Below, piece after piece: positions 1 to 64,000 of a stretch of DNA of 64,000 nucleotides. How positions within the stretch are numbered: position 1 is the stretch's first letter; every line of letters begins with the position of its first letter. The notes beneath the pieces are model-generated. The model saw only the letters and a program-made list of their open reading frames with translations. It was not told where the DNA came from and ran no database searches. Where the stretch lies: NCBI GenBank assembly GCA_030710605.1, contig CP092863.1, forward strand, positions 123,550,670 through 123,614,669. The letters run 5' to 3'. This stretch comes from Cordylochernes scorpioides. Lineage: Eukaryota > Arthropoda > Arachnida > Pseudoscorpiones > Chernetidae. Made by a program: the position numbers and the translations under genes.

Positions 1-82
1 GATAAAAAAAAACTTATTTGGAAAACCGTGTAAAAGCGAAAACGTGTAAAACAAGTACCGTGTAAATCGGGGGATAGGTGTA
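1..82. mobile_element. Terminal fragment of a TIR MITE
   Basis: The sequence ending GGGGGATAGGTGTA at position 82 matches the inverted terminal repeat of the complete copies at 7454-7724 and 16994-17260. Only the right end lies in the window. The corresponding place in the duplicate (about 58826) lacks it, so the insertion differs between the two copies of this region. Confidence 0.7.
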
Positions 83-158
83 TTGGGTGCCGTTAAAAAA
101 AAAACAACCCAGTTCATCATAATTATCATAATGACAAATGAGGGTAATTATATATATA

Positions 159-330
159 CTAGCCGAATGACCCGGGCAACGCCCGTGTTTTACCCGAATG
201 AATGTTTTGATTCAAATACTATTTGTTACAATTATAAATTGTGGTCATGTGGCCTAGTGGTCATGGTATCTGCCCGGTAAGCGGAAGGTCGTGGGTTCGA
301 TTCCCATCCCTTGACACTTTTTTTATTTTA
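159..330 (-). mobile_element. Helitron 3' terminus
   Basis: Read on the minus strand the sequence ends with a GC hairpin (stem CGGGC/GCCCG, loop GTT), about ten bases, then CTAG at 162-159, followed by T. A hairpin just before a CTRR terminus with insertion next to T is the Helitron signature. Two more ends with nearly the same terminal 38 bases lie at 7273 (minus) and 52450 (plus). The 5' end cannot be placed. The duplicate region near 58900 lacks this insertion. Confidence 0.65.
244..316 (+). tRNA. tRNA-Thr-like sequence (GGT), probably a pseudogene
   Basis: A cloverleaf can be drawn: acceptor arm with mismatches, anticodon stem TCTGC/GCGGA around loop CCGGTAA (anticodon GGT), B box GGTTCGATTCC, and a T run just after that could end Pol III transcription. 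Position 33 is C instead of the usual U and the acceptor stem is imperfect, so this looks like a decayed or mobile-element-borne copy. A close relative with a perfect acceptor stem is at 35822-35896. It lies just inside the Helitron end. Confidence 0.5.
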
Positions 331-589
331 TCCATTCTGACCAAAATCTATCCGTGAACTTCACACAGACAGAATAAGGCAATTATATAAGTATATTTAC
401 TTGAAGGTTTTTTTTTTCAGATTGTTCGAATCAATATGTAGCTTATGTAAATAAGATGACCAAACAGTAGTTGCATATATCTTCCACATCGAAGTCGAAT
501 ATCTTGTTTTATGAGAATTATTTTTAATAAAGATTATTCTCTTGTTTTTACACTTTGGAAAAATGAATAAGGAATCTAGGGCCAAGTTT

Positions 590-712
590 CTTATTACAAT
601 TTTTTACTTTTCTAGCTTTCGGGCTAACTTCTAGGTCTCCGTGTTGAAGGGCATCTTAGCCCGAAAGGTCGTGAAATAAAAAATTGTAAAAAGAAACCTT
701 GATTCCTTATTG
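590..712. repeat. Inverted repeat with GAAGGGC...GCCCGAAAG core
   Basis: Arms around CTAGCTTTCGGGCTAA and TTAGCCCGAAAGGTCG flank a short centre. The pattern GAAGGGC, spacer, GCCCGAAAG resembles a hammerhead helix II plus GAAA but lacks an intact CUGAUGA box. The second copy is at about 59255-59377 with small changes. It lies in the intron downstream of exon 3 (minus strand) and probably derives from a Penelope-type terminal repeat. Confidence 0.4.
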
Positions 713-872
713 ATTTTGTCGAAGAATTATTTTTGTTAACGAGAATCCGCGCCATTTTTGTCGCGCTATCCTTGGGTTTGGAATCTAAGGCTGTCTCGGC
801 CTATAGAGAGGTATTGTTACATCAAAAGCTTGTAGGGACAGGATTTATGGGAGTCCAGGAGGTTGTTCTCAC

Positions 873-988
873 CATTTGAGCGAAGTCCCCAACAACAACA
901 GGACCTTCCAGGCAATCCTTTTGTGGAGTCCGGACTTTTCCACCGCTGCGGCCAGAAGGAGTCCGCCCAGGTACATCATGATGGTGTC
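873..988 (-). CDS. SLC13-family Na+/dicarboxylate (citrate) transporter, exon 3, copy A
   Basis: This 116-nt coding exon has acceptor CTGTAG at 989-994 and a GTGAG donor at 872-868. It begins DTIMMYLGGLLLAAAVEKSG and continues with a LHKRIAWKV block, matching the SLC13 segment GGLxxAxAVExxxLHKRIAL after transmembrane helix 2. Upstream phase is 0 (exon 2 ends YMK) and downstream phase is 2 (ends TG). SLC13 proteins import citrate, succinate and other di/tricarboxylates with sodium at the plasma membrane. Exon 4 of this copy would lie left of the window. An identical exon occurs at 59538-59653. Confidence 0.88.
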
Positions 989-1178
989 CTACAGATAATA
1001 ACCGTGTGTTGGAGAAATTTATACAAAATTACCACATATACTATAGCAATACGTTCCTTTTATTGAAATGTTTGAGGTTTCGAACGCAAACACTCTTAGG
1101 TTGACTTTCCAACGCTAAAATATTCTATTTTTTTAGTGTAGTACCTAATTTTAATAAAATAAACGCAAAGCTAGTATA

Positions 1179-1383
1179 TACACTCATGGACAAAAATTTT
1201 GGAAGTTGTACTTTTTAGCATGTATTTCGGGATTGAGACAATAACTCTGAAAGATATTACAGTGACCTTTATTGAAGACACTCGAGATAAACAAGTTTGA
1301 ACAGCCTCTGTCTTCTTCAAAATAATAATAGACGACCGGCGCAATCAAAGACTTTTCACTTCCTTAAGTTTTGTCCTTGAGTA
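1179..1383. mobile_element. Tc1-type MITE, founder form of the 118-bp satellite
   Basis: About 205 bp bounded by inverted ends (CACTCATGGACAAAA on the left, TTTTGTCCTTGAGTATA on the right) between TA dinucleotides. The inside holds one copy of the sequence that forms the 118-bp arrays elsewhere plus a tail with GACGACCGGCG. It appears to be a single-unit, non-amplified form. The second copy is at about 59841-60049. Confidence 0.6.
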
Positions 1384-1495
1384 TATGCGGAAATTCTGCA
1401 TAAATTATCTTAGCAATTCATTAATATTTAAAGCGATGGGAGAGATTGTTGTTTCATGCTATGAGTTGGCCTCTCTGGGATTGTCAACCCATATA

Positions 1496-1990
1496 TACAA
1501 TCATGGACAAAAGTTAAGGAAGTTTCATATTTAAAGCATAAACCTATAGCTGAATGGAATGGCCGGCGACCTCAATCCTATAGAACATGCTATCTGAGGA
1601 GGACGTATATCAGCCCAGGTATCAGCCCGCCAAGAACCACCCAGGAGCTGACAACTTCTCTTGAACCGAAATGGGCTTCTACCCTAAATGAACTCTTGGC
1701 CACTCTATTTCCAGCATGAGACGACGGTGCAAGTGTTGCTTGGCAGTGAGTGACAGTCAAATCCCCTATTAGTCTCGCTGATAACTGGGATTTATATAAG
1801 TCTAAAGTCTTTGATATCGCCAGTCGTCTATTATTTATTTATTTTTTGAGTAAACATAGGAAATTTTGTTCACACTTGGTTATTCGTGTGTCCTCAAAAT
1901 AGATCACTGCAATATCTTTCAGAGTTATTATCTGAATCCCGATATATATGCTGAAAGGTACAACTTCATTAAGTTTTGTCCATGAGTGTA
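1496..1990 (+). pseudogene. Deleted Tc1 element with transposase fossil, copy A
   Basis: The ends resemble the satellite/MITE termini (CAATCATGGACAAAA at 1498, GTCCATGAGTGTA at 1990). Between about 1548 and 1760 a plus-strand relic of the Tc1 C-terminal catalytic region is readable, but stops and a 10-bp deletion near 1571 break it. The other copy (60156-60666) lacks that deletion and still reads WPARSPDLNP, the motif just before the catalytic Glu. This suggests the 118-bp satellite ends derive from a Tc1 element of this family. Confidence 0.6.
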
Positions 1991-2066
1991 TATTGGTTAT
2001 CTCGTATGTCTTCAATAAAGGTCACTGTAATATCTTTCAGAGTTATTGTCTCAATCCCGATATACA

Positions 2067-3485
2067 CACTGCGTGACATTGAAAATGGAACACCAAGAAA
2101 TAGTGGCCAGAAAATTATGCAAATTTCAGGATAGACGCGCCTAACCGAGTTATGCAAATGATGTAAAATGCGCAGCTCTCGTGCGCACATGGAGTAAGAT
2201 ATAAGGGAAGGAACTTGCAGAAAGGACAGTATTCGTGTCGTTATTTCTTCAAGGAAAATCATTGTAGAAATTTTGCTCTTGTGTCAAAAGACACGTGTAA
2301 TAACAGAGAATGCCAGGTCATCGTAAACGGAGGCAGTTCAAGCAGACAGACGCTTTTACGAGGGGCATGGTGATCGGACTGAAAAGGGCAGGTTGGTCCA
2401 TACGTCAAATCGCAGCTGATACACACCTTGGTGCGTCCACGGTGCACCGACTGTGGAGAAGATGGTTGGAACAAGGAAATGTGGCAATTTATAGGAATGT
2501 CGGTGCAACCAGAGTGACGTCAGCACGTGTGGATCGGCGTATCCTTCGACAAGCAGTGGCGGCCCCACAAGCCACTTGTACCGCCATCCTGCAACATGTG
2601 CAAGACACCCTAGATCATTCCATCTCGACCAGAACCATTTCCCGTCGATTGGTTGCTAATGGCTTGCACTCATGCCGTCCGCTAAGAAGACTGCCATTGA
2701 CCCCACCGAATAGGCGCCAACGTTTGGAATGGTGCCGGGCTAGATCGACGTGGATGACGGAATGGCACAGGGTCGTGTTCTCAGATGAGTCGCGTTTCTG
2801 CTTGTCAAGTGATAGTCGCCGTGTACGCGTGTGGCGTCGACGTGGAGAAAGGTCCAATCCGGCAGCAATTGTGGAACGCCCCACCGTGCGACAACGTGGA
2901 ATCATGGTTTGGGGCGCAATCGCGTATGATTCCAGGTCACCTTTACTTTGTATTCAGGGCACTATGACGGCCCAACGATACGTTGATGATGTGCTGCGAC
3001 CGGTGACACTCCCCTACCTTCAGGGGGTACCCAATGTCCTTTATCAGCAGGATAACGCCCGACCGCACACTGCTCGCATTAGCCAACAAGCTCTGCAAGA
3101 TGTACAGATGCTTCCCTGGCCACCGTACTCTCCTGATCTCTCACCAATCGAGCACGTCTGGGACATCATTGGACGCCGTTTGCATGCCTTGCCACAGCCG
3201 CGTTCAGAAGACGAACTGTGGCAAATGGTTGAGAGGGAATGGAGAGCCATCCCTCAGGACGCCATCCGTACTCTGATTGACTCTCTACCTAGACGTGTTG
3301 CTGCGTGCATCGCCGTCCGCGGTGGTCCTACTTGCTACTAAGCCGACGCCGTTCTCGCTCTGTATTATGACTATCATTTTGAAATAAAGATCACTTATTG
3401 TTCGTCCCTGTCTCTCTCTGTCTGCCGAGTTTCATCACTTTCTGGCCACTATTTCTTGGTGTTCCATTTTCAATGTCACGCAGTG
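2067..3485 (+). mobile_element. Complete Tc1-like transposon, copy A
   Basis: 1419 bp with inverted terminal repeats starting CACTGCGTGACATTG on each end, near-identical for over 40 bp. It interrupts a 118-bp satellite unit. The flanks read TACA on both sides, so the target duplication is TA or possibly TACA. It carries one uninterrupted transposase gene (2310-3341) and an AATAAA signal after it (about 3382). All features needed for autonomy are visible, so recent activity is plausible. Copy B is at 60742-62160. Confidence 0.9.
2310..3341 (+). CDS. Tc1-like DDE transposase, uninterrupted, copy A
   Basis: 343 aa, the usual Tc1 length, starting MPGHRKRRQF. The N-terminal third carries two helix-turn-helix DNA-binding domains (WSIRQIAADTHLGASTVHRL at about residues 29-48, then a second HTH before the linker). 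The catalytic triad is visible: Asp in VVFSDESRF (about 158), Asp in YQQDNARPHTA (about 248) and Glu in SPDLSPIEHVWD (about 281). I count 32 residues between the second Asp and the Glu, shorter than the classic 34 of Tc1. No frameshift or stop. It cuts and pastes its element at TA sites. Three residues differ from copy B. Confidence 0.93.
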   Translation: MPGHRKRRQFKQTDAFTRGMVIGLKRAGWSIRQIAADTHLGASTVHRLWRRWLEQGNVAIYRNVGATRVTSARVDRRILRQAVAAPQATCTAILQHVQDTLDHSISTRTISRRLVANGLHSCRPLRRLPLTPPNRRQRLEWCRARSTWMTEWHRVVFSDESRFCLSSDSRRVRVWRRRGERSNPAAIVERPTVRQRGIMVWGAIAYDSRSPLLCIQGTMTAQRYVDDVLRPVTLPYLQGVPNVLYQQDNARPHTARISQQALQDVQMLPWPPYSPDLSPIEHVWDIIGRRLHALPQPRSEDELWQMVEREWRAIPQDAIRTLIDSLPRRVAACIAVRGGPTCY

Positions 3486-3501
3486 TACATGCTGAAAGGT
3501 A

Positions 3502-4828
3502 TACGAGGTGTGTTCAAAAAGTATCGCGACTTTTGTGTTTTTTTCAAATATTATTTATTTATTCATGAATACCTATTTTTTTCCCCTTCAAAGTAATCCC
3601 CATGAGATATTATACACTTGTGCCAACGGTTTTTCCAATCTTCGAAGCACTTCAAAAAATCATTTTTAAAAAATCTTTTTCAGCTCCTCCTTCGATGCCG
3701 TCTTTATCTCGTCAAGCGTAGCGTAACGTCGTCCTTTCATGGGCCTCTTCAGTTTAGGGAACAAGAAAAAGTCACAGGGGGCCAGATCTGGGGAATACGG
3801 TGGCTGCGGCATCATTAGTGTGTTGTTTTTGGCCAAAAAGTCGCGCACAAGCAACGATGTGTGAGCAGGGGCGTTATCGTGGTGCAAAAGCCAATTTTTG
3901 TTCTTCCACAAATCCGGACGTTTCTGGCGGATTGCTTCGCGCAAATTGCGCATAACTTGTAGGTAATATTCCTTATTGACCGTTCTACCCTGTGGCAAGA
4001 ACTCATGATGCACCACGCCCCTGCAATCGAAGAAAACTGTCAGCAAAACTTCCACATTCGACCGAACTTGGCGCGCTTTTTTCGGTCTTGGTTCGTGCGG
4101 CAGCTTCCATTGAGATGATTGAGCTTTGGTTTCCACGTCATAACCATAAACCCACGCTTCGTCACCAGTTATGACCCTCTGGAGCAAATTTGGGTCGTCG
4201 CGGACAGAGTCCAACATCTCATTAACAATGTTCATGCGATGCTGTTTTTGGTCGCAATTGAGCAATTTTGGTACGAATTTCGCGGCGACCCGTCTCATGC
4301 CCAAATCATTGATAAAAATCGAATGGCACGAGCCAATCGATATGTTTAGGTTCTCAGCAACTTCTCTAACGGTGATTCGATGATTGGCCAATATCATTTT
4401 CTCCACTTCATTAATTTTTTCGTCTGTTGTTGAAGTGCTCGGGCGTCCGGCACGCTCTTCGTCGTTCACATCTTCTCGGCCTTCTGAGAACATTTTGTAC
4501 CACCGATAAACGTTGCTTCGGTCCAAGGTAGCTTCTCCGTATGCCACAGTCAACATTCGGAATGCATCCGCGCACTTAATTTCGTTTTTCTCACAAAATT
4601 TGATACAGGTTCTTTGATCCATTTTTTTTAATAGGTAAAAATCGAAGACGATCCAAAACACCTGCAAGCAAAGCAGCTGTCAACAATTAAGTGAACATTC
4701 AAAATGGCCGAGCTTGTCGGCATAAGTGAGAGACATGAGTACCAACATAAAGCCACAAAAATATCGAAATTCGAATATACGTAACCCGCGAAAATTCAAA
4801 AGTCGCGATACCTTTTGAACACACCTCG
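3502..4828 (-). mobile_element. Mariner transposon (irritans-like ends), copy A
   Basis: Inverted ends of about 28 bp (CGAGGTGTGTTCAAAAAGTA and its complement) flank the element, with TA on both sides. It is inserted in the same satellite unit as the Tc1 element, only about 16 bp from it. It carries a minus-strand transposase that is frameshifted near its 3' end. Copy B is at 62177-63499. Confidence 0.88.
3666..4622 (-). pseudogene. Mariner transposase (DD34D), 3'-frameshifted, copy A
   Basis: Starts MDQRTCIKFCEKNEIKCADA at 4622, the typical mariner start; an in-frame upstream Met exists but is not conserved. It has an HTH N-terminus, then catalytic VITGDEAWVYGYD, HHDNAPAHTS and YSPDLAPCDFFLFPKLK, with 34 residues between the last two Asp. 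The frame ends early at EELKKIF in a T-rich run (about 3666-3683). The canonical tail (NDFLKCFEDW... ending near GDYFEG) continues in another frame. The same lesion is in copy B, so it predates the duplication and neither copy should encode a full protein. Confidence 0.88.
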
Positions 4829-4830
4829 TA

Positions 4831-5320
4831 CAACTTCATTAAGTTTTGTTCATGAGTGTATATTGGTTATCTCGTGTGTCTTCAATAAAGGTCACTGTAA
4901 TATCTTTCAGAGTTATTATCTGAATCCCGATATACATGCTGAAAGGTACAACTTCATTAAGTTTTGTTCATGAGTGTATATTGGTTATCTCGTGTGTCTT
5001 CAATAAAGGTCACTGTAATATCTTTCAGAGTTATTATCTGAATCCCGATATACATGCTGAAAGGTACAACTTCATTAAGTTTTGTTCATGAGTGTATATT
5101 GGTTATCTCGTGTGTCTTCAATAAAGGTCACTGTAATATCTTTCAGAGTTATTATCTGAATCCCGATATACATGCTGAAAGGTACAACTTCATTAAGTTT
5201 TGTTCATGAGTGTATATTGGTTATCTCGTGTGTCTTCAATAAAGGTCACTATAATATCTTTCAGAGTTATTATCTGAATCCCGATATACATGCTGAAAGG
5301 TACAACTCCATTAAGTTTTG
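4831..5320. repeat. 118-bp satellite array, about four units, copy A
   Basis: Tandem units contain TATATTGGTTATCTCGTGTG, then an AATAAAGGTCACTGTAATA block, CCCGATATACATGCTGAAAG and TTAAGTTTTGTTCATGAGTG. Copy B (63502-63873) holds exactly one unit less, judged by the 118-bp change in offset. The final CATGAGTGTA is the terminal repeat of a Tc1-type MITE, so each unit carries a transposon end. Confidence 0.85.
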
Positions 5321-5390
5321 ACATCTCCTTATCGCGCAACTGAAAGTTGCTGATGGCTTGCGCCATCTATCGGGTACAGGTACAGCTTGC

Positions 5391-5432
5391 ACCACGCTGA
5401 TGAGGGCCAACAGCCCGAAACGCGTCCGTGGT
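5391..5432 (+). ncRNA. Type I hammerhead ribozyme 1
   Basis: All core elements are present: helix I ACCACG/CGTGGT (5391-5396 with 5427-5432), CUGAUGA (5397-5403), helix II GGGC/GCCC with loop CAACA (5404-5416), GAAA (5417-5420), a minimal helix III in ACGCGU (5420-5425) and cleavage site GUC ending at 5426. The self-complementary ACGCGU would give a longer helix III in a dimer, as reported for short-stem animal hammerheads. Cleavage is predicted after C5426. Confidence 0.88.
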
Positions 5433-5729
5433 TAGCTTTTCTTGATTAATCAAGAATGGGTATTTGGCCAATTCTGGAATAATTAAAAATCAACGAGAAT
5501 AGTTGATATTTATTCCGATAGATGGCGCAAGCCATCAGCAACTTTCAGTTGCACGATAAGGAGATGTCTTTTTCTTAATTTATGCACCTTATCCCAGTAC
5601 AATGTTATATTTGTACTATTTTTTCACATTGTGTAGCGTCCTCACGCAATTCTGGCCTTAACTACCCGTTTCATGATTTTTCAGGATGCCTTAATGACCA
5701 ATTTTTTTGGTCGTTGAGATACAGCTTGC

Positions 5730-5771
5730 ACCACGCTGATGAGGGCCAACAGCCCGAAACGCGTCCGTGGT
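5730..5771 (+). ncRNA. Type I hammerhead ribozyme 2
   Basis: Identical to the ribozyme at 5391-5432 over helices, CUGAUGA, GAAA and the GUC cleavage site, exactly 339 bp downstream. Cleavage at both sites in one transcript would release a 339-nt RNA with the ends needed for circularisation. Confidence 0.88.
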
Positions 5772-5962
5772 TAGCTTTTCTTGATTAATCAAGAATGGGT
5801 ATTTGGCCAATTCTGGAATAATTAAAAATCAACGAGAATAGTTGATATTTATTCCGATAGATGGCGCAAGCCATCAGCAACTTTCAGTTGCACGATAAGG
5901 AGATGTCTTTTTCTTAATTTATGCACCTTATCCCAGTACAATGTTATATTTGTACTATTTTT

Positions 5963-6095
5963 TCCATTAAGTTTTGTTCATGAGTGTATATTGGTTATCT
6001 CGTGTGTCTTCAATAAAGGTCACTGTAATATCTTTCAGAGTTATTGTCTCAATCCCGATATACATGCTAAACTTCCTTTGTCCATGAGTGTAACG
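5963..6095. repeat. Remainder of the interrupted 118-bp satellite unit
   Basis: Resumes at TCCATTAAGTTTTG, the duplicated target, and runs through TATATTGGTTATCTCGTGTG to a terminal GTCCATGAGTGTA. It ends about 40 bp before the donor end of exon 2. Confidence 0.75.
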
Positions 6096-6130
6096 TGGGT
6101 TAACAAGCCTCTACCTGCCAGAAGCCGTAC

Positions 6131-6280
6131 CTTCATGTATGGCGTGCAGGCCTCCTCCGTGGTGAGGATACCCAGCAGAGGGAACAGCAGGACAGGTAGC
6201 AGGGAGGTAGCCGCTAGAGGGATCGGCTCCATGGTGAAGTAACAAGCCATCAACAGCACCACGTAGCCGCACTTGGTGAC
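6131..6280 (-). CDS. SLC13-family Na+/dicarboxylate transporter, exon 2
   Basis: 150 nt, exactly 50 codons, phase 0 on both sides. The acceptor is TGCAG at 6281-6285; the donor is GTACGG at 6130-6125. The protein starts VTKCGYVVLLMACYF and goes on TMEPIPLAATSLLPVLLFPL then YMK, matching transmembrane helix 1-2 of SLC13 (CAYVxLLMAxYWxTExxPLAVTxLxPVLLFP). Family members usually have WCTE where this has FTME. It joins exon 1 (ends DDSQ) and exon 3 (starts DTIMM) in frame. Confidence 0.88.
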
Positions 6281-6299
6281 CTGCACAGCCGACTCTGTA

Positions 6300-7272
6300 A
6301 CCTCTCACCATCTTCTACCTTTCTTCTTTTATAAAATTACACTGTTGTTACAAAAGTTCGTAAACACTTGCAAAAAATATAATTAAATACCAATATTATA
6401 TTCGCCGTTATGTACAATGTCTTTTTATTATGGATAAAGATTATAATTAGATTATAAATTTGCCTGTTGAAGAGCGAAAGCCCGTGGTGTTTTTGTAAAA
6501 AAGAAACATATTGCGTAAGGTTTTCGAATATTTTTCTAAAGTAATTGTATTATTGTGTATTCGCCGAAATATTATTGTGGCGAAGAAATAATTTATTATT
6601 TAATTTAATTTAATTATTCAATAAAAATATTTGGAAATAGATTTAATTTAGATTATATAAAAGGGCGTACCTGGATCTGTAAAGAAAAAAGAAAAAAAAA
6701 ACATTTTTTTTTTCTTAAAATATTTAGGGAGGTTGCTCCCTCTTTGACTCAAAAGATTTAATTTAATTATTCAATATAAAATAATGATCGAAATATTTAT
6801 TTGTATGCTTGCTCAAAATTCTCTAGCTGTAGATAGTTTTGTTGAGCTGTTGATAATTGTCGACTAGTCGCCGTGACGTCATCAATAATTTTTTTCACAT
6901 CCCCAGATATACAAAGACTTGATTTCTACGTTACAACTGGTGGAGATGCTGGGTACTTTTGGGACAACCTCATAAAATTCCTTAATAATTGTCGCATTAA
7001 GGAAACTTTACGGTATTAATTATATCAGATCTCTAATTGGTCTTAGCCATGAAACAATCTCGGATGATTGTCCTATATTAGTCTGGAACATGGGAAGAAA
7101 ACTGCCCTATGGTATGATTTATTCCATTGTTTGGTTGACACCAGTATCCTTGGTTGGAGTGATGTGTCCATAGGTCTCTCTCTCTCTCTCTCTAAGAACT
7201 CTCGCAGTCCATCGGTGGCGGAGTCTTTCCCGTGGTGGGCGCCACCAATGACGACTTGTATATATTTATAAA
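6300..7272. other. AT-rich intron 1 sequence with MITE traces and (CT)n
   Basis: No gene. About 6350-6420 holds AAAAGTTCGTAAACACTTGC and TTCGCCGTTATGTA, pieces of the MITE complete at 57880-58074. A CT microsatellite lies near 7172-7192. The rest is low-complexity AT-rich sequence in which I see nothing definite. Confidence 0.5.
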
Positions 7273-7395
7273 CTAGCCGAATGACCCGGGCAACGCCCGT
7301 GTTTTACCCGACTGTAGATGTTACAACGGTGATCCTTAGGTCGCTGGTTCAAATCCGGCTCGAGGGAGCCGGCGAGCACGTGACCTCCCTGTGCG
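7273..7395 (-). mobile_element. Helitron 3' terminus with tRNA-like B box
   Basis: Same terminal sequence as at 159-199: GC hairpin, about ten bases, CTAG at 7276-7273, then T on the minus strand. Just inside, GGTCGCTGGTTCAAATCC (about 7340-7357) looks like a tRNA B box with T-arm, but no full cloverleaf can be built. Confidence 0.6.
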
Positions 7396-7453
7396 CGCGC
7401 ATCCGTGACAGAGGCCGATGAGGAAAGACGGTCGTGACTATATATATATATAA

Positions 7454-7724
7454 TACACCTATCCCCCGATTTACACGGTACTTGTTTTAAACGTTTTCGC
7501 TTTTACACGGTTTTCCAAATAAGTTTTTTTTTTATCGCACTATACTAAATGCTACTGTGATTAAACACATGCGCTGTGTACACATCTCATGAGGAATCCC
7601 GAGCTTATGTGCTGACTACATATTTTAACCTGTCAATGAATTTTATTTCTGTGTACACCTATCCCCCGATTTACACGTTTTTCTCAGGAACGTATCTACC
7701 GTGTAAATCGGGGGGATAGGTGTA
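7454..7724. mobile_element. 271-bp TIR MITE, complete copy 1
   Basis: Begins TACACCTATCCCCCGATTTA and ends with its complement at 7724, with TA flanks. The first 23 bases recur internally near 7655, so the right side carries the terminal motif twice in opposite orientation. Its sibling at 16994-17260 is about 90 percent similar by eye. No coding capacity. Confidence 0.8.
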
Positions 7725-7976
7725 TATGTATATTTATCAATTATTCATATCTATTTATTCCTATATTTATCATTATACAATCGTATTTATATTTATTCTG
7801 TATTTAACCTTATATAATCTTATATGGACGTTGTAATAAATCAGCTTCAATCTCAATCTCTCTCTCTCTCTTGTTATCAGAGACGACATCTAGACAAAAA
7901 AAGAAATATCATTGGTTGTAAAAAAATACATCTAGGGAGAGCTTTCTTGTATAACTCTTTTATAAAGTGTGAAAAA

Positions 7977-8073
7977 ATAGTACAAATGTAATATTGTACT
8001 GGGATAAGGTGCATAAATTAAGAAAAAGGCTTCTACTTATCGTGCAACTGAAAGTTGCTGATGGCTTGCGCCA
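7977..8073 (-). mobile_element. Retrozyme-type fragment without ribozyme
   Basis: The minus strand reads GGCGCAAGCCATCAGCAACT, then TGCACCTTATCCCAGTACAA, the 3' half of the monomer seen at 5860-5962. It is 5'-truncated, so no hammerhead remains. Confidence 0.65.
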
Positions 8074-8089
8074 AAATTTCGTTTTTTTT

Positions 8090-8600
8090 TTAAACGTTGT
8101 TTTTCTTCTTATTTGGCGAATAATATTATTACGGCGAATACATAATAATACTTTACTACGAGTAAATACTTTACACCATGATTATCATGGCCTGTGCCAC
8201 GTATACTTGAGATAAGTAAAAATTTCTTTATTAAAACCCCTTTTTTCTTATAAACAATTTTCCAGGAACATAAAAAAAAACATAATAGAAAAGAGTTGAA
8301 ATTTACTGATAATATAAAACTAAATAAAATTTTCTTTTTTTCTCTTTTATTGGATATCTTTTTAGATCATCTCTGTAATTAAAATATATTCTACATCATG
8401 TTCTCTTTCAAATTACGCTTCCTTTTTCTCTTAACTCTGATTATCTTTATTACTGTCCTGCTTATTAAAAAAACGGATATATACATGAAGGTGTATCGTA
8501 AATTACTTTATACATAATACAAATACATTATACATAACGGCGAATAATATTGGTATTTCAGTTTTTTGCAAGTGTTTACGAACTTTTGGGAAAACCTAAT
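8090..8600. mobile_element. Expanded or interrupted MITE of the TTGTCC-AAAAGTTCGT family
   Basis: Contains TTTGGCGAATAATATTATTA near 8111 and CGGCGAATAATATTGGTATT with GTTTACGAACTTTTGGG near 8540-8595, parts of the element at 57880-58074 but separated by about 400 bp of unrelated AT-rich DNA. Probably a larger relative or a copy with an insertion. Confidence 0.4.
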
Positions 8601-8607
8601 ATCTCAA

Positions 8608-8728
8608 GCTTTCAGGCCTTGACGCTTTTCCACAGGAGGACGTCAATTACTAGCTACTGTAGTTACTCATCAATCTTGATTTAGAAGAAGGTCAAGATAC
8701 GAAAGCTTGAGATATTAAAATAATTATA
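8608..8728. repeat. Inverted repeat AATATCTCAAGCTTTC...GAAAGCTTGAGATATT
   Basis: Arms at about 8608-8624 and 8699-8717. GAAAGCTTGAG is typical of the Penelope terminal-repeat fragments in this window (37670, 56300), so this is probably such a relic. Confidence 0.4.
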
Positions 8729-9119
8729 TAAGAAATCTCTCCCTAGTTTTTCCCTCACAAATGTTACTTTGTGTCTCCATGTCGTATGATAGCAAGTCCT
8801 ATTGGCACATCTCTCCAATCAAACATACCGCTGTCCACCAAACAATGGAATACATTACACCATGACAGTTCTACCGCGCTGGGTTTACATAACTTATATA
8901 CATATGGGGCAGATTTGCATAGCTAGTTGCATAGTTTGTATACCTTTCATGCATATTGTAGAACTTGTGTGTTACATAGAGTTTTCATATATATATATAT
9001 CAGATTTGCGTAACTAGTTAGGCCCCACTCGGATATAAAATCAAACAAAAACTTTTCATAACTATCAAATACCATCTCTTGAAATGAAGATAGAATGTAT
9101 TTAGTTCTTTAAAATAAAA

Positions 9120-9200
9120 GACACACTTCGGCCAGAAATTTGTCTTTATTATCTCGACGTTTCGGCAAAAATCTTTTGTCCTCTCGTCAGGAACAAATAA
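9120..9200 (-). repeat. Hammerhead-like Penelope terminal-repeat fragment
   Basis: The minus strand reads CTGACGAGAGGACAAAAGAT, then a T-rich return arm, GCCGAAACGTCGAG and AATAAAGAC. CUGACGA, a hairpin and GAAAC-GUC follow hammerhead order, but helix II next to the core pairs poorly. Related copies: 17551-17592 (minus), 17633-17674 (plus), 40965-41010 (plus). Downstream sequence to about 9290 resembles 40870-40940. Confidence 0.5.
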
Positions 9201-9699
9201 AAATTAGGGCATTTGACAAGGCATTAAAAATTCTTCTGAGGTTGCAAGGGCGTTCTCACGCTATTTTCCAAATATTTACTGGCCGAAATGTCTTTCATTC
9301 TAAAACTATGGATGCCGACGAGGCAACCTTTATCTTCATATGTTTTGTTAAAAAAGACTTTCGTGAGTTTTCTCATAATCTGAGAGCAGACGACCAGGGC
9401 GTGAAGAAGTATTTAACGGCATTCAATGTTTACATATTGCCGTGATATCGTTTGTTATGTAAACACTTATCAGACCAGACGTAATGTCTGGCCAATTTAT
9501 AATGCCAGCCAATCACAGCACTTTCAATTCCTCATTGGTCACTTGGTGTTTTTGCCCCTTTCTACGTCATACGGCGTAGTAATAACGGAGTTACATGAAA
9601 TAACGCAGGGGACGCAGTAAAACTTTGTTAAAATGAAGATGTTCTGAGATTTTTTTAGCTAAAAATTATATTTCTGCATAGGGAAACGTTAGATACAGA

Positions 9700-10300
9700 A
9701 ATTTTAATTCTTCTTTAAGTTTTTTCTTTTAGCAGGTTTAGGTCTCAAGTAGCTCCATACTTCTCTATCTTGAGCTTTTCTCTTTATTTCTTATAACTTC
9801 CCATCCAGTCCATCAGTCCAATTCTTTCTGCAATTCTCTTTCCATTCATTTTACCTTCCAGAACTTTTGAACATCAATAAATTTTCTCTTTTATCTCTTG
9901 TATATTACCCATACAATACTTCTTGATTTTTTCTGTTATTGAGCAGGTCCTGGACTTCAGTGACGTCATGCATCTGTATCTTGAGTTCTTTATTTCTTCA
10001 TAACTTCCCATCCAGTCCATCAGTCCAATTCTTTCTACTGTTTTCTTTCCATTCATTTTATCTTCCAGAACTTTTTACACATCAATCCATTTTCTGTTTT
10101 ATTTCTCTTGTATATGTTCCATTCAATACTTCTTCATTTTCCCTGTTCTTGAGAAAGTCCTGGACTTCAGTGACACCATACTTATCTATCATATTTTTTT
10201 CTCTTTATTTCTTCATAACTCCATCCAGTCCATCAGTCTAACTCTTCTTCATTAATTTCTCTGTTCTTGAAGAGCTCCTGGTCTCCAGTAACCCCTTATA
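9700..10300. repeat. Diverged minisatellite, CATCCAGTCCATCA family
   Basis: Imperfect repeats share CATCCAGTCCATCAGTCCAA, CTTGAGTTCTTTATTTCTTC and TCCTGGACTTCAGTGAC. It is the same family as the regular 119-bp array at 41550-43100, but older. No function is visible. Confidence 0.6.
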
Positions 10301-10987
10301 CTTATATATATATGGTGTTGTGGCTTTGTCACCGACCCGAGGCCGCTAGTTGCGGCGACAGTCAATAGATGGCGTCTAGTTTTGACGTCTATTTTGACGG
10401 GAGAGGCGACCTTTGTCTTTTTATATATATTTAGGAGATATGTAAAAATTATTGTTTTGTATTTCTATTTTATGTAAATTTTATTTGCTTTCGAAAATTC
10501 GTATTTTTTTGTTGCAAATATGCAAAGTTTTATCTAATTTATATATTTTTTCTATTTAATTGGATTCAATTTTTTTTGTTGTCTGAATATAATAACAATA
10601 ACAAGGTATAACCTTAGTGATAACAAATAAAAACAAAACTTGATTTTGCAAGAAATGTTTACGTGGATTATTGTTAATTAACTACCACATATATATTTAA
10701 AAACACCTATTTCTACATCTCTTATCTAGCAATGAATAAAAAAATTGAAAAAGAGGAAGACCTGGTTTATCAGTGGTAAACTCTCCCAGCAATGATGAGC
10801 AACAGCCTCCCTGACTGAGGTGACGCCGAAATGTTTAGATGTAAAATAATAAATTATATAATTAGTAGAAAATACAACGTCAACATAAACCCAATATGTT
10901 GTATAAGCGCGATATCTTCAATAAGACTTCGCTAGACTCAACAATTCGAATATTTTTTCTAACTATAAACTTCTCTGTAATTCATTT

Positions 10988-11362
10988 ATGCCAGAACGAT
11001 ACTTGTCATGGAATCTGTCATCGAAGATAATAGCCTTCATTGCACGGACTAGAATCACTTCAACTCTAGATAGAGAAAGTCATATTCTCATCATCAAAAA
11101 GGAAAATATTCACTGCAGGATTTATGGAAATATGATATCTGATGAAATCTCCCACTATATCACAGAATGCAAATATTTAGGTGAAGAAAGAGAAAAAACT
11201 CTTAAAAACAACTTCTGGAGACTTTGCAACCCACTGAAGACTCTGAGAACTATTTCAGAAAAGAAAAATATAGCAATAGAACTCTATAATTTCTACAGAT
11301 CAATTGTAAATAGATTCATACACAAAAGAGGTAGTGAGGAAAGTTTTAGAACAGATGCCTAA
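10988..11362 (+). pseudogene. LINE C-terminal fragment
   Basis: An open frame of 124 codons reads CRIYGNMISDEISHYITECK near the middle. A Cys-rich end with H...C followed by basic and aromatic residues (YNFYRSIVNRFIHKR) is what remains of the C-terminal zinc-knuckle region of non-LTR ORF2 proteins in this window. It ends just before a LINE 3' tail array, which supports the call. The specific clade is not recognisable. Confidence 0.5.
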
Positions 11363-11427
11363 ATAAATCCCTTTTCAAACAAAGACTCGCGTGCACATGG
11401 GGAAAGGGAGAGGAATTACTGTATTGT

Positions 11428-11985
11428 TTTGTTGTTGTATGGCAAATCCATACAGGGCAATGGGCCCTAATAAAAGCCTTTTTGTTGTTGTATGGCGAAT
11501 CCATACAGGGCAATGGGCCTTAATAAAAGCCTTTTTGTTGTTGTATGGCGAATCCATACAGGGCAATGGGCCCTAATAAAAGCCTTTTTTGTTGTTGTAT
11601 GGCGAATCCATACAAGGGCAATGGGCCCTAATAAAAGCCTTTTTGTTGTTGTATGGCGAATCCATACAAGGCAATGGGCCCTAATAAAAGCCTTTTTTGT
11701 TGTTGTATGGCGAATCCATACAGGGCAATGGGCCCTAATAAAAGCCTTTTTGTTGTTCTATGGCGAATCCATACAGGGCAATGGGCCCTAATAAAAGCCT
11801 TTTTTGTTGTTGTATGGCGAATCCATACAGGGCAATGGGCCCTAATAAAAGCCTTTTTGTTGTTGTATGGCGAATCCATACAGGGCAATGGGCCATAATA
11901 AAAGCCTTTTTGTTGTTGTATGGCGAATCCATACAGGGCAATGGGCCCTAATAAAAGCCTTTTTGTTGTGTTGTTGTTGTATTAG
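11428..11985 (+). repeat. Tandem array of a 53-54-bp LINE 3' tail, about ten units
   Basis: Units read GTTGTTGTATGGCGAATCC, then ACAGGGCAATGGGCCCTAA and TAAAAGCCTTTTT. They start near 11438, 11492, 11545, 11599, 11652, 11706, 11759, 11812, 11866 and 11919. Each carries AATAAA and a (TTG)n stretch. Single, diverged copies of the same tail end LINE fragments at 14806-14872, 16856-16900, 35363-35440 (minus) and 56695-56750, so this is a multiplied LINE 3' terminus. Confidence 0.8.
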
Positions 11986-12004
11986 CGCGACATCAGTTAT
12001 GAGA

Positions 12005-12090
12005 AAATGAAACGTATGATTCTTTTAAAAATTGAATAATATTCTACAGCAGTAGTTAATTGGTTAATTTTTAAAAGAATCATACGCGTC
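12005..12090. repeat. Inverted repeat, CGTATGATTCTTTTAAAAATT arms
   Basis: Arms of about 23 bp (12011-12033 and 12066-12088) surround a loop of about 32 bp. From 12110 to 12566 the sequence is AT-rich; GACATCCCGTC followed by GCACAGTCTGCACTATT near 12145-12190 recurs at 29715-29757. Nothing else is recognisable there. Confidence 0.5.
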
Positions 12091-12566
12091 TAAAATAGTT
12101 TTAATTTTCCATATAAACCTAATATATATGGCATAGTTTTATTGACATCCCGTCAAAATATAGGCAAAAGTGCACAGTCTGCACTATTTCGGTCAACGAC
12201 CGAAGAGCCCACGCTAGAAATAAAAGTAAAATTTCTATTTTTCATCACTAAGAAACCTAATATATATTTATGTAATTAGGACATACTACAACATAGCTAC
12301 AACATCACGAATATAAAAAACAATACATTAAAACCTCACTCTAAAAGATGACACCTAGTTACAAAGCCAATGTGTGTAAACATTTGAAATAAGATATAGT
12401 TTAAAAAAAAAAAGCTCTCTCTCAATGTGATATTCAATCCTGGAACCTGATTGGCTAATATTAACTGTGTATTTAACCATTCCATTGTACTAAGGACTCT
12501 CTAGGAGTGAGAGAGAAATTAGTGAATTATTAACATATCAGAATTATAAATATATGCAAAATAGTA

Positions 12567-13128
12567 ATATAAACTCATAGACAAAACTTAAGGAAGTTGT
12601 ACCTTTTAGAATGTATATCGGGATTGAGACAATAACTCAAAAGATATTACAGTGACCTTTATTGAAGAAACAAGAGATAACCAATATACACTCATGGACA
12701 AAACTTAAGGAAGTTGTACCTTTCAGCATGTATATCGGGATTGAGACAATAACTCTGAAAGATATTACAGTGACCTTTATTGAAGAAACACGAGATAACC
12801 AATATACACTCATGGACAAAACTTAAGGAAGTTGTACCTTTCAGCATGTATATCGGGATTGAGACAATAACTCTGAAAGATATTTCAGTGACCTTTATTG
12901 AAGACACACGAGATAACCAATATACACTCATGGACAAAACTTAAGGAAGTTGTACCTTTCAGCACGTATATCGGGATTGAGACAATAACTCTGAAAGATA
13001 TTACAGTGACCTTTATTGAAGACACACGAGATAACCAAGTGTGAACAGCCTCTGTCTCATTGAAAAAAAATAGACGCGACTGGCGATATCAAAAACTCTT
13101 CACTTCCTTAAGTTTTGTCCATGAGTGT
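12567..13128. repeat. 118-bp satellite array, reverse orientation, about four units
   Basis: Repeats of CACTCATGGACAAAACTTAA, TATATCGGGATTGAGACAAT and ACAGTGACCTTTATTGAAGA end in the unique tail AATAGACGCGACTGGCGATA and a terminal GTCCATGAGTGTA. The overall form is that of the MITE at 1179-1383 with its inner unit multiplied. Confidence 0.85.
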
Positions 13129-13354
13129 AGTCTATCTAATACAGCATATAACCTATCAATAAAAACCCCAATGCTCATTTCTTACTACACAAAAAAAAAA
13201 ATAAAAAAATAGAGGAACTCTTGACAAAAAAAAACTATTTAAACAAAATATACAGCTAGGTAAGACAGTAAAAAACTATACAGTGTAACCACTTTAATTC
13301 AACCGACTAAAAAAAAAAATAGACGACCAGCGATATCAAAGCCTTTCCATTTTC

Positions 13355-14300
13355 TTAAGTGTTGTCCATGAGTATAAGTGTTGTGTGTGTAGGAGCAGCT
13401 AAGCCCGTGGCGGGATCAGTAGAATGAAGTTTGGACTTGATGTTGACATCGGTGACGACAACTTTATCTGTCCTATCAACCAGCGCGTTTCCAACACAGA
13501 CTTGAGGAGGTTTTGCTGGACCTCTAAATCCCAGCAATCGTGCTATCCAGAAATATAGTCTCTATGGACTTCTATGTATGTATGTATGACTGTATGTATA
13601 TTTATATATCTCTATATATTATTCTTATTTATTTATATGTATTCACTTATATATATATGTGATGATGAGTTGCTGTCGACTTATCTGTGATGAGATCCTG
13701 TCGACTCATGTAATGGGATGAGAATTCCAGTAGCTTTTGTAGAGATCCTGTCGACTACTGAAATAAAAGTTGAAGTCCTGGTAGCTCTTGTTGTACTGTG
13801 TTGACCGAGAGGAACAGTCAGGATGTAGAGTTTTCCAGTACCTCTCTGCACCTTGGAAGACCTTTAAAAGTTCTCACAAAATACAGGCAGTCGTGGTCGA
13901 GGCAGAGTGGAAAGCTGGGGATATCCACACAAAAAACGAAGACACAGTTGCACTAAGAAAGTTCCGTAAACAGATAAAAGTTGAGCCAGGAGCGAAAGAT
14001 GGAGACATAGAAGTTTCTTACTCGTCTACATGATAGTTGAGATCGACATAAGGTACGACCGACGTGAGCTGACGCTAAGGGTGAACTAAACTCAACTGAC
14101 TGAACTGTACTGAGCTGTCAAGCCACTGTAAGGTGATGATTTATAGGTTAAAGACGGGGTGACCTTATGTGACAGGGGCGTTTGAGAAAAGGCGCCTTTA
14201 CCTGTCCAGGTGTGAGAGGGGTCTCTGCATTCCACCACATGTGACAGTGTGGGTGGCCTGTCGTGGGAATTGTGAATCTACCTGATTTATGAGTTCCATC
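13355..14300. other. Unassigned, less repetitive stretch with small open frames
   Basis: Two small frames stand out: minus 13537-13355 (60 codons, contains KPPQVCVGNALVDRTDKV) and plus 13788-14033 (81 codons, contains YLSAPWKTFKSSHK and KQIKVEPGAKDGDIEV). Composition is more balanced than the neighbours. GTCGAC-containing short repeats (ATCCTGTCGACT) occur at 13670-13770. I recognise no family; it may be a retrotransposon relic or a non-coding region. Confidence 0.25.
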
Positions 14301-14805
14301 TTTAGACTGTTGTTTTGGCAATACTATGCTCGATCTCTGCTTTAGCTCAACTCTTAAATCTATTACAGATTTTATTTATTTATCCACTTTGTACAAATTA
14401 CATTACATAGGGTGATGTAAAGACACAGATTAATCATGCGCATAATTATTTATAGATGTGTTTCTATATACAACATGGCAATCTTGTTATATGTTATCTA
14501 CACCATATGAGGTTGTTGTTTTAAATTACCATATATATATAGTAATTTTTTAGTTTTGGAAAAAAGAGGAAAAGTAAACTATTAAGAACTACAGCTTTGA
14601 ATTAATTTTGAGTCGGAGAACAGCAAGCTAATTCTGTATCAAATAGTACAGTTATGAGATCGTTAAACTAAATAACAAATTTTATAAATCTTGACATTCT
14701 CATAACGATACTATATTATATAATATATATTTAACCATATTCTACACTATACCTACTACATATATCTCTGTATTCTTAGCTCTCTTCTCTTCAATTACTC
14801 TGTAA

Positions 14806-14872
14806 ACTGGCGAATCCTGTATAGGGCGAGAGGTCCTCAAATAAGGCTTTTGTTGTTGTTGTTATATTTAAC
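14806..14872 (+). repeat. LINE 3' tail
   Basis: GGCGAATCCTGTATAGGGCG, then TCCTCAAATAAGGCTTTTG and GTTGTTGTTGTT, the single-copy form of the tail arrayed at 11428-11985. The surrounding 14300-15490 is otherwise AT-rich intron without recognisable genes. Confidence 0.55.
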
Positions 14873-15497
14873 CTTATATATAATCTTATTTTGAAAATAG
14901 AGCAATCCATAAATAAATCTTTAATTAAAAAAGCATATATTGGATCAAAATATCATTTTTTGTCAATATTTCAGTTGGCTGAACGGCAATCTTTTTCAAG
15001 GTATTACAAAATATTAATGTATATCAACAACAACAACAATATATATAATCTTATATGAACGATTAAAAAAACAGTTTCAATCTCAATCTCTCTTTAAACA
15101 CTGTTTAAACTCTCTTTAGACTCTGTACACGCTTGTTCGGTGATACATATTGTAACAACGTATTTATTATTTTATTAACAGAGTATTATTTTTTATATTT
15201 TGCTATACTCTGTACACTTCTCTCTTTTGCTTATCTTTTGTTTATCATTCAAAGTTTGTTCGTGTCCGCGGACCCAATCCGACCTAACCTGCCTCTTCCC
15301 TAACAGAGATACTGTCCCTAGCCTCTCCAGCCTGGTGATAGTGGTTTTATATATTCCACTTTACGCGGCCATTGGGGCTCAAAAATCATTTATTTTGGTT
15401 AGCAGCCCCGTAAATAAAGATATTTTCTCTATAGTTTGTTCATGCCTCAAATAAATTGTTGTCTCATCCTGAAGTTGGTCTACTCCTATTTTTCCAC

Positions 15498-15591
15498 GTG
15501 GCAATATACTACAATAGGAAGGATACAGAGAAGATTAGCATGGCCCCTGTGCAAGGATGACACGCAAAATCGTGAAGCGTTCTCTCACTTT
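15498..15591 (+). ncRNA. U6 snRNA pseudogene
   Basis: From GATACAGAGAAGATTAGCA through ATGGCCCCTG and CAAGGATGACACGCAAA to CGTGAAGCGTTC the sequence is almost identical to animal U6. That includes the ACAGAG box and AGC triad that pair with the 5' splice site and U2. The first bases (the 5' stem-loop GTGCTTGCTTCGGCAGC) are missing or diverged and the 3' U tract is replaced by CTCTCACTTTAAAAAG, so it is probably a retropseudogene. U6 3' ends are often joined to LINE insertions. Confidence 0.85.
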
Positions 15592-16093
15592 AAAAAGTCC
15601 GGTGTAAGACTTCCACCATAGCGAGATCCCCTACATTGGACCAGAATACATGTTTGGTGATTTATCAGACAGCTTCAGATGACCATCTATTGGATGATTG
15701 AGAATGTACAGCCTACATCACGTTGACTAATTGTCTGACTTCACGTTAGTAATGAGAATTAATTGATTAGATATTAGGACTACAATCAAAGCGCCATACC
15801 GTCATATAGTTTCAATGATGATAAACATAATCAAATATGCAAAAGCGTGCATCCACAAGTATTTTCTGAGTCTTGAGATGAGCAGAATTCTTATGAGCTC
15901 TTTCACTGTATGGAATAGAATTCTCTCCATCGGCTGGGGAATTTTCCAATCTGATCTTTGTAAGTCTTCTTAGCAACCTAATGGTCTCTTACAAGATTCA
16001 AACAACCCCAACAACATCTTACAACAGTTACACAACAACAGACGATCAGTGAGGGGCCGAATAACATTCCAATAACTCCATAAACAAGAATAA

Positions 16094-16167
16094 CCACCAA
16101 TAGCTCAGTTAGTAAAACGTTAGACTGAAGATCTAAAGGTCCTTGGTTCGATCCCGGGGTTTCAACA
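16094..16167 (+). tRNA. tRNA-Phe (GAA) pseudogene
   Basis: AGACTGAAGATCTAAAGGTC is the Phe anticodon arm with anticodon GAA. TAGCTCAGTTAGTAAAACG is the D arm and GGTTCGATCCCGG the T arm, all close to animal tRNA-Phe. The acceptor arm is broken: the 5' CCACCAA does not pair with the 3' TTTCAAC, and no T run follows. A processed copy or SINE relic is likely. Confidence 0.75.
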
Positions 16168-16379
16168 TGAACAAGAGTAGAAAGAGAGATTCCGCAAAAC
16201 AAGAGTGAAAAACAACTCACAAAGACACTTTACAACACTTGATCTATTGTGACAATATTCCATGAAACAACTATAGAATAATAAAAAGAAAGAGTGTATT
16301 ACATCTCAACCATTTTATATTCGAACTATAAAAATCTACTCCCTACTATAACAGCAGAACAATATTTGATCAGAGATCT

Positions 16380-16900
16380 TCCATTATCAGTCAAAATATG
16401 TATCGCACAAATAACTCTTTTCACTGTTTAAAGAAAACCACGCTGAAATATTGAGTTCAACTGATCGAATATGTACATTATGTAATAAAAGAACCGACTC
16501 GGAATTCTGGAACACTACATTTTATTCTGTTTAAAGTTAATAAGTGAAAGGGGGAACTACTTTTACAAAAAATTGTATCATATCATCTTGCTCTGGAGGC
16601 TCTGTTGTCAAGGATGACAAAGAATAAATCCAATACATTGGTTCTGTATAAGTTTTACAGGGCTGTGTAAGAGAAGAAACACTGAGGAAAGAGAGCCGTA
16701 TGTAAATAGATATGTAAATGAAGGATGTATGTAAATAGATATGTAAATGAAGGATGTATGTAAATAGATATGTAAATGAACGATGTATGTAAATAGATAT
16801 GTAAATGAAGGATGTATGTAAATAACTATTTTTTTTTCTGGGCGGTTATATCACCACAGCGAATCCTGTGTAGGACATAGGTCCCCAATGCTTGTTGAAA
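16380..16900 (+). pseudogene. Decayed LINE 3' fragment with 29-bp minisatellite
   Basis: Broken frames read like the C-terminal zinc region of a LINE (CTLCNKRTDSEFWN near 16470, then VLYKFYRAV near 16640). About five copies of a 29-bp repeat (ATGTAAATAGATATGTAAAT plus GAAGGATGT) follow at 16697-16825. The fragment ends with tail GCGAATCCTGTGTAGGACAT near 16858. Confidence 0.45.
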
Positions 16901-16993
16901 ATAATCCCTGTATTAATATTGAGTTTTCTGTTTTTAATGTGTTGATCTGAGACGTAGTTTGAATTATTAGTTCACACACACACATTTTCTTTA

Positions 16994-17260
16994 TACACCT
17001 ATCCCTCGATTTACACGGTACTTGTTTTACACGGTTTTCCAAATAAGTTTTTTTTTTTGTTTTTATCGCACTATACTAAATGCTACTGTGATTGAACACA
17101 TGCGCTGTTTACACATCTCACGAGGAATCCCGAGCTTATGTGCTGACTACATATTTTGACCTGTCAATGCATTTTATTTTTATTTCTGTGTACACCTATC
17201 CCCCGATTTACACGTTTTTCTCAGGAACGTATCTACCGTGTAAATCGGGGGATAGGTGTA
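16994..17260. mobile_element. 267-bp TIR MITE, complete copy 2
   Basis: Starts TACACCTATCCCTCGATTTA and ends GGGGGATAGGTGTA. The interior (ACACATGCGCTG, TCACGAGGAATCCCGAGCTT) matches the copy at 7454-7724. Non-coding. Confidence 0.82.
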
Positions 17261-17520
17261 TTTCAACTCGTGTTTTATTAGCGAATCATTATGTTTTAAT
17301 CTGTAGAAGAACGTTCGTACCCGAAAGCTATAGATTAAAAAGGTTTTTGAAAAAATACTTTGCCCTGAAGGTCTGAAATTTTGACTCAAAATGCTTGTTG
17401 TTGTTGTATTAGACCTCAACAATTTCATAAAGCAGTAACATACCAGTAAATAGAAGATCAACATCTCACAGAGACACCATCGTAAAGATAGAGGCCGGCA
17501 TTTATATTTCTTGAAAATAA

Positions 17521-17707
17521 AGATACTTCGGCCAGTAAATCTTTTTATTACCTCGACGTTTCGACAAAAAGCTTTTATCCTCGTCAGGAGCAAACAAAAT
17601 TAAAACATTTGGCAAGGTGTTAAAAATAATTTGCTCCTGACGAGGACAAAAGCTTTTTGTCGAAACGTCGAGGTAATAAAAAGATTTACTGGCCGAAGTA
17701 TCTTTAT
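17521..17707. repeat. Head-to-head pair of hammerhead-like Penelope fragments
   Basis: Two arms of about 70 bp face each other: minus 17592-17521 and plus 17633-17707, both ending CTGGCCGAAGTATCTTTATT. The plus arm has CUGACGA (17637-17643), a GACAAAA/TTTTGTC hairpin, GAAA (17662-17665), ACGU and GUC (ending 17669) with a 3-bp helix I (CTC/GAG). Hammerhead order is complete, but an extra G sits next to helix II. Inverted copies of one terminus are typical of Penelope insertions. Confidence 0.6.
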
Positions 17708-18109
17708 TTTCAAGAAACCTTACACTATATCATCTAGACAACTCTCCACGATAACGCAAGAGAGAGGCCCAACAATCCTTAAACTATACCAACAACATCT
17801 CAACAACCCCCATACGATAACGGTACATCACACCAGTGTGAAGAGGACCTAGCAACACCATAAATAACAGCAGAAATGTCCCACAATAACTCACAAAGAC
17901 CATCTCAACAGCAGCACAGAAGCAGAAAGTGATCCATTACAATCTCCCAACAACACTACCAAAGTCCCAACAACACTACCAACAGAGCGACACAATACTA
18001 CAGCATCATAAGGATGTTTTCCCACCACAATATTATCTTGACAACCCTATACACAGCAAAGAAGCATAAAGAGGGTCCTTACAGCTCCTAATAACACTAC
18101 CAATCAAGG

Positions 18110-18740
18110 TACCAACAACACTACCAACCTAGCTACACAGACAGTAACAATACCAACCTAGCTACACAGTGAGCAACAAACCTAGCTACACAGACAGTAA
18201 CACGAAGAGCGACCAATAAGCAGCTACACTACCAACCTAGCTACACAGTCAGTAACACGAAGAGCGACCAATAAGCAGCTACACAGTCAGTAACACGAAG
18301 AGCGACCAATAAGCAGCTACACAGTCAGTAACACGAAGAGCGACCAGTAAGCAGCTACACTACCAACCTAGCTACACAGTCAGTAACACGAAGAGCGACC
18401 AATAAGCAGCTACACTACCAACCTAGCTACACAGTCAGTAACACGAAGAGCGACCAATAAGCAGCTACACTACCAACCTAGCTACACAGTCAGTAACACG
18501 AAGAGCGACCAATAAGCAGCTACACTACCAACCTAGCTACACAGTCAGTAACACGAAGAGCGACCAATAAGCAGCTACACTACCAACCTAGCTACACAGT
18601 CAGTAACAATACCAACCTAGCTACACAGTCAGTAACACGAAGAGCGACCAATAAGCAGCTACACTACCAACCTAGCTACACAGTCAGTAACACGAAGAGC
18701 GACCAATAAGCAGCTACACTACCAATCTATCTACACAGTC
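18110..18740. repeat. 55-bp minisatellite next to exon 1
   Basis: Repeats of ACCAACCTAGCTACACAGTC followed by AGTAACACGAAGAGCGACC and AATAAGCAGCTACACT alternate with a 38-bp short form. From 17720 to 18110 the sequence is a more diverged AC-rich version (CTACCAACA motifs). The array lies in intron 1, starting about 38 bp after the exon 1 donor on the minus strand. Confidence 0.85.
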
Positions 18741-18777
18741 ACTAGTCTCATCAGTGTCACCAATAGGCAGCACCCAC

Positions 18778-18912
18778 CTGGGAATCGTCCACCATGAGCA
18801 GCGGCGTGAGCAGCAGCGGCACCGCCAATCCCACCAGCGGCCTCCAGTGGGCCAGGACCCGGCACACCACGGACCTCAGGCGCACGGCTTCCTCCCGCTG
18901 GAACTCCTCCAT
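18778..18912 (-). CDS. SLC13-family Na+/dicarboxylate transporter, first coding exon
   Basis: 135 nt, 45 codons: MEEFQREEAVRLRSVVCRVL, then AHWRPLVGLAVPLLLTPLLM and VDDSQ. An in-frame TGA at 18930-18928 supports this start. The donor is CAG|GTGGGT at 18777. The cytosolic, charged N-terminus followed by a hydrophobic helix rich in P and L matches the start of SLC13A5/INDY (VTPLLLLPL). It splices in phase 0 to exon 2. Similarity is short, so identification depends on exons 2-4. Confidence 0.8.
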
Positions 18913-18927
18913 CGGACTGTCTGTCCG

Positions 18928-18951
18928 TCACGTGGGGTGTGTCGTCACGTG
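18928..18951. promoter_or_regulatory. Two CACGTG E-boxes just upstream of the ATG
   Basis: CACGTG occurs at 18929-18934 and 18946-18951, 17 bp apart, 17 and 34 bp upstream of the start codon. CACGTG is the palindromic site of bHLH-ZIP factors (Myc/Max, USF, Mlx families). Whether this is promoter or 5' UTR is unknown; no TATA box is clear. Confidence 0.35.
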
Positions 18952-19275
18952 TCGCCGTGTAACACAGTACTCCACTTCTCTCACCTGTTATCTGACTGGA
19001 CAAACACGGTAGTTGGGGTCATGCTTATGATAAATACCTACAGACAACGCCTGTAACACTTCGTATACATCTTAATTAATAAGTTTTGTACAAAAAGAAA
19101 CGATACTTCCTACAGGAAATAGAAAAGAAGTACAAACAAGAAATATATAAATATACAGAATTTATAAGATAAATTGGGAATATAACCACAATGGAATTTT
19201 AACTGAAATTTATTCAAAATAATAATTTAAAAAAATTGAAATGAAATTTGACACAGTAATAGGTAAAAGGATATA

Positions 19276-20596
19276 CAAGGTGTGTGTCCAATAAATAATA
19301 AGACTGGTCAAAAATAAAGAAAAAATAGAATGATTAAAAAAATATATTAGTATTTTTCAAAATAGTCCCCTCCCGCATCTATACATAATTTCCATCTCTT
19401 CTCCCATGATTTAAGACATTTAGAAAAGACATCTTTCGGGATGTTCTTCAAGACCTTTTTCGAATCTTCTATGATGGACTCTCTAGTGTCAAATCTCCTT
19501 CCTTTTAGAGCCATTTTGAGTTTTGGAAAGAGAAAAAAATCATTTGGAGCTAGGTCTGGGGAATAGGAAGGTTGTTGAAGTATTTGGATGCCGTGTTTAG
19601 CCAAATAAGTCAGTACAGATGTAGCGGTGTGTGGTGGTGCATTATCATGATGGATAATCCAATTTTTGGAACTCCACATTTCACTTCTTTTCAGACGAAT
19701 TGATTCACGTACAAGTCTCATAATGTTTAAATAAGACTCCTTATTGATTGTTTGACCTTCATCTAGATATTCATAATGCACAATTCCCTTTATGTCAAAG
19801 AACGTGACCAATAAGACTTTGTTTTTTGACTTGCAAAGTCGGGATTTCTTCGTTCTTGGTTCATCTTTTCCTTTCCACTCCATGGATTGGCGTTTTGTTT
19901 CCGGGTCATACCCGTAAACCCATGTCTTGTCTCCAGTTATTACTTTTTCCTTCCAATTAGGGTTTTCTTCCACCATTTCAAGCATTTTTTTGGCAACTTC
20001 AACGCGATTCTCCTTTTGTTGGATTGTGAACATTTTAGGGACAAATTTTGAAGGTGTCTTCTTTAACGGCAAGTCTTCTTTAATTATCGATCCAACTAAT
20101 GATTTTGATATCTCTGTTTCTTCCTCAATGTCCCGTAACCCTATTCGTGGATTTTCTTTTATCAAATTTGAAATTTGGCTCACCTTTTCAGGGTTCCTGT
20201 GCAGAATTGGACGTCCAACACGCTTCTCATCTTTCACCGATTCCATTCCATTTTTAAATCGTGAAAACCATCTAAATGTCGTAGGCTTATTTACATTTTC
20301 ATTTCCAAATGCCTATTTCAACAAATCTAAAGTTTCTGAAGCCGATTTCCCAATTTTGTAGCAAAATTTAATACAAATTCGTTGTTCGAATTTTCTATCC
20401 ATTACAAATTAGAAGTTGTTATGTAAGGCGTTCTTTTTACAAGCTTACAATTTGTCGACTGCGCGCGCAATCACGTGATGTGATATACTGCAGTGTAGCT
20501 GAAGCTTTCTATTTTTTTAATAGACTTTTAAAAATATATATATTTTCATTTTTTCTTTGTTTTTGACCGGTCTCATTATTTATTGGACACACCTTG
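19276..20596 (-). mobile_element. Second mariner transposon
   Basis: Inverted ends AAGGTGTGTCCAATAAATA and complement, TA on both sides, 1321 bp. The termini differ from the 3502-4828 element, so this is a separate family. It carries a transposase gene with one stop. Confidence 0.88.
19347..20402 (-). pseudogene. Mariner transposase (DD34D) with one nonsense codon
   Basis: The full frame runs from MDRKFEQRICIKFCYKIGKS at 20402 to GGDYFEKY at 19347, about 351 residues. A single in-frame TAG lies at codon 30 (20315-20313). Catalytic motifs VITGDKTWVYGYD, IIHHDNAPPHTA and YSPDLAPNDFFLFPKLK are present with 34 residues between the last two Asp. The usual TGDE is TGDK here. One substitution from an open frame, it is a young inactive copy. 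Confidence 0.9.
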
Positions 20597-20640
20597 TAGT
20601 TTTGATTTATTCAATGTTTTTTGTTTTTTTTTTAAATTAT

Positions 20641-20936
20641 TATTATCCCTAGTACACGTGGTACAGACCACGATAATCATGGTGGGCAGAAGTAGGCGAC
20701 TGCTTTTACTGTAAGTGCACCACATGTCTACACATGTGAAAAGCAGTTCGACTTTGTACTTACAAATGTGCCTGAGCCCCGTTTGGTTATACTTGCACTC
20801 GCTGGTGGGGTTGGACTTTTGCAAGAATCGGGGTCCATTGGAGCATTTTTTTTAACATAAAAAAGTGCCCAATGCGGGAATCGAATCCGGGTCGTAGCGG
20901 TCGAAAACCAACGTTTTAGACCATCCTTCCACCGAC
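20641..20936 (-). mobile_element. tRNA-derived SINE, copy 1
   Basis: On the minus strand a tRNA-like head (A box region GGATGGTCTAAAACG, B box GGATTCGATTCCC) starts at 20936, then a body with GGGGCTCAGGCACATTTGT and CATGTGTAGACATGTGG, ending TACCACGTGTACTAGGGAT before an A/T-rich tail. Copies at 36694-36982 and 51062-51325 share head, body and tail. Confidence 0.8.
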
Positions 20937-21164
20937 ATTATATAATACTTCCCTACCAAAGAGCGTCGCGCGCGGTAAAAAAGAACAGATAACCCATAAA
21001 ATGTGGACAGACCTCTACATCCAAGATGACTCCACCAGAAATCTAAGAAAAATTTCAGTTACCTAGAAACTACTGCTCTCAATGTTTCAAACTATCAAAC
21101 ATGGATTTACCCAACAACAATCCCGACTGGCCATGATGACATTCAGGCAGACTTTGCAAGGGTA

Positions 21165-21470
21165 TTGAAAGAAGACCCAAATTGCCTCCATTGTCAAGAT
21201 GAAGACCAAACCGTGAACCTCTTCATCTGCCCAACCTTCCAATACCAAAGATTCCTGACGGCCACCCTCCTAGGGATCACCAACCTAAGTACAGCATCCC
21301 TAGAACATCTCCCAAGAAAGAAATCTTCCCACCTCAGTAATTGGACTTCCACTGACATTGTAAATGAAGCCAAGAAGACACAGGTCAGAAGGACAGCCCG
21401 GGTAGTTTGTGACTTTTTTACGTTGCTCCAGGAATCTGGGTTACTTAAACAAATAAAATTATATTTCTAA
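21165..21470 (+). pseudogene. LINE C-terminal zinc-knuckle fragment
   Basis: The open end reads CLHCQDEDQTVNLFICP, which resembles the C-x2-C...H...C motif at the end of LINE ORF2 proteins with the His lost, then about 80 residues to IKLYF. 20998-21164 upstream is probably the same element but broken. 21480-21840 is AT-rich with no gene. Confidence 0.5.
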
Positions 21471-21839
21471 AACAATAACACGCCATATACAGCAAATGAA
21501 AACATTAAGACGCGAATGCTTCTTTTCACACTTCAATCAAAAAATATTTAAAAAATAATATAATAATTTAAAAACTAAAAGCTAAACGCATCGTTTTGGC
21601 TCTTAGTATCAATGATTTTCATTTATTTATTATAATGTTTCTTTGCACAATGCACAACCACTGAACTAAAAAATAAATCTCCAATCAGCGAGCTTGGCGC
21701 CATATTTACATATATACTGATTATAGGACATACAGCAGCCAACTACCTCCCTGTAAAGGACAACATCTAGTTTCAGAGCAAAAAGGTTTGTGGGCGGCAT
21801 GGAATTCTAGGCGGAGTCAGATAACAAATTATTTAACAC

Positions 21840-22015
21840 AAAGCAATAACGCGCCATCTATACATATAAAATAAAAGGATTTAAAAGCGCGAATGTTTCT
21901 TTTATACATAAAACGAACTTCTACTGTCCTTACTGCGATGAAAAAAATATATTGGGAGGGCTTGGCTCATCAGTGGTGAACCCTCCCAGCGGTTTCGCCA
22001 ATTTAATCCACCAGA
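21840..22015. mobile_element. Foldback-element arm (CTACTGTCCTTACTGCGATG family)
   Basis: Shares CTACTGTCCTTACTGCGATG, then GGGAGGGCTTGGCTCATCAG and TGGTGAACCCTCCCAGC, with 34325-34420, 52580-52882, 58437-58560 and, in reverse, 36525-36640. GGGAGGG and CCCTCCC pair, giving a strong local hairpin. Non-coding. Confidence 0.65.
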
Positions 22016-22341
22016 CCGCTTCTCAGAGCTCTAATATTGTATTGGATCATTCTGCTTTTATATGCTACACTGAAGGATGGAATCTTAGAAATGGTTTTCA
22101 AGTAAACTATGGACATAAGCTTATAGGACAGTAGAATTACATTCAAATATTTGCTTCGAGCAATGCTCTTCAGCAAACCATAAAGATATATTACAATAAA
22201 TTTATTGTAAAATCAACTTTTAATTACATTTATTTAATACAAATTATCAGGAGGGGTTAAATTGTTGTATACTACATGTTGATGTTCTTTTTGTGTCTGT
22301 GTGTGGTCAAATATCATTTCTAGATTATAAAATGTTAGATA

Positions 22342-22745
22342 TACAGGGTGATCCAAAAGTCCCGCACAACTTTAAAAATTAATAACTCCGCGAATATTCA
22401 CGCTAGAGCAATGCGGTAAACACCATTGTGTTCAGGATGCAATGGGATTTTTTATGGCAAATAATGTAAAATTCGAAATTGATTTTAGTTACAATTTTAT
22501 TCGCCAGATGGCGCTCTACCAGAATCAGAGATTCAGCGGCCAAATTGTTTGATAAATTGAAAAATATAACTGATCGACACGTATTTTTCCTTTTTGAATA
22601 CCAGGAAAGAACCCTAATAATATCAAATAACAAATTAATAAAACACCACTTCGCCAAAAGTATGAAGAATTGGTTAACGATTTTCAAATACAATCAGAGA
22701 TATGTAAAATAGGTAAATGCAAATTAAAACATGTAGCAAAAAGAA
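22342..22745 (+). mobile_element. MITE with TACAGGGTGATCCAAAAG end, copy 1
   Basis: About 404 bp starting TACAGGGTGATCCAAAAGTC. The inverse copy at 33383-33782 is nearly the same over its whole length. No ORF of note. The start is like mariner-type termini, but no matching opposite end is clear. Confidence 0.7.
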
Positions 22746-22873
22746 AATTGATATTTTAGATACGGTTTGTTTCCGAAGATAATAAATTTCTAATATTTTT
22801 AATTCAACTCTCACTCAGTATCGATTATATTTATTTTAATTCATTTGAAAAATATGTATCTATCTCTGATAAT

Positions 22874-23713
22874 TTATTTTACTCTGGAATGCCGTTGTTG
22901 TTGTCGTGTCCAATAAAGAGCCTCAGATGTACCATGCATCTCCATCACATCAGCAGCAATGTCCACTATCTTGGGTGTGTAAAGCTGCTGCTCTGGGTCT
23001 ATGTCAAATTTCTGCAAGGCTGCGGCCATTGCTGGACATGAGAATATGTGGGTAGGTGTAAGTTCCACACCAGGACAATTGTTGCATGCCCTATAGGTTC
23101 TTGTGCCATCTGGATGTATTGTCATTCCTTTATAGTGTTTTGTTCTAAGTCTTGTTATAGTTTTTGCCATTTTTCTCTCAGAGTTTATTTCGCATTTTGA
23201 TCTTTTCTTATTTTTTTGTTTAATTATCTTGTATTCTGACAAAGAATCAGCGTCAAATAATGACATTTGTTCTTTCCTTTGGCTCAACTTTCTGGCTTCC
23301 TTTGCCAATTCAAATGCCATTTCATTACCCCCGATCCCAGCATGGGCAGGGATCCAATGTAGAATGCAGTTATTCTCCAATGGTTCCAGTTGGGTAAGTA
23401 ACGAGTGTATTTTCTGTGTGATTTTAGTATTGCCCTTCTGAATTGCTTCTAGAGCGGATATGGAGTCGCTGTATATTAAAATTTCTTCTGCTTGATGCAG
23501 GGATGGTTGGTTAAGGCATACATCAAGGGCTTTCCAGATAGCTGTCAGTTCACAAGTGAAGTTTGACGAAATCGGTCCTGCTCCTTCTTTGATTTTGATG
23601 TTTGTTCCATCTTGCAGTATTATGTTAATTCCGGCCCCTCCATTACTCAGGGTAAGGTCTGAAGATCCATCTGTATATGCTGTTAAAGGGCGTGGCCTAG
23701 CATTTTTAATCAA
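22874..23713 (-). pseudogene. LINE A: RNase H and C-terminal region
   Basis: A 279-codon frame holds an RNase H1-like domain: TAYTDGSSDL (first Asp), CELTAIWKAL (Glu), LIYSDSISALEAI (Asp) and WIPAHAGIGGNEMA (His/Asp region). A Cys/His tail CNNCPGVELTPTHIFSCP follows. It fits the end of ORF2 in I/Jockey-type LINEs that carry RNase H. Upstream reverse transcriptase is absent: the element is cut at 23713, where an opposite-strand LINE starts. Confidence 0.85.
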
Positions 23714-23715
23714 TA

Positions 23716-26700
23716 ATTTGTACTATGAGGACATAGCCGTTAATATTCCAAACACATTAGACCTCGAAACCCAAGGTATCAAAGTCTACCTCAATCAAAA
23801 CAAAGCCATCAACATATACAATATGTATCACCCTCCAAACAATACATTTATTGACGATGGAACAATGGCTCAATTTCTTACAGACAACACTATTATTTTA
23901 GGTGACCTTAATGCCAAACATCAACTATGGGGATGTTCTACGCCAAACCCAAGAGGCAAAATACTATAAAACATATTTGACGACAATGCCTTCATGTGCT
24001 TAAATGATGGGAATCCTACCCATCATTCCTACAGCTATAATACTGCACAAGCCCTTGATATAAGTTTTTACTATCCTGACATTTTCCACAAATGCAAATA
24101 GCAAATATTAAAAGGTTTTGAAAGTGATCATTTGCCTAATTTGATAGAAATTAGCACCAAGACCAAAACTAGCTCAATTAAGAAAAATTATGGAACTTCA
24201 AAAAGGCTAATATGATATCTTTCGAAAACACCATTATTAAAGCAGCCAAAGTTTCAATACCAAGAGGTTATATTAAGAAATGGATTCCAAATTATACACA
24301 CCAGGCAAAAAATATTCAAACACTTATAACTAAAAGAAATGAACTACAAAAAGTGCACCCAAAACCAAACAAATTGTAGAACTGAACTGAACATTGTGAT
24401 TGCAAAAATAAAAAGATTATACGTAAATGTGAAAAGGGAAAAATGGAAACAAACTTGTGAAAACCTGAACCCAAGAAACCCAAATATAAAACTTTGGAAT
24501 TTGGCAAAACAAATTGACAGAGTCCAGCCACAAACTGAAAACACAAATATGATTGAGAATACAGATGGTACACCAGCAACTAATGACAAAATTGCTGCCA
24601 ATCTTTTAGGTAATTCATATCAAATAAGTAGTATAATCAAGGTTGAAAAAAGGCCCGAAAGATTATTCATGACTGTAAAAATGTCACCAGCACTCATAAT
24701 ATTTTCCATGAAAAAAAATCAATATGAAAGAGCTAGCTTATGCATTAGAAAACACTGACCTAAACAAGACTCCTGGGCCAGATGGAATCCATGGCCGAAT
24801 GATATCAAACTTGGGCAAAATTGGCAAAGAAAGACGTCTTAATATTTTCAATAACTCCTGGAAAACTGGAAAATTGCCTCAAGACTGTAAAAATGCAACA
24901 ATAATTCCCATTTAAAAACTTGACAAATCTGCTGATGACCCAAAATACTACCGACCTATCTCCCTCACAAATAGTTGCTGCAAATGAATGGAAAAAATTA
25001 TATTCAGACGACTCACCTACCACCCCGACACAAGAAATCTCTTACCAGAAGAACAATATGGATTTAGGAAAGGACATGGGACAATAGTCCAACTCTTATT
25101 TTTCACACAGAAGGTAAAAGATGCACGAAACAAAAAGCCAACTAACCACACCATAGCTGCTTTTTAGACCTTACACAAGCTTTTGATAAGGTATGGAAAA
25201 ACAAGTTAATTACAAAATTATACAAACATTTCAAAATTGATGGAAAAGCTATCACTTGGATAAATTATTCCAAGTCAAATATAATGGCACTTTATCTAAA
25301 ACCTTCAAATTGTACCAAGGATTACCACAAGGATCAGTCCTTAGCCCAACTCTCTTCACCCTATTTATTGCAGGCATAGAAGACAAATTTTCACATAAAA
25401 CCAATATTGGACTTTTCGCTGATGACATTATTCTATGGATCAGCAACACTAACTGGAAAAAAGCTGAAAGAGATTTGAACAAGACTATTCTCCACCTAGA
25501 AAAATTTGCTAATAAACATAAATTTGAATTTAACCCCCAAAAATCTGAAACCTGTCTTTTTACTACCGATAAGAAACTATACAAAATAAGACCAAATATT
25601 ATTCTGAAAGAACAACAATTGCAATATAATAAACATCCTAAATATCTCGGCTACACCCTGGATCCAGAAATTAACTCCAGTAAACATATTGAATGAGTTG
25701 TTAGAAAAGGAAGAGACCGACTAAAAATCTTGAAATATATTTCAGGAAGAGTGGAGAGCTGAAGCAACAACACTAAAATTAACTTACACATCTCTAATGA
25801 GACCTATCTTGGAATATGGATATCAAATCTATGGTACAGCATCTGAAACAAATCTAAAAACACTGGAAAGGATACAACTAAATGCACCTAGAATTATTAC
25901 AGGTCTTCGAAATACCTGCCCTAATAATATTGTACTTTGCGAGGCAGACATTATGCCCTTAAAGGATAGAATAAGCTACAATCTGCCAAAATATATAAAC
26001 AAAATCGAGAGTTATGAAAATAAACACAGAACTTTCAATTACATACTTATTTGGGAACCCAATATAAGACTCAAAAAGGAAGGCCCTCTCCACCTGGCCA
26101 AAAGAAATGGATTTTTAAAATATAAAGTGGAAAAATATTATTTAGCTGAAAAAATATCTACATGCGAACCACTAACAAAATGTTATTTTTAATGCCACTT
26201 TAAACGAACCCACCAACAAACAATACTAAAATCCAGAATACTTAAAACAATTATCATTAGAAATAATTAATAAAATTCCTAAAAATGCAATAACTATCTA
26301 TACCGATGGTAGCAGAGACGAGTTGGGACACACTGGCAGTGGCTCTCTCATTAAAACCACAAATGGCAATGAGAAAATGAACAGAAGAAACCCAAATTTT
26401 TGCTCAATCTTCAGATCAGAACTTATAGCCATCTATGAAGTCTTAAAATCCATCAGAAATACTAAACATCACGATATATGGATTCTTACTCAGAGTAGAA
26501 GTGCCATACAACACTTGAGTCACACAGGGGAACTTAGAGACAAAGTAAGCAGGAACATAATTGGTTATCTCCAAAAACTCTCAATACCTCAAAAATTCAC
26601 CTTCAATGGATACCCTTACATGTTTGCATTGAAGGCAATGAAGCTGCTGATGCGCTAGCGAAAAAAGGCACAAAAGAACCCTTGCTACAGAAAAATAAAC

Positions 26701-26990
26701 TTACTTTTAAAGAAATAGAAACAGTAGCCAAAATAAACAAGAACTGGAGGATCCCACCTAAGCACAGTTGGTACACCCTAGAAGCAGATGGCCACCCAGA
26801 CCTTTCAGTCCACAAGCCGGCATGCGAAGCATGCCCTTCGCTGCTATTCTGTTCAACTCATAAGCCAAGTAACGGTATCCAAGCTAGTGCATGGACATTG
26901 TACCTGGAAACACCACCTCCCAGACAACGTGTCTGGAAGGATTTCTATACCGATGTCCTTTAATCACAGCAAAATAGGAAACTATCTACT
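23716..26990 (+). pseudogene. LINE B: endonuclease, reverse transcriptase and RNase H, decayed
   Basis: Plus-strand pieces in order: APE-type endonuclease (LGDLNAKHQLWGCSTPNPRG near 23900), RT fingers (LNKTPGPDGIHGRM near 24760; PKYYRPISL-like near 24940), RT palm (LPQGSVLSPTLFTLFIAGIE near 25325, FADDIILW near 25413), thumb (LRPILEYGYQIYGTASE near 25800) and RNase H (IYTDGSRDELGHTGSG near 26300). Stops and frameshifts break it into at least six frames. The RNase H is unlike that of LINE A, so these are different families. The N-terminus of the endonuclease is missing. Confidence 0.85.
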
Positions 26991-27057
26991 GTGTCCAGCA
27001 GGGACCGCGGGGAGGCAGCTCCCGGTCGACTCTGTTCACTCACAGCTGAGGAAAAGC

Positions 27058-29364
27058 TCAGCTGCCACGTCGTGGGGCTTTTTCAAGAAGCTTGCTGTGA
27101 TTTCTCAGCAGCTTACTCTCGATCGCGCCCCTCGCCCTCCTTCTCTCTTCCTGCACACCCACTACCCTTGGACAATCCAAGACGTAGTGGCGTGCATTCA
27201 CATCCCTTTCTCCATATACGCAATCAGGGTTTCTCTTAATTTTAAATCTGTGGAGACTTGGGGAAGAGCCCATGTCCCGAACTACCCTAATGAGTTTGTG
27301 GGACATTACCTTACAGAGGTACTTGGGTGTTGTTACCCCATTGAATACCGCTCTCCCCTTCACACTGTTCCTCCATCTGTCCAACCATAAGTCCTGGACG
27401 TGACCCCTGATCCTCCTATAAACTTCTTTCTTGGTCACTGGGGTCCTCAGTGATCTACCTCTAAAGCATCCTGCCTTAGCGATCCTGTCTGCGAACTCAT
27501 TACCTTCGATGAGGCTGTGTCTCCTAAACCAAGGGAGCTCCGGAGCCCGCGTCATCATCTCCAGCTCCTGGATTATTTGATGCGCGAGTTGCCCTTTCTC
27601 CAGATTGATAACGACGAGGGCCGACATACAATCTGAATAGAGGCGGTCCGGGCGGAAGTTCTTCTCGGCACACACTCTGAGGGCTACCCTGATCGCAACC
27701 AGCTCGGCTGAAAAGACCAATTCGTCCACTCTGAGTGCTAAACCTTCTTGGAAGATCAGCTCTCCATTAGTGTATATCACTACCCCAGCTCCAGTATTGG
27801 TTCCAGACTTACTACCATCAGTGAAAACCTCCGTGCCAATCCCTGTCGGCCCTCTAGGACTCCAATTCCACTTTGGCAACCACTGCGGAGGCTTCCTTGT
27901 GTCCCTCTTCGATTCCAGGGCCCCCGCTTAAAGTCCCAGGGCATCTTCCCTTTTCTCCCAGATCTTCTGTCTGATGGTCTCCTCCTCTAGTTTCAATCCC
28001 AGGGGAATAAGCCCAGCGAGGACCAAAAAGGCCTCACTGCTGGTAGTGCGATATCCCCCTATGATTCTGAGTGCCGCTGTCCTCTGCACTCTCTCTAGAG
28101 TTGTTGCCACCTTCTGATCCCTGTTTCGGCGCTACCAAGCCCCGGAAGCATATAGCAAGATTGGATCGACACAGGAGAGGCAGAGGTTCCTAAAAATAGT
28201 ACCCTCCTTCTCTCCCCCCCCCTGTTGAGGGCCAACCAGGACAGGCCTGCACAACGCCTCCCTGCCTCTCGCCACCATCTCCTCCGCCTGGTATTGCCAA
28301 CCCATCTTGTCATCAATGACCACCCCCAGGATGGTCATCCTATTGACCAACGCTACCCTCCGTCCTTCCATCCGGATAGCCGGCTTGTGTTCCCATTTGA
28401 TCCCTTTCCTTTTAGTTCTTATGTCCCTAGGCTTAAAGCTGAGGGCTTTAGTTTTGGAGACATTGAACTTAAGGCCAGAGTCATGGGCCCAGATCGAGAA
28501 AATTTGGAGAGAAGTTTCAACAAACTTCTCAGCCTTCGCTCTCGAAGCAGTCTCAATGATGAGGAACTGGTCGTCAGCATAGAGAACCAGCCTGTCTCCC
28601 TCATGGAGCTCCTCCTGGAAAACGGTGTTTACCAGGATATTCCACAGAATAGGTCCGCAGCAAGAGCACTGGGGGCAACCCCTAGCACAGTTTCTTTCCA
28701 ACTTCCGCCCACCAAAACTGAGGCTAATCCGTCTATCCCTCAGGAAGTCACGAATCAAGCTGCACAAATTATCAGGACAACCCATGTCCATCAAATTTCT
28801 CATCAACTTGTTCCAGCTCATGGAGTTGAACGCGCCATCAATGTCCAGGGCCACGAAAAGAACCCAAGCACCCTTATTTAAGCCCATCTCAACCCCCTCT
28901 AACACCTCGTTCAGAGCTGTGGTTGTGGACTTCCCTTCCCTAAAACCATGTTGGAAAGAGGAAAGGAGCTCATTACTCTCTAGCCAGTGCTTCAGTCACT
29001 GAGCTAGTAGGCTATCCAGGACCTTACCTAGACACACTAGTAAAGAAAGCGGACGATAATCATTAGGAGAATTACCCTTTCTACCAGACTTTTCGAGAAG
29101 CACTACTCGGGCAACCTTCCATGCCTCAGGAAATGTACCAGTGTCCAGGCACTTATTGAATAACCTGGAAAGAAGCGATGGGTGCATCCTTACCAGGGCT
29201 TTCACGACCGTGTTATCGATCCCTTCGGGACCAGAAGATTTCCTTTTGCCGAACTTGAAAGCCATCAGTTTCACCTCATTCTCAGAATAGGGCGGATCCA
29301 CCAAACCACAAGTGGTCAGAGAGATCTCGTCCTCTGGTTCCTCGTTTCGGAAGTGCCGATCCAA
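27058..29364 (-). pseudogene. LINE C: reverse transcriptase and RNase H, one frame with three stops
   Basis: From MDRHFRNEEPEDEISLT at 29364 to LLEKAPRRGS at 27058 the coding frame never shifts. Only TGA (28998-28996), TAG (28134-28132) and TAA (27930-27928) interrupt it. Motifs: KSSGPEGIDN, DYRPLSLL, DIDGAFNSMSW, GCPQCSCCGP (normally GCPQGSxLGP), LYADDQFLI near 28580, then RNase H with FTDGSKSGTNTGAG, AELVAIRVAL, YSDCMSALV and C-terminal CVYGERDVNARHYVLDCP. It is 5'-truncated right after the 3' end of LINE D. I/R1-group affinity is an impression only. Confidence 0.87.
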
Positions 29365-29374
29365 GTTGTTTTTA

Positions 29375-31830
29375 TTTTGTCTTCTGCTTTCGAGCCAGTA
29401 GGTCTAGAACACATTCTCTCTGAATTTTCTCATTGTTGGTGGATGAAACAGCACCAGTGATTATTTTGGCCGCTTTTGCTTGAACACTGTCTAGTCTTAC
29501 TTTTAGTGATGAGCTTGAGGGAGCCTAGACCGGTGTTGCATATTCCATTATCGGTCTTATTAAGGTGGTATATGTTGTTCTGAGAATTCTGGGTTTTGCT
29601 CCCCAATTTGTTCCACATAGCCTTCTCAGAATGTTTAGTTTTCTGATAGCTCTATCTGAGGTGCTAATTATGTGCTATGAAAATTAAAATTCCTCATAAA
29701 TAATAATTAAAATAATTTTGTTGACATCTTGTCAATACATACACAGTCTGCACTATTAAAAAAAGATAATATGCATTATATACACTATGTACAATGAATA
29801 TGGCGCCTCTGCCAGCGCTGCAGAGTTTGGTGGATTATCGCCAGTGGGTCTCCAGCGACACCACGCATTTTGCGATCTACGATGAATACGTAGATCGCGT
29901 ACTTCGCCGCTTAGGAGATGGTGATGGCGTGGTCCTCGAGACCAACTGGAAAGATCCAGGACTGCAGTATCACACCTAGGTATTATGGATTTCTAATTTT
30001 ATCAATTATTTGTTTGTTTATGCTTATTTTGTGGTTATATTTATGCCTTTTTCCCTGGGAGTGGAGAAGACGCATAGGTTTGGTTTTATTGGGTTTATGG
30101 TCATTTGGAGTTCCATTGCCCACTTCTCCAGTCCTCTCATTGATGTCTTCAGTATCTTTTACGATTTTTCTATGCTGCTACTTGTGTGCCATATGGCTTT
30201 ATCATCTGCATAACAGGCAACCTTTGTGTCTTCAGTGAGGTAAGGATGTATGTCGTTAATATACAGCAGATAGAGTAGAGGACTGAGCACAGATCCCTGA
30301 GGTACACCAGCCCATGTTCTTCCTTCCTTGGAAAATTCTCCATTGACCTGAACCTTTAACCTTCTTCCCCTTAAGAAGTCTGCAATCCAGATTAAGGTTT
30401 TTCCTCTTACTCCGATGTTATGCAGCTTTTCACGTAATTTTTCCCTCCATACTCGATCAAAAGCTGAGGTCATATCAAGGAATATAGCCGTGGTCTTCTT
30501 TCGCGGTTTTTTCCCGGAAAGAATCTATTATTGATTGACAGAAGTAGAACAGTTGATCAGTTGTACAGTGCTGGGATCTATAGGCCGTTTGGTAGAGGTT
30601 TATTTTATTATTTTTGTGAGCCAGACTATGAGCCTAGAGTGGATAATTCGTTCTGGTATTTTACAAAGTATGCTGGCGAGAGCAATTGGCCGATAGTTCT
30701 TGTATTCCTTGGCATCTTTGTTTGGCTTCAGTATTGGCACTATAATTGATATCTTCCAATTCTTTGGTAGTTTACCAGTTTGCCATGAAATGTTAAGTAT
30801 TCGTAGGAGTTGATTATTAGCTCTGACTTCAAAGTGTTTAATCATTTGACCAAAGATTAGATTATCTCTTGGTGACCTCTTGGATTTTTTTATTGATGAG
30901 TTTAGCTCATTCAGTGTGAAGTCTCTCGAGAAAATATCTTGTTGATGGAAGTTTCTTGCTTGTTTAACTAACTGGTTTATATTATTTTTAGAGTCCTGTC
31001 TTCATTCGTATAGTTGAGTATGGGAGTGCTTGAAAGATATTCAGCAATTATGTCAGCCATCTGTTTGTTCTCGTTCTCGCTGTTCTATTCATATCGGTTA
31101 GAGTATTGGAGGATTGGTGTTGGTTTTGATTGTTCTCTAACACTCTAATTATATTCCAGTGTTGGCTGTCCTTTCTTGGATCCATTTTTTTCGCAGAATT
31201 CTGCCATTTTTCTTGTTTGAATATCCAAATTTCTTGTTATATTTTGTGAATAATTTCAATGAGTTCCTTTCTGTTTTATTTGTTTTAAGAAGTCCATTGA
31301 TATTGTCTCTCTCTCTGAAATCATTGCCTCGATGTTGTGGTCCTTCCAGTAAGGTATCCACAGGTCTTTACGTCTACCTCTAGTTATCGATGCTCTTTTG
31401 CAGCTTTTTAATGTTCGAAGAGAATTTTTCCAAGCTTTTGTCAAGCTTCTGTAATTTAATTTTTCGTTGCACAGTTCTTCAAGCTTTTCTGTGAATTTTT
31501 TTCAAGTCGGCTTTCCTAAAGTTCCATGTTCTTTTATTCTAATGGACATTCTCAATTTTGAAGTTTAGGGTTGTTAAAATTGGTCAGTGGTCACTGATTG
31601 CACCTCTCAGGATTTTCCATTGTGTTGTGGGTGCGATGTTGTAATTTATCGCTGTGATGTCTATTGCGGATTCTGTGCCTGTGGACTTAGATAGATAGGT
31701 GTTCTCTCCGTTATTTAACGGTGTAAGGTCGAGGTCGGTTAGCATGTCCTCAACCTACTGACTTTTGTTATCCTGGACAGGTGATCCCCGAATTGAACTT
31801 TTGGCGTTAAATTCGCTGAAGTATGATTGT
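29375..31830 (-). pseudogene. LINE D: endonuclease, reverse transcriptase, interrupted and decayed
   Basis: Minus-strand order: end of APE-type endonuclease (NAKSSIRGSPVQ near 31800, RGAISDH near 31600), linker (31361-31149), RT fingers (WKISIIVPILKPNKDAKEY and NYRPIALAS near 30740), palm (TSAFDRVWREKLREKLHNIG near 30470, AGVPQGSVLSPLLYLLYIND near 30300, CYADDKAIWH near 30215), KYLGVIL near 29970, thumb (LRRLCGTNWGAKP near 29630, RPIMEYATPV). About 200-300 bp of extra sequence separates YLGVIL from the thumb. It ends with AAATAAAAACAA at 29375, next to LINE C. Confidence 0.82.
29794..29979 (+). other. 61-codon open frame inside an insertion in LINE D
   Basis: The frame starts MNMAPLPALQSLVDYRQWVS and ends KDPGLQYHT. 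It is GC-richer than its surroundings and holds a perfect 10-bp stem (GCGATCTACG / CGTAGATCGC, loop ATGAATA) near 29872-29898. Its last bases overlap LINE D's YLGVIL codons on the other strand, so the 3' end may be fortuitous. Adjacent 29700-29757 resembles a MITE end at 12145-12190. I do not recognise the protein; it may be a chance frame. Confidence 0.2.
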
Positions 31831-31839
31831 GATATCCGA

Positions 31840-32610
31840 AGACGCTTCATTTAATGTCTCTATTGTGTGTGCCCATACAAAATGCAAAGATTTCACGAGC
31901 TGAAAGTTGGCGATTTTGAGATGCGTCAAGAATTCGCTGCATGGGTTTTCCGGCAAATTGATATTGATGAAAACTGGCTGTCGAATGTTCTGTGGACAGA
32001 TGATGCTCAACTTTTTCTAAACGGATAATTTAACATTCAAAACAGCCGCATTTGGGCAACAGAAAACCCTAGGATTTTCACAGAAATGCCACTTTACCAG
32101 CCTAGAGTTACAGTTTTGTGTGGGTTCACTTCTTTTATTATTGGGTCATTTTTCTTTGAAAAATCAATGGAAGAACTTTTAAAACCGTTTTTGTAACTGG
32201 TGAACGTTATAAGAAAAGGGTATTCCCATATTGCAGGGTAAAAGCACTAAGCGAAATAACATTCATGAAAGATGGAGGACCTCCTCGTATCTCCCGAGGT
32301 GCCAAACAATTGCTGAAGGATACGTACGGTGAAAATCGTGTGATAGGTCACCACTTTATATACCAGTGGCCTCCAAGATCAACAGACTTGACGCCTTGCG
32401 ATTTTTGTTTATGGGGATACATTAAATCGTGTGTTTATCGATGCTGGCCTACCACATTGGCCATGTTGAAGGCTTCTATCAGATGGCACGCTTTATCAAT
32501 TTAACAGATATGTTATTTATTGCTGTCCATTCTGTCATTTATCGTCTGCAGGCGGTGATTGAGAATGAAGGGTGCCACATTGAGCAAGGATTGTGACCTA
32601 ATACAAGAGA
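31840..32610 (+). pseudogene. DDE transposase fossil (mariner/IS630 superfamily)
   Basis: Broken plus-strand frames read ELKVGDFEMRQEFAAWVF near 31900, NWLSNVLWTDDAQLFLNG near 31980 (first Asp), RIWATENPRIFTEMPLYQP near 32055, then 32265-32504: MKDGGPPRISRGAKQLLKDT (second Asp) and STDLTPCDFCLWGYIKSCVY (third Asp). Several stops and indels. The order and spacing are those of Tc1/mariner-type DDE transposases from a family common in arthropods. No terminal repeats found. Confidence 0.75.
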
Positions 32611-32619
32611 GAAGGCAGT

Positions 32620-33382
32620 TACCTCATGTGTTGTATAAGCCGCCATGTATTATATTATCTATCTATATTTTGCAGCTCTTTGTGTTGGGATATGGGGATA
32701 ATAAATGCTGTCCTCACATCTTGACTCTTTTTTTTGTGAACAGTAATATTTTGTTTGTCATTTGCTCACATATTATGTCGTGCAAACCAGAGTGTTATAA
32801 CTTCTCGAATAACACTGGTACACACAATTTTTCCCCTTATGTTTAGTTTTTCGCTTTTCGCTAATTAGAAGAAATACATAGATAATAGATAATAGATAAC
32901 ATAGAAATACATACATAAGAAATACATGTAGCATAAGGAATATTTTCTGTACACCAATAACTTTAGAAATTTTGTGAAAAAAAAAATAATACAAAATGAT
33001 TTTACTACCACGTTTTTCAACGCAAAAGGTCGATTTAAAATTTATTTTTATTTGAGGGGGCACATTTTTAAAATTGTGTACAGTATAATAAACAATGATA
33101 ACATTTGACAAGCCCATAGGATATTTGGAATAAAGTACGACAAATATATTTTGTCACTCCCCTCTATATTTCATTTGTTGAATCATGGCAAATATCCTGT
33201 TAAATAGTCAAGGGTCGCCAATCAGTCAAGAAACTACACATTTCTTATAGCAAGAAATCCTATAAATAGTGCCATAATAATTTTTGGTACTATATTAACA
33301 TTTCAAAAATTCGTGTATTGATATCAGCAGTGTTTTTTAAACATTCAATCTATTTCACAAAACCTCATATAAAAATAAATAT
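32620..33382. other. AT-rich interval, nothing recognised
   Basis: Low-complexity AT-rich DNA with an ATAGATAATAGATAATAGAT run near 32880. No motif-bearing frame, RNA or repeat end is visible. Confidence 0.5.
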
Positions 33383-33782
33383 TTTGCTACATGTTTTAAT
33401 TTGCATTTACCTATTTTACATATCTCTGATTGTATTTAAAATCGTTAAACAATTCTTCATACTTTTGGCGAAGTGGTGTTTTTATTAATTTGTTATTTGA
33501 TATTATTAGGGTTCTTTCCTGTTATTCAAAAAGGAAAAATACGTGTCGATCAGTTGTATTTTTCAATTTATCAAACAATTTGGCCGCTGAATCTCTGATT
33601 CTGGTAGAGCGCCATCTGGCGAATAAAATTGTAACTAAAATCAATTTCGAATTTTTCATTATTTGCCATAAAAAATCCCATTGCATCCTGAATACAATGG
33701 TGTTTTACCGCATTGCTCTAGCGCAAATATTCGCGGAGTTATTAATTTTTAAAATAGTGCGGGACTTTTGGATCACCCTGTA
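33383..33782 (-). mobile_element. MITE with TACAGGGTGATCCAAAAG end, copy 2
   Basis: Reverse-oriented near-duplicate of 22342-22745; the terminus lies at 33782. From 33790 to 34290 follows AT-rich DNA with a degenerate GAAAACTGTCCTTTATAGAG block (34103-34182) related to 37080-37330. Confidence 0.7.
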
Positions 33783-34324
33783 TGTGTTTGATATATTATA
33801 GATAAATATTTACATTTCATATGATTTATGATTTATATTTAGAATGATGTATAATTATTTTATTATATTGATATGACAACAATTAATATGATATTAATGT
33901 TAATTCATATAATTTTAATAAAGTATATTTTTATGAGCATTATATATTTATAAGATAATTTAATATTTGAATTAAATAGTTATTAAACAAATTATAACTT
34001 ATAATGAAAATATGAAAAGTAAATATTTGGGAGCCGCTACAGGTTCTTTATGGAGAGGTTTTCTCTTACCAGAGAGTTGCTAATATGTGAAAAATTTTGT
34101 AATTTTCGAGATGAAAACTGTCCTTTATAGAGAAGTGTCCTCTAGCGATAGTGTCCTCTCATGGAGGTTGTTCTACTGTATTTAGAAAGATGAGCTAGCT
34201 TTAGCGAGGCCGTTTCTTTTCATAAATTGGACACTCTACACTTAAACTTTGCATATTTACAGTTGAACAGAGTACATATATAAGTAATATGAAAGCATTA
34301 AAGCACAAATTCTTCTTTTATGCA

Positions 34325-34420
34325 CAAAAATTCTACTGTCCTTACTGTAATGCTGAAATAATGGGAGGGCCTGGCTCATCAGTGGTGAGCCCTCCCAGCG
34401 GTTTCGGCAGTTTAATCTAC
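34325..34420. mobile_element. Foldback-element arm
   Basis: CTACTGTCCTTACTGTAATG, then GGGAGGGCCTGGCTCATCAG and CCCTCCCAGCGGTTTCGGC, as at 21840-22015. Only one arm is clear here. Confidence 0.6.
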
Positions 34421-34548
34421 CATACCGATCTATTATTACATTGGGCTGGTCTGCTTTTATATCCGATACACACTGAAGATTAACTCTTAGAAAATTTATA
34501 TTGTAAATGAACTATATGGGCATAATTTTTTTTGAGGACAGTAGAAAT

Positions 34549-35235
34549 ACACTCATGGGGATAATACTTAAGGAAGTTATACATTTTAGCATATATATAT
34601 ATATCGGGATTCAGACAATAACTCTGAAAGATATTACAGTGACCTTTATTGAAGACACACGAGATAACCAATATACACTCATGGACAAAACTTAAGGAAG
34701 TTGTACCTTTCAGCATGTATATCGGAATTCAGACAATAACTCTGAAAGATATTACAGTGACCTTTATTGAAGACACACGAGATAACCAATATACACTCAT
34801 GGACAAAACTTAAGGAAGTTGTACCTTTCAGCATATATATCGGGATTCAGACAATAACTCTGAAATATATTACAGTGACCTTTATTGAAGACACACGAGA
34901 TAACCAATATACACTCATGGACAAAACTTAAGGAAGTTGTACCTTTCAGCATGTATATCGGGATTCAGACAATAACTCTGAAAGATATTACAGTGACCTT
35001 TATTGAAGACACACGAGATAACCAATATACACTCATGGACAAAACTTAAGGAAGTTGTACCTTTCAGCATGTATATCGGGATTGAGACAATAACTCTGAA
35101 AGATATTACAGTGACCTTTATTGAAGACATACGAGATAACCAAGTGTAAACAAAATTGTTTCTGTCTCCTTAAAAAAATAGACAACCGGCGACATCAAAG
35201 ACTTTCCATCTCCTTATGTTATGTCCATGAGAAAG
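34549..35235. repeat. 118-bp satellite array, reverse orientation, about five units
   Basis: Five repeats of CACTCATGGACAAAACTTAA ... ATATCGGGATTCAGACAATA ... ACACACGAGATAACCAATAT, ending with the unique AATAGACAACCGGCGACATC tail and a GTCCATGAG terminus. Unit-to-unit change is only a few bases. Confidence 0.85.
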
Positions 35236-35362
35236 TGTAGATATAATAAACCATAGGAAATATTAATGTAGGTTTATTTACAGTTTTATATAAAGTATGT
35301 GGTGTAAATATATTACTGTAGAAAAGGTTTCAATAGGAAGTATGAACATGTTAAATATGATA

Positions 35363-35640
35363 TACAACAACAACAAACAACAACAAAAAGCCTTTATTTA
35401 GGGTCACTGACCCTATACAGGATTCACCAGAGGTATGCATAAGAACAAAGCAGTGAGACAAAGGAAACAACGATATATACAGAAGAAAAAAAAACAAGAA
35501 AGAGAAAGAGGGAAGCAAGAAAAACAACACAAAAAGAGTTGCAGTAAGAAAGTGAGGAGTGAGTGTCACTTGGCCTTCTTCTGAGACATGGACTTGTGGA
35601 AACCATAAAACGCCGTAGCAATATACTTATTCTGGGTCAT
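35363..35640 (-). pseudogene. LINE 3' end with (TTG)n tail
   Basis: The minus strand ends GGTGAATCCTGTATAGGGTC, then CCTAAATAAAGGCTTTTTG and (TTG)n at about 35363, the same tail as at 11428-11985. Upstream to about 35640 is presumably its 3' UTR; no motif-bearing frame survives. Confidence 0.5.
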
Positions 35641-35714
35641 ATTGTCAATTATTGATGGAAGTGAAGCACAGAGTTGCCCAATATGATATACAATATAATG
35701 CGGCTTGTGATTGC

Positions 35715-36050
35715 AGAACGACATTTGAAAATTATCCCGCATGTGTTTCTTTTGAACGAAAAATCAAAATTTATTTTAAGGAGAAATAACGATTATTTCT
35801 AACCTTATGGATGAGGTATATGTCCAGGGTAGCCTAGTGGACATGGCATCTGCCCGGTAAGCGAAACACTGTAGGTTCGATTCCCATCCCTGGACACTTT
35901 TATTTTTCTGTTTATCATTACTCTTCACAATTCATCCTTTCATACCTAATCCATAAGGTTATAAATAATCGTTATTTCTCCTTGAAATAAATTTTTATTT
36001 TTCGTTGAAAAGAAACACATGCGGGATGGTTTTCAAATGTCATATTTAAT
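35715..36050. mobile_element. Long-TIR element carrying a tRNA-like gene
   Basis: Two arms of about 100 bp face each other: left 35715-35815 (CATTTGAAAATTATCCCGCA, GAAATAACGATTATTTC) and right about 35948-36050 (GGTTATAAATAATCGTTATT, CATGCGGGATGGTTTTCAAA). The central spacer holds a tRNA-like sequence at 35822-35896. No transposase. The arms suggest a non-autonomous DNA transposon; the tRNA cargo is unusual. Confidence 0.65.
35822..35896 (+). tRNA. tRNA-Thr-like sequence (GGT) inside the long-TIR element
   Basis: Perfect 7-bp acceptor stem GTCCAGG/CCTGGAC, D arm GCC/GGC, anticodon loop CCGGTAA (anticodon GGT), B box GGTTCGATTCC and a T-rich run (TTTTATTTTT) after it. The anticodon and T stems have mismatches and position 33 is C. 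It could be transcribed by Pol III, but a working tRNA is doubtful. Its closest relative is 244-316. Confidence 0.5.
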
Positions 36051-36524
36051 GACTCAATTGAGCGCCACCTAAAAATTCTAAATAATATTCCGCACAAAAC
36101 GCAACGTTTTAAAAAAAATATATCTATATTTATTATTTTGTGTCCGAAACATCACACACTATTAATTTATTTGAATTAGGTCTTATTACCTTGTAGCTAT
36201 AATTGATAATCAAAAGCTATTTCTCTATATATACCTTATACTTCAATGAAATATAATTAAATGCGCTAGTTATCAATATTCATGGAGAATGAAGTATAAT
36301 AAAACAATGGCTGTGGGCCAACAGGTAGAGAGAACAGTGAGATGACGTCACAAACAGGAGATTCAATAAAGTTTCCACCAATCACAGCGTTTCCTTCTTG
36401 GCGCCATCACACCTTGACCCCCATTGACCTGGAGACTCTACCGGAAATCTACATATCCCACATGTCAACTTGAGTCCACTCGCTCTTTAATCTTCAAACT
36501 GATCCTGTTTATCCTGATATCCAA

Positions 36525-36640
36525 GTCCTCCCAATATATTTTTCATCGCAGTAAGGACAGTAGAAGTTTGTATTATGTATAAAAGAAACATTCGTGCTTT
36601 TAAATCCTTTCATTTTATATGTATAGGTGGCGCGCTATTA
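36525..36640. mobile_element. Foldback-element arm, reverse
   Basis: CATCGCAGTAAGGACAGTAG, then ATGTATAAAAGAAACATTCG and GTGGCGCGCTATTACTTTG, the complement of 21840-21950. 36050-36520 holds no gene. Confidence 0.6.
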
Positions 36641-36693
36641 CTTTGTGTTATATTTAGGGGTGTTTGAAATCATTTCTTTTACAGTTTTTTTTC

Positions 36694-36982
36694 TTATCCC
36701 TAGTACACGTGGTACAGGTCATGATAATCATGGTGGGTAGAAGAAGGCGACTGCTTTTACTGTAAATGCACCACATGTGAAAAGCAGTTCGACTTTGCAC
36801 TTACAAATGTGCAAGAGCCCCGTTTGGTTACTTACACTCGCTGGTGGGGTTAGACTTTTGCAAGAATCGGGGGCCATTGGAACTTTTTTTTTTTATCAGA
36901 AAAAAAAAGTCCAAAGCGTGAATTTAACCCGGATCGTAGAATAAGGTCGAAAACCAACGGTTTAGACCATCCTTCCAACGAC
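36694..36982 (-). mobile_element. tRNA-derived SINE, copy 2
   Basis: Same head, body and GTACTAGGGATAAG end as the SINE at 20641-20936. The B box is mutated (GGGTTAAATTC), so this copy is older. Confidence 0.75.
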
Positions 36983-36989
36983 CCCCCCT

Positions 36990-37335
36990 CTATTACATTA
37001 AAACTTCTCTGTAAAGGACACCTTAATGCAGAGCAAAGGTGTCTTTTAGGGAGAAGTATCCTCTTATCAGAGAGTTTCTAATTAGTAAAAATAACAATTT
37101 TGGCTATGAAAACTGTCCTTTGTAGAAAGGTGTCCTCTAGCGGGAGTGTCCTCTCATGGAGGTTGTTCTACTGTATTGGTGATGAAAACTGTCCTTTGTA
37201 GAGAGGTGTCCTCTAGCGGGAGTGTCCTCTCATGGAGGTTGTTCTACTGTATTGGTGATGAAAACTGTCCTTTGTAGAGAGGTGTCCTCTAGCGGGAGTG
37301 TCCTCTCATGGAGGTTGTTCTATTGTAATTCCTTT
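36990..37335. repeat. 76-bp tandem repeat, TACAGTAGAAC-type MITE end
   Basis: About three copies of GATGAAAACTGTCCTTTGTA plus GAGAGGTGTCCTCTAGCGGG and GGAGGTTGTTCTACTGTA, starting near 37105, 37181 and 37257. The complement TACAGTAGAACCTC also occurs at 43791 and resembles pogo/Tigger termini. An amplified MITE end is likely. Confidence 0.65.
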
Positions 37336-37389
37336 AATGTGCGGGTACTATATCAGGGTTGGACGAAGACATTTTTTTTTTCACAATAA

Positions 37390-37587
37390 ATAGACTTATC
37401 ATCTTGTGTAAAAGATTGGGTAGTTGAAAGTCTTTGATGTCGCCGGTTGTATATTTATTTATTTATTTATTATTATTTTTTTTTTTGAAGGAGGAGGCAG
37501 AGGCAATTTTGTTGACACTTGGTTTCCTCGTGTCTTCAATAAAGGTCACTGTAATATCTTTCAGAGTTATTGTCTCAATCCCGATAT
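37390..37587. repeat. 118-bp satellite flank left of the Penelope element
   Basis: The unique GTCTTTGATGTCGCCGGTTG end and one partial unit to CCCGATAT. The array continues at 39905, so the Penelope copy at 37590-39904 interrupts it. Confidence 0.75.
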
Positions 37588-37589
37588 CT

Positions 37590-39904
37590 AAACGGTAAAA
37601 TCTTCCCAATTATATGCGTGGTAAGGACGAAATATTCAGGAGATGAGTTTCTTTCAACACTTTATTAGGACATCAAGCTTTCGGGCACAGCGTGGCCCTT
37701 CTACAGGATCAAATGTATAAGAAAAATGATACACTATATACACGAAGAATAAATCTGCCTATGTATTATTAGAAATTAGTTGTAAAATTTTTAAAATAAT
37801 CGGTAATACTTAGAATTTTTTTGTTTAAAAAGAATATCGAGACATAAGCAAATTAATAAAATTTGTTAAGAAGAATAATATACGAATATTACAAGGTATT
37901 AAGATAAAAGCGTAATAAGACTAAAAGGACGTTCCTACGGTTCGACGGAAACTGTGATAAAACTATGAGTATTTAAAAGGTAAAACAGTTTGAAAAGGAT
38001 ATTAAAATAAATGAACAAAACAGGGAATTCATGGGGTACATCGATGGCTATTTATGTAATAAGCTTATATACGGCTCAGGTACATCAACATGTCTGTTTA
38101 TACTATTATATCTCAGAGATAGCAAGGCCTCGACAACCAATCTTTTGTGTTTATGTGGTATGTTAGAATAATGTGATCTTGGATCAGTAGTGTTGAAACT
38201 ATGTCCTGTCTGTGATATGTGCTGGACAATAAGTGATTTCGGATCGTTATGTCTGATGTTTCTGTCGTGTTCCTGTATTCTGTCTTTAATGTAACGGCCA
38301 GTTTCACCTACATAAACACTGTCGCAATCGTTGCATTTTATGGAATAAACAGCATTGTTTCTTTGAAGAGTGTTCCGAGGTGTGTTGTCTTTAGTAATAG
38401 GGTTCCTTAAGATAGTGCCTATACTAGGGGTGTTGGAAAAGTAAGTGCGGATGCCGAAGTTCTTTAGTTCTCTAGCTATTTTTATGCTTTGCAAGGAATA
38501 TGGTATTGTGCAGATGGATTTATAGTTGTCATATATCTTGGTGCGGGATGGGTTATGGAAATGCCTTAAAATAAAGTTTTTAGGATAACCAGAGGACATT
38601 AAATTTGAAATTATGTTATTTGTTTCCCTTTGCTTTGACTCCTCAGTGTTACAGTGGGTATATATTCTCTTGGACAAGGTTCTTACCGTATTGATTTTAT
38701 GGCTTAATGGGCAGAAAGATGAGAAGTTTATATACATTGGGTGAAAGGTGGGTTTATAATAGACTTCAGTATTATATCTATTGCGTGTTTTTGTTATGCG
38801 TATGTCCAAAAATGCCAAAGAGTCACATGTTTCAGTCTCGGAAGTAAAGTCTATGTCTTGATAGAAATTATTTAATGTGTTGAGTATATCATTAAAGGCG
38901 TTAATTTGATTATAGCAAAGACGTCATCTATGTATCTAGACCAGATTAAAATGTCGTCTGGGAAGATATTAACTATACGTTTATCTATCTTGCGCATCAC
39001 TATTTCTGAAAGGGGAGAGGATAATGGGCTACCCATAGGGGTGCCTTTGGTCTGTTTGAAGTAAGCTTGGTTGAATTTGAAAATACTATGGCAAAGACTG
39101 ATTTTGATAAGTGCAATGAGTTTGGAAATGGTGTCTGTGGGGCAACCTTGTTCAATTAGAAATTCTGTGGTGCAATCTAAAATAAGCTGGTGGGGGAGAC
39201 TGGGATATAAATTAACAACATCGAATGAGACCATGATGGTGTCAGGTGTAACTGTTGTTTGTTGTAACTTACCTATGAAGACAGGAATGGAGGAAATGGT
39301 CGTCGGGGAGTCACTATCTCTGAGCATCGGGGCCAGTATTTTGGCTAGATAAGTTGCTAACGGGGCTGCAGGGGAGAGGTGGTACGCGATGATGGGTCTT
39401 AGTGGGATACCTTCTTTGTGTAATTTAGGTAGGCCGTAAATATAAGCTTTTGACATTATATTGGACAAAAAGTTTTTGCATTCTTCGGAACTAATGATTT
39501 TCTTCCTCAGCAGATTGTTGATTTCTTTTTTAAAAGAACAAGTTGCGGTATTCTGATCATCTATGGATATGGGGGTAAACGTGAGCGGGTCAACAAGGAT
39601 TGTGTCCATTTTGGAAATGTATTCGGATGTGTTCATAATGACTGTAAGCGAACCTTTATCAGATCTAGTGATGGTTATATCTTTGTTCGTTGATAGTGAG
39701 CGCAATACATTTTTGTTGATTTGGTAAGTATGTTGGGTTTGGTTGTGGTCGCTAAGGACTGCTGCGGTGTGCTGTCTGATTCTAAACTTCTCTTGATGAT
39801 TTAAGCGGAAAATGGAAGATTCTACCCCTGCTATGATTGTTATGGCATCAGTTTTAGCTTGAGGTCTATATTTAAGTCCTTTAGATAAGTCCTTTAGCAT
39901 ATAC
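37590..39904 (-). mobile_element. Penelope-like retroelement (GIY-YIG clade), 5'-truncated
   Basis: A 2.3-kb minus-strand element encoding RT then GIY-YIG endonuclease, inserted in a 118-bp satellite unit (flanks CCCGATAT and ATACATGC). Penelope elements transpose by target-primed reverse transcription. The 3' region (38047-37590) contains a hammerhead-like relic near 37672-37708: CTGTAGA in place of CUGAUGA, then GGGC/GCCC, GAAA and GCTTG. The 5' end is lost and joined directly to satellite. Confidence 0.88.
38048..39904 (-). pseudogene. Penelope-type RT + GIY-YIG endonuclease, one frameshift
   Basis: RT region in order: ITRSDKGSLTVIMNTSEY, YIYGLPKLHKEGIPLRPII, VSFDVVNLYPSLP, KGTPMGSPLSSPLSEIVM and the catalytic SRYIDDVFAI near 38940. 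A one-base change near 38915 shifts the frame, after which DSLAFLDIRITKTRNRYNTE continues to the linker. The C-terminal endonuclease has VYSIKCNDCDSVYVGETGR followed by a DRIQEH block (GIY-YIG variant Y...VYVGET, Arg). It ends PEPYISLLHK. The open frame up to 39972 reads into satellite and is not genuine there. Confidence 0.88.
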
Positions 39905-40535
39905 ATGCTAAAAGGTACAACTTCCTTAAGTTTTGTCCATGAGTGTATATTGGTTATATCGTGTGTCTTCAATAAAGGTCACTGTAATATCTTTCAGAGT
40001 TATTGCCTGAATCCCGATATACATGCTAAAAGGTACAACTTCCTTAAGTTTTGTCCATGAGTGTATATTGGTTATCTCGTGTGTCTTCAATAAAGGTCAC
40101 TGTAATATCTTTCAGAGTTATTGTCTCAATCCCGATATACATGCTGAAAGGTACAACTTCCTTAAGTTTTGTCCATGAGTGTATATTGGTTATCTCGTGT
40201 GTCTTCAATAAAGGTCACTGTAATATCCTGCAGAGTTATTGTATGAATCCCGATATACATGCTAAAAGGTACAACTTCTTTAAGTTTTGTCCATGAGTGT
40301 ATATTGGTTATCTCGTGTGTCTTCAATCAAGGTCACTGAAATATATTTCAGAGTTATTGTCTGAATCCCGATATACATGCTGAAAGGTACAACTTCCTTA
40401 AGTTTTGTCCATGAGAGTATATTTGTTATCTCGTGTGTCTTCAATAAAGGTTACATCTTTCAGAGTTATTGTCTCAATCCCGATATACATGCTGAAAGGT
40501 ACAACTTCCTTAAGTTTTGTCCATGAGTGTATTTT
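39905..40535. repeat. 118-bp satellite array right of the Penelope element, five to six units
   Basis: Repeats of TATATTGGTTATCTCGTGTG ... CCCGATATACATGCTGAAAG ... TTAAGTTTTGTCCATGAGTG. One unit near 40440 lacks about 8 bp. 40540-40780 has no recognisable feature. Confidence 0.85.
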
Positions 40536-40837
40536 ACTGCATATTGTACATGTTTATATGTACTGGAGTATAAATAGACAAAAGACAATACTCCGCTAAT
40601 AAGCTTTCTTACTTTTGAAAATGGAAACAGAGGGTCGCAGAAGCGTCCAATGACAATTAACCCTTTAAAATGTTAACAGAATTTACAACTTGATCCCAAC
40701 CTACAATTATGGTGTGTTCTTTATAACCAACCTTGTGCTGCCTAAAATATTCAAAAACCTTCCAGTGTCCCTAAATTTCGGTAATCATAAAGATAGAGGC
40801 TGCCTGGCCGGAAGTCATAGTTCTTTAAATTAAAGAT

Positions 40838-41035
40838 ACTTCGGCCAGTAAATCTCTTTTATTGTCTCGATGTAGATGTTGTACAAAATTTGAAATGTCG
40901 CGTGAGAACGCCCTTGCAGCCTTAGAATAATTTTTAACGCTTTGCCAATTTTTTTTATTTTTGTCCGCTCCTGACGGAGGACAAAAGATTTTTGTCGAAA
41001 CGTCGAGACAATAAAAAAGATTTACTGGCCGAAGT
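40838..41035. repeat. Hammerhead-like Penelope fragment with opposite arm
   Basis: The plus strand has CTCCTGACGGAGGACAAAAG, TTTTTGTCGAAACGTCGAG and AATAAAAAAGATTTACTGGC at 40965-41027, facing CGGCCAGTAAATCTCTTTTA at 40849. The core reads CTGACGG, so the last core A is changed or displaced; likely inactive. Confidence 0.5.
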
Positions 41036-41217
41036 ATGTTTAATTTGAAAAACTAAATTTCGGTTGTTATTAGTGTCCATCAAGTCGACTTTTGGTAACT
41101 CTATGGACAAATATTCTCCAATTTGATCAGTTAGTAACCATCACTCTCATCTAGTGACCTTCTGGTAGCTTTCTTGATCCCTTCCAGCCAGCCCATTGCA
41201 GGTCTTCCTCTCTTCCT

Positions 41218-41470
41218 TCATTTCCCCAACTGCGATAACCTTTCTAATAGATTTGTGTGTTTTTTAAGTATTGGCGCCCAGTTTGTTGGTGGTATCTCTG
41301 ATGCCGCCGGCGGTGAGATCACTCGTGGCGCCGCTATCTCGGCTGACCGCTGGGATAAGGAGGAAGATGTCAAAACTTTCCATCTGGCCGTTGGCATGGA
41401 CTCACGTGGTAGTGTAGGGGGATGTTCGAAATTGAAAGTTCTCTCCACTGAATATATCTTCAACTTATCT
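41218..41470. other. Unassigned GC-richer segment
   Basis: Both strands have an open frame of about 80 codons (plus: GISDAAGGEITRGAAIS... ; minus: MKIYSVERTFNFEHPP...). Balanced composition differs from the AT-rich surroundings. I recognise no domain. It directly precedes the 119-bp minisatellite. Confidence 0.2.
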
Positions 41471-41549
41471 TCTTTTTTCAGCAGGTTCTGGTCTCCACTG
41501 GTTTCTTTTCTTTTTTTTTTTTTTTGAGTTCTTCTCTTTATAGATTCCC

Positions 41550-43100
41550 ATTAAATTAATCAATGTTATTTTTCATCAACAATTTCTGTGTTTTTCAAAA
41601 GGTCTTGGCCTCCAGTGTCTTCTCTATATTGAGTTATTTTTTCTATTTCTTCCTAGGTTGTCCGTTTCCATTCAGTTCATCAATGCTATTATTCATCAAC
41701 AATTTCTGTGTTTTTCAGAAGGGCCTGGTCTCCACTTATTTCTATATCTTGAGTTCGTCTCTTCATAGCTTCTCATCCAGTTCATCAATGTCATTTTTCA
41801 TCAACAATTTCTGTGCCTTTTTAAGCAGGTCTTGGTCTCCAGTGTTTTCTCTATATTGAGTTATTTTCTCTATTTCTTCCTAAGTTTCCGTTTCTCATCC
41901 AGTCCATCAATGTCATTTTTCATCAACAATTTCTGTGCCTTTTTAAGCAGGTCTTGGTCTCCAGTGTTTTCTCTATATTGAGTTATTTTCTCTATTTCTT
42001 CCTAAGTTTCCGTTTCTCATCCAGTCCATCAATGTCATTTTTCATCAACAATTTCTGTGCCTTTTTAAGCAGGTCTTGGTCTCCAGTGTTTTCTCTATAT
42101 TGAGTTATTTTCTCTATTTCTTCCTAAGTTTCCGTTTCTCATCCAGTCCATCAATGTCATTTTTCATCAACAATTTCTGTGCCTTTTTAAGCAGGTCTTG
42201 GTCTCCAGTGTTTTCTCTATATTGAGTTATTTTCTCTATTTCTTCCTAAGTTTCCGTTTCTCATCCAGTCCATCAATGTCATTTTTCATCAACAATTTCT
42301 GTGCCTTTTTAAGCAGGTCTTGGTCTCCAGTGTTTTCTCTATATTGAGTTATTTTCTATATTTCTTCCTAAGTTTCCGTTTCTCATCCAGTCCATCAATG
42401 TCATTTTTCATCAACAATTTCTCACTCTTTTCAACAGGTCTTGGTCTCCATTGGCTTCTCTATCTTGAGTTCTTCTTTTCATAGCTTCCCATCCAGTTCA
42501 TCACTGTCATTTTTGATAATATATTTCTGCTCTCTTTTCATAAGGTCCTGGCCTCCAGTGGCTTCTCTATCTTGAGTTCGTCTCTTCATAGCTTCCCATC
42601 CAGTTCATCAATGTCATTTTTCATCAACAATTTCTGTTCTCTTTTCAGAAGGTCCTGGCCTCCGGTGGCTTCTTTATCTTGAGTTCGTCTCTTCATAGCT
42701 TCCCATCCAGTCCATCAATGTCATTTTTCATCAACAATTTCTGCTCTCTTTTCATCAGGTCTTGGTCTCCAGTGGCTTTTCTATCTTGATTACTTTTCTC
42801 TATTTCTTCCAGGGTTTCCACTTCATTTAGTCCATCAATTTAATTATTCATCAATAATTTCTCCACTCTTTTAAGTCGGTACTCGTCTCCAGTGTCTTCT
42901 CTATCTTTAGTTATTTTTTTCTATGTCTTCATAACTTCCCATCCAGTCCAATTCTTTCTACCGTTCTCTTTCCATTCATTTCGCCATCCAGAACTTTTTA
43001 TCATTAATATATTTCCACTTTGTGTATGCCAAATTCTTCTTTTACAATTTTTCTGTTCTTTATCCGGTCCTGTTCTCCAGTGATGCCATACTTCTCTATA
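41550..43100. repeat. 119-bp minisatellite array
   Basis: Units with TTTTCATCAACAATTTCTGT, AGCAGGTCTTGGTCTCCAGT and CATCCAGTCCATCAATGTCA. The units starting about 41804-42420 are almost identical at a 119-bp spacing; the flanking ones are diverged, so amplification was recent in the centre. Older relatives are at 9700-10300. Non-coding. Confidence 0.85.
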
Positions 43101-43639
43101 TATATCTTGAACTTTAGAAAATGATAATTTTACCCTAGGTAGGATGTCTAGCAGGACTGATTTAATCGGACTCGGCTGAGTAATGCCTAAAAGAGGGTGG
43201 AGGCTGACTCGAGCGACCCTGATGTTGGAGCTCTCTATCTTGAGTGTTATTCTTTTTTATTTCTTCATAACTTTAATCTCTATGACCTTGTATAATTATA
43301 CAATGGTATAATAAAATTAATTTAAAAAGTATCTCATAACTTCCCCTTCAGTCCAATTCTACCTATCGTTCCTATCTTTCTATCCATTTTACCTTCCATA
43401 ACTCTTTCTTAAGAAATCCGTATCTTCTTAATAAAAGTCTTCTCCGATTCTTCTGGATGTTCTGATGACGTTCAGCCGACCTTGTACCTTCCCCAACATC
43501 ACAATTAAGATGGTCGAGTCTCCCTAGCTCATCATTGTAATATATTACCATTCTTTTTTAATGTAATATTGACTAGATTTGTCAATAAAATTGTTTCAAT
43601 TGTGCATCGCAAATCTCCGTATCTTTTGTAAAAACATTC

Positions 43640-43765
43640 TCTTCAAAGTGAAAAAAAAAAGTACAAATGTAAAATTGTGGATCAGGTGGAAAAATTGAGA
43701 AAAAAAAAAGGCTTGCGCCATCAGCAAATTTTAGTTGCACGATAAGGAGATGTCTTTTTATCAAT
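43640..43765 (-). mobile_element. Retrozyme-type fragment, decayed
   Basis: The segment TTGCGCCATCAGCAAATTTTAGTTGCACG, split here as GCGCCATCAGCAAATTTTAG and GTTGCACGATAAGGAGATGT, plus the GTACAAATGTAAAATTGT end, match the 3' half of the ribozyme element but in scrambled orientation. 43100-43640 shows no gene. Confidence 0.5.
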
Positions 43766-43879
43766 ATTCTCCTTAAAGTTTTTTTTTTACAGTAGAACCT
43801 CTCATAAGAGACATAACTAGGAAAACTCCTGGTACCTCCTGGAGACGGTTGCCTGTCAGAACTGATGTTATATCGGTCA

Positions 43880-44135
43880 AGTTATTATTTTTATTTTTAT
43901 AGTGGTAATCGTTCAGGGAGGTGCTTGCTCATCAGATGGATCCACATTTTTATCGTGGTCCTAATAAAGCTATTGTATTAAAAAAGAAGAAACATTCTTT
44001 TTGCTATATTTATTTTTATTTACATAATGAGGAGCTTTCGGAATAATTTCCTTCATCTGCTCATAAGTACATGTTATTTCGGTCAAGTCACTTTTTCATT
44101 TTTATAGTGGTAATCGTTCAGGGAGGTGCTTTCTC
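43880..44135. repeat. Duplicated segment around the GC-rich LINE
   Basis: ATAGTGGTAATCGTTCAGGG ... CTCATCAGATG occurs at 43899-43940 and 44105-44144. GATCCACAT...TATCGTGGTCCTAATA ... AGGAGCTTTCGGAATAATTT occurs at 43941-44070 and again at 49628-49755 on the far side of the LINE. A tandem pair was present and LINE E landed in its second unit. Confidence 0.7.
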
Positions 44136-44275
44136 ATCAGATGTGACAATTTTGACAATTAAAAAAAAAATATTTATTGTCATCTAGACAATATTACATA
44201 TTTTCAAACAATAAAGTAGATAGAGAAAATATATACATAAAGAAAGAGAGAAAGAAAATATATACATATATGAAA

Positions 44276-47200
44276 CTACAAGATGATGATGGGAGATGAT
44301 GGAAGGAAACCTCGACGTTGGAGGGTCCTGGACCAGGCGATGAGCGGGTCCTCCACTGCTTCTCCGAGCCCAACCTGGACAAAGTAGCGATAGATTCGCA
44401 ACTTTGCCGATGCCAGGATGGAAAGGGCGTCGTCCTCAAGGCCGGACCCGCCGAAGATCCAAGCCTGCAGGTCAGGGGGCCGCCCTATGATGTTGAAGGC
44501 CTCTCTGATGAGCGGCCTGATGGAGCGGCAGCACCAGTAACGGTGGCCGAGGGAGCGGTCGATGGACCCGCAGGCAGGACAGGAGGGGCCGACCGAGGCA
44601 GGATGGGCCGGATGGGGCAGGGCGTGGAGGGCTAGCTTGAGAGCTGCGTCGGCCTCGTGACCCGAATAGGCGCAGCGCCGCAGCGAGGCCCAGTCGATCC
44701 TGGATGGTGGATTGATGGTGGGCGTCCATCTCGCCAGGAATCTGGAGATGGGCGTGGCGGCGAGGCGCGGACGATCCAGGGCCCGTCGGGCCGAGCGCGT
44801 CGTGAGGCCGTTGAGGAACGGCGTAGCCGTCCCACGCAGCACCACTGCCGCAGCAAGGGAACTGGATGAAGGCGTGGACTCCGCCCCGAAGCCCACGGCG
44901 TTCTCGGAGGTCAGCCTCCGACAGAAGGCGCTCAGGGCCGCGGCGTCAGCCAGGGCCGAGCGCGTAGGGTGGGCGATGAGGTGTTCCTCTTCGATGAGGT
45001 CCCGGACTCGGGCTCCTCTCCAGCGGGCGGGGGCCAGGAGGTCGGGAGGGCGGAGGAACCGGCAGCCGCCGATGATGGGGAGGTCCAGCAGCTGAGCCGT
45101 GGGGACCGCCCGGTGGTTGAGGCCCAGGATGTTGGAGGCCTCCTCCCATAGCTTCAGCAACCGGAGACGGCGGGGCTGGAGATGGGTGCCGTCCGGTGGA
45201 GGGTGGATCCAGGCTTCCCCGATGTTGCCGCCGACCAGCCAGCTGAAGGCATTTCTGCCCCCGCGGAGCAAGGATGCAAGGACATTACTGTCTATATCAT
45301 CCCTGGTCTTCGTTGTATGGAGCCTAAATAAATTTATCTGCCCCCGCGGAGCGCGACCTGCACCCCCTTGAGGCAGGCGAGCTGGAGCTGGGTCGCGAGG
45401 TCGAGGAGGCCGAGACCTCCGATGGCAACTGGCCTCGCCATGACATCGGCGGGAAGCCACGCCGTGTGGTCCTGTCCCCAGACGAATCTCGCCAGTCGGG
45501 CCTGCAGCTTGGCGATGGTCGGGGGTGATGGTAGGTAGCCATGCAGGTGGTGCTGGATGACAGAGCCCACCAGTGTGTTCGCCGCTCTTGCTCGCCCGAC
45601 GAGGGAGAGGCCGCGGGTGAAGGGCGTCCATCTGCGGCAGGCAGTCTCCAGGAGGGCCAGGAGATGCTGCTCCCGGTGGGCGACGGTGCTCCTGGGGGTG
45701 ATGTCGAGCCCGAGAATCCTGATGGAGGTGGTCGACCAGGAGGCGCCGAGAGGGGAGTCGCCGCGGTTGCGCCAGGCGCCGCACCAGAGGCCAGCGCTCT
45801 TCCGGAGGTTCACGCCAACTCCGGAGGCCTGCTTATAGTCTTCGAAGACAGTCGCCACCCGCTCGAAGTCCTCGTCGCGATGGAACAGGAGGACGATGTC
45901 GTCGGCGTAGGCGGTGACATTGCCCACGCCGAGGGTCAACTCCAGGCGACGTAGTAGCGGCCCCGTGGCGATGCTGAAGAGTGCGGCACTCACGGCGCAA
46001 CCCTGTCTTAGGCCGTTGAGGAGGGGGAAGGCGGTGGTGTAGAAGCCTCCGGCCCGGATGGTGGCATCCGCCCCGGCGTAGAGGATGTTAATCCAGGCCC
46101 TGAAGGCCGGCGGGAGGCGGAGGGACGTTAGCAGGGACTCTAAGAAGCCGCGGTCTAGTGAGTCAAAGGCGGACTCCAGGTCTACGCTCATGACGGCCAG
46201 CGGCGAGCCCAAGGCGGTGGCCTCCTCGACGGCGTCCGTCACCATGGCGATGTTCCATGACGGGGACCTCCCGGGGACGGCGTAAGTCTGGCATTCCGGC
46301 ACAAGGGTCCGCAGGTGGGGCTTGAGGCGCCGGTGAAGGATGGCGGCCAGGACCCTGTAGTCGGCCGAGGGCAGCGCGACGGGCCTGTAGCCGTCAAGGC
46401 CGCGACCTCCGCGGGCCTTGGGCACGAGGCAGATGGAGCTGCGCCGCGTCGACGGAGGCAGGGCTCCGCGGAGCCGTGATGCCGCGAACACCCGGGCCAG
46501 AGCTTCCGCGAAGAAGTCCTCGCTGAAGGCGACGAGGAGCTCGCACGGCAAGCCGTCCCAGCCGGGGGCCTTTCCTCGAGGGAGGTGCTCGATGGCGTTG
46601 GCGATCTCACTGGGGCTGATGTCCGGCCGGTGGAGCGGGTCCTCCTCACTCAGCTCGCGGGTGGTGGTGGGCGCGCTGCTGGCGATGAAGGCAGCTCCCG
46701 CAGCTGGATCGCTGGTGGGACGGGCGAAGCGGGGCTGGAAGGTCGCGAACGCCCTCCGCCGAAGCTCGGGGCCCTCGATGATGTTATCCTGCTCGTCCCT
46801 GATGACGCTGACCGGGCGTCGGAGGCGGATGGCGCGTGCTAGGTCCGGCAGCGAAGGGTAGTCGGCCCGGATGGAGGAGGCCTCGAGCTGCGCCCGCGAT
46901 GTAACGTCTCGCCCTGTAGACGTAGCTGTCGCTGGCAGCGTGGCGCGGATCGTGCAGGGATCTGGCCTCCGCCAGCAGTCCCGCCTTGATGGTGGTCCAC
47001 CTATCCCAGATGGTCCCGTCGTCGTCATCGTGCGCCGTGTCTTCTTCGAGCTCCCGGATGTAACCAGCCAGATGTTCGAGAACGAGGCCCGAGCGGAGCA
47101 TCGCGGCCAAGCGAGGCTGGGTGGGGGAGGAGACGGCTGTGGTGGGCGGGCCCACCTGGAGCAGCACGAGGCGGTGGTCCGAGAGGTGGTAGTGGCTGGT

Positions 47201-47836
47201 CGCGTAGATGGACACGCGATCCAGGACTCCAGCAGGGACGAGGATCCGGTCCAGGCGGTTGGATTCGACTTGGTCGCCGTGCATGGCGACTCTGGTGGGC
47301 AGGTGGGCGGCGTCGAACTGGGTGGCCACGTCGACCAGCGCGGCCAGGTCCAGAAGAGCGGCGAGGGCATCCGATGATGATGATGATGAGGGGCCCCGAT
47401 CCCTGATGTTAAAGTCGCCGATGATCCAGCAGGCCCCCTCCTCCTCCTGTGCCGCTGTCGCCGCCAGGAGCTCCAGTTGTCGGTTTCTCTCCCGGGGTTC
47501 ATGCGCCAGATGAACGGCGATGGCCGTCATCTCCTCGCCGTGGACATCTATTGTTGCCAAGGCGATGTGGCCCGGCCACAAGATACGCTGTTGTAGCACG
47601 GCTACGCCTGGTCCGAAGACGCAGGCGAGTCCGGATCCCGAGATGGCTATGGGATGGGCCAATATAACAGCGTTGTAGCCGAGGCAGAGGTCTTGGCCGC
47701 TGCCGAGATGAAATGCGTTTGTCTCCTGGACAAACGCGATGTCCACGTGATGTTGCCTGAGGAGATGACAAAGGGCAAGGCTCCTCCCCCGAGTGGCGAG
47801 CCCTCGCGCGTTGATGGTGGCGACGCGGTAACTCAT
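44276..47836 (-). pseudogene. LINE E ORF2: APE endonuclease, reverse transcriptase, Cys/His C-terminus
   Basis: Starts MSYRVATINARGLATRGRS at 47836. Endonuclease motifs: INARGL, FVQETNAF, IIGDFNIRD, DRILVPAG and SDHRLVLL. A one-base shift near 46890 follows, then RT motifs KAPGWDGLPCELLV, GYRPVALPSADYRVLAAIL, VPGRSPSWNI, SVDLESAFDSLDRGFLESLL, NGLRQGCAVSAALFS and TAYADDIVLL (YADD at 45909-45898). After the 83-bp insertion the C-terminal domain reads CPACGSIDRSLGHRYWCC and ends at 44276. Two lesions only; inactive as it stands. Confidence 0.87.
45254..45336 (+). mobile_element. 68-bp retro-insert with 15-bp target duplication in LINE E ORF2
   Basis: TCTGCCCCCGCGGAG is repeated at 45254-45268 and 45337-45351. 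Between them lie 68 bp ending GGAGCCTAAATAAATTTA on the plus strand, which looks like a 5'-truncated LINE/SINE 3' end with AATAAA. The 83-bp net addition explains the frame change between RT and the C-terminal domain of ORF2: across the two repeats the reading resumes VALRGGR then NAFSWLVGG. Confidence 0.75.
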
Positions 47837-49481
47837 TGGGGCCGTCCTTCACGCAGCACCTTCCTGGTCTTCTGGAGGGTCTTGCGGATGGTGTGGTTGG
47901 AGTCTGGGATCGAGGCCTTGATGGTTTCGGCCACCTGGTCGAGGGCGGCGACCTGTGCTTTTGACAGCGAGGCCACTCGCTTCTCCATTTTTCTTTTAGA
48001 GGTGAGTAGCCGCTGTGCGTCCTCGCGGTCTATACCGGGCAGCCCGTCCCAGTCGATGGAGAGGTGGGGGGACTGCTTGAGGTGCTCCTGCAGCTGGACG
48101 AATGCGGGTTTTCCCCGGGGAGACGCGGAGGGAGTTGAGGTCAGCTCCTCCTCCGACATCTCAATGTCGAGCGGAAAGGTCTCGGGCTCGGGGGGGCCGC
48201 GGGGCAGCCAGAGGAGCAGGGAGGGCGACAGGGGCGGGCTGGGCAAGATCCCTCGGTTCGGCAGGATGGGGCGCCGAGGGGATCGCTGGAGCCTCGGTTG
48301 ATGTCTTCGCCGGTTGGACAGGGGACGCCGGTGTTGCGGGCGCAGGTGCCGGCTTCCTTGGTTGCTGAGGAGGAGGAGGAGGAGGGGGGCGAGGCCTTGC
48401 GTCGGTGGGAGACGCTGCTTGCCTGGGGCTGCCGTTCCCTTGCCTGGCGAGCGCTGGGCAGTTGGCTCTGCGGTGGCCCTGCTTGCCGCACTTGGAACAC
48501 TTGATGCCAAAGGAGAGGAAGGCTGACAGGGTGTCTCCCTTGGACTTAATGGTCAGACGGGTGGGCAGCGACTCCAGCCTCACGCCCTCGCGGAGCAGGA
48601 TGAACGCCTCCCGGCGGGCCGTCGTTGAAGGTGTATTCCCCCATCTTGATCATGATGGGGGCGATGGAGGTCACGGTGCCGAAGTTGCGCAGGGGCTCCA
48701 CGATAGCGCTGTCCTCGACGAAGCCGGGCAGATTTGCGATGGTAATGCGTTCTGCCCTTTTTCGGAAGGGGAAGACCTTCAGGTGGGTGCCCTCGATGTC
48801 CAGGCCCACCTCCACCAGACGGCTCGCATGGTCTTTGCTCGCGAGGCCCACGACATAGTGGCCGTTCATCCTGTTGAACTGGCTTATTTTCCCTGGCCCT
48901 CCGAGCAGGTGGCCAATTGCCCGGAGGTAGGAGTAGTCCGGGATGTCTGGGCACAGCTCCACGAAGACGTAGTTCTCGTGGTTGGTAGTGGTCTGCCTCG
49001 CCTTGGCGTCGGCGATGTTGGCGCGTGTCGCCTTGATTTCCTGGGGCGGCACTGCTCTCGGCCCTGTTGGCCGCTTCTGCTGCTGGGAGCTGCGCTTCTC
49101 AGCAGGCCTGCTTGGCTGTTTAGAGGCGTGGTCAGGTGACGGTGAGACGAGGCGCCTTTTCTTTCTCTTCACGACTGTGTAGCCTTCGTTGGCGTCCACC
49201 TCCGCCATCTCGCTGTCGGCCCAGTTGAGCGAGGCCGGGCTGGCTGGAGTTACGCTGGTCGTAGCAGCAGTCTTCGGCGCCGTGACGTCACCACGCGCGG
49301 CGGCCGGATTTACATGCATGTCGCCTGCCGGCGAATTTGCATACTTTTGATTTTCAGAAGAAATTTCTTTAGTTTTCTTCATATTTATTTCTTTTGGCAA
49401 TAATTCCTCGCCTGTTGGTAGCAGGATGCTGGGCCTTTCAGGCACTTTTTCAGCACATCCTGGGCTTTCTGCCAATATCAC
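47833..49481 (-). pseudogene. LINE E ORF1: RNA-binding protein with CCHC knuckle, frameshifted
   Basis: Starts MILAESPGCAEKVPERPS at 49481. The central part looks like an RRM-type domain (NYVFVELCPDIPDYSYLRAI, ITIANLPGFVEDSAI) followed by a CCHC zinc knuckle CSKCGKQGHRRANC near 48500-48459 and a Pro-rich stretch. Frame changes near 48600 and between about 48180 and 48300 split it. The last frame ends LREGRPQ with a TGA that overlaps the ORF2 ATG (ATGA at 47836-47833), suggesting termination-reinitiation. ORF1 proteins coat LINE RNA. Confidence 0.78.
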
Positions 49482-49559
49482 ACTTGCCAGACTAAGCGCC
49501 CTTTACACGCACTCAAAAGGCGAAAACGGCGGAGCTCGCGAAAGCGTGGCCGCACGCTC

Positions 49560-49590
<31 letters not shown>

Positions 49591-49865
49591 ATCCACATGT
49601 TATCGTGGATCCACATGTTATCAGATGTGGATCCACATGTTATCGTGGTCCTAATAGAGTTATTGTATTTTTAAACATGAAGATATATTTTTTATCTATT
49701 TATTTTTATTTACATAATGAGGAGCTTTCGGAATAATTTCCTTCATCTACTCATAAGTACAAAGCTACTAAATATAAGTCTTGTAACTTTTGAGCAGATG
49801 AATGAAAATATATTACGAAAACACATTATTTAAATTTAAAAAATAAATAGCGTAAAATATATAAC

Positions 49866-50535
49866 ACTCACGAACAAAACTTAAGTGGAAAGTCTTTAAT
49901 GTCTCCGGTCGTCTATTTATTTTTTTCTTCATTTTGTTCACACTTATTTATTTCTTGTGTCTTCAATAAAGGTCACTGTAATATCTTTCAGAGTTATTGT
50001 CTCAATCCCGATATACATTCTGAAAGGTACAACTTCCTTAAGTTTTGTCCATGAGTGTATATTGGTTATCTCGTATGTCTTCAATAAAGGTAACTGTAAT
50101 ATCTTTCAGAGTTATTATCTCAATCCCGATATACATGCTGAAAGGTACAACTTCCTTAAGTTATGTCCATGAGTGTATATTGGTTATCTCGTGTGTCTTC
50201 AATAAAGGTCACTGTAATATCTTTCAGAGTTATTGTCTCAATCCCGATATACATGTTAAAAGGCACAACTTCCTTAAGTTTTGTCCACGAGTGTATATTG
50301 GTTATCTCGTGTGTCTTCAATAAAGGTTACTGTAATATATTTCAGAGTTATTGTCTCAATCCCGATATACATGCTGAAAGGTACAACTTCCTTAAGTTTT
50401 GTTCATGAGTATATATTGGTTATCTCGTGTGTCTTCAATAAAGATCACTGTAATATCTTTCAGAGTTATTTTCTTAATCCCGATATATATGCCAAAAGGT
50501 ACAACTTACTTAAGTTCTGTCTATGAATGTAAATG
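49866..50535. repeat. 118-bp satellite array, about five units
   Basis: Begins with terminal ACACTCACGAACAAAACTTA and the GTCTTTAATGTCTCCGGTCG end, then units of TATATTGGTTATCTCGTGTG ... CCCGATATACATGCTGAAAG. The last unit is diverged. 50540-50790 has no recognised feature. Confidence 0.85.
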
Positions 50536-50793
50536 CCCTAAATTTTTAAAAATATATTTTAAAATAAAGGTATTGATTGATAGAGTGTAACATATATCAC
50601 AAAGCGCCTATACAAGTCTGTACATTTGGCTAAAAAAAAAATAATTAATTTGTAAATTTTGTTCCTTACGGAATGAGAAACCCATTTTGACAATATAAAA
50701 TAAGATAGAGAAGGGGGGGAAATAGTGCACCTGAGAAATGTATAAGGGTTGTAAAGAGAGATCAAAGACAAAACACAAAGGTTTTAACTAGAC

Positions 50794-51488
50794 TAGGGGT
50801 CGGCAAACTGCGGTGGCTCGCGAGACACATGCGGCTCTTTGGGTGTGAAGCTTCGGCTCTTTATATTGCCACGTGGAAAATTAGGTAAGACAAACTTCAG
50901 GATAACACAGCAATTTTTTTGAAGCAAAGACAAACTATGAAGGATAAACAAAAGAGAAGCAAATGAAGGAAGTTTACAGAGAGTAGTAAAATATAAACAT
51001 AAAAAAATGACACTCTGTTAATACTAGTGTAAAATAATTAATGCTTGTGTTTTTTTTTTTGCTCATCCCTAGTACACGTGGTACAGGCCATGATAATCAT
51101 GGTGGGTAGTTAGCGACTGCTTTTTACTGTAAGCGCACCACATGTCTACACATGTGAAAGCAGTTAGACTTTGCACTTACAAATGTGCCAGAGCCCCGTT
51201 TGGTTACTTGCACTCGCTGGTGGGGTTGGACTTTTGCAAGAATCGGGGGGCCATTGGAGCATATTTTTTTTTAAACAGAAAAAAGTGTCAAATGCGGGGA
51301 TCGAACCCGGGTCGTAGTGGTCGTAAAAATAATAAATACTTCGCTACAATATAGTTCCATACGCATACTTATGCGAGAATATACTATTTATTGTTGGCAA
51401 GAAAATATTTTGTGGCTCTTTAAAAACTTTGAAAATTTTGTAAATTGTCATTTTTGACTCTTCTGACTCAAATGTTAGCCGACCTCTG
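50794..51488. mobile_element. hAT-type MITE with nested SINE
   Basis: Left end TAGGGGTCGGCAAACTGCGG, right end complement CAGAGGTCGGCTAAC. The 8-bp flanks AACTAGAC (50786-50793) and AACTAGAA (51489-51496) match at 7 of 8, the hAT hallmark. GGCTCGCGAGACACATGCGG is typical of this family in many animals. No transposase. A SINE (51062-51325) sits in its middle. Confidence 0.8.
51062..51325 (-). mobile_element. tRNA-derived SINE, copy 3 (5'-truncated)
   Basis: The B box GGGTTCGATCCCCGC, body and CATGATTATCATGGCCTGTA ... GTACTAGGGATGAG end match the other two SINE copies; the A box part is missing. It lies inside the hAT MITE, so it is younger than that insertion. Confidence 0.78.
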
Positions 51489-51496
51489 AACTAGAA

Positions 51497-52246
51497 CATT
51501 ATACACCGTTTTAAGCACGAGTTAAGAACGCCAGCCAGTTCAAAGCCTTTTTAAATTTATGTCTGTGAGAATTTTAAATTAAATCTACATTCTCTATCTA
51601 CTCAACTCTAATAAAGAAGAAAATAAATATGCGAAGGCTTGATTTGCGTTTCATCCTGACAGAGTACGCCATCTATCGCCAAATTTTCGAACTAATCTAG
51701 TTAATTTACAAGAGGGATTAAAAATTTATATATTTTAAAAAGTTTATACAGAAGTTTTAGTTTATATTTTAATCAAATGGAAATATTACACAGAAAAATT
51801 ATTATTATTATTATTTAATTTTAACATATCGTTAAATCGTTCAGATGGTTTTTGCCTTTTCCTAGCATCCTAAGGTAGTCATCCTTTTCTTAAAACAAAA
51901 ATTTGTTTACATAGATAAAGAGGAAAGAATTTTGTATAATAATCAAAAATTCGCTAAGAAAAGTTCTAATTATGTAAATATTTACCTGTATATAAACATT
52001 ATCTTTCAGTTTCTTGGAAGGTTGTCTGTCGAAGGACGTCAAAGTCCGAAAGTTTGCCGAATTTACAGCTTTAATAAAAGAAACACGTCACCGTTAACTT
52101 TTGTTCCTTCTTCAAGATGATGTCTTCCTTCTCCTGTAACATAATATATACAGTTATCAGCATCATAATCAATTCTTTCTAAATCAATTCTGTCACCGTT
52201 TGCTTTGTGAATGGAATAAATACCCAAATATGGCCATTTCTCATAA
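51497..52246. other. AT-rich interval, nothing recognised
   Basis: No motif-bearing frame. Near 51995-52130 TTTCTTGGAAGGTTGTCTGT, CGTCAAAGTCCGAAAGTTTG and AAAGAAACACGTC suggest a Penelope-type terminal relic, but too weak to delimit. Confidence 0.35.
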
Positions 52247-52306
52247 CCATCGGTGGTTCAGTTGTAGAATGCTCGCCTGCCACGGGTTCGATTCCCGGCC
52301 GATGCA
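52247..52306 (+). tRNA. tRNA-Gly (GCC) pseudogene with internal deletion
   Basis: TCGGTGGTTCAGTTGTAGAA and TGCTCGCCTGCCAC are the D arm and anticodon GCC region of animal tRNA-Gly; CGGGTTCGATTCCCGGCCG and ATGCA are T arm and acceptor. About 11 nt (3' anticodon stem and variable loop) are missing, so it cannot fold as a tRNA. The A and B boxes are intact and a long T run follows, so Pol III transcription remains possible. It lies 144 bp inside a Helitron 3' end. Confidence 0.75.
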
Positions 52307-52411
52307 TTTTTTTTTTACAATTTTTAAAACTCATTTATATATTATACAAGAATGACATCCACGGCGCCAATTTATAATTGTAACGAATAGTATTTGAATA
52401 AAAGCATTTAA

Positions 52412-52450
52412 TCGGGTAAAACCCGGGCGTTGTCCGGGTCATTCGGCTAG
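52412..52450 (+). mobile_element. Helitron 3' terminus
   Basis: CCCGGGC-GTT-GTCCGGG hairpin, then TCATTCGG and CTAG at 52450 followed by T. One stem position is a G-U pair where the other copies have G-C, so the hairpin is maintained. Confidence 0.65.
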
Positions 52451-52579
52451 TTCTATTCTATCCATTATATGGAAATATTCAGATAGAAGCAGATCTTGGA
52501 GTACACCGAATTCAAGACCCCGCACAACCATGTAAACACAGTGTTCAAAATTCGAAACTATTTTAAAGGCGTAAGATTC

Positions 52580-52882
52580 TTTTTGAAATTAAACAATTTC
52601 TACTGCCCTTACTGCAATGGAAAAATTAAAGGGAGGGCCTGGCTCATCAGTGGTAAACCCTCCCAGCTCAAAGCTTATGTCCATAGTTCTTCTAAAATAC
52701 CCATTCCAAGAGTCTACCAAGAGTATCACTATAAAAGGAAGTTCCAAAAATGCAATATAACAGCGGTATGGTAGATTAAACTGGCGAAACCGCTGGGAGG
52801 GTTCACCACTGATGAGCCAGGCCCTCCCATTAATTTTTCCATTGCAGTAAGGGCAGTAGAAATTGTTTAATTTCAAAAAGAA
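52580..52882. mobile_element. Foldback element, complete
   Basis: Near-perfect arms of about 88 bp: 52580-52668 and 52790-52880, outer ends TTTTTGAAATTAAACAATTT, inner ends GGGAGGG...CCCTCCCAGC. The central spacer is about 120 bp. The family recurs at 21840, 34325, 36525 and 58437. Confidence 0.82.
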
Positions 52883-53299
52883 TCTTACGCCTTTAAAATA
52901 GTTTCGAATTTTGATAACAGATGGCGCGCTAGTGCATCATATTATAAATGTAAATACAGTGTAATGTGAAAAACCTGTACATATTATCCATTGTAAATAT
53001 CATGAGTTAGGTTTGAGAGGCACCTAATAAACTTATTTTGGAACTGAGATAGAAGCAGGTCCAATTTACATATCTCCCATTTGCTGAATATTTCCTCAAC
53101 ATATAACCGATATGTAAATATATTTGAATTCAAATGTAAAAATTCAGGAGGATGATATATTCATTGACCAAAAGCGGACACCTATCCATTAAAGAAATCG
53201 ATTAAGACAATGCATTCTGTAACAATAAATTTCTGGCAATGTATTTCTTTTTTTTTATATATAAATCATCAAATATTATATCTACAGCCCTTACTGCAA

Positions 53300-54175
53300 T
53301 GATAAAAGTTATTGGATGCAGTGAGGTCTGTAGAGATATTTATGCAAAAAAAGAAACACATTGCTAGAAATTCATTATTACATATTTTATCGGTAGATGA
53401 CAATTGAATTAAATACATTTAGTTTATTAGCCCTGTGCAGAAAGCAAAGTTGGTGTTAAAGAATGAGCCAAAACACCAGTTTTGACAAATTGAGACAAAG
53501 TTCCAACAACCTGTATACTGTGGGAGCAAAGTGACTTCCTTTCAGTCTGCTGGGATCACGGACCACGCCGTCAGCAAACATACAAGCGGGGCCCTGAAAT
53601 AGGAGATGACCATCGGGCGCGGCAGATCGGCGGAAGCCAACAGAACCCAATTGACATTCTAGGGGGTTGTCCTTTTATCTTCCCCTATAAAATGTAGCTA
53701 AGGCATAATACCAATAAAACACTAACTTTGAAATACTTTTCTGAGCCATCGCTGGACTAATAAATCGACACACCACAATACCATGTTTTCAGGCTATGAC
53801 CCTCATCAGTACAGGGATGGCTTCGATTTCACAACATCCTACGATCAAATCTGTCAAAAAAGTGTATTTAAGCTGTTGATAAATAAAATACCTTATTTTA
53901 GTGCGTTATTGAAAGGGAGAGGTGCGTCTTTTTGAAACATATAATTAACCATACATTTTATAGATAAGCTGGGTGGCTCAGTATTTATACTAGACACACA
54001 AAGGGGAAATTTCTAAAATTTGTAATAATAAAAACTTCAATGAATCTATGATGAAAATTGTAACTATTGGTTGAAACCGCTGGAAGGGTCCTCCACTGAT
54101 GAGCCAGGCCCTTCCAATATTTCATTGCAGTTAAGGGCACACAAGGGAAAGGGAGCTGTGTTTTATTTGAAAAGA
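53300..54175. other. Unassigned interval with one GC-richer patch
   Basis: The minus-strand patch 53690-53456 has balanced composition and an open frame (MGSVGFRRSAAPDGHLLFQG...), resembling the 3' part of a transcript or old transposon. No domain recognised. 54075-54135 has GGAAGGGTCCTCCACTGATG, a foldback-family scrap. 52885-53300 shows nothing. Confidence 0.25.
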
Positions 54176-54177
54176 TA

Positions 54178-54515
54178 TACACTCATAGACAAAATTTAAG
54201 GAAGTGGAAAGTCTTTGATGTCGCCGGTCGTCTTTTGAAATCATTTTTAAGGAGACAGAAAATTTTGTTAAAACTTGGTTATCTTGTGTGTCTTCAATAA
54301 AGTTCACTGTAATATCTTTATGAGTTATTGTCTCAATCCCGATATACATGCTAAAATGTACAACTTCCTTAAGTTTTGTCCATGAGTGTAGATTGGTTAC
54401 CTCGTGTGTCTTCAATAAAGGTCACTGTAATATCTTTCAGAGTTATTGTCTCAATCCCGATATACATGCTGAAAGGTACAACTTCCTTAAGTTTTGTCCA
54501 TGAGTCTAATTCGTG
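54178..54515. repeat. Tc1-MITE with two satellite units
   Basis: Starts ACACTCATAGACAAAATTTA with GTCTTTGATGTCGCCGGTCG, ends GTCCATGAGTCTA, and holds two 118-bp units. An intermediate between the one-unit MITE (1179-1383) and long arrays. Confidence 0.78.
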
Positions 54516-54740
54516 TTTAAGTGTTCCATTTCTTTAAAATAGATGGCGAATTATTGCCTTATGTATAAATATGTTAGTTTCCTACCAAATTCCACAACAT
54601 TTGACATTTCTGGATAAAACTTTGACAAACCGTTTAGAGATAGGTCTGTAAGAAGTCAATCAAAATTTGGACACTGTAGTATGCAAATTAACCTAATTAC
54701 CTTGTAATGAAGTAACTTAAAAAAAACTTGTATAATATTA

Positions 54741-54978
54741 AGAAAAAGGCATCTCCTTATCGTGCAACTGAAAGTTGCTGATGGCTTGCTACATCTATCG
54801 GAATAAATATCAACTATTCTTGTTGATTTTTAATCATTCCAGAATTGGCCAATAGTTGATATTTATTCCGATGGCGCAAGCCATCAGCAACTTTCAGTTG
54901 CACGATAAGGAGATGCCATTTTCTTAATTTATGCATCTTATTCCAGTACAATATCACATTTGTACTATTTTTCAACTT
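54741..54978. mobile_element. Retrozyme-type copy with inverted halves, no ribozyme
   Basis: The left half (minus) runs GGCATCTCCTTATCGTGCAA to CCAGAATTGGCC; the right half (plus) runs AATAGTTGATATTTATTCCG through GGCGCAAGCCATCAGCAAC to TTTGTACTATTTTT. Both are the 3' part of the monomer, head to head. 5' inversions like this recall Penelope insertions. Confidence 0.65.
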
Positions 54979-55097
54979 GTATAATATATTTTGCATAATG
55001 TGTAGAGAATAAAGAAACGGTCAATATTTAATTATTAAATAAAAAAGAGTGAGAAATAATGAGGAAATATGCATATAAGACGATGATATAGACATAT

Positions 55098-55280
55098 TTG
55101 CATATTAAATCAGCGAGGGAGGTTTCCGCACCTTGTATGGAGGTCTTCTTGCATTCTCCTCAGTTGTGTGTTAAAGAAGAACTTGTGAATGCACGGTTTG
55201 GAAGACGCCAGCCAGAATGTCGTTATCCGAAGACCCAGCAGGTCAGGAGGGCTGCTGGGAGAGGTGAGTCATATTCCTGA
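55098..55280 (+). other. Possible exon or unassigned open frame
   Basis: 60 codons with balanced composition, containing EELVNARFGRRQPECRYPKT. GAGAGGTGAGTCA near 55260 would be a good splice donor. No matching acceptor or family is clear. 55290-55640 has no other feature. Confidence 0.2.
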
Positions 55281-55667
55281 ATCTTTGTTGTGATAGACTG
55301 ATGATCAGACGTGTCTATCTCCCAGAAGGTGCGTACAATCCGGGAACTTATCTGAGATAAGAGGTGGCATTGACCTTTGAGATAGTGGTGATCCGTGGTG
55401 GCCTAGTGGGTCAACTCTTCAGACAGAACACTGCCAAGATAGCTACGGCCTGGTAACCTAAGTACTAGTTGGCTTATAGACACCCAGTGGTGGAATGCCA
55501 ACAGTGGAGAATGGATGGAAGTACTTCACTTATCCTTGAATAGAGGAAATGATAACTAAAGACATTATAAAATAAATGAAGTTTCCAGGGTTAAGTTTCT
55601 TGTGCAACTTTTTATTTTCTAGCTTTCGGACTTGTCAGTCCTTCAACAGTAGTATCACGTTAATAAA

Positions 55668-55767
55668 NNNNNNNNNNNNNNNNNNNNNNNNNNNNNNNNN
55701 NNNNNNNNNNNNNNNNNNNNNNNNNNNNNNNNNNNNNNNNNNNNNNNNNNNNNNNNNNNNNNNNNNN
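55668..55767. other. Assembly gap, 100 N
   Basis: Exactly 100 N, the usual fixed-size scaffold join of unknown real length. Sequence order and orientation across it is inferred by the assembler. Just left of it (55620-55660) GAAGGACTGACAAGTCCGAAAGCTAG, shown here in two parts as GAAGGACTGACAAG and TCCGAAAGCTAG on the minus strand, is a hammerhead-like Penelope relic. Confidence 0.97.
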
Positions 55768-55869
55768 ACGATTCTTTTTTTTTTTTTTATTATATCGATA
55801 AGACACGAGAGATTTTTTTCAAATCTCAAGAATTGGAATTATTTTAGACTCACATTCTCTATATTAGAT

Positions 55870-56150
55870 CAAATCATACATCTCATATATATATTTTGGC
55901 CTTAAATACCTATTTCTTGGTTTCTCAAGAAGTCACTGGGACCAAAAATCTTTTTTGGTCGCAGTGGTACAGCCTAATCCACGCTGACGAGCTCCAACAG
56001 CGCGAAACGCGTTCATGGATGGCTTTTCTTGATTTATCAAAAAATTGGATTGTCCAAATATCAGGGAACAGGCTAAATCAATGATAGTTGATTTCTGTTC
56101 CACCAGATGGCGCTATGCCTTCTGAAAAGCACATGTGCTCCTGGTCAGGA
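55870..56150 (+). mobile_element. Second-subfamily ribozyme retroelement
   Basis: Follows the order of the 5600-5960 monomer but is diverged: CCTTAAATACC, TTTTTTGGTCGCAGTGGTAC, ribozyme, TTTCTTGATTTATCAAAAAA hairpin, GATAGTTGATTTCTGTTCC and CAGATGGCGCTATGCC. A single copy is visible next to the gap. A separate lineage of the same element type. Confidence 0.6.
55977..56020 (+). ncRNA. Type I hammerhead ribozyme, second subfamily
   Basis: Helix I ATCCACG/CATGGAT with one mismatch (55977-55983, 56014-56020), CUGACGA (55984-55990, position 7 may be any base), helix II GCUC/GCGC with loop CAACA and one mismatch, GAAA (56004-56007), ACGCGU and cleavage site GUU (ending 56013). Helix I bases differ from the first subfamily yet still pair, evidence of maintained structure. 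Confidence 0.75.
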
Positions 56151-56279
56151 TATGCCATTTTTATTTTTAATACATATATTTATGATTTAGTATCAAAGGA
56201 TTGCGGATTTCGACAAATTACAAAAAAAAAAAAAAACATAAAACGCCGAAACTCTATTGCGTTTATTTTTGTACGCCTG

Positions 56280-56750
56280 TAGAAGGGGCGGTAATGCACG
56301 AAAGCTCGAGATTGCGATAAAATAAAATAAATAAAAAGAAACTCATCTCCCGAAACCTGTTGCCTTATTAATAAAAATATTATAATTATTAATAAAAATA
56401 TTATAATTATTAATAAAAATGGTGTTGTGGTTGGATTAAAAGAGATTCAGTATTATATAAGTTGGGGCGTATTCGATGCAGAAAGGAAGGCCCTATATCC
56501 ACAAATTAAATGTACCAACACTTCACCCTACGTATTACTTTCAAAAATATCAGCAAACAAATCTAAGGCAATAGCTTACTATAAATTTTTTAGATCATCA
56601 TTATGTAAGGACCAGTCAAAAAGTGAATGACTTTGAGATGAAGAGTAAAGCCAGTTCAATTTCTATGTAAATAACACAAGATGATTATTACCTTACCCAA
56701 TTGGGAGAATCTGTATGGGGCAAGTCCCTTATAAAGGATTTTGTGTGTGT
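56280..56750 (+). pseudogene. LINE 3' remnant with tail
   Basis: 56427-56630 is open and ends SKAIAYYKFFRSSLCKDQSK, like the C-terminal end of other LINEs here. Tail GGGAGAATCTGTATGGGGCA and CTTATAAAGGATTTTGTG follows. 56283-56315 (GTAGAAGGGGCGG, GCACGAAAGCTCGAGATT) is another degenerate hammerhead-like scrap. 56750-57360 is AT-rich with no gene. Confidence 0.45.
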
Positions 56751-57360
56751 GTGAGTTGGGACGTATCTGTGTTCCATAACATGACATGGTATACGCTGTA
56801 ATCTTTATCTTTTCTGTGACACGGGGCTTTAACAATCCTCCCTGGCAACATGTTCAAATCTCCATTCTGGTTTTAAACAAATATTTTGTATTCGCCGTTA
56901 ATTTATCTCTAACTGGTAAAATAGAAATTAGGTTTTTAATAGTAAAATATCTATTATTTTAGTTATAAACAGTCTCTGATGTACACCGGCACATGCCAAT
57001 AACATTTTTTTTCTATTAATTTTTTGTAAAAAATCATTGCCCGTTGAAAATCAGGAATTCGCTCTAAAGCTTACAAAAATATAAAATAAAATATTTTTTT
57101 TTTATCTGAATTATATTTTCCCCTTTCAAATATAGTAAAATAAATTAATTTTTTCGCGTATATACAGGAGGCGAGAGCCGAAAGTTTTGAAATATTTAAA
57201 GATAAGGTTTTTTTAACAGCGCAGCCTCAGAGTTGATTATTCTAACTGCTACTCTAGCTTCCAATACCTCATTCTGATACACGCGAAGTATTTGATCAAA
57301 TTTTGCCCTTCTTCCGTTATTGTTTTCTTTTTATATTATATTTAGTTAAACTTAAAAAAA

Positions 57361-57510
57361 AATATTTATGAGGGCCAACAGCCTGAAGCGTGTACGTGTG
57401 TGGTTAGCTTTTATTGATTAATCAAGAAAGGGTATTTGGTAAAATTATAGAATAAGTTTTAAAAATCAAAGAATAGTTTATATTTATTCCGATAGAGATG
57501 GCGCAAAATA
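57361..57510 (+). mobile_element. Decayed ribozyme element
   Basis: TTATGAGGGCCAACAGCCTG, AAGCGTGT and GTGTGGTTAGC align with the hammerhead of 5391-5432, but CUGAUGA is UUAUGA and GAAA is GAAG. Downstream TTGATTAATCAAGAAAGGG and CCGATAGAGATGGCGCAA match the monomer. An inactive old copy. Confidence 0.65.
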
Positions 57511-57677
57511 TACAAACATTATTACCACTTGTACCTCTTTGATGTATTGCACCTGTTAGAAAGACGTCTTCTCTTGACCAGAAAAAGAGCTTGTACAAAG
57601 GCTTATAGATGAAAGAAAATCGTCTCTCCTATCTTGTGATTTATCTTCTATGAATCTAAGGATTCCTATGGACTCAC

Positions 57678-57805
57678 CCTCGGGGTTAGCACTGTCCAGT
57701 TCCATCACCACGGCGTCCACTATGGGTACCATCATGGCGGTAGCTGCCGTGTTAGTCACCCACATGGAGAAGAACATGGTCACCAGGAGGAACCCCAACA
57801 TCAGC
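57678..57805 (-). CDS. SLC13-family Na+/dicarboxylate transporter, exon 4 (copy B)
   Basis: 128 nt. The acceptor TACAG at 57810-57806 continues the phase-2 end of exon 3, giving W then LMLGFLLVTMFFSMWVTNTA and ATAMMVPIVDAVVMELDSAN, ending PE plus one base at donor GTGAGT (57677). SNTA-T and MMVPI form the first conserved substrate/Na-site loop of SLC13 (human SLC13A5: SNTATTAMMVPIVEAI). Ser is Thr here in the SNT motif. Intron 3 is about 1.7 kb. No later exons are seen between here and the gap. Confidence 0.9.
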
Positions 57806-57879
57806 CTGTACATGTTCTGTTAGTGTAGGTCAACTACAGTATCTCACTCTTAGAAGAGGACAATAGCAAAGCGTACATA

Positions 57880-58074
57880 TACAAGGTTGTCCTAAAAGTT
57901 CGTAAACACGTGCAAAAAATTGAAATACCAATATTATTCGCCGTTATGTATAATGTTGTTTGTATTATGTATAAAGTAATTGTATTATTATGTATTCGCC
58001 GCGTAATAATATTATTCGCCAAGTAATAAGAAAAAGAACGTTTTAAGAAAAACACGAACTTTTGGACAAGCATA
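57880..58074. mobile_element. MITE with TTGTCC-AAAAGTTCGT inverted ends
   Basis: Left ACAAGGTTGTCCTAAAAGTT, right complement CTTGTCCAAAAGTTCGTG, about 195 bp, TA-rich flanks. Palindromic inside (GGCGAATAATATTATTACGC-type arms). It lies just upstream of exon 4 in intron 3. 58080-58430 is AT-rich and featureless. Confidence 0.65.
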
Positions 58075-58436
58075 TATCTGTGCGGAAAAATATTTTAAAA
58101 TGAATTTAGTACAATTCCCAAATATAATTTAAAAAAAAAGTATACTTTGAAATGTGTAATAATTATTTTTGGCAATGTGTTTCTTTTCACATATCACATA
58201 TTATCTCCACAGACCTTACTGCAATGATAAAATTCAATGAAAGGGCTTGGCTGATCATTGAAGAACCCCCCCCTGCGGTTTCATAAAAGAATTCGGCATG
58301 ATAGCCTTGCTAACATTACTTCATCGAAATAAAGACAAAATGAAGGTTTTTTTTTAATAAAAAAAAATCGTGTCAAATGAAACAAGTATATAAGAAATTA
58401 AAGCAATAAAGAACGAATGTTTTTTTTTGCAAATAA

Positions 58437-58560
58437 AACAAACAATTTCTATTGTCCTTACTGCGATAAAAATATATTGGGAGGGTTCACCACTGATGAG
58501 CCAAGCCCTCCTAATATTTTTTCATGACAGTAATGACAGTAGAAGTTGTTTGTTCTATGT
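58437..58560. mobile_element. Foldback element, short form
   Basis: AACAATTTCTATTGTCCTTA ... GGGAGGGTTCACCACTGATG ... AGCCCTCCTAATATTTTTTC and ACAGTAGAAGTTGTTTG make facing arms of about 45 bp with hardly any spacer. Then GAAACATTCGTGC to about 58620 as at 36570. Confidence 0.65.
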
Positions 58561-58897
58561 GTAAAAGAAACATTCGTGCTTTATTGATCTCATTTCCTAT
58601 ATATACAGATGGCGCGTTATTTCTTATTAATTATGATCTAGGTTTTGCTCTTTTTAAGCGGTAGCTAATAAAGGCCATTTGGATCAACACGCTACAAACT
58701 TTTCTTCCATGCAAATTCAGCGATGGCGTGACAACCTTTAGAAACGATTGATAGTTATATGTTTGTATTTTATAAGTTAATTTTATATATCTGGTTCTCT
58801 ACACAGTTCCAAATAACTTTATTGGGTACCGCTCAAAAAGAGCAACCCAGTTCAACATAATTATAAAAATGACAAATGGGGGTAATTTTATGCATAT

Positions 58898-59062
58898 GTA
58901 GGGGACATGTAAAAATTATTGTTTTGTATTTCTATTTTATGTAAATTTTTTATTTGCTTTTGAAATTTGCATATTTGAAACAAAAAAAAAAGAATTTTCA
59001 AAAGCAAATAAAATTTACATAAAATAAAAATACAAAACAATAATTTTTACATGTCCCCTACA
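58898..59062. repeat. Long palindrome (about 65-bp arms)
   Basis: TGTAGGGGACATGTAAAAAT ... TTTTATTTGCTTTT and its complement ... ACATGTCCCCTACA, spacer about 35 bp. A related single arm is at 10432-10495. Copy A of this region has the Helitron/tRNA insertion instead. Confidence 0.8.
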
Positions 59063-59537
59063 TCGTAAAAAATTTTTTTTTTTTCAATTGCTCGCATCCA
59101 TATGTAGCTTATGTAAATAAGATGACCAAACAGTAGTTGCATATATCTTCCACGTCGAAGTCGAATGTCTTGTTTTATGAGAATTATTTTTAATAAAGAT
59201 TCTTTCCTGTTTTTACACTTTGACAAAAAGAATAAGGAATCTAGGGCCAAGTTTCTTATTACAATTTTTTACTTTTCGAGCTTTCAGGCTAATGTCTAGG
59301 TCTCCGTTTTGAAGGGCATCTTAGCCTGAAAGCTCGAAAAATAAAAAATTGTAAAAAGAAACCTTGATTCCTTATTGATTTTGTCGAAGAATTATTTTTG
59401 TTAACGAGAATCCGCGCCATTTTTGTCGCGCTATCCTTGGGTTTGGAATCTAAGGCTGTCTCGGCCTATAGAGAGGTATTGTTACATCAAAAGCTTGTAG
59501 GGACAGGATTTATGGGAGTCCAGGAGGTTGTTCTCAC

Positions 59538-59653
59538 CATTTGAGCGAAGTCCCCAACAACAACAGGACCTTCCAGGCAATCCTTTTGTGGAGTCCGGAC
59601 TTTTCCACCGCTGCGGCCAGAAGGAGTCCGCCCAGGTACATCATGATGGTGTC
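59538..59653 (-). CDS. SLC13-family transporter, exon 3, copy B
   Basis: Sequence identical to 873-988, with acceptor CCTGTAG and donor GTGAG. It splices in frame to exon 4 at 57805 (TG plus G makes Trp). Exon 2 of this copy would lie beyond the right edge. Perfect identity while introns differ slightly is compatible with selection or with very recent origin. Confidence 0.9.
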
Positions 59654-59840
59654 CTACAGGTAATAACCGTGTGTTGGAGAAATTTATACAAAATTACCAC
59701 ATATACTATAACAATACGTTCCTTTTATTGAAATGTCTGAGGTTTCGAACGCAAACACTCTTAGGTTGACTTTCCAACGCTAAAATATTATATTTTTTTA
59801 GTGTAGTACCTAATTTTAATAAAATAAACGCAAAGCTAGT

Positions 59841-60049
59841 ATATACACTCATGGACAAAAATTTTGGAAGTTGTACTTTTTACCATGTATTTCGGGATTG
59901 AGACAATAACTCTGAAAGATATTACAGTGACCTTTATTGAAGACACTCGAGATAAACAAGTTTGAACAGCCTCTGTCTTCTTCAAAATAATAATAGACGA
60001 CCGGCGCAATCAAAGACTTTTCACTTCCTTAAGTTTTGTCCTTGAGTAT
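59841..60049. mobile_element. Tc1-type MITE, copy B
   Basis: Same as 1179-1383, a few base differences (ACCATGTATTTCGGG for AGCATGTATTTCGGG). Confidence 0.6.
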
Positions 60050-60155
60050 ATGCGGAAATTCTGCATAAATTATCTTAGCAATTCATTAATATTTAAAGCG
60101 ATGGGAGAGATTGTTGTTTCATGCTATGAGTTGGCCTCTCTGGGATTGTCAACCC

Positions 60156-60666
60156 ATATATACAATCATGGACAAAAGTTAAGGAAGTTTCATATTTAAA
60201 GCATAAACTTATAGCTGAATGGAATGGCCGGCGAGGTCCCCCGACCTCAATCCTAGAGAACATGCTATCTGAGGAGGACGTATATCAGCCCAGGTATCAG
60301 CCCGCCAAGAACCACCCAGGAGCTGACAACTTCTCTTGAACCGAAATGGGCTTCTACCCTAAATGAACTCTTGGCCACTCTATTTCCAGCATGAGACGAC
60401 GGTGCAAGTGTTGCTTGGCAGTGAGTGACAGTCAAATCCCCTATTAGTCTCGCTGATAACTGGGATTTATATAAGTCTAAAGTCTTTGATATCGCCAGTC
60501 GTCTATTATTTATTTATTTTTTGAGTAAACATAGGAAATTTTGTTCACACTTGGTTATTCGTGTGTCCTCAAAATAGATCACTGTAATATCTTTCAGAGT
60601 TATTATCTGAATCCCGATATACATGCTGAAAGGTACAACTTCATTAAGTTTTGTCCATGAGTGTAT
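60156..60666 (+). pseudogene. Deleted Tc1 element with transposase fossil, copy B
   Basis: As 1496-1990 but with the 10 bp GGTCCCCCGA retained, so EWPARSPDLNPREHA is readable near 60222. Stops follow; inactive. Confidence 0.65.
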
Positions 60667-60741
60667 ATTGGTTATCTCGTATGTCTTCAATGAAGGTCAC
60701 TGTAATATCTTTCAGAGTTATTGTCTCAATCCCGATATACA

Positions 60742-62160
60742 CACTGCGTGACATTGAAATTGGAACACCAAGAAATAGTGGCCAGAAAATTATGCAAATT
60801 TCAGGATAGACGCGCCTAACCGAGTTATGCAAATGATGTAAAATGCGCAGCTCTCGTGCGCACATGGAGTAAGATATAAGGGAAGGAACTTGCAGAAAGG
60901 ACAGTATTCGTGTCGTTATTTCTTCAAGGAAAATCATTGTAGAAATTTTGTTCTTGTGTCAAAAGACACGTGTAATAACAGAGAATGCCAGGTCATCGTA
61001 AACGGAGGCAGTTCAAGCAGACAGACGCTTTTACGAGGGGCATGGTGATCGGACTGAAAAGGGCAGGTTGGTCCATAAGTCAAATCGCAGTTGATACACA
61101 CCTTGGTGCGTCCACGGTGCACCGACTGTGGAGAAGATGGTTGGAACAAGGAAATGTGGCAATTTATAGGAATGTCGGTGCAACCAGAGTGACGTCAGCA
61201 CGTGTGGATCGGCGTATCCTTCGACAAGCAGTGGCGGCCCCACAAGCCACTTGTACCGCCATCCTGCAACATGTGCAAGACACCCTAGATCATTCCATCT
61301 CGACCAGAACCATTTCCCGTCGATTGGTTGCTAATGGCTTGCACTCATGCCGTCCGCTAAGAAGACTGCCATTGACCCCACCGAATAGGCGCCAACGTTT
61401 GGAATGGTGCCGGGCTAGATCGACGTGGATGACGGAATGGCACAGGGTCGTGTTCTCAGATGAGTCGCGTTTCTGCTTGTCCAGTGATAGTCGCCGTGTA
61501 CGCGTGTGGCGTCGACGTGGAGAAAGGTCCAATCCGGCAGCAATTGTGGAACGCCCCACCGTGCGACAACGTGGAATCATGGTTTGGGGCGCAATCGCGT
61601 ATGATTCCAGGTCACCTTTACTTCGTATTCAGGGCACTATGACGGCCCAACGATACGTTGATGATGTGCTGCGACCGGTGACACTCCCCTACCTTCAGGG
61701 GGTACCCAATGTCCTTTATCAGCAGGATAACGCCCGACCGCACACTGCTCGCATTAGCCAACAAGCTCTGCAAGATGTACAGATGCTTCCCTGGCCACCG
61801 TACTCTCCTGATCTCTCACCAATCGAGCACGTCTGGGACATCATTGGACGCCGTTTGCATGCCTTGCCACAGCCGCGTTCAGAAGACGAACTGTGGCAAA
61901 TGGTTGAGAGGGAATGGAGAGCCATCCCTCAGGACGCCATCCGTACTCTGATTGACTCTCTACCTAGACGTGTTGCTGCGTGCATCGCCGTCCGCGGTGG
62001 TCCTACTTGCTACTAAGCCGACGCCGTTCTCGCTCGGTATTATGACTATCATTTTGAAATAAAGATCACTTATTGTTCGTCCCTGTCTCTCTCTGTCTGC
62101 CGAGTTTCATCACTTTCTGGCCACTATTTCTTGGTGTTCCATTTTCAATGTCACGCAGTG
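60742..62160 (+). mobile_element. Complete Tc1-like transposon, copy B
   Basis: Same boundaries, inverted repeats and TACA flanks as 2067-3485. Confidence 0.9.
60985..62016 (+). CDS. Tc1-like DDE transposase, uninterrupted, copy B
   Basis: 343 aa, three differences from copy A (SISQ for SIRQ, AVDT for AADT, LLRIQ for LLCIQ). The catalytic Asp, Asp and Glu motifs are intact. Both copies staying open is expected if the duplication is very recent or allelic. Confidence 0.93.
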   Translation: MPGHRKRRQFKQTDAFTRGMVIGLKRAGWSISQIAVDTHLGASTVHRLWRRWLEQGNVAIYRNVGATRVTSARVDRRILRQAVAAPQATCTAILQHVQDTLDHSISTRTISRRLVANGLHSCRPLRRLPLTPPNRRQRLEWCRARSTWMTEWHRVVFSDESRFCLSSDSRRVRVWRRRGERSNPAAIVERPTVRQRGIMVWGAIAYDSRSPLLRIQGTMTAQRYVDDVLRPVTLPYLQGVPNVLYQQDNARPHTARISQQALQDVQMLPWPPYSPDLSPIEHVWDIIGRRLHALPQPRSEDELWQMVEREWRAIPQDAIRTLIDSLPRRVAACIAVRGGPTCY

Positions 62161-62176
62161 TACATGCTGAAAGGTA

Positions 62177-63499
62177 TACGAGGTGTGTTCAAAAAGTATC
62201 GCGACTTTTGTGTTTTTACAAATATTATTTATTTATTCATGAATACCTATTTTTTCCCCTTCAAAGTAATCCCCATGAGATATTATACACTTGTGCCAAC
62301 GGTTTTTCCAATCTTCGAAGCACTTCAAAAAATAATTTTAAAAAATCTTTTTCAGCTCCTCCTTCGATGCCGTCTTTATCTCGTCAAGCGTAGCGTAACG
62401 TCGTCCTTTCATGGGCCTCTTCAGTTTAGGGAACAAGAAAAAGTCACAGGGGGCCAGATCTGGGGAATACGGTGGCTGCGGCATCATTAGTGTGTTGTTT
62501 TTGGCCAAAAAGTCGCGCACAAGCAACGATGTGTGAGCAGGGGCGTTATCGTGGTGCAAAAGCCAATTTTTGTTCTTCCACAAATCCGGACGTTTCTGGC
62601 GGATTGCTTCGCGCAAATTGCGCATAACTTGTAGGTAATATTCCTTATTGACCGTTCTACCCTGTGGCAAGAACTCATGATGCACCACGCCCCTGCAATC
62701 GAAGAAAACTGTCAGCAAAACTTCCACATTCGACCGAACTTGGAGCGCTTTTTTCGGTCTTGGTTCGTGCGGCAGCTTCCATTGAGATGATTGAGCTTTG
62801 GTTTCCACGTCATAACCATAAACCCACGCTTCGTCACCAGTTATGACCCTCTGGAGCAAATTTGGGTCGTCGCGGACAGAGTCCAACATCTCATTAACAA
62901 TGTTCATGCGATGCTGTTTTTGGTCGCAATTGAGCAATTTTGGTACGAATTTCGCGGCGACCCGTCTCATGCCCAAATCATTGATAAAAATCGAATGGCA
63001 CGAGCCAATCGATATGTTTAGGTTCTCAGCAACTTCTCTAACGGTGATTCGACGATTGGCCAATATCATTTTCTCCACTTCATTAATTTTTTCGTCTGTT
63101 GTTGAAGTGCTCGGGCGTCCGGCACGCTCTTCGTCGTTCACATCTTCTCGGCCTTCTGAGAACATTTTGTACCACCGATAAACGTTGCTTCGGTCCAAGG
63201 TAGCTTCTCCGTATGCCACAGTCAACATTCGGAATGCATCCGCGCACTTAATTTCGTTTTTCACACAAAATTTGATACAGGTTCTTTGATCCATTTTTTT
63301 AATAGGTAAAAATCGAAGACGATCCAAAACACCTGCAAGCAAAGCAGCTGTCAACAATTAAGTGAACATTCAAAATGGCCGAGCTTGTCGGCATAAGTGA
63401 GAGACATGAGTACCAACATAAAGCCACAAAAATATCGAAATTCGAATATACGTAACCCGCGAAAATTCAAAAGTCGCGATACCTTTTGAACACACCTCG
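62177..63499 (-). mobile_element. Mariner transposon, copy B
   Basis: Same ends and insertion site as 3502-4828. Confidence 0.88.
62338..63294 (-). pseudogene. Mariner transposase, 3'-frameshifted, copy B
   Basis: Start MDQRTCIKFCVKNEIK at 63294; the open frame extends further upstream to 63357 but that part is outside the family. Same premature end (KKIF) as copy A. Three residue differences from copy A in the shared frame. Confidence 0.87.
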
Positions 63500-63501
63500 T
63501 A

Positions 63502-63873
63502 CAACTTCATTAAGTTTTGTTCATGAGTGTATATTGGTTATCTCGTGTGTCTTCAATAAAGGTCACTGTAATATCTTTCAGAGTTATTATCTGAATCCCG
63601 ATATACATGCTGAAAGGTACAACTTCATTAAGTTTTGTTCATGAGTGTATATTGGTTATCTCGTGTGTCTTCAATAAAGGTCACTGTAATATCTTTCAGA
63701 GTTATTATCTGAATCCCGATATACATGCTGAAAGGTACAACTTCATTAAGTTTTGTTCATGAGTGTATATTGGTTATCTCGTGTGTCTTCAATAAAGGTC
63801 ACTGTAATATCTTTCAGAGTTATTATCTGAATCCCGATATACATGCTGAAAGGTACTACTCCATTAAGTTTTG
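63502..63873. repeat. 118-bp satellite array, three units, copy B
   Basis: One unit fewer than copy A (4831-5320). It ends with the TCCATTAAGTTTTG target site of the ribozyme element. Confidence 0.85.
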
Positions 63874-64000
63874 ACATCTCCTTATCGTGCAACTGAAAGT
63901 TGCTGATGGCTTGCGCCATCTATCGGGTACAGGTACAGCTTGCACCACGCTGATGAGGGCCAACAGCCCGAAACGCGTCCGTGGTTAGCTTTTCTTGATT
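63874..64000 (+). mobile_element. Hammerhead-ribozyme retroelement, copy B, cut by window edge
   Basis: Begins ACATCTCCTTATCGTGCAAC with the inverted 5' piece as at 5321, then the first ribozyme. Here CGTGCAAC keeps the ancestral base that copy A changed to CGCGCAAC. Confidence 0.8.
63944..63985 (+). ncRNA. Type I hammerhead ribozyme, copy B
   Basis: Same helices, CUGAUGA, GAAA and GUC cleavage site as 5391-5432. Confidence 0.88.

Follow-up and report, generated by a model that had tools for sequence, protein, structure and literature searches.

Head-to-head copies of an animal-type retrozyme in a pseudoscorpion genome mostly end at two internal sites of the hammerhead monomer

Introduction

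A short insert within satellite DNA of the pseudoscorpion Cordylochernes scorpioides, lying in a 64,000-nt stretch of contig CP092863.1 (hereafter the window), carries two hammerhead motifs and raises the question of what kind of element it is, how it is copied into new genomic sites, and by whose enzyme. Animal non-LTR retrozymes are described as tandem monomers of 150-450 bp with type I hammerheads, a G+C content below 45-50% and no ORF in their small form (Cervera and de la Pena 2020, PMC7229834), and are further characterized by target duplications of more than 4 bp, a highly self-paired RNA and the lack of an LTR, a tRNA primer site and a polypurine tract (PMC7229834). According to a 2020 review, they display no conserved motif from which an autonomous partner could be deduced (PMC7761336), and Penelope-like elements have already been named as candidate movers of retrozymes (PMC7229834, PMC7761336, PMC8969392, PMC11722881). 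Here we describe the insert, its relatives in the window and in further loci of the same genome, and a regularity in the ends of its head-to-head copies that bears on the choice among possible mechanisms.

Results

The insert has animal-type retrozyme structure and a previously overlooked inverted arm

The insert, referred to below as copy A, spans positions 5321-5964 and shows the structure of an animal-type (non-LTR) retrozyme placed inside an array of 118-bp satellite units. The initial annotation had proposed two identical type I hammerheads spaced 339 bp apart, which we recover within two 248-nt copies at 5378-5625 and 5717-5964 with a period of 339; the cores, there called complete, are exact at 5397-5426 and 5736-5765, and the insert is indeed ORF-less in that no ORF of at least 150 aa overlaps it. 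The 14-bp target-site duplication, TCCATTAAGTTTTG, likewise stands, with copies at 5307-5320 and 5963-5976, and is independently supported because the 118-bp unit stops at 5320 and the next unit restarts at 5977. The animal-retrozyme label proved well chosen, as each feature of animal non-LTR retrozymes (PMC7229834) that was tested on sequence was found: hammerhead type, tandem monomer length, low G+C, absence of a long ORF, target duplication and self-pairing of the RNA. What the first reading overlooked is that the left 54 nt of the insert form an inverted arm, which can be read, from its sequence, as a cDNA whose synthesis began on the opposite strand of the target. With the monomer numbered from the first base 3' of the predicted ribozyme cut (m1 = 5427), the features of the locus are as follows:

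5307-5320, forward strand: left target-site duplication TCCATTAAGTTTTG, with which a 118-bp satellite unit ends
5320-5373, reverse strand: inverted arm, antisense of monomer nt 142-89 and 98% complementary to 5515-5568
5374-5381, forward strand: putative inner junction of two cDNAs, a short filler or GTACAG repeat
5381-5446, forward strand: type I hammerhead 1, predicted cut after 5426
5382-5720, forward strand: first full 339-bp monomer
5427-5765, forward strand: 339-nt RNA bounded by the two predicted cuts, a candidate circle
5568-5583, forward strand: site 2 (m142-157), the outer end of one arm in mixed copies
5616-5630, forward strand: site 1 (m190-204), the outer end of the other arm
5720-5785, forward strand: type I hammerhead 2, predicted cut after 5765
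5721-5964, forward strand: second, partial lap, which stops at site 1 (..GTACTATTTTTTC)
5963-5976, forward strand: right target-site duplication, whose first two letters may be the element's 3' end

The hammerheads are distinctive and the predicted RNA is strongly self-paired

A degenerate 30-nt hammerhead pattern allowing up to 3 mismatches occurs at 4 places in the window and at none in 100 dinucleotide shuffles, and a hammerhead pattern run against viral contigs gave 0 matches. The Rfam covariance search suggested in the initial annotation had a divided outcome: in a 1.8-kb search Hammerhead_HH9 gives each of the two copies 26.5 bits (E 0.00068), and over the whole window it matches one copy (E 0.024), but a score of 26.5 lies under the gathering score of 52, so that a default scan of the window reports neither hammerhead. 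Folded as a circle, 5427-5765 has a minimum free energy of -108.0 kcal/mol, compared with -68.3 +/- 5.1 for 100 shuffles and below every one of them, and the predicted fold contains ribozyme helices I and II; the G+C content is 0.395. By analogy with the retrozyme family, the RNA between the two cuts could exist as a 339-nt circle. When the 35-nt core was collected across loci L009-L044 with up to 4 substitutions, 91 of 117 instances were identical to copy A, a degree of identity that shows either recent spread or upkeep of the apparent ribozyme and does not by itself prove activity.

In its helix III of one pair with a palindromic tetraloop and its unit of about 330 nt the hammerhead is like the newt and axolotl satellite hammerheads (Amex1, PMC7229834), the likeness being drawn on these features alone and the hosts being other than a pseudoscorpion.

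Further copies in the window

Copy A occurs a second time, as the same insertion, at the window edge, and beyond A and A' the window holds five further copies or fragments (B-F):

63873-64000, forward strand: copy A', the same insertion as A within a segmental duplication, running past the window edge
7968-8073, reverse strand: copy B, a 3' fragment that covers m97-202 and stops at site 1, with no recognised arm or duplication
43653-43775, reverse strand: copy C, old, made up of an inverted arm and a brief forward stretch that stops at site 1, with an imperfect duplication
54729-54972, forward strand: copy D, a site-2 inverted arm together with a forward stretch to site 1, with duplication AACTTGTATAATAT
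55893-56113, forward strand: copy E, a member of a second retrozyme family, 71-72% identical, with hammerhead core CTGACGA
57368-57506, forward strand: copy F, a decayed fragment, 84%

The arm of A' (63873-63926) is identical to the monomer at 54 of 54 positions and lacks the single mismatch of A, so the arm was probably a perfect copy at the time of insertion. In copies C and D, as in A, the inverted arm stands on the 5' side, and a 3' end consisting of GTACT, a T run and C is common to A, B, C and D.

The segmental duplication itself (408-5447 and 59075-64000, about 99% identical) comprises Tc1-like and mariner transposases, a satellite array and the retrozyme, and may be an assembly duplicate. 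Arrays of the 118-bp satellite number at least seven and occur in either orientation (4828-5320, 12566-13038, 34600-35143, 39899-40532, 49948-50531, 54275-54505 and 63499-63873). Elsewhere in the window we noted a tRNA-like gene (35823-35895) inside 35720-36041, flanked by 100-nt inverted repeats that are 93% complementary; a pair of 123-nt inverted repeats, 98% complementary and spaced 124 nt apart (52545-52914); and a U6 snRNA match at 15492-15591 (86.9 bits), whose 5' stem-loop is aligned with gaps.

Most head-to-head pairs combine one end of each kind

A genome search, in which 40 of 898 candidates were scored by likeness to copy A, returned at least 159 matches, those of the window among them. 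The loci examined comprise 36 clusters among the matches listed, seven 10-kb extensions and the window, and are not a random sample. Tiling these loci with the monomer and removing 8 flagged duplicates yielded 44 distinct head-to-head pairs, 29 of which are mixed, with one outer end at m140-162 (site 2, around nt 153) and the other at m190-208 (site 1, around nt 200). Within the loci examined, none of the 44 pairs has two equal ends and none is arranged tail to tail. The remaining 15 have an end elsewhere than at site 1 or site 2 and are made up of cargo-bearing, truncated and second-family copies, copy A' at the edge of the window, copy C (mixed as judged by eye), the second copy in L018, and L010/L048, which represent one locus twice. 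The second L018 copy has the same inner junction as the first and is a probable local duplicate. By eye, the second-family copies in L051 and in L042, where another insertion is nested, show one end of each kind. A further 27 blocks have a single orientation; they include the one-armed copies L009, L016, L043 and B as well as fragments and 3' repeats that belong to cargo-bearing copies. Separately, L047 contains another head-to-head palindromic stretch (about 2130-2340) that is unmatched by the retrozyme monomer.

Since L025 and L026 have identical flanks by eye and count as one event, there are at most 28 independent mixed insertions, and with the exception of this pair the inner junctions differ from one mixed insertion to the next. 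Were each site chosen independently and at even odds, 28 mixed pairs out of 28 would have a probability of 2^-28; the copies, however, were not randomly sampled. The pairing of unlike ends also bears on a snap-back origin, in which a single cDNA folds back and copies itself: self-priming has been proposed for head-to-head Penelope copies of a rotifer (PMC3846280), but it does not predict that site 1 should be joined with site 2 in 29 mixed and 0 equal pairs, and we regard it as very unlikely here.

Target sites were tested in 22 mixed insertions under the rule that a duplication has at least 9 bp and is not a simple repeat. Duplications of 11-14 bp were found at 14 of them, while six lie within TA-rich repeats, where a duplication is uninformative, and two (L011 and L035) have none. 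Mismatched flanks of the 14 gave at least 9 bp in 22 of 182 comparisons and at least 11 bp in 8 of 182; without the filter, at least 9 bp was reached in 24 of 37 cases, against 19 of 100 in mismatched flanks.

Fixed outer ends, uniform duplications of 11-14 bp and inverted arms are also what a DNA transposon or MITE copied as DNA would have, with the hammerhead as a passenger. Such an element should show mirror-image terminal repeats around a constant interior, which is not what we find: lap number and inner junction vary by insertion, and the ends, offset by about 47 nt, are not mirror images. We reject this class on the varying junctions, the hammerhead is kept (the 91 identical cores among 117 given above), and transposition as DNA is in our estimation scarcely credible.

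The two arms of an insertion appear to be copied from one RNA over several laps

The two arms of the same insertion share 43 of 134 variant columns (25 insertions), whereas arms of different insertions share 4.7% of 4,074 columns, and in L024 the arms run to 6.0 and 4.1 laps. Together these observations support multi-lap reverse transcription of one RNA, as far as sequence comparison can tell. The ends near nt 153 and nt 200 differ from the ribozyme cut, which places the start of reverse transcription inside the RNA. Multi-lap arms are hard to reconcile with a cleaved linear monomer as template; a circle could yield them, and so could an uncleaved multimer.

The latter case, a linear multimeric transcript in whose transposition the hammerhead has little weight, draws on experiments with an Anolis Penelope protein in vitro, where hammerhead mutants left insertion unchanged and the dominant template was unprocessed RNA (PMC11167929). 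Against it, several laps on both strands and variants shared between arms fit a circle simply, and retrozyme circles were found in all three animal species studied (PMC7229834), so that we hold a linear template to be somewhat unlikely.

In folds of the whole monomer and of m101-205 alike, site 2 falls within a hairpin loop closed by GATAAGG/CCTTATC. This first-family hairpin is absent when the shorter RZ-1 piece is folded alone, and absent also in the Penelope-type copy P3 described below. At the same place the second family (E, L042, L049 and L051) retains the hairpin as GGTCAGG/CCTGACC, in which two pairs are changed on both sides by eye; we count this in favour of the mechanism proposed below.

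Some copies carry genes between retrozyme repeats

In L046, L048, L049, L050 and L051 an ORF-containing stretch of about 1.5-4.0 kb breaks the monomer at one constant position, separating m292-298 from m282-285, and these copies thus depart from the ORF-less state of the animal non-LTR retrozyme. In L045 and L047 the 5' cargo junction alone is visible in the stretch examined, and the cargo ORFs of L045, L047 and L049 gave no accepted Pfam match. The clearest unit is L051, a single insertion from its site-2 arm to its site-1 end with a 12-bp duplication, ATAAATATTAAT, recognised by eye; it carries a LINE whose ORF2, open over 889 aa, has AP-endonuclease and reverse transcriptase domains and whose gag-like ORF1 is split over two frames. 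Judged by its coding sequence, this LINE may be a passenger or a partner and is another possible enzyme source.

LINE 5' inversions are known, and in classical twin priming two primers give rise to an inverted 5' part that lies upstream of the forward part, with microhomology at the inner joint and start points that form no fixed pair. The retrozyme copies resemble this outcome in their presumed two primers, inverted 5' part and microhomology at the inner joint, and a LINE with an AP endonuclease, perhaps that of L051, could be imagined to move the retrozyme and to leave its inverted arms as ordinary twin-priming inversions; L051, in which gag-like and AP-endonuclease/reverse transcriptase coding lies between retrozyme repeats as one unit with one duplication, speaks for such a link. 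In contrast to LINE inversions, however, the two retrozyme arms mostly span the same sequence and start at two fixed sites, and the L051 insertion does not end at the LINE's own 3' end. A LINE as mover therefore seems to us quite unlikely. Within the collection of papers searched, none joined retrozymes with twin priming.

Penelope-type copies in the window share the head-to-head plan

Three Penelope-type terminal repeats (pLTRs) and the remnant of a Penelope-like ORF are found in the window:

17467-17720, forward strand: pLTR copy P1, a head-to-head copy whose inverted arm alone bears a tail, with a minimal hammerhead-like core and no clear duplication
40780-41055, forward strand: pLTR copy P2, a head-to-head copy whose inverted arm alone bears a tail, with a minimal hammerhead-like core and the duplication TAAATTTCGG
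9105-9339, reverse strand: pLTR copy P3, minimal hammerhead-like core, head-to-head, inverted-arm tail, no clear duplication
38048-39978, reverse strand: Penelope-like ORF remnant with reverse transcriptase and GIY-YIG domains, 5'-truncated at the satellite, its frame entering the satellite from about 39899

All three pLTR copies are head-to-head. The letters that follow the direct end of P3 may be a shortened tail, and a one-sided tail is clear in P1 and P2 only. In the further loci examined, one partial pLTR match (L015) was found besides the window's three.

The Anolis Penelope protein (Poseidon PAc) cuts and extends both target strands and prefers AT-rich DNA (Frangieh et al. 2024, PMC11167929). 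Reverse transcription there begins at two adjacent internal RNA sites, the 'tail' being the stretch between them (PMC11167929); with the ribozyme cut 26 nt into the ORF and starts at 111-118 (PMC11167929), the start lies 85-92 nt past the cut. In P2 the direct end lies 51 nt and the tail end 51+36 = 87 nt past the ribozyme cut, and in P1 the corresponding distances are 48 nt and, for the tail motif, 72 nt, below the Anolis range; the P1 tail end is placed by motif since no clear duplication fixes it. The offset between the two ends is thus 36 nt in P2 as compared with about 47 nt in the retrozyme, and the retrozyme and P1-P3 have in common a head-to-head plan with offset ends. A typical Penelope insert, as described in work on Adineta vaga, has two direct pLTRs and one inverted, with the tail optional on one inverted pLTR (PMC3846280).

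The likeness of plan extends to several traits described for Penelope elements: a hammerhead (in PAc), an inverted 5' arm and a tail-length offset between the ends, as well as two internal starts of reverse transcription, use of both target strands and AT-rich targets (PAc, PMC11167929; Adineta, PMC3846280). Of these, the inverted 5' arm and the tail-length offset are the Penelope hallmarks that the retrozyme copies themselves display. Unlike Penelope elements, the retrozyme has no reverse transcriptase or GIY-YIG coding, its ribozyme lies farther from the start sites, its hammerhead has a full core and its arms run to several laps. The insert gave no match against 120 Penelope-type proteins and, having no ORF of at least 150 aa either, is not classed as a Penelope element.

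Direct homology between the start region of the retrozyme and the Penelope tails of the window is at best weak. For RZ-1 against P1, P2 and P3, the start-site likeness score was reached by 139, 406 and 11 of 500 dinucleotide shuffles, respectively, and by 299, 431 and 51 of 500 plain shuffles; for RZ-2 the dinucleotide counts were 2, 45 and 11 of 500.

As to coding sequence, the Penelope ORF of the window has its nine closest relatives in Cordylochernes scorpioides, at 37-53% identity, and a LINE ORF of the window is 92% identical to a Cordylochernes scorpioides protein over the whole searched part. One 118-bp satellite array borders the truncated Penelope ORF. A hammerhead belonging to this remnant was sought and rejected, the 5' end of the ORF being missing and its 3' flank holding a look-alike only. 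A hammerhead-like remnant, CTGTAGAAGGGCC..GCCCGAAAGC, lies at 37650-37705 on the reverse strand, downstream of the ORF.

Discussion

The best explanation of the locus, and one that we consider probable, is a non-autonomous retrozyme of the animal type whose single RNA circle would be reverse-transcribed by Penelope-type machinery, with the two target strands each extended from an internal site of their own. It is like the animal non-LTR retrozymes described in PMC7229834 in its type I hammerhead, tandem monomer (some 170-400 nt in those elements), low G+C content, lack of an ORF, duplication of more than 4 bp and paired RNA, and unlike them, as they are described there, in its pseudoscorpion host, its head-to-head copies with two fixed ends and its gene-carrying copies.

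Mechanistically, transcripts of tandem copies would be cut at the two hammerheads, probably most efficiently as a hammerhead dimer formed through ACGCGU, and a host ligase would circularise the 339-nt monomer, as expected from the family (PMC7229834). A Penelope-type reverse transcriptase/endonuclease would then cut an AT-rich target with the stagger of 11-14 nt that the duplications display, and both target strands would be extended on the same RNA, one from site 2 (about nt 153) and the other from site 1 (about nt 200). Several laps per cDNA may follow before the two cDNA ends would be joined via short overlaps or filler, the latter step being suggested by the inner junctions, and the circle, the ligase and the enzyme by analogy with PMC7229834 and PMC11167929.

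More tentatively, and with slightly less than even confidence, we propose why the ends should be paired: a single reverse transcriptase dimer seated on one circle would have to start one cDNA per site and one per cut strand, which would leave exactly one end of each kind. The same rule would make the Penelope 'tail' a footprint of obligate start-site pairing, and retrozymes the non-autonomous partners of Penelope elements. For the Anolis protein in vitro, the start site is reported to be no different between the two strands (PMC11167929). Among the titles and abstract openings examined from the literature on Penelope tails, head-to-head copies and hammerheads, we found no statement of the two-end rule.

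The two-end rule offers a clue to the autonomous partner of animal retrozymes and evidence for the existing Penelope guess, in a form that can be counted in any retrozyme-bearing genome. The rule would record how enzymes of the Penelope type might work on the two target strands simultaneously, and the cargo-bearing copies add that retrozyme repeats can carry genes.
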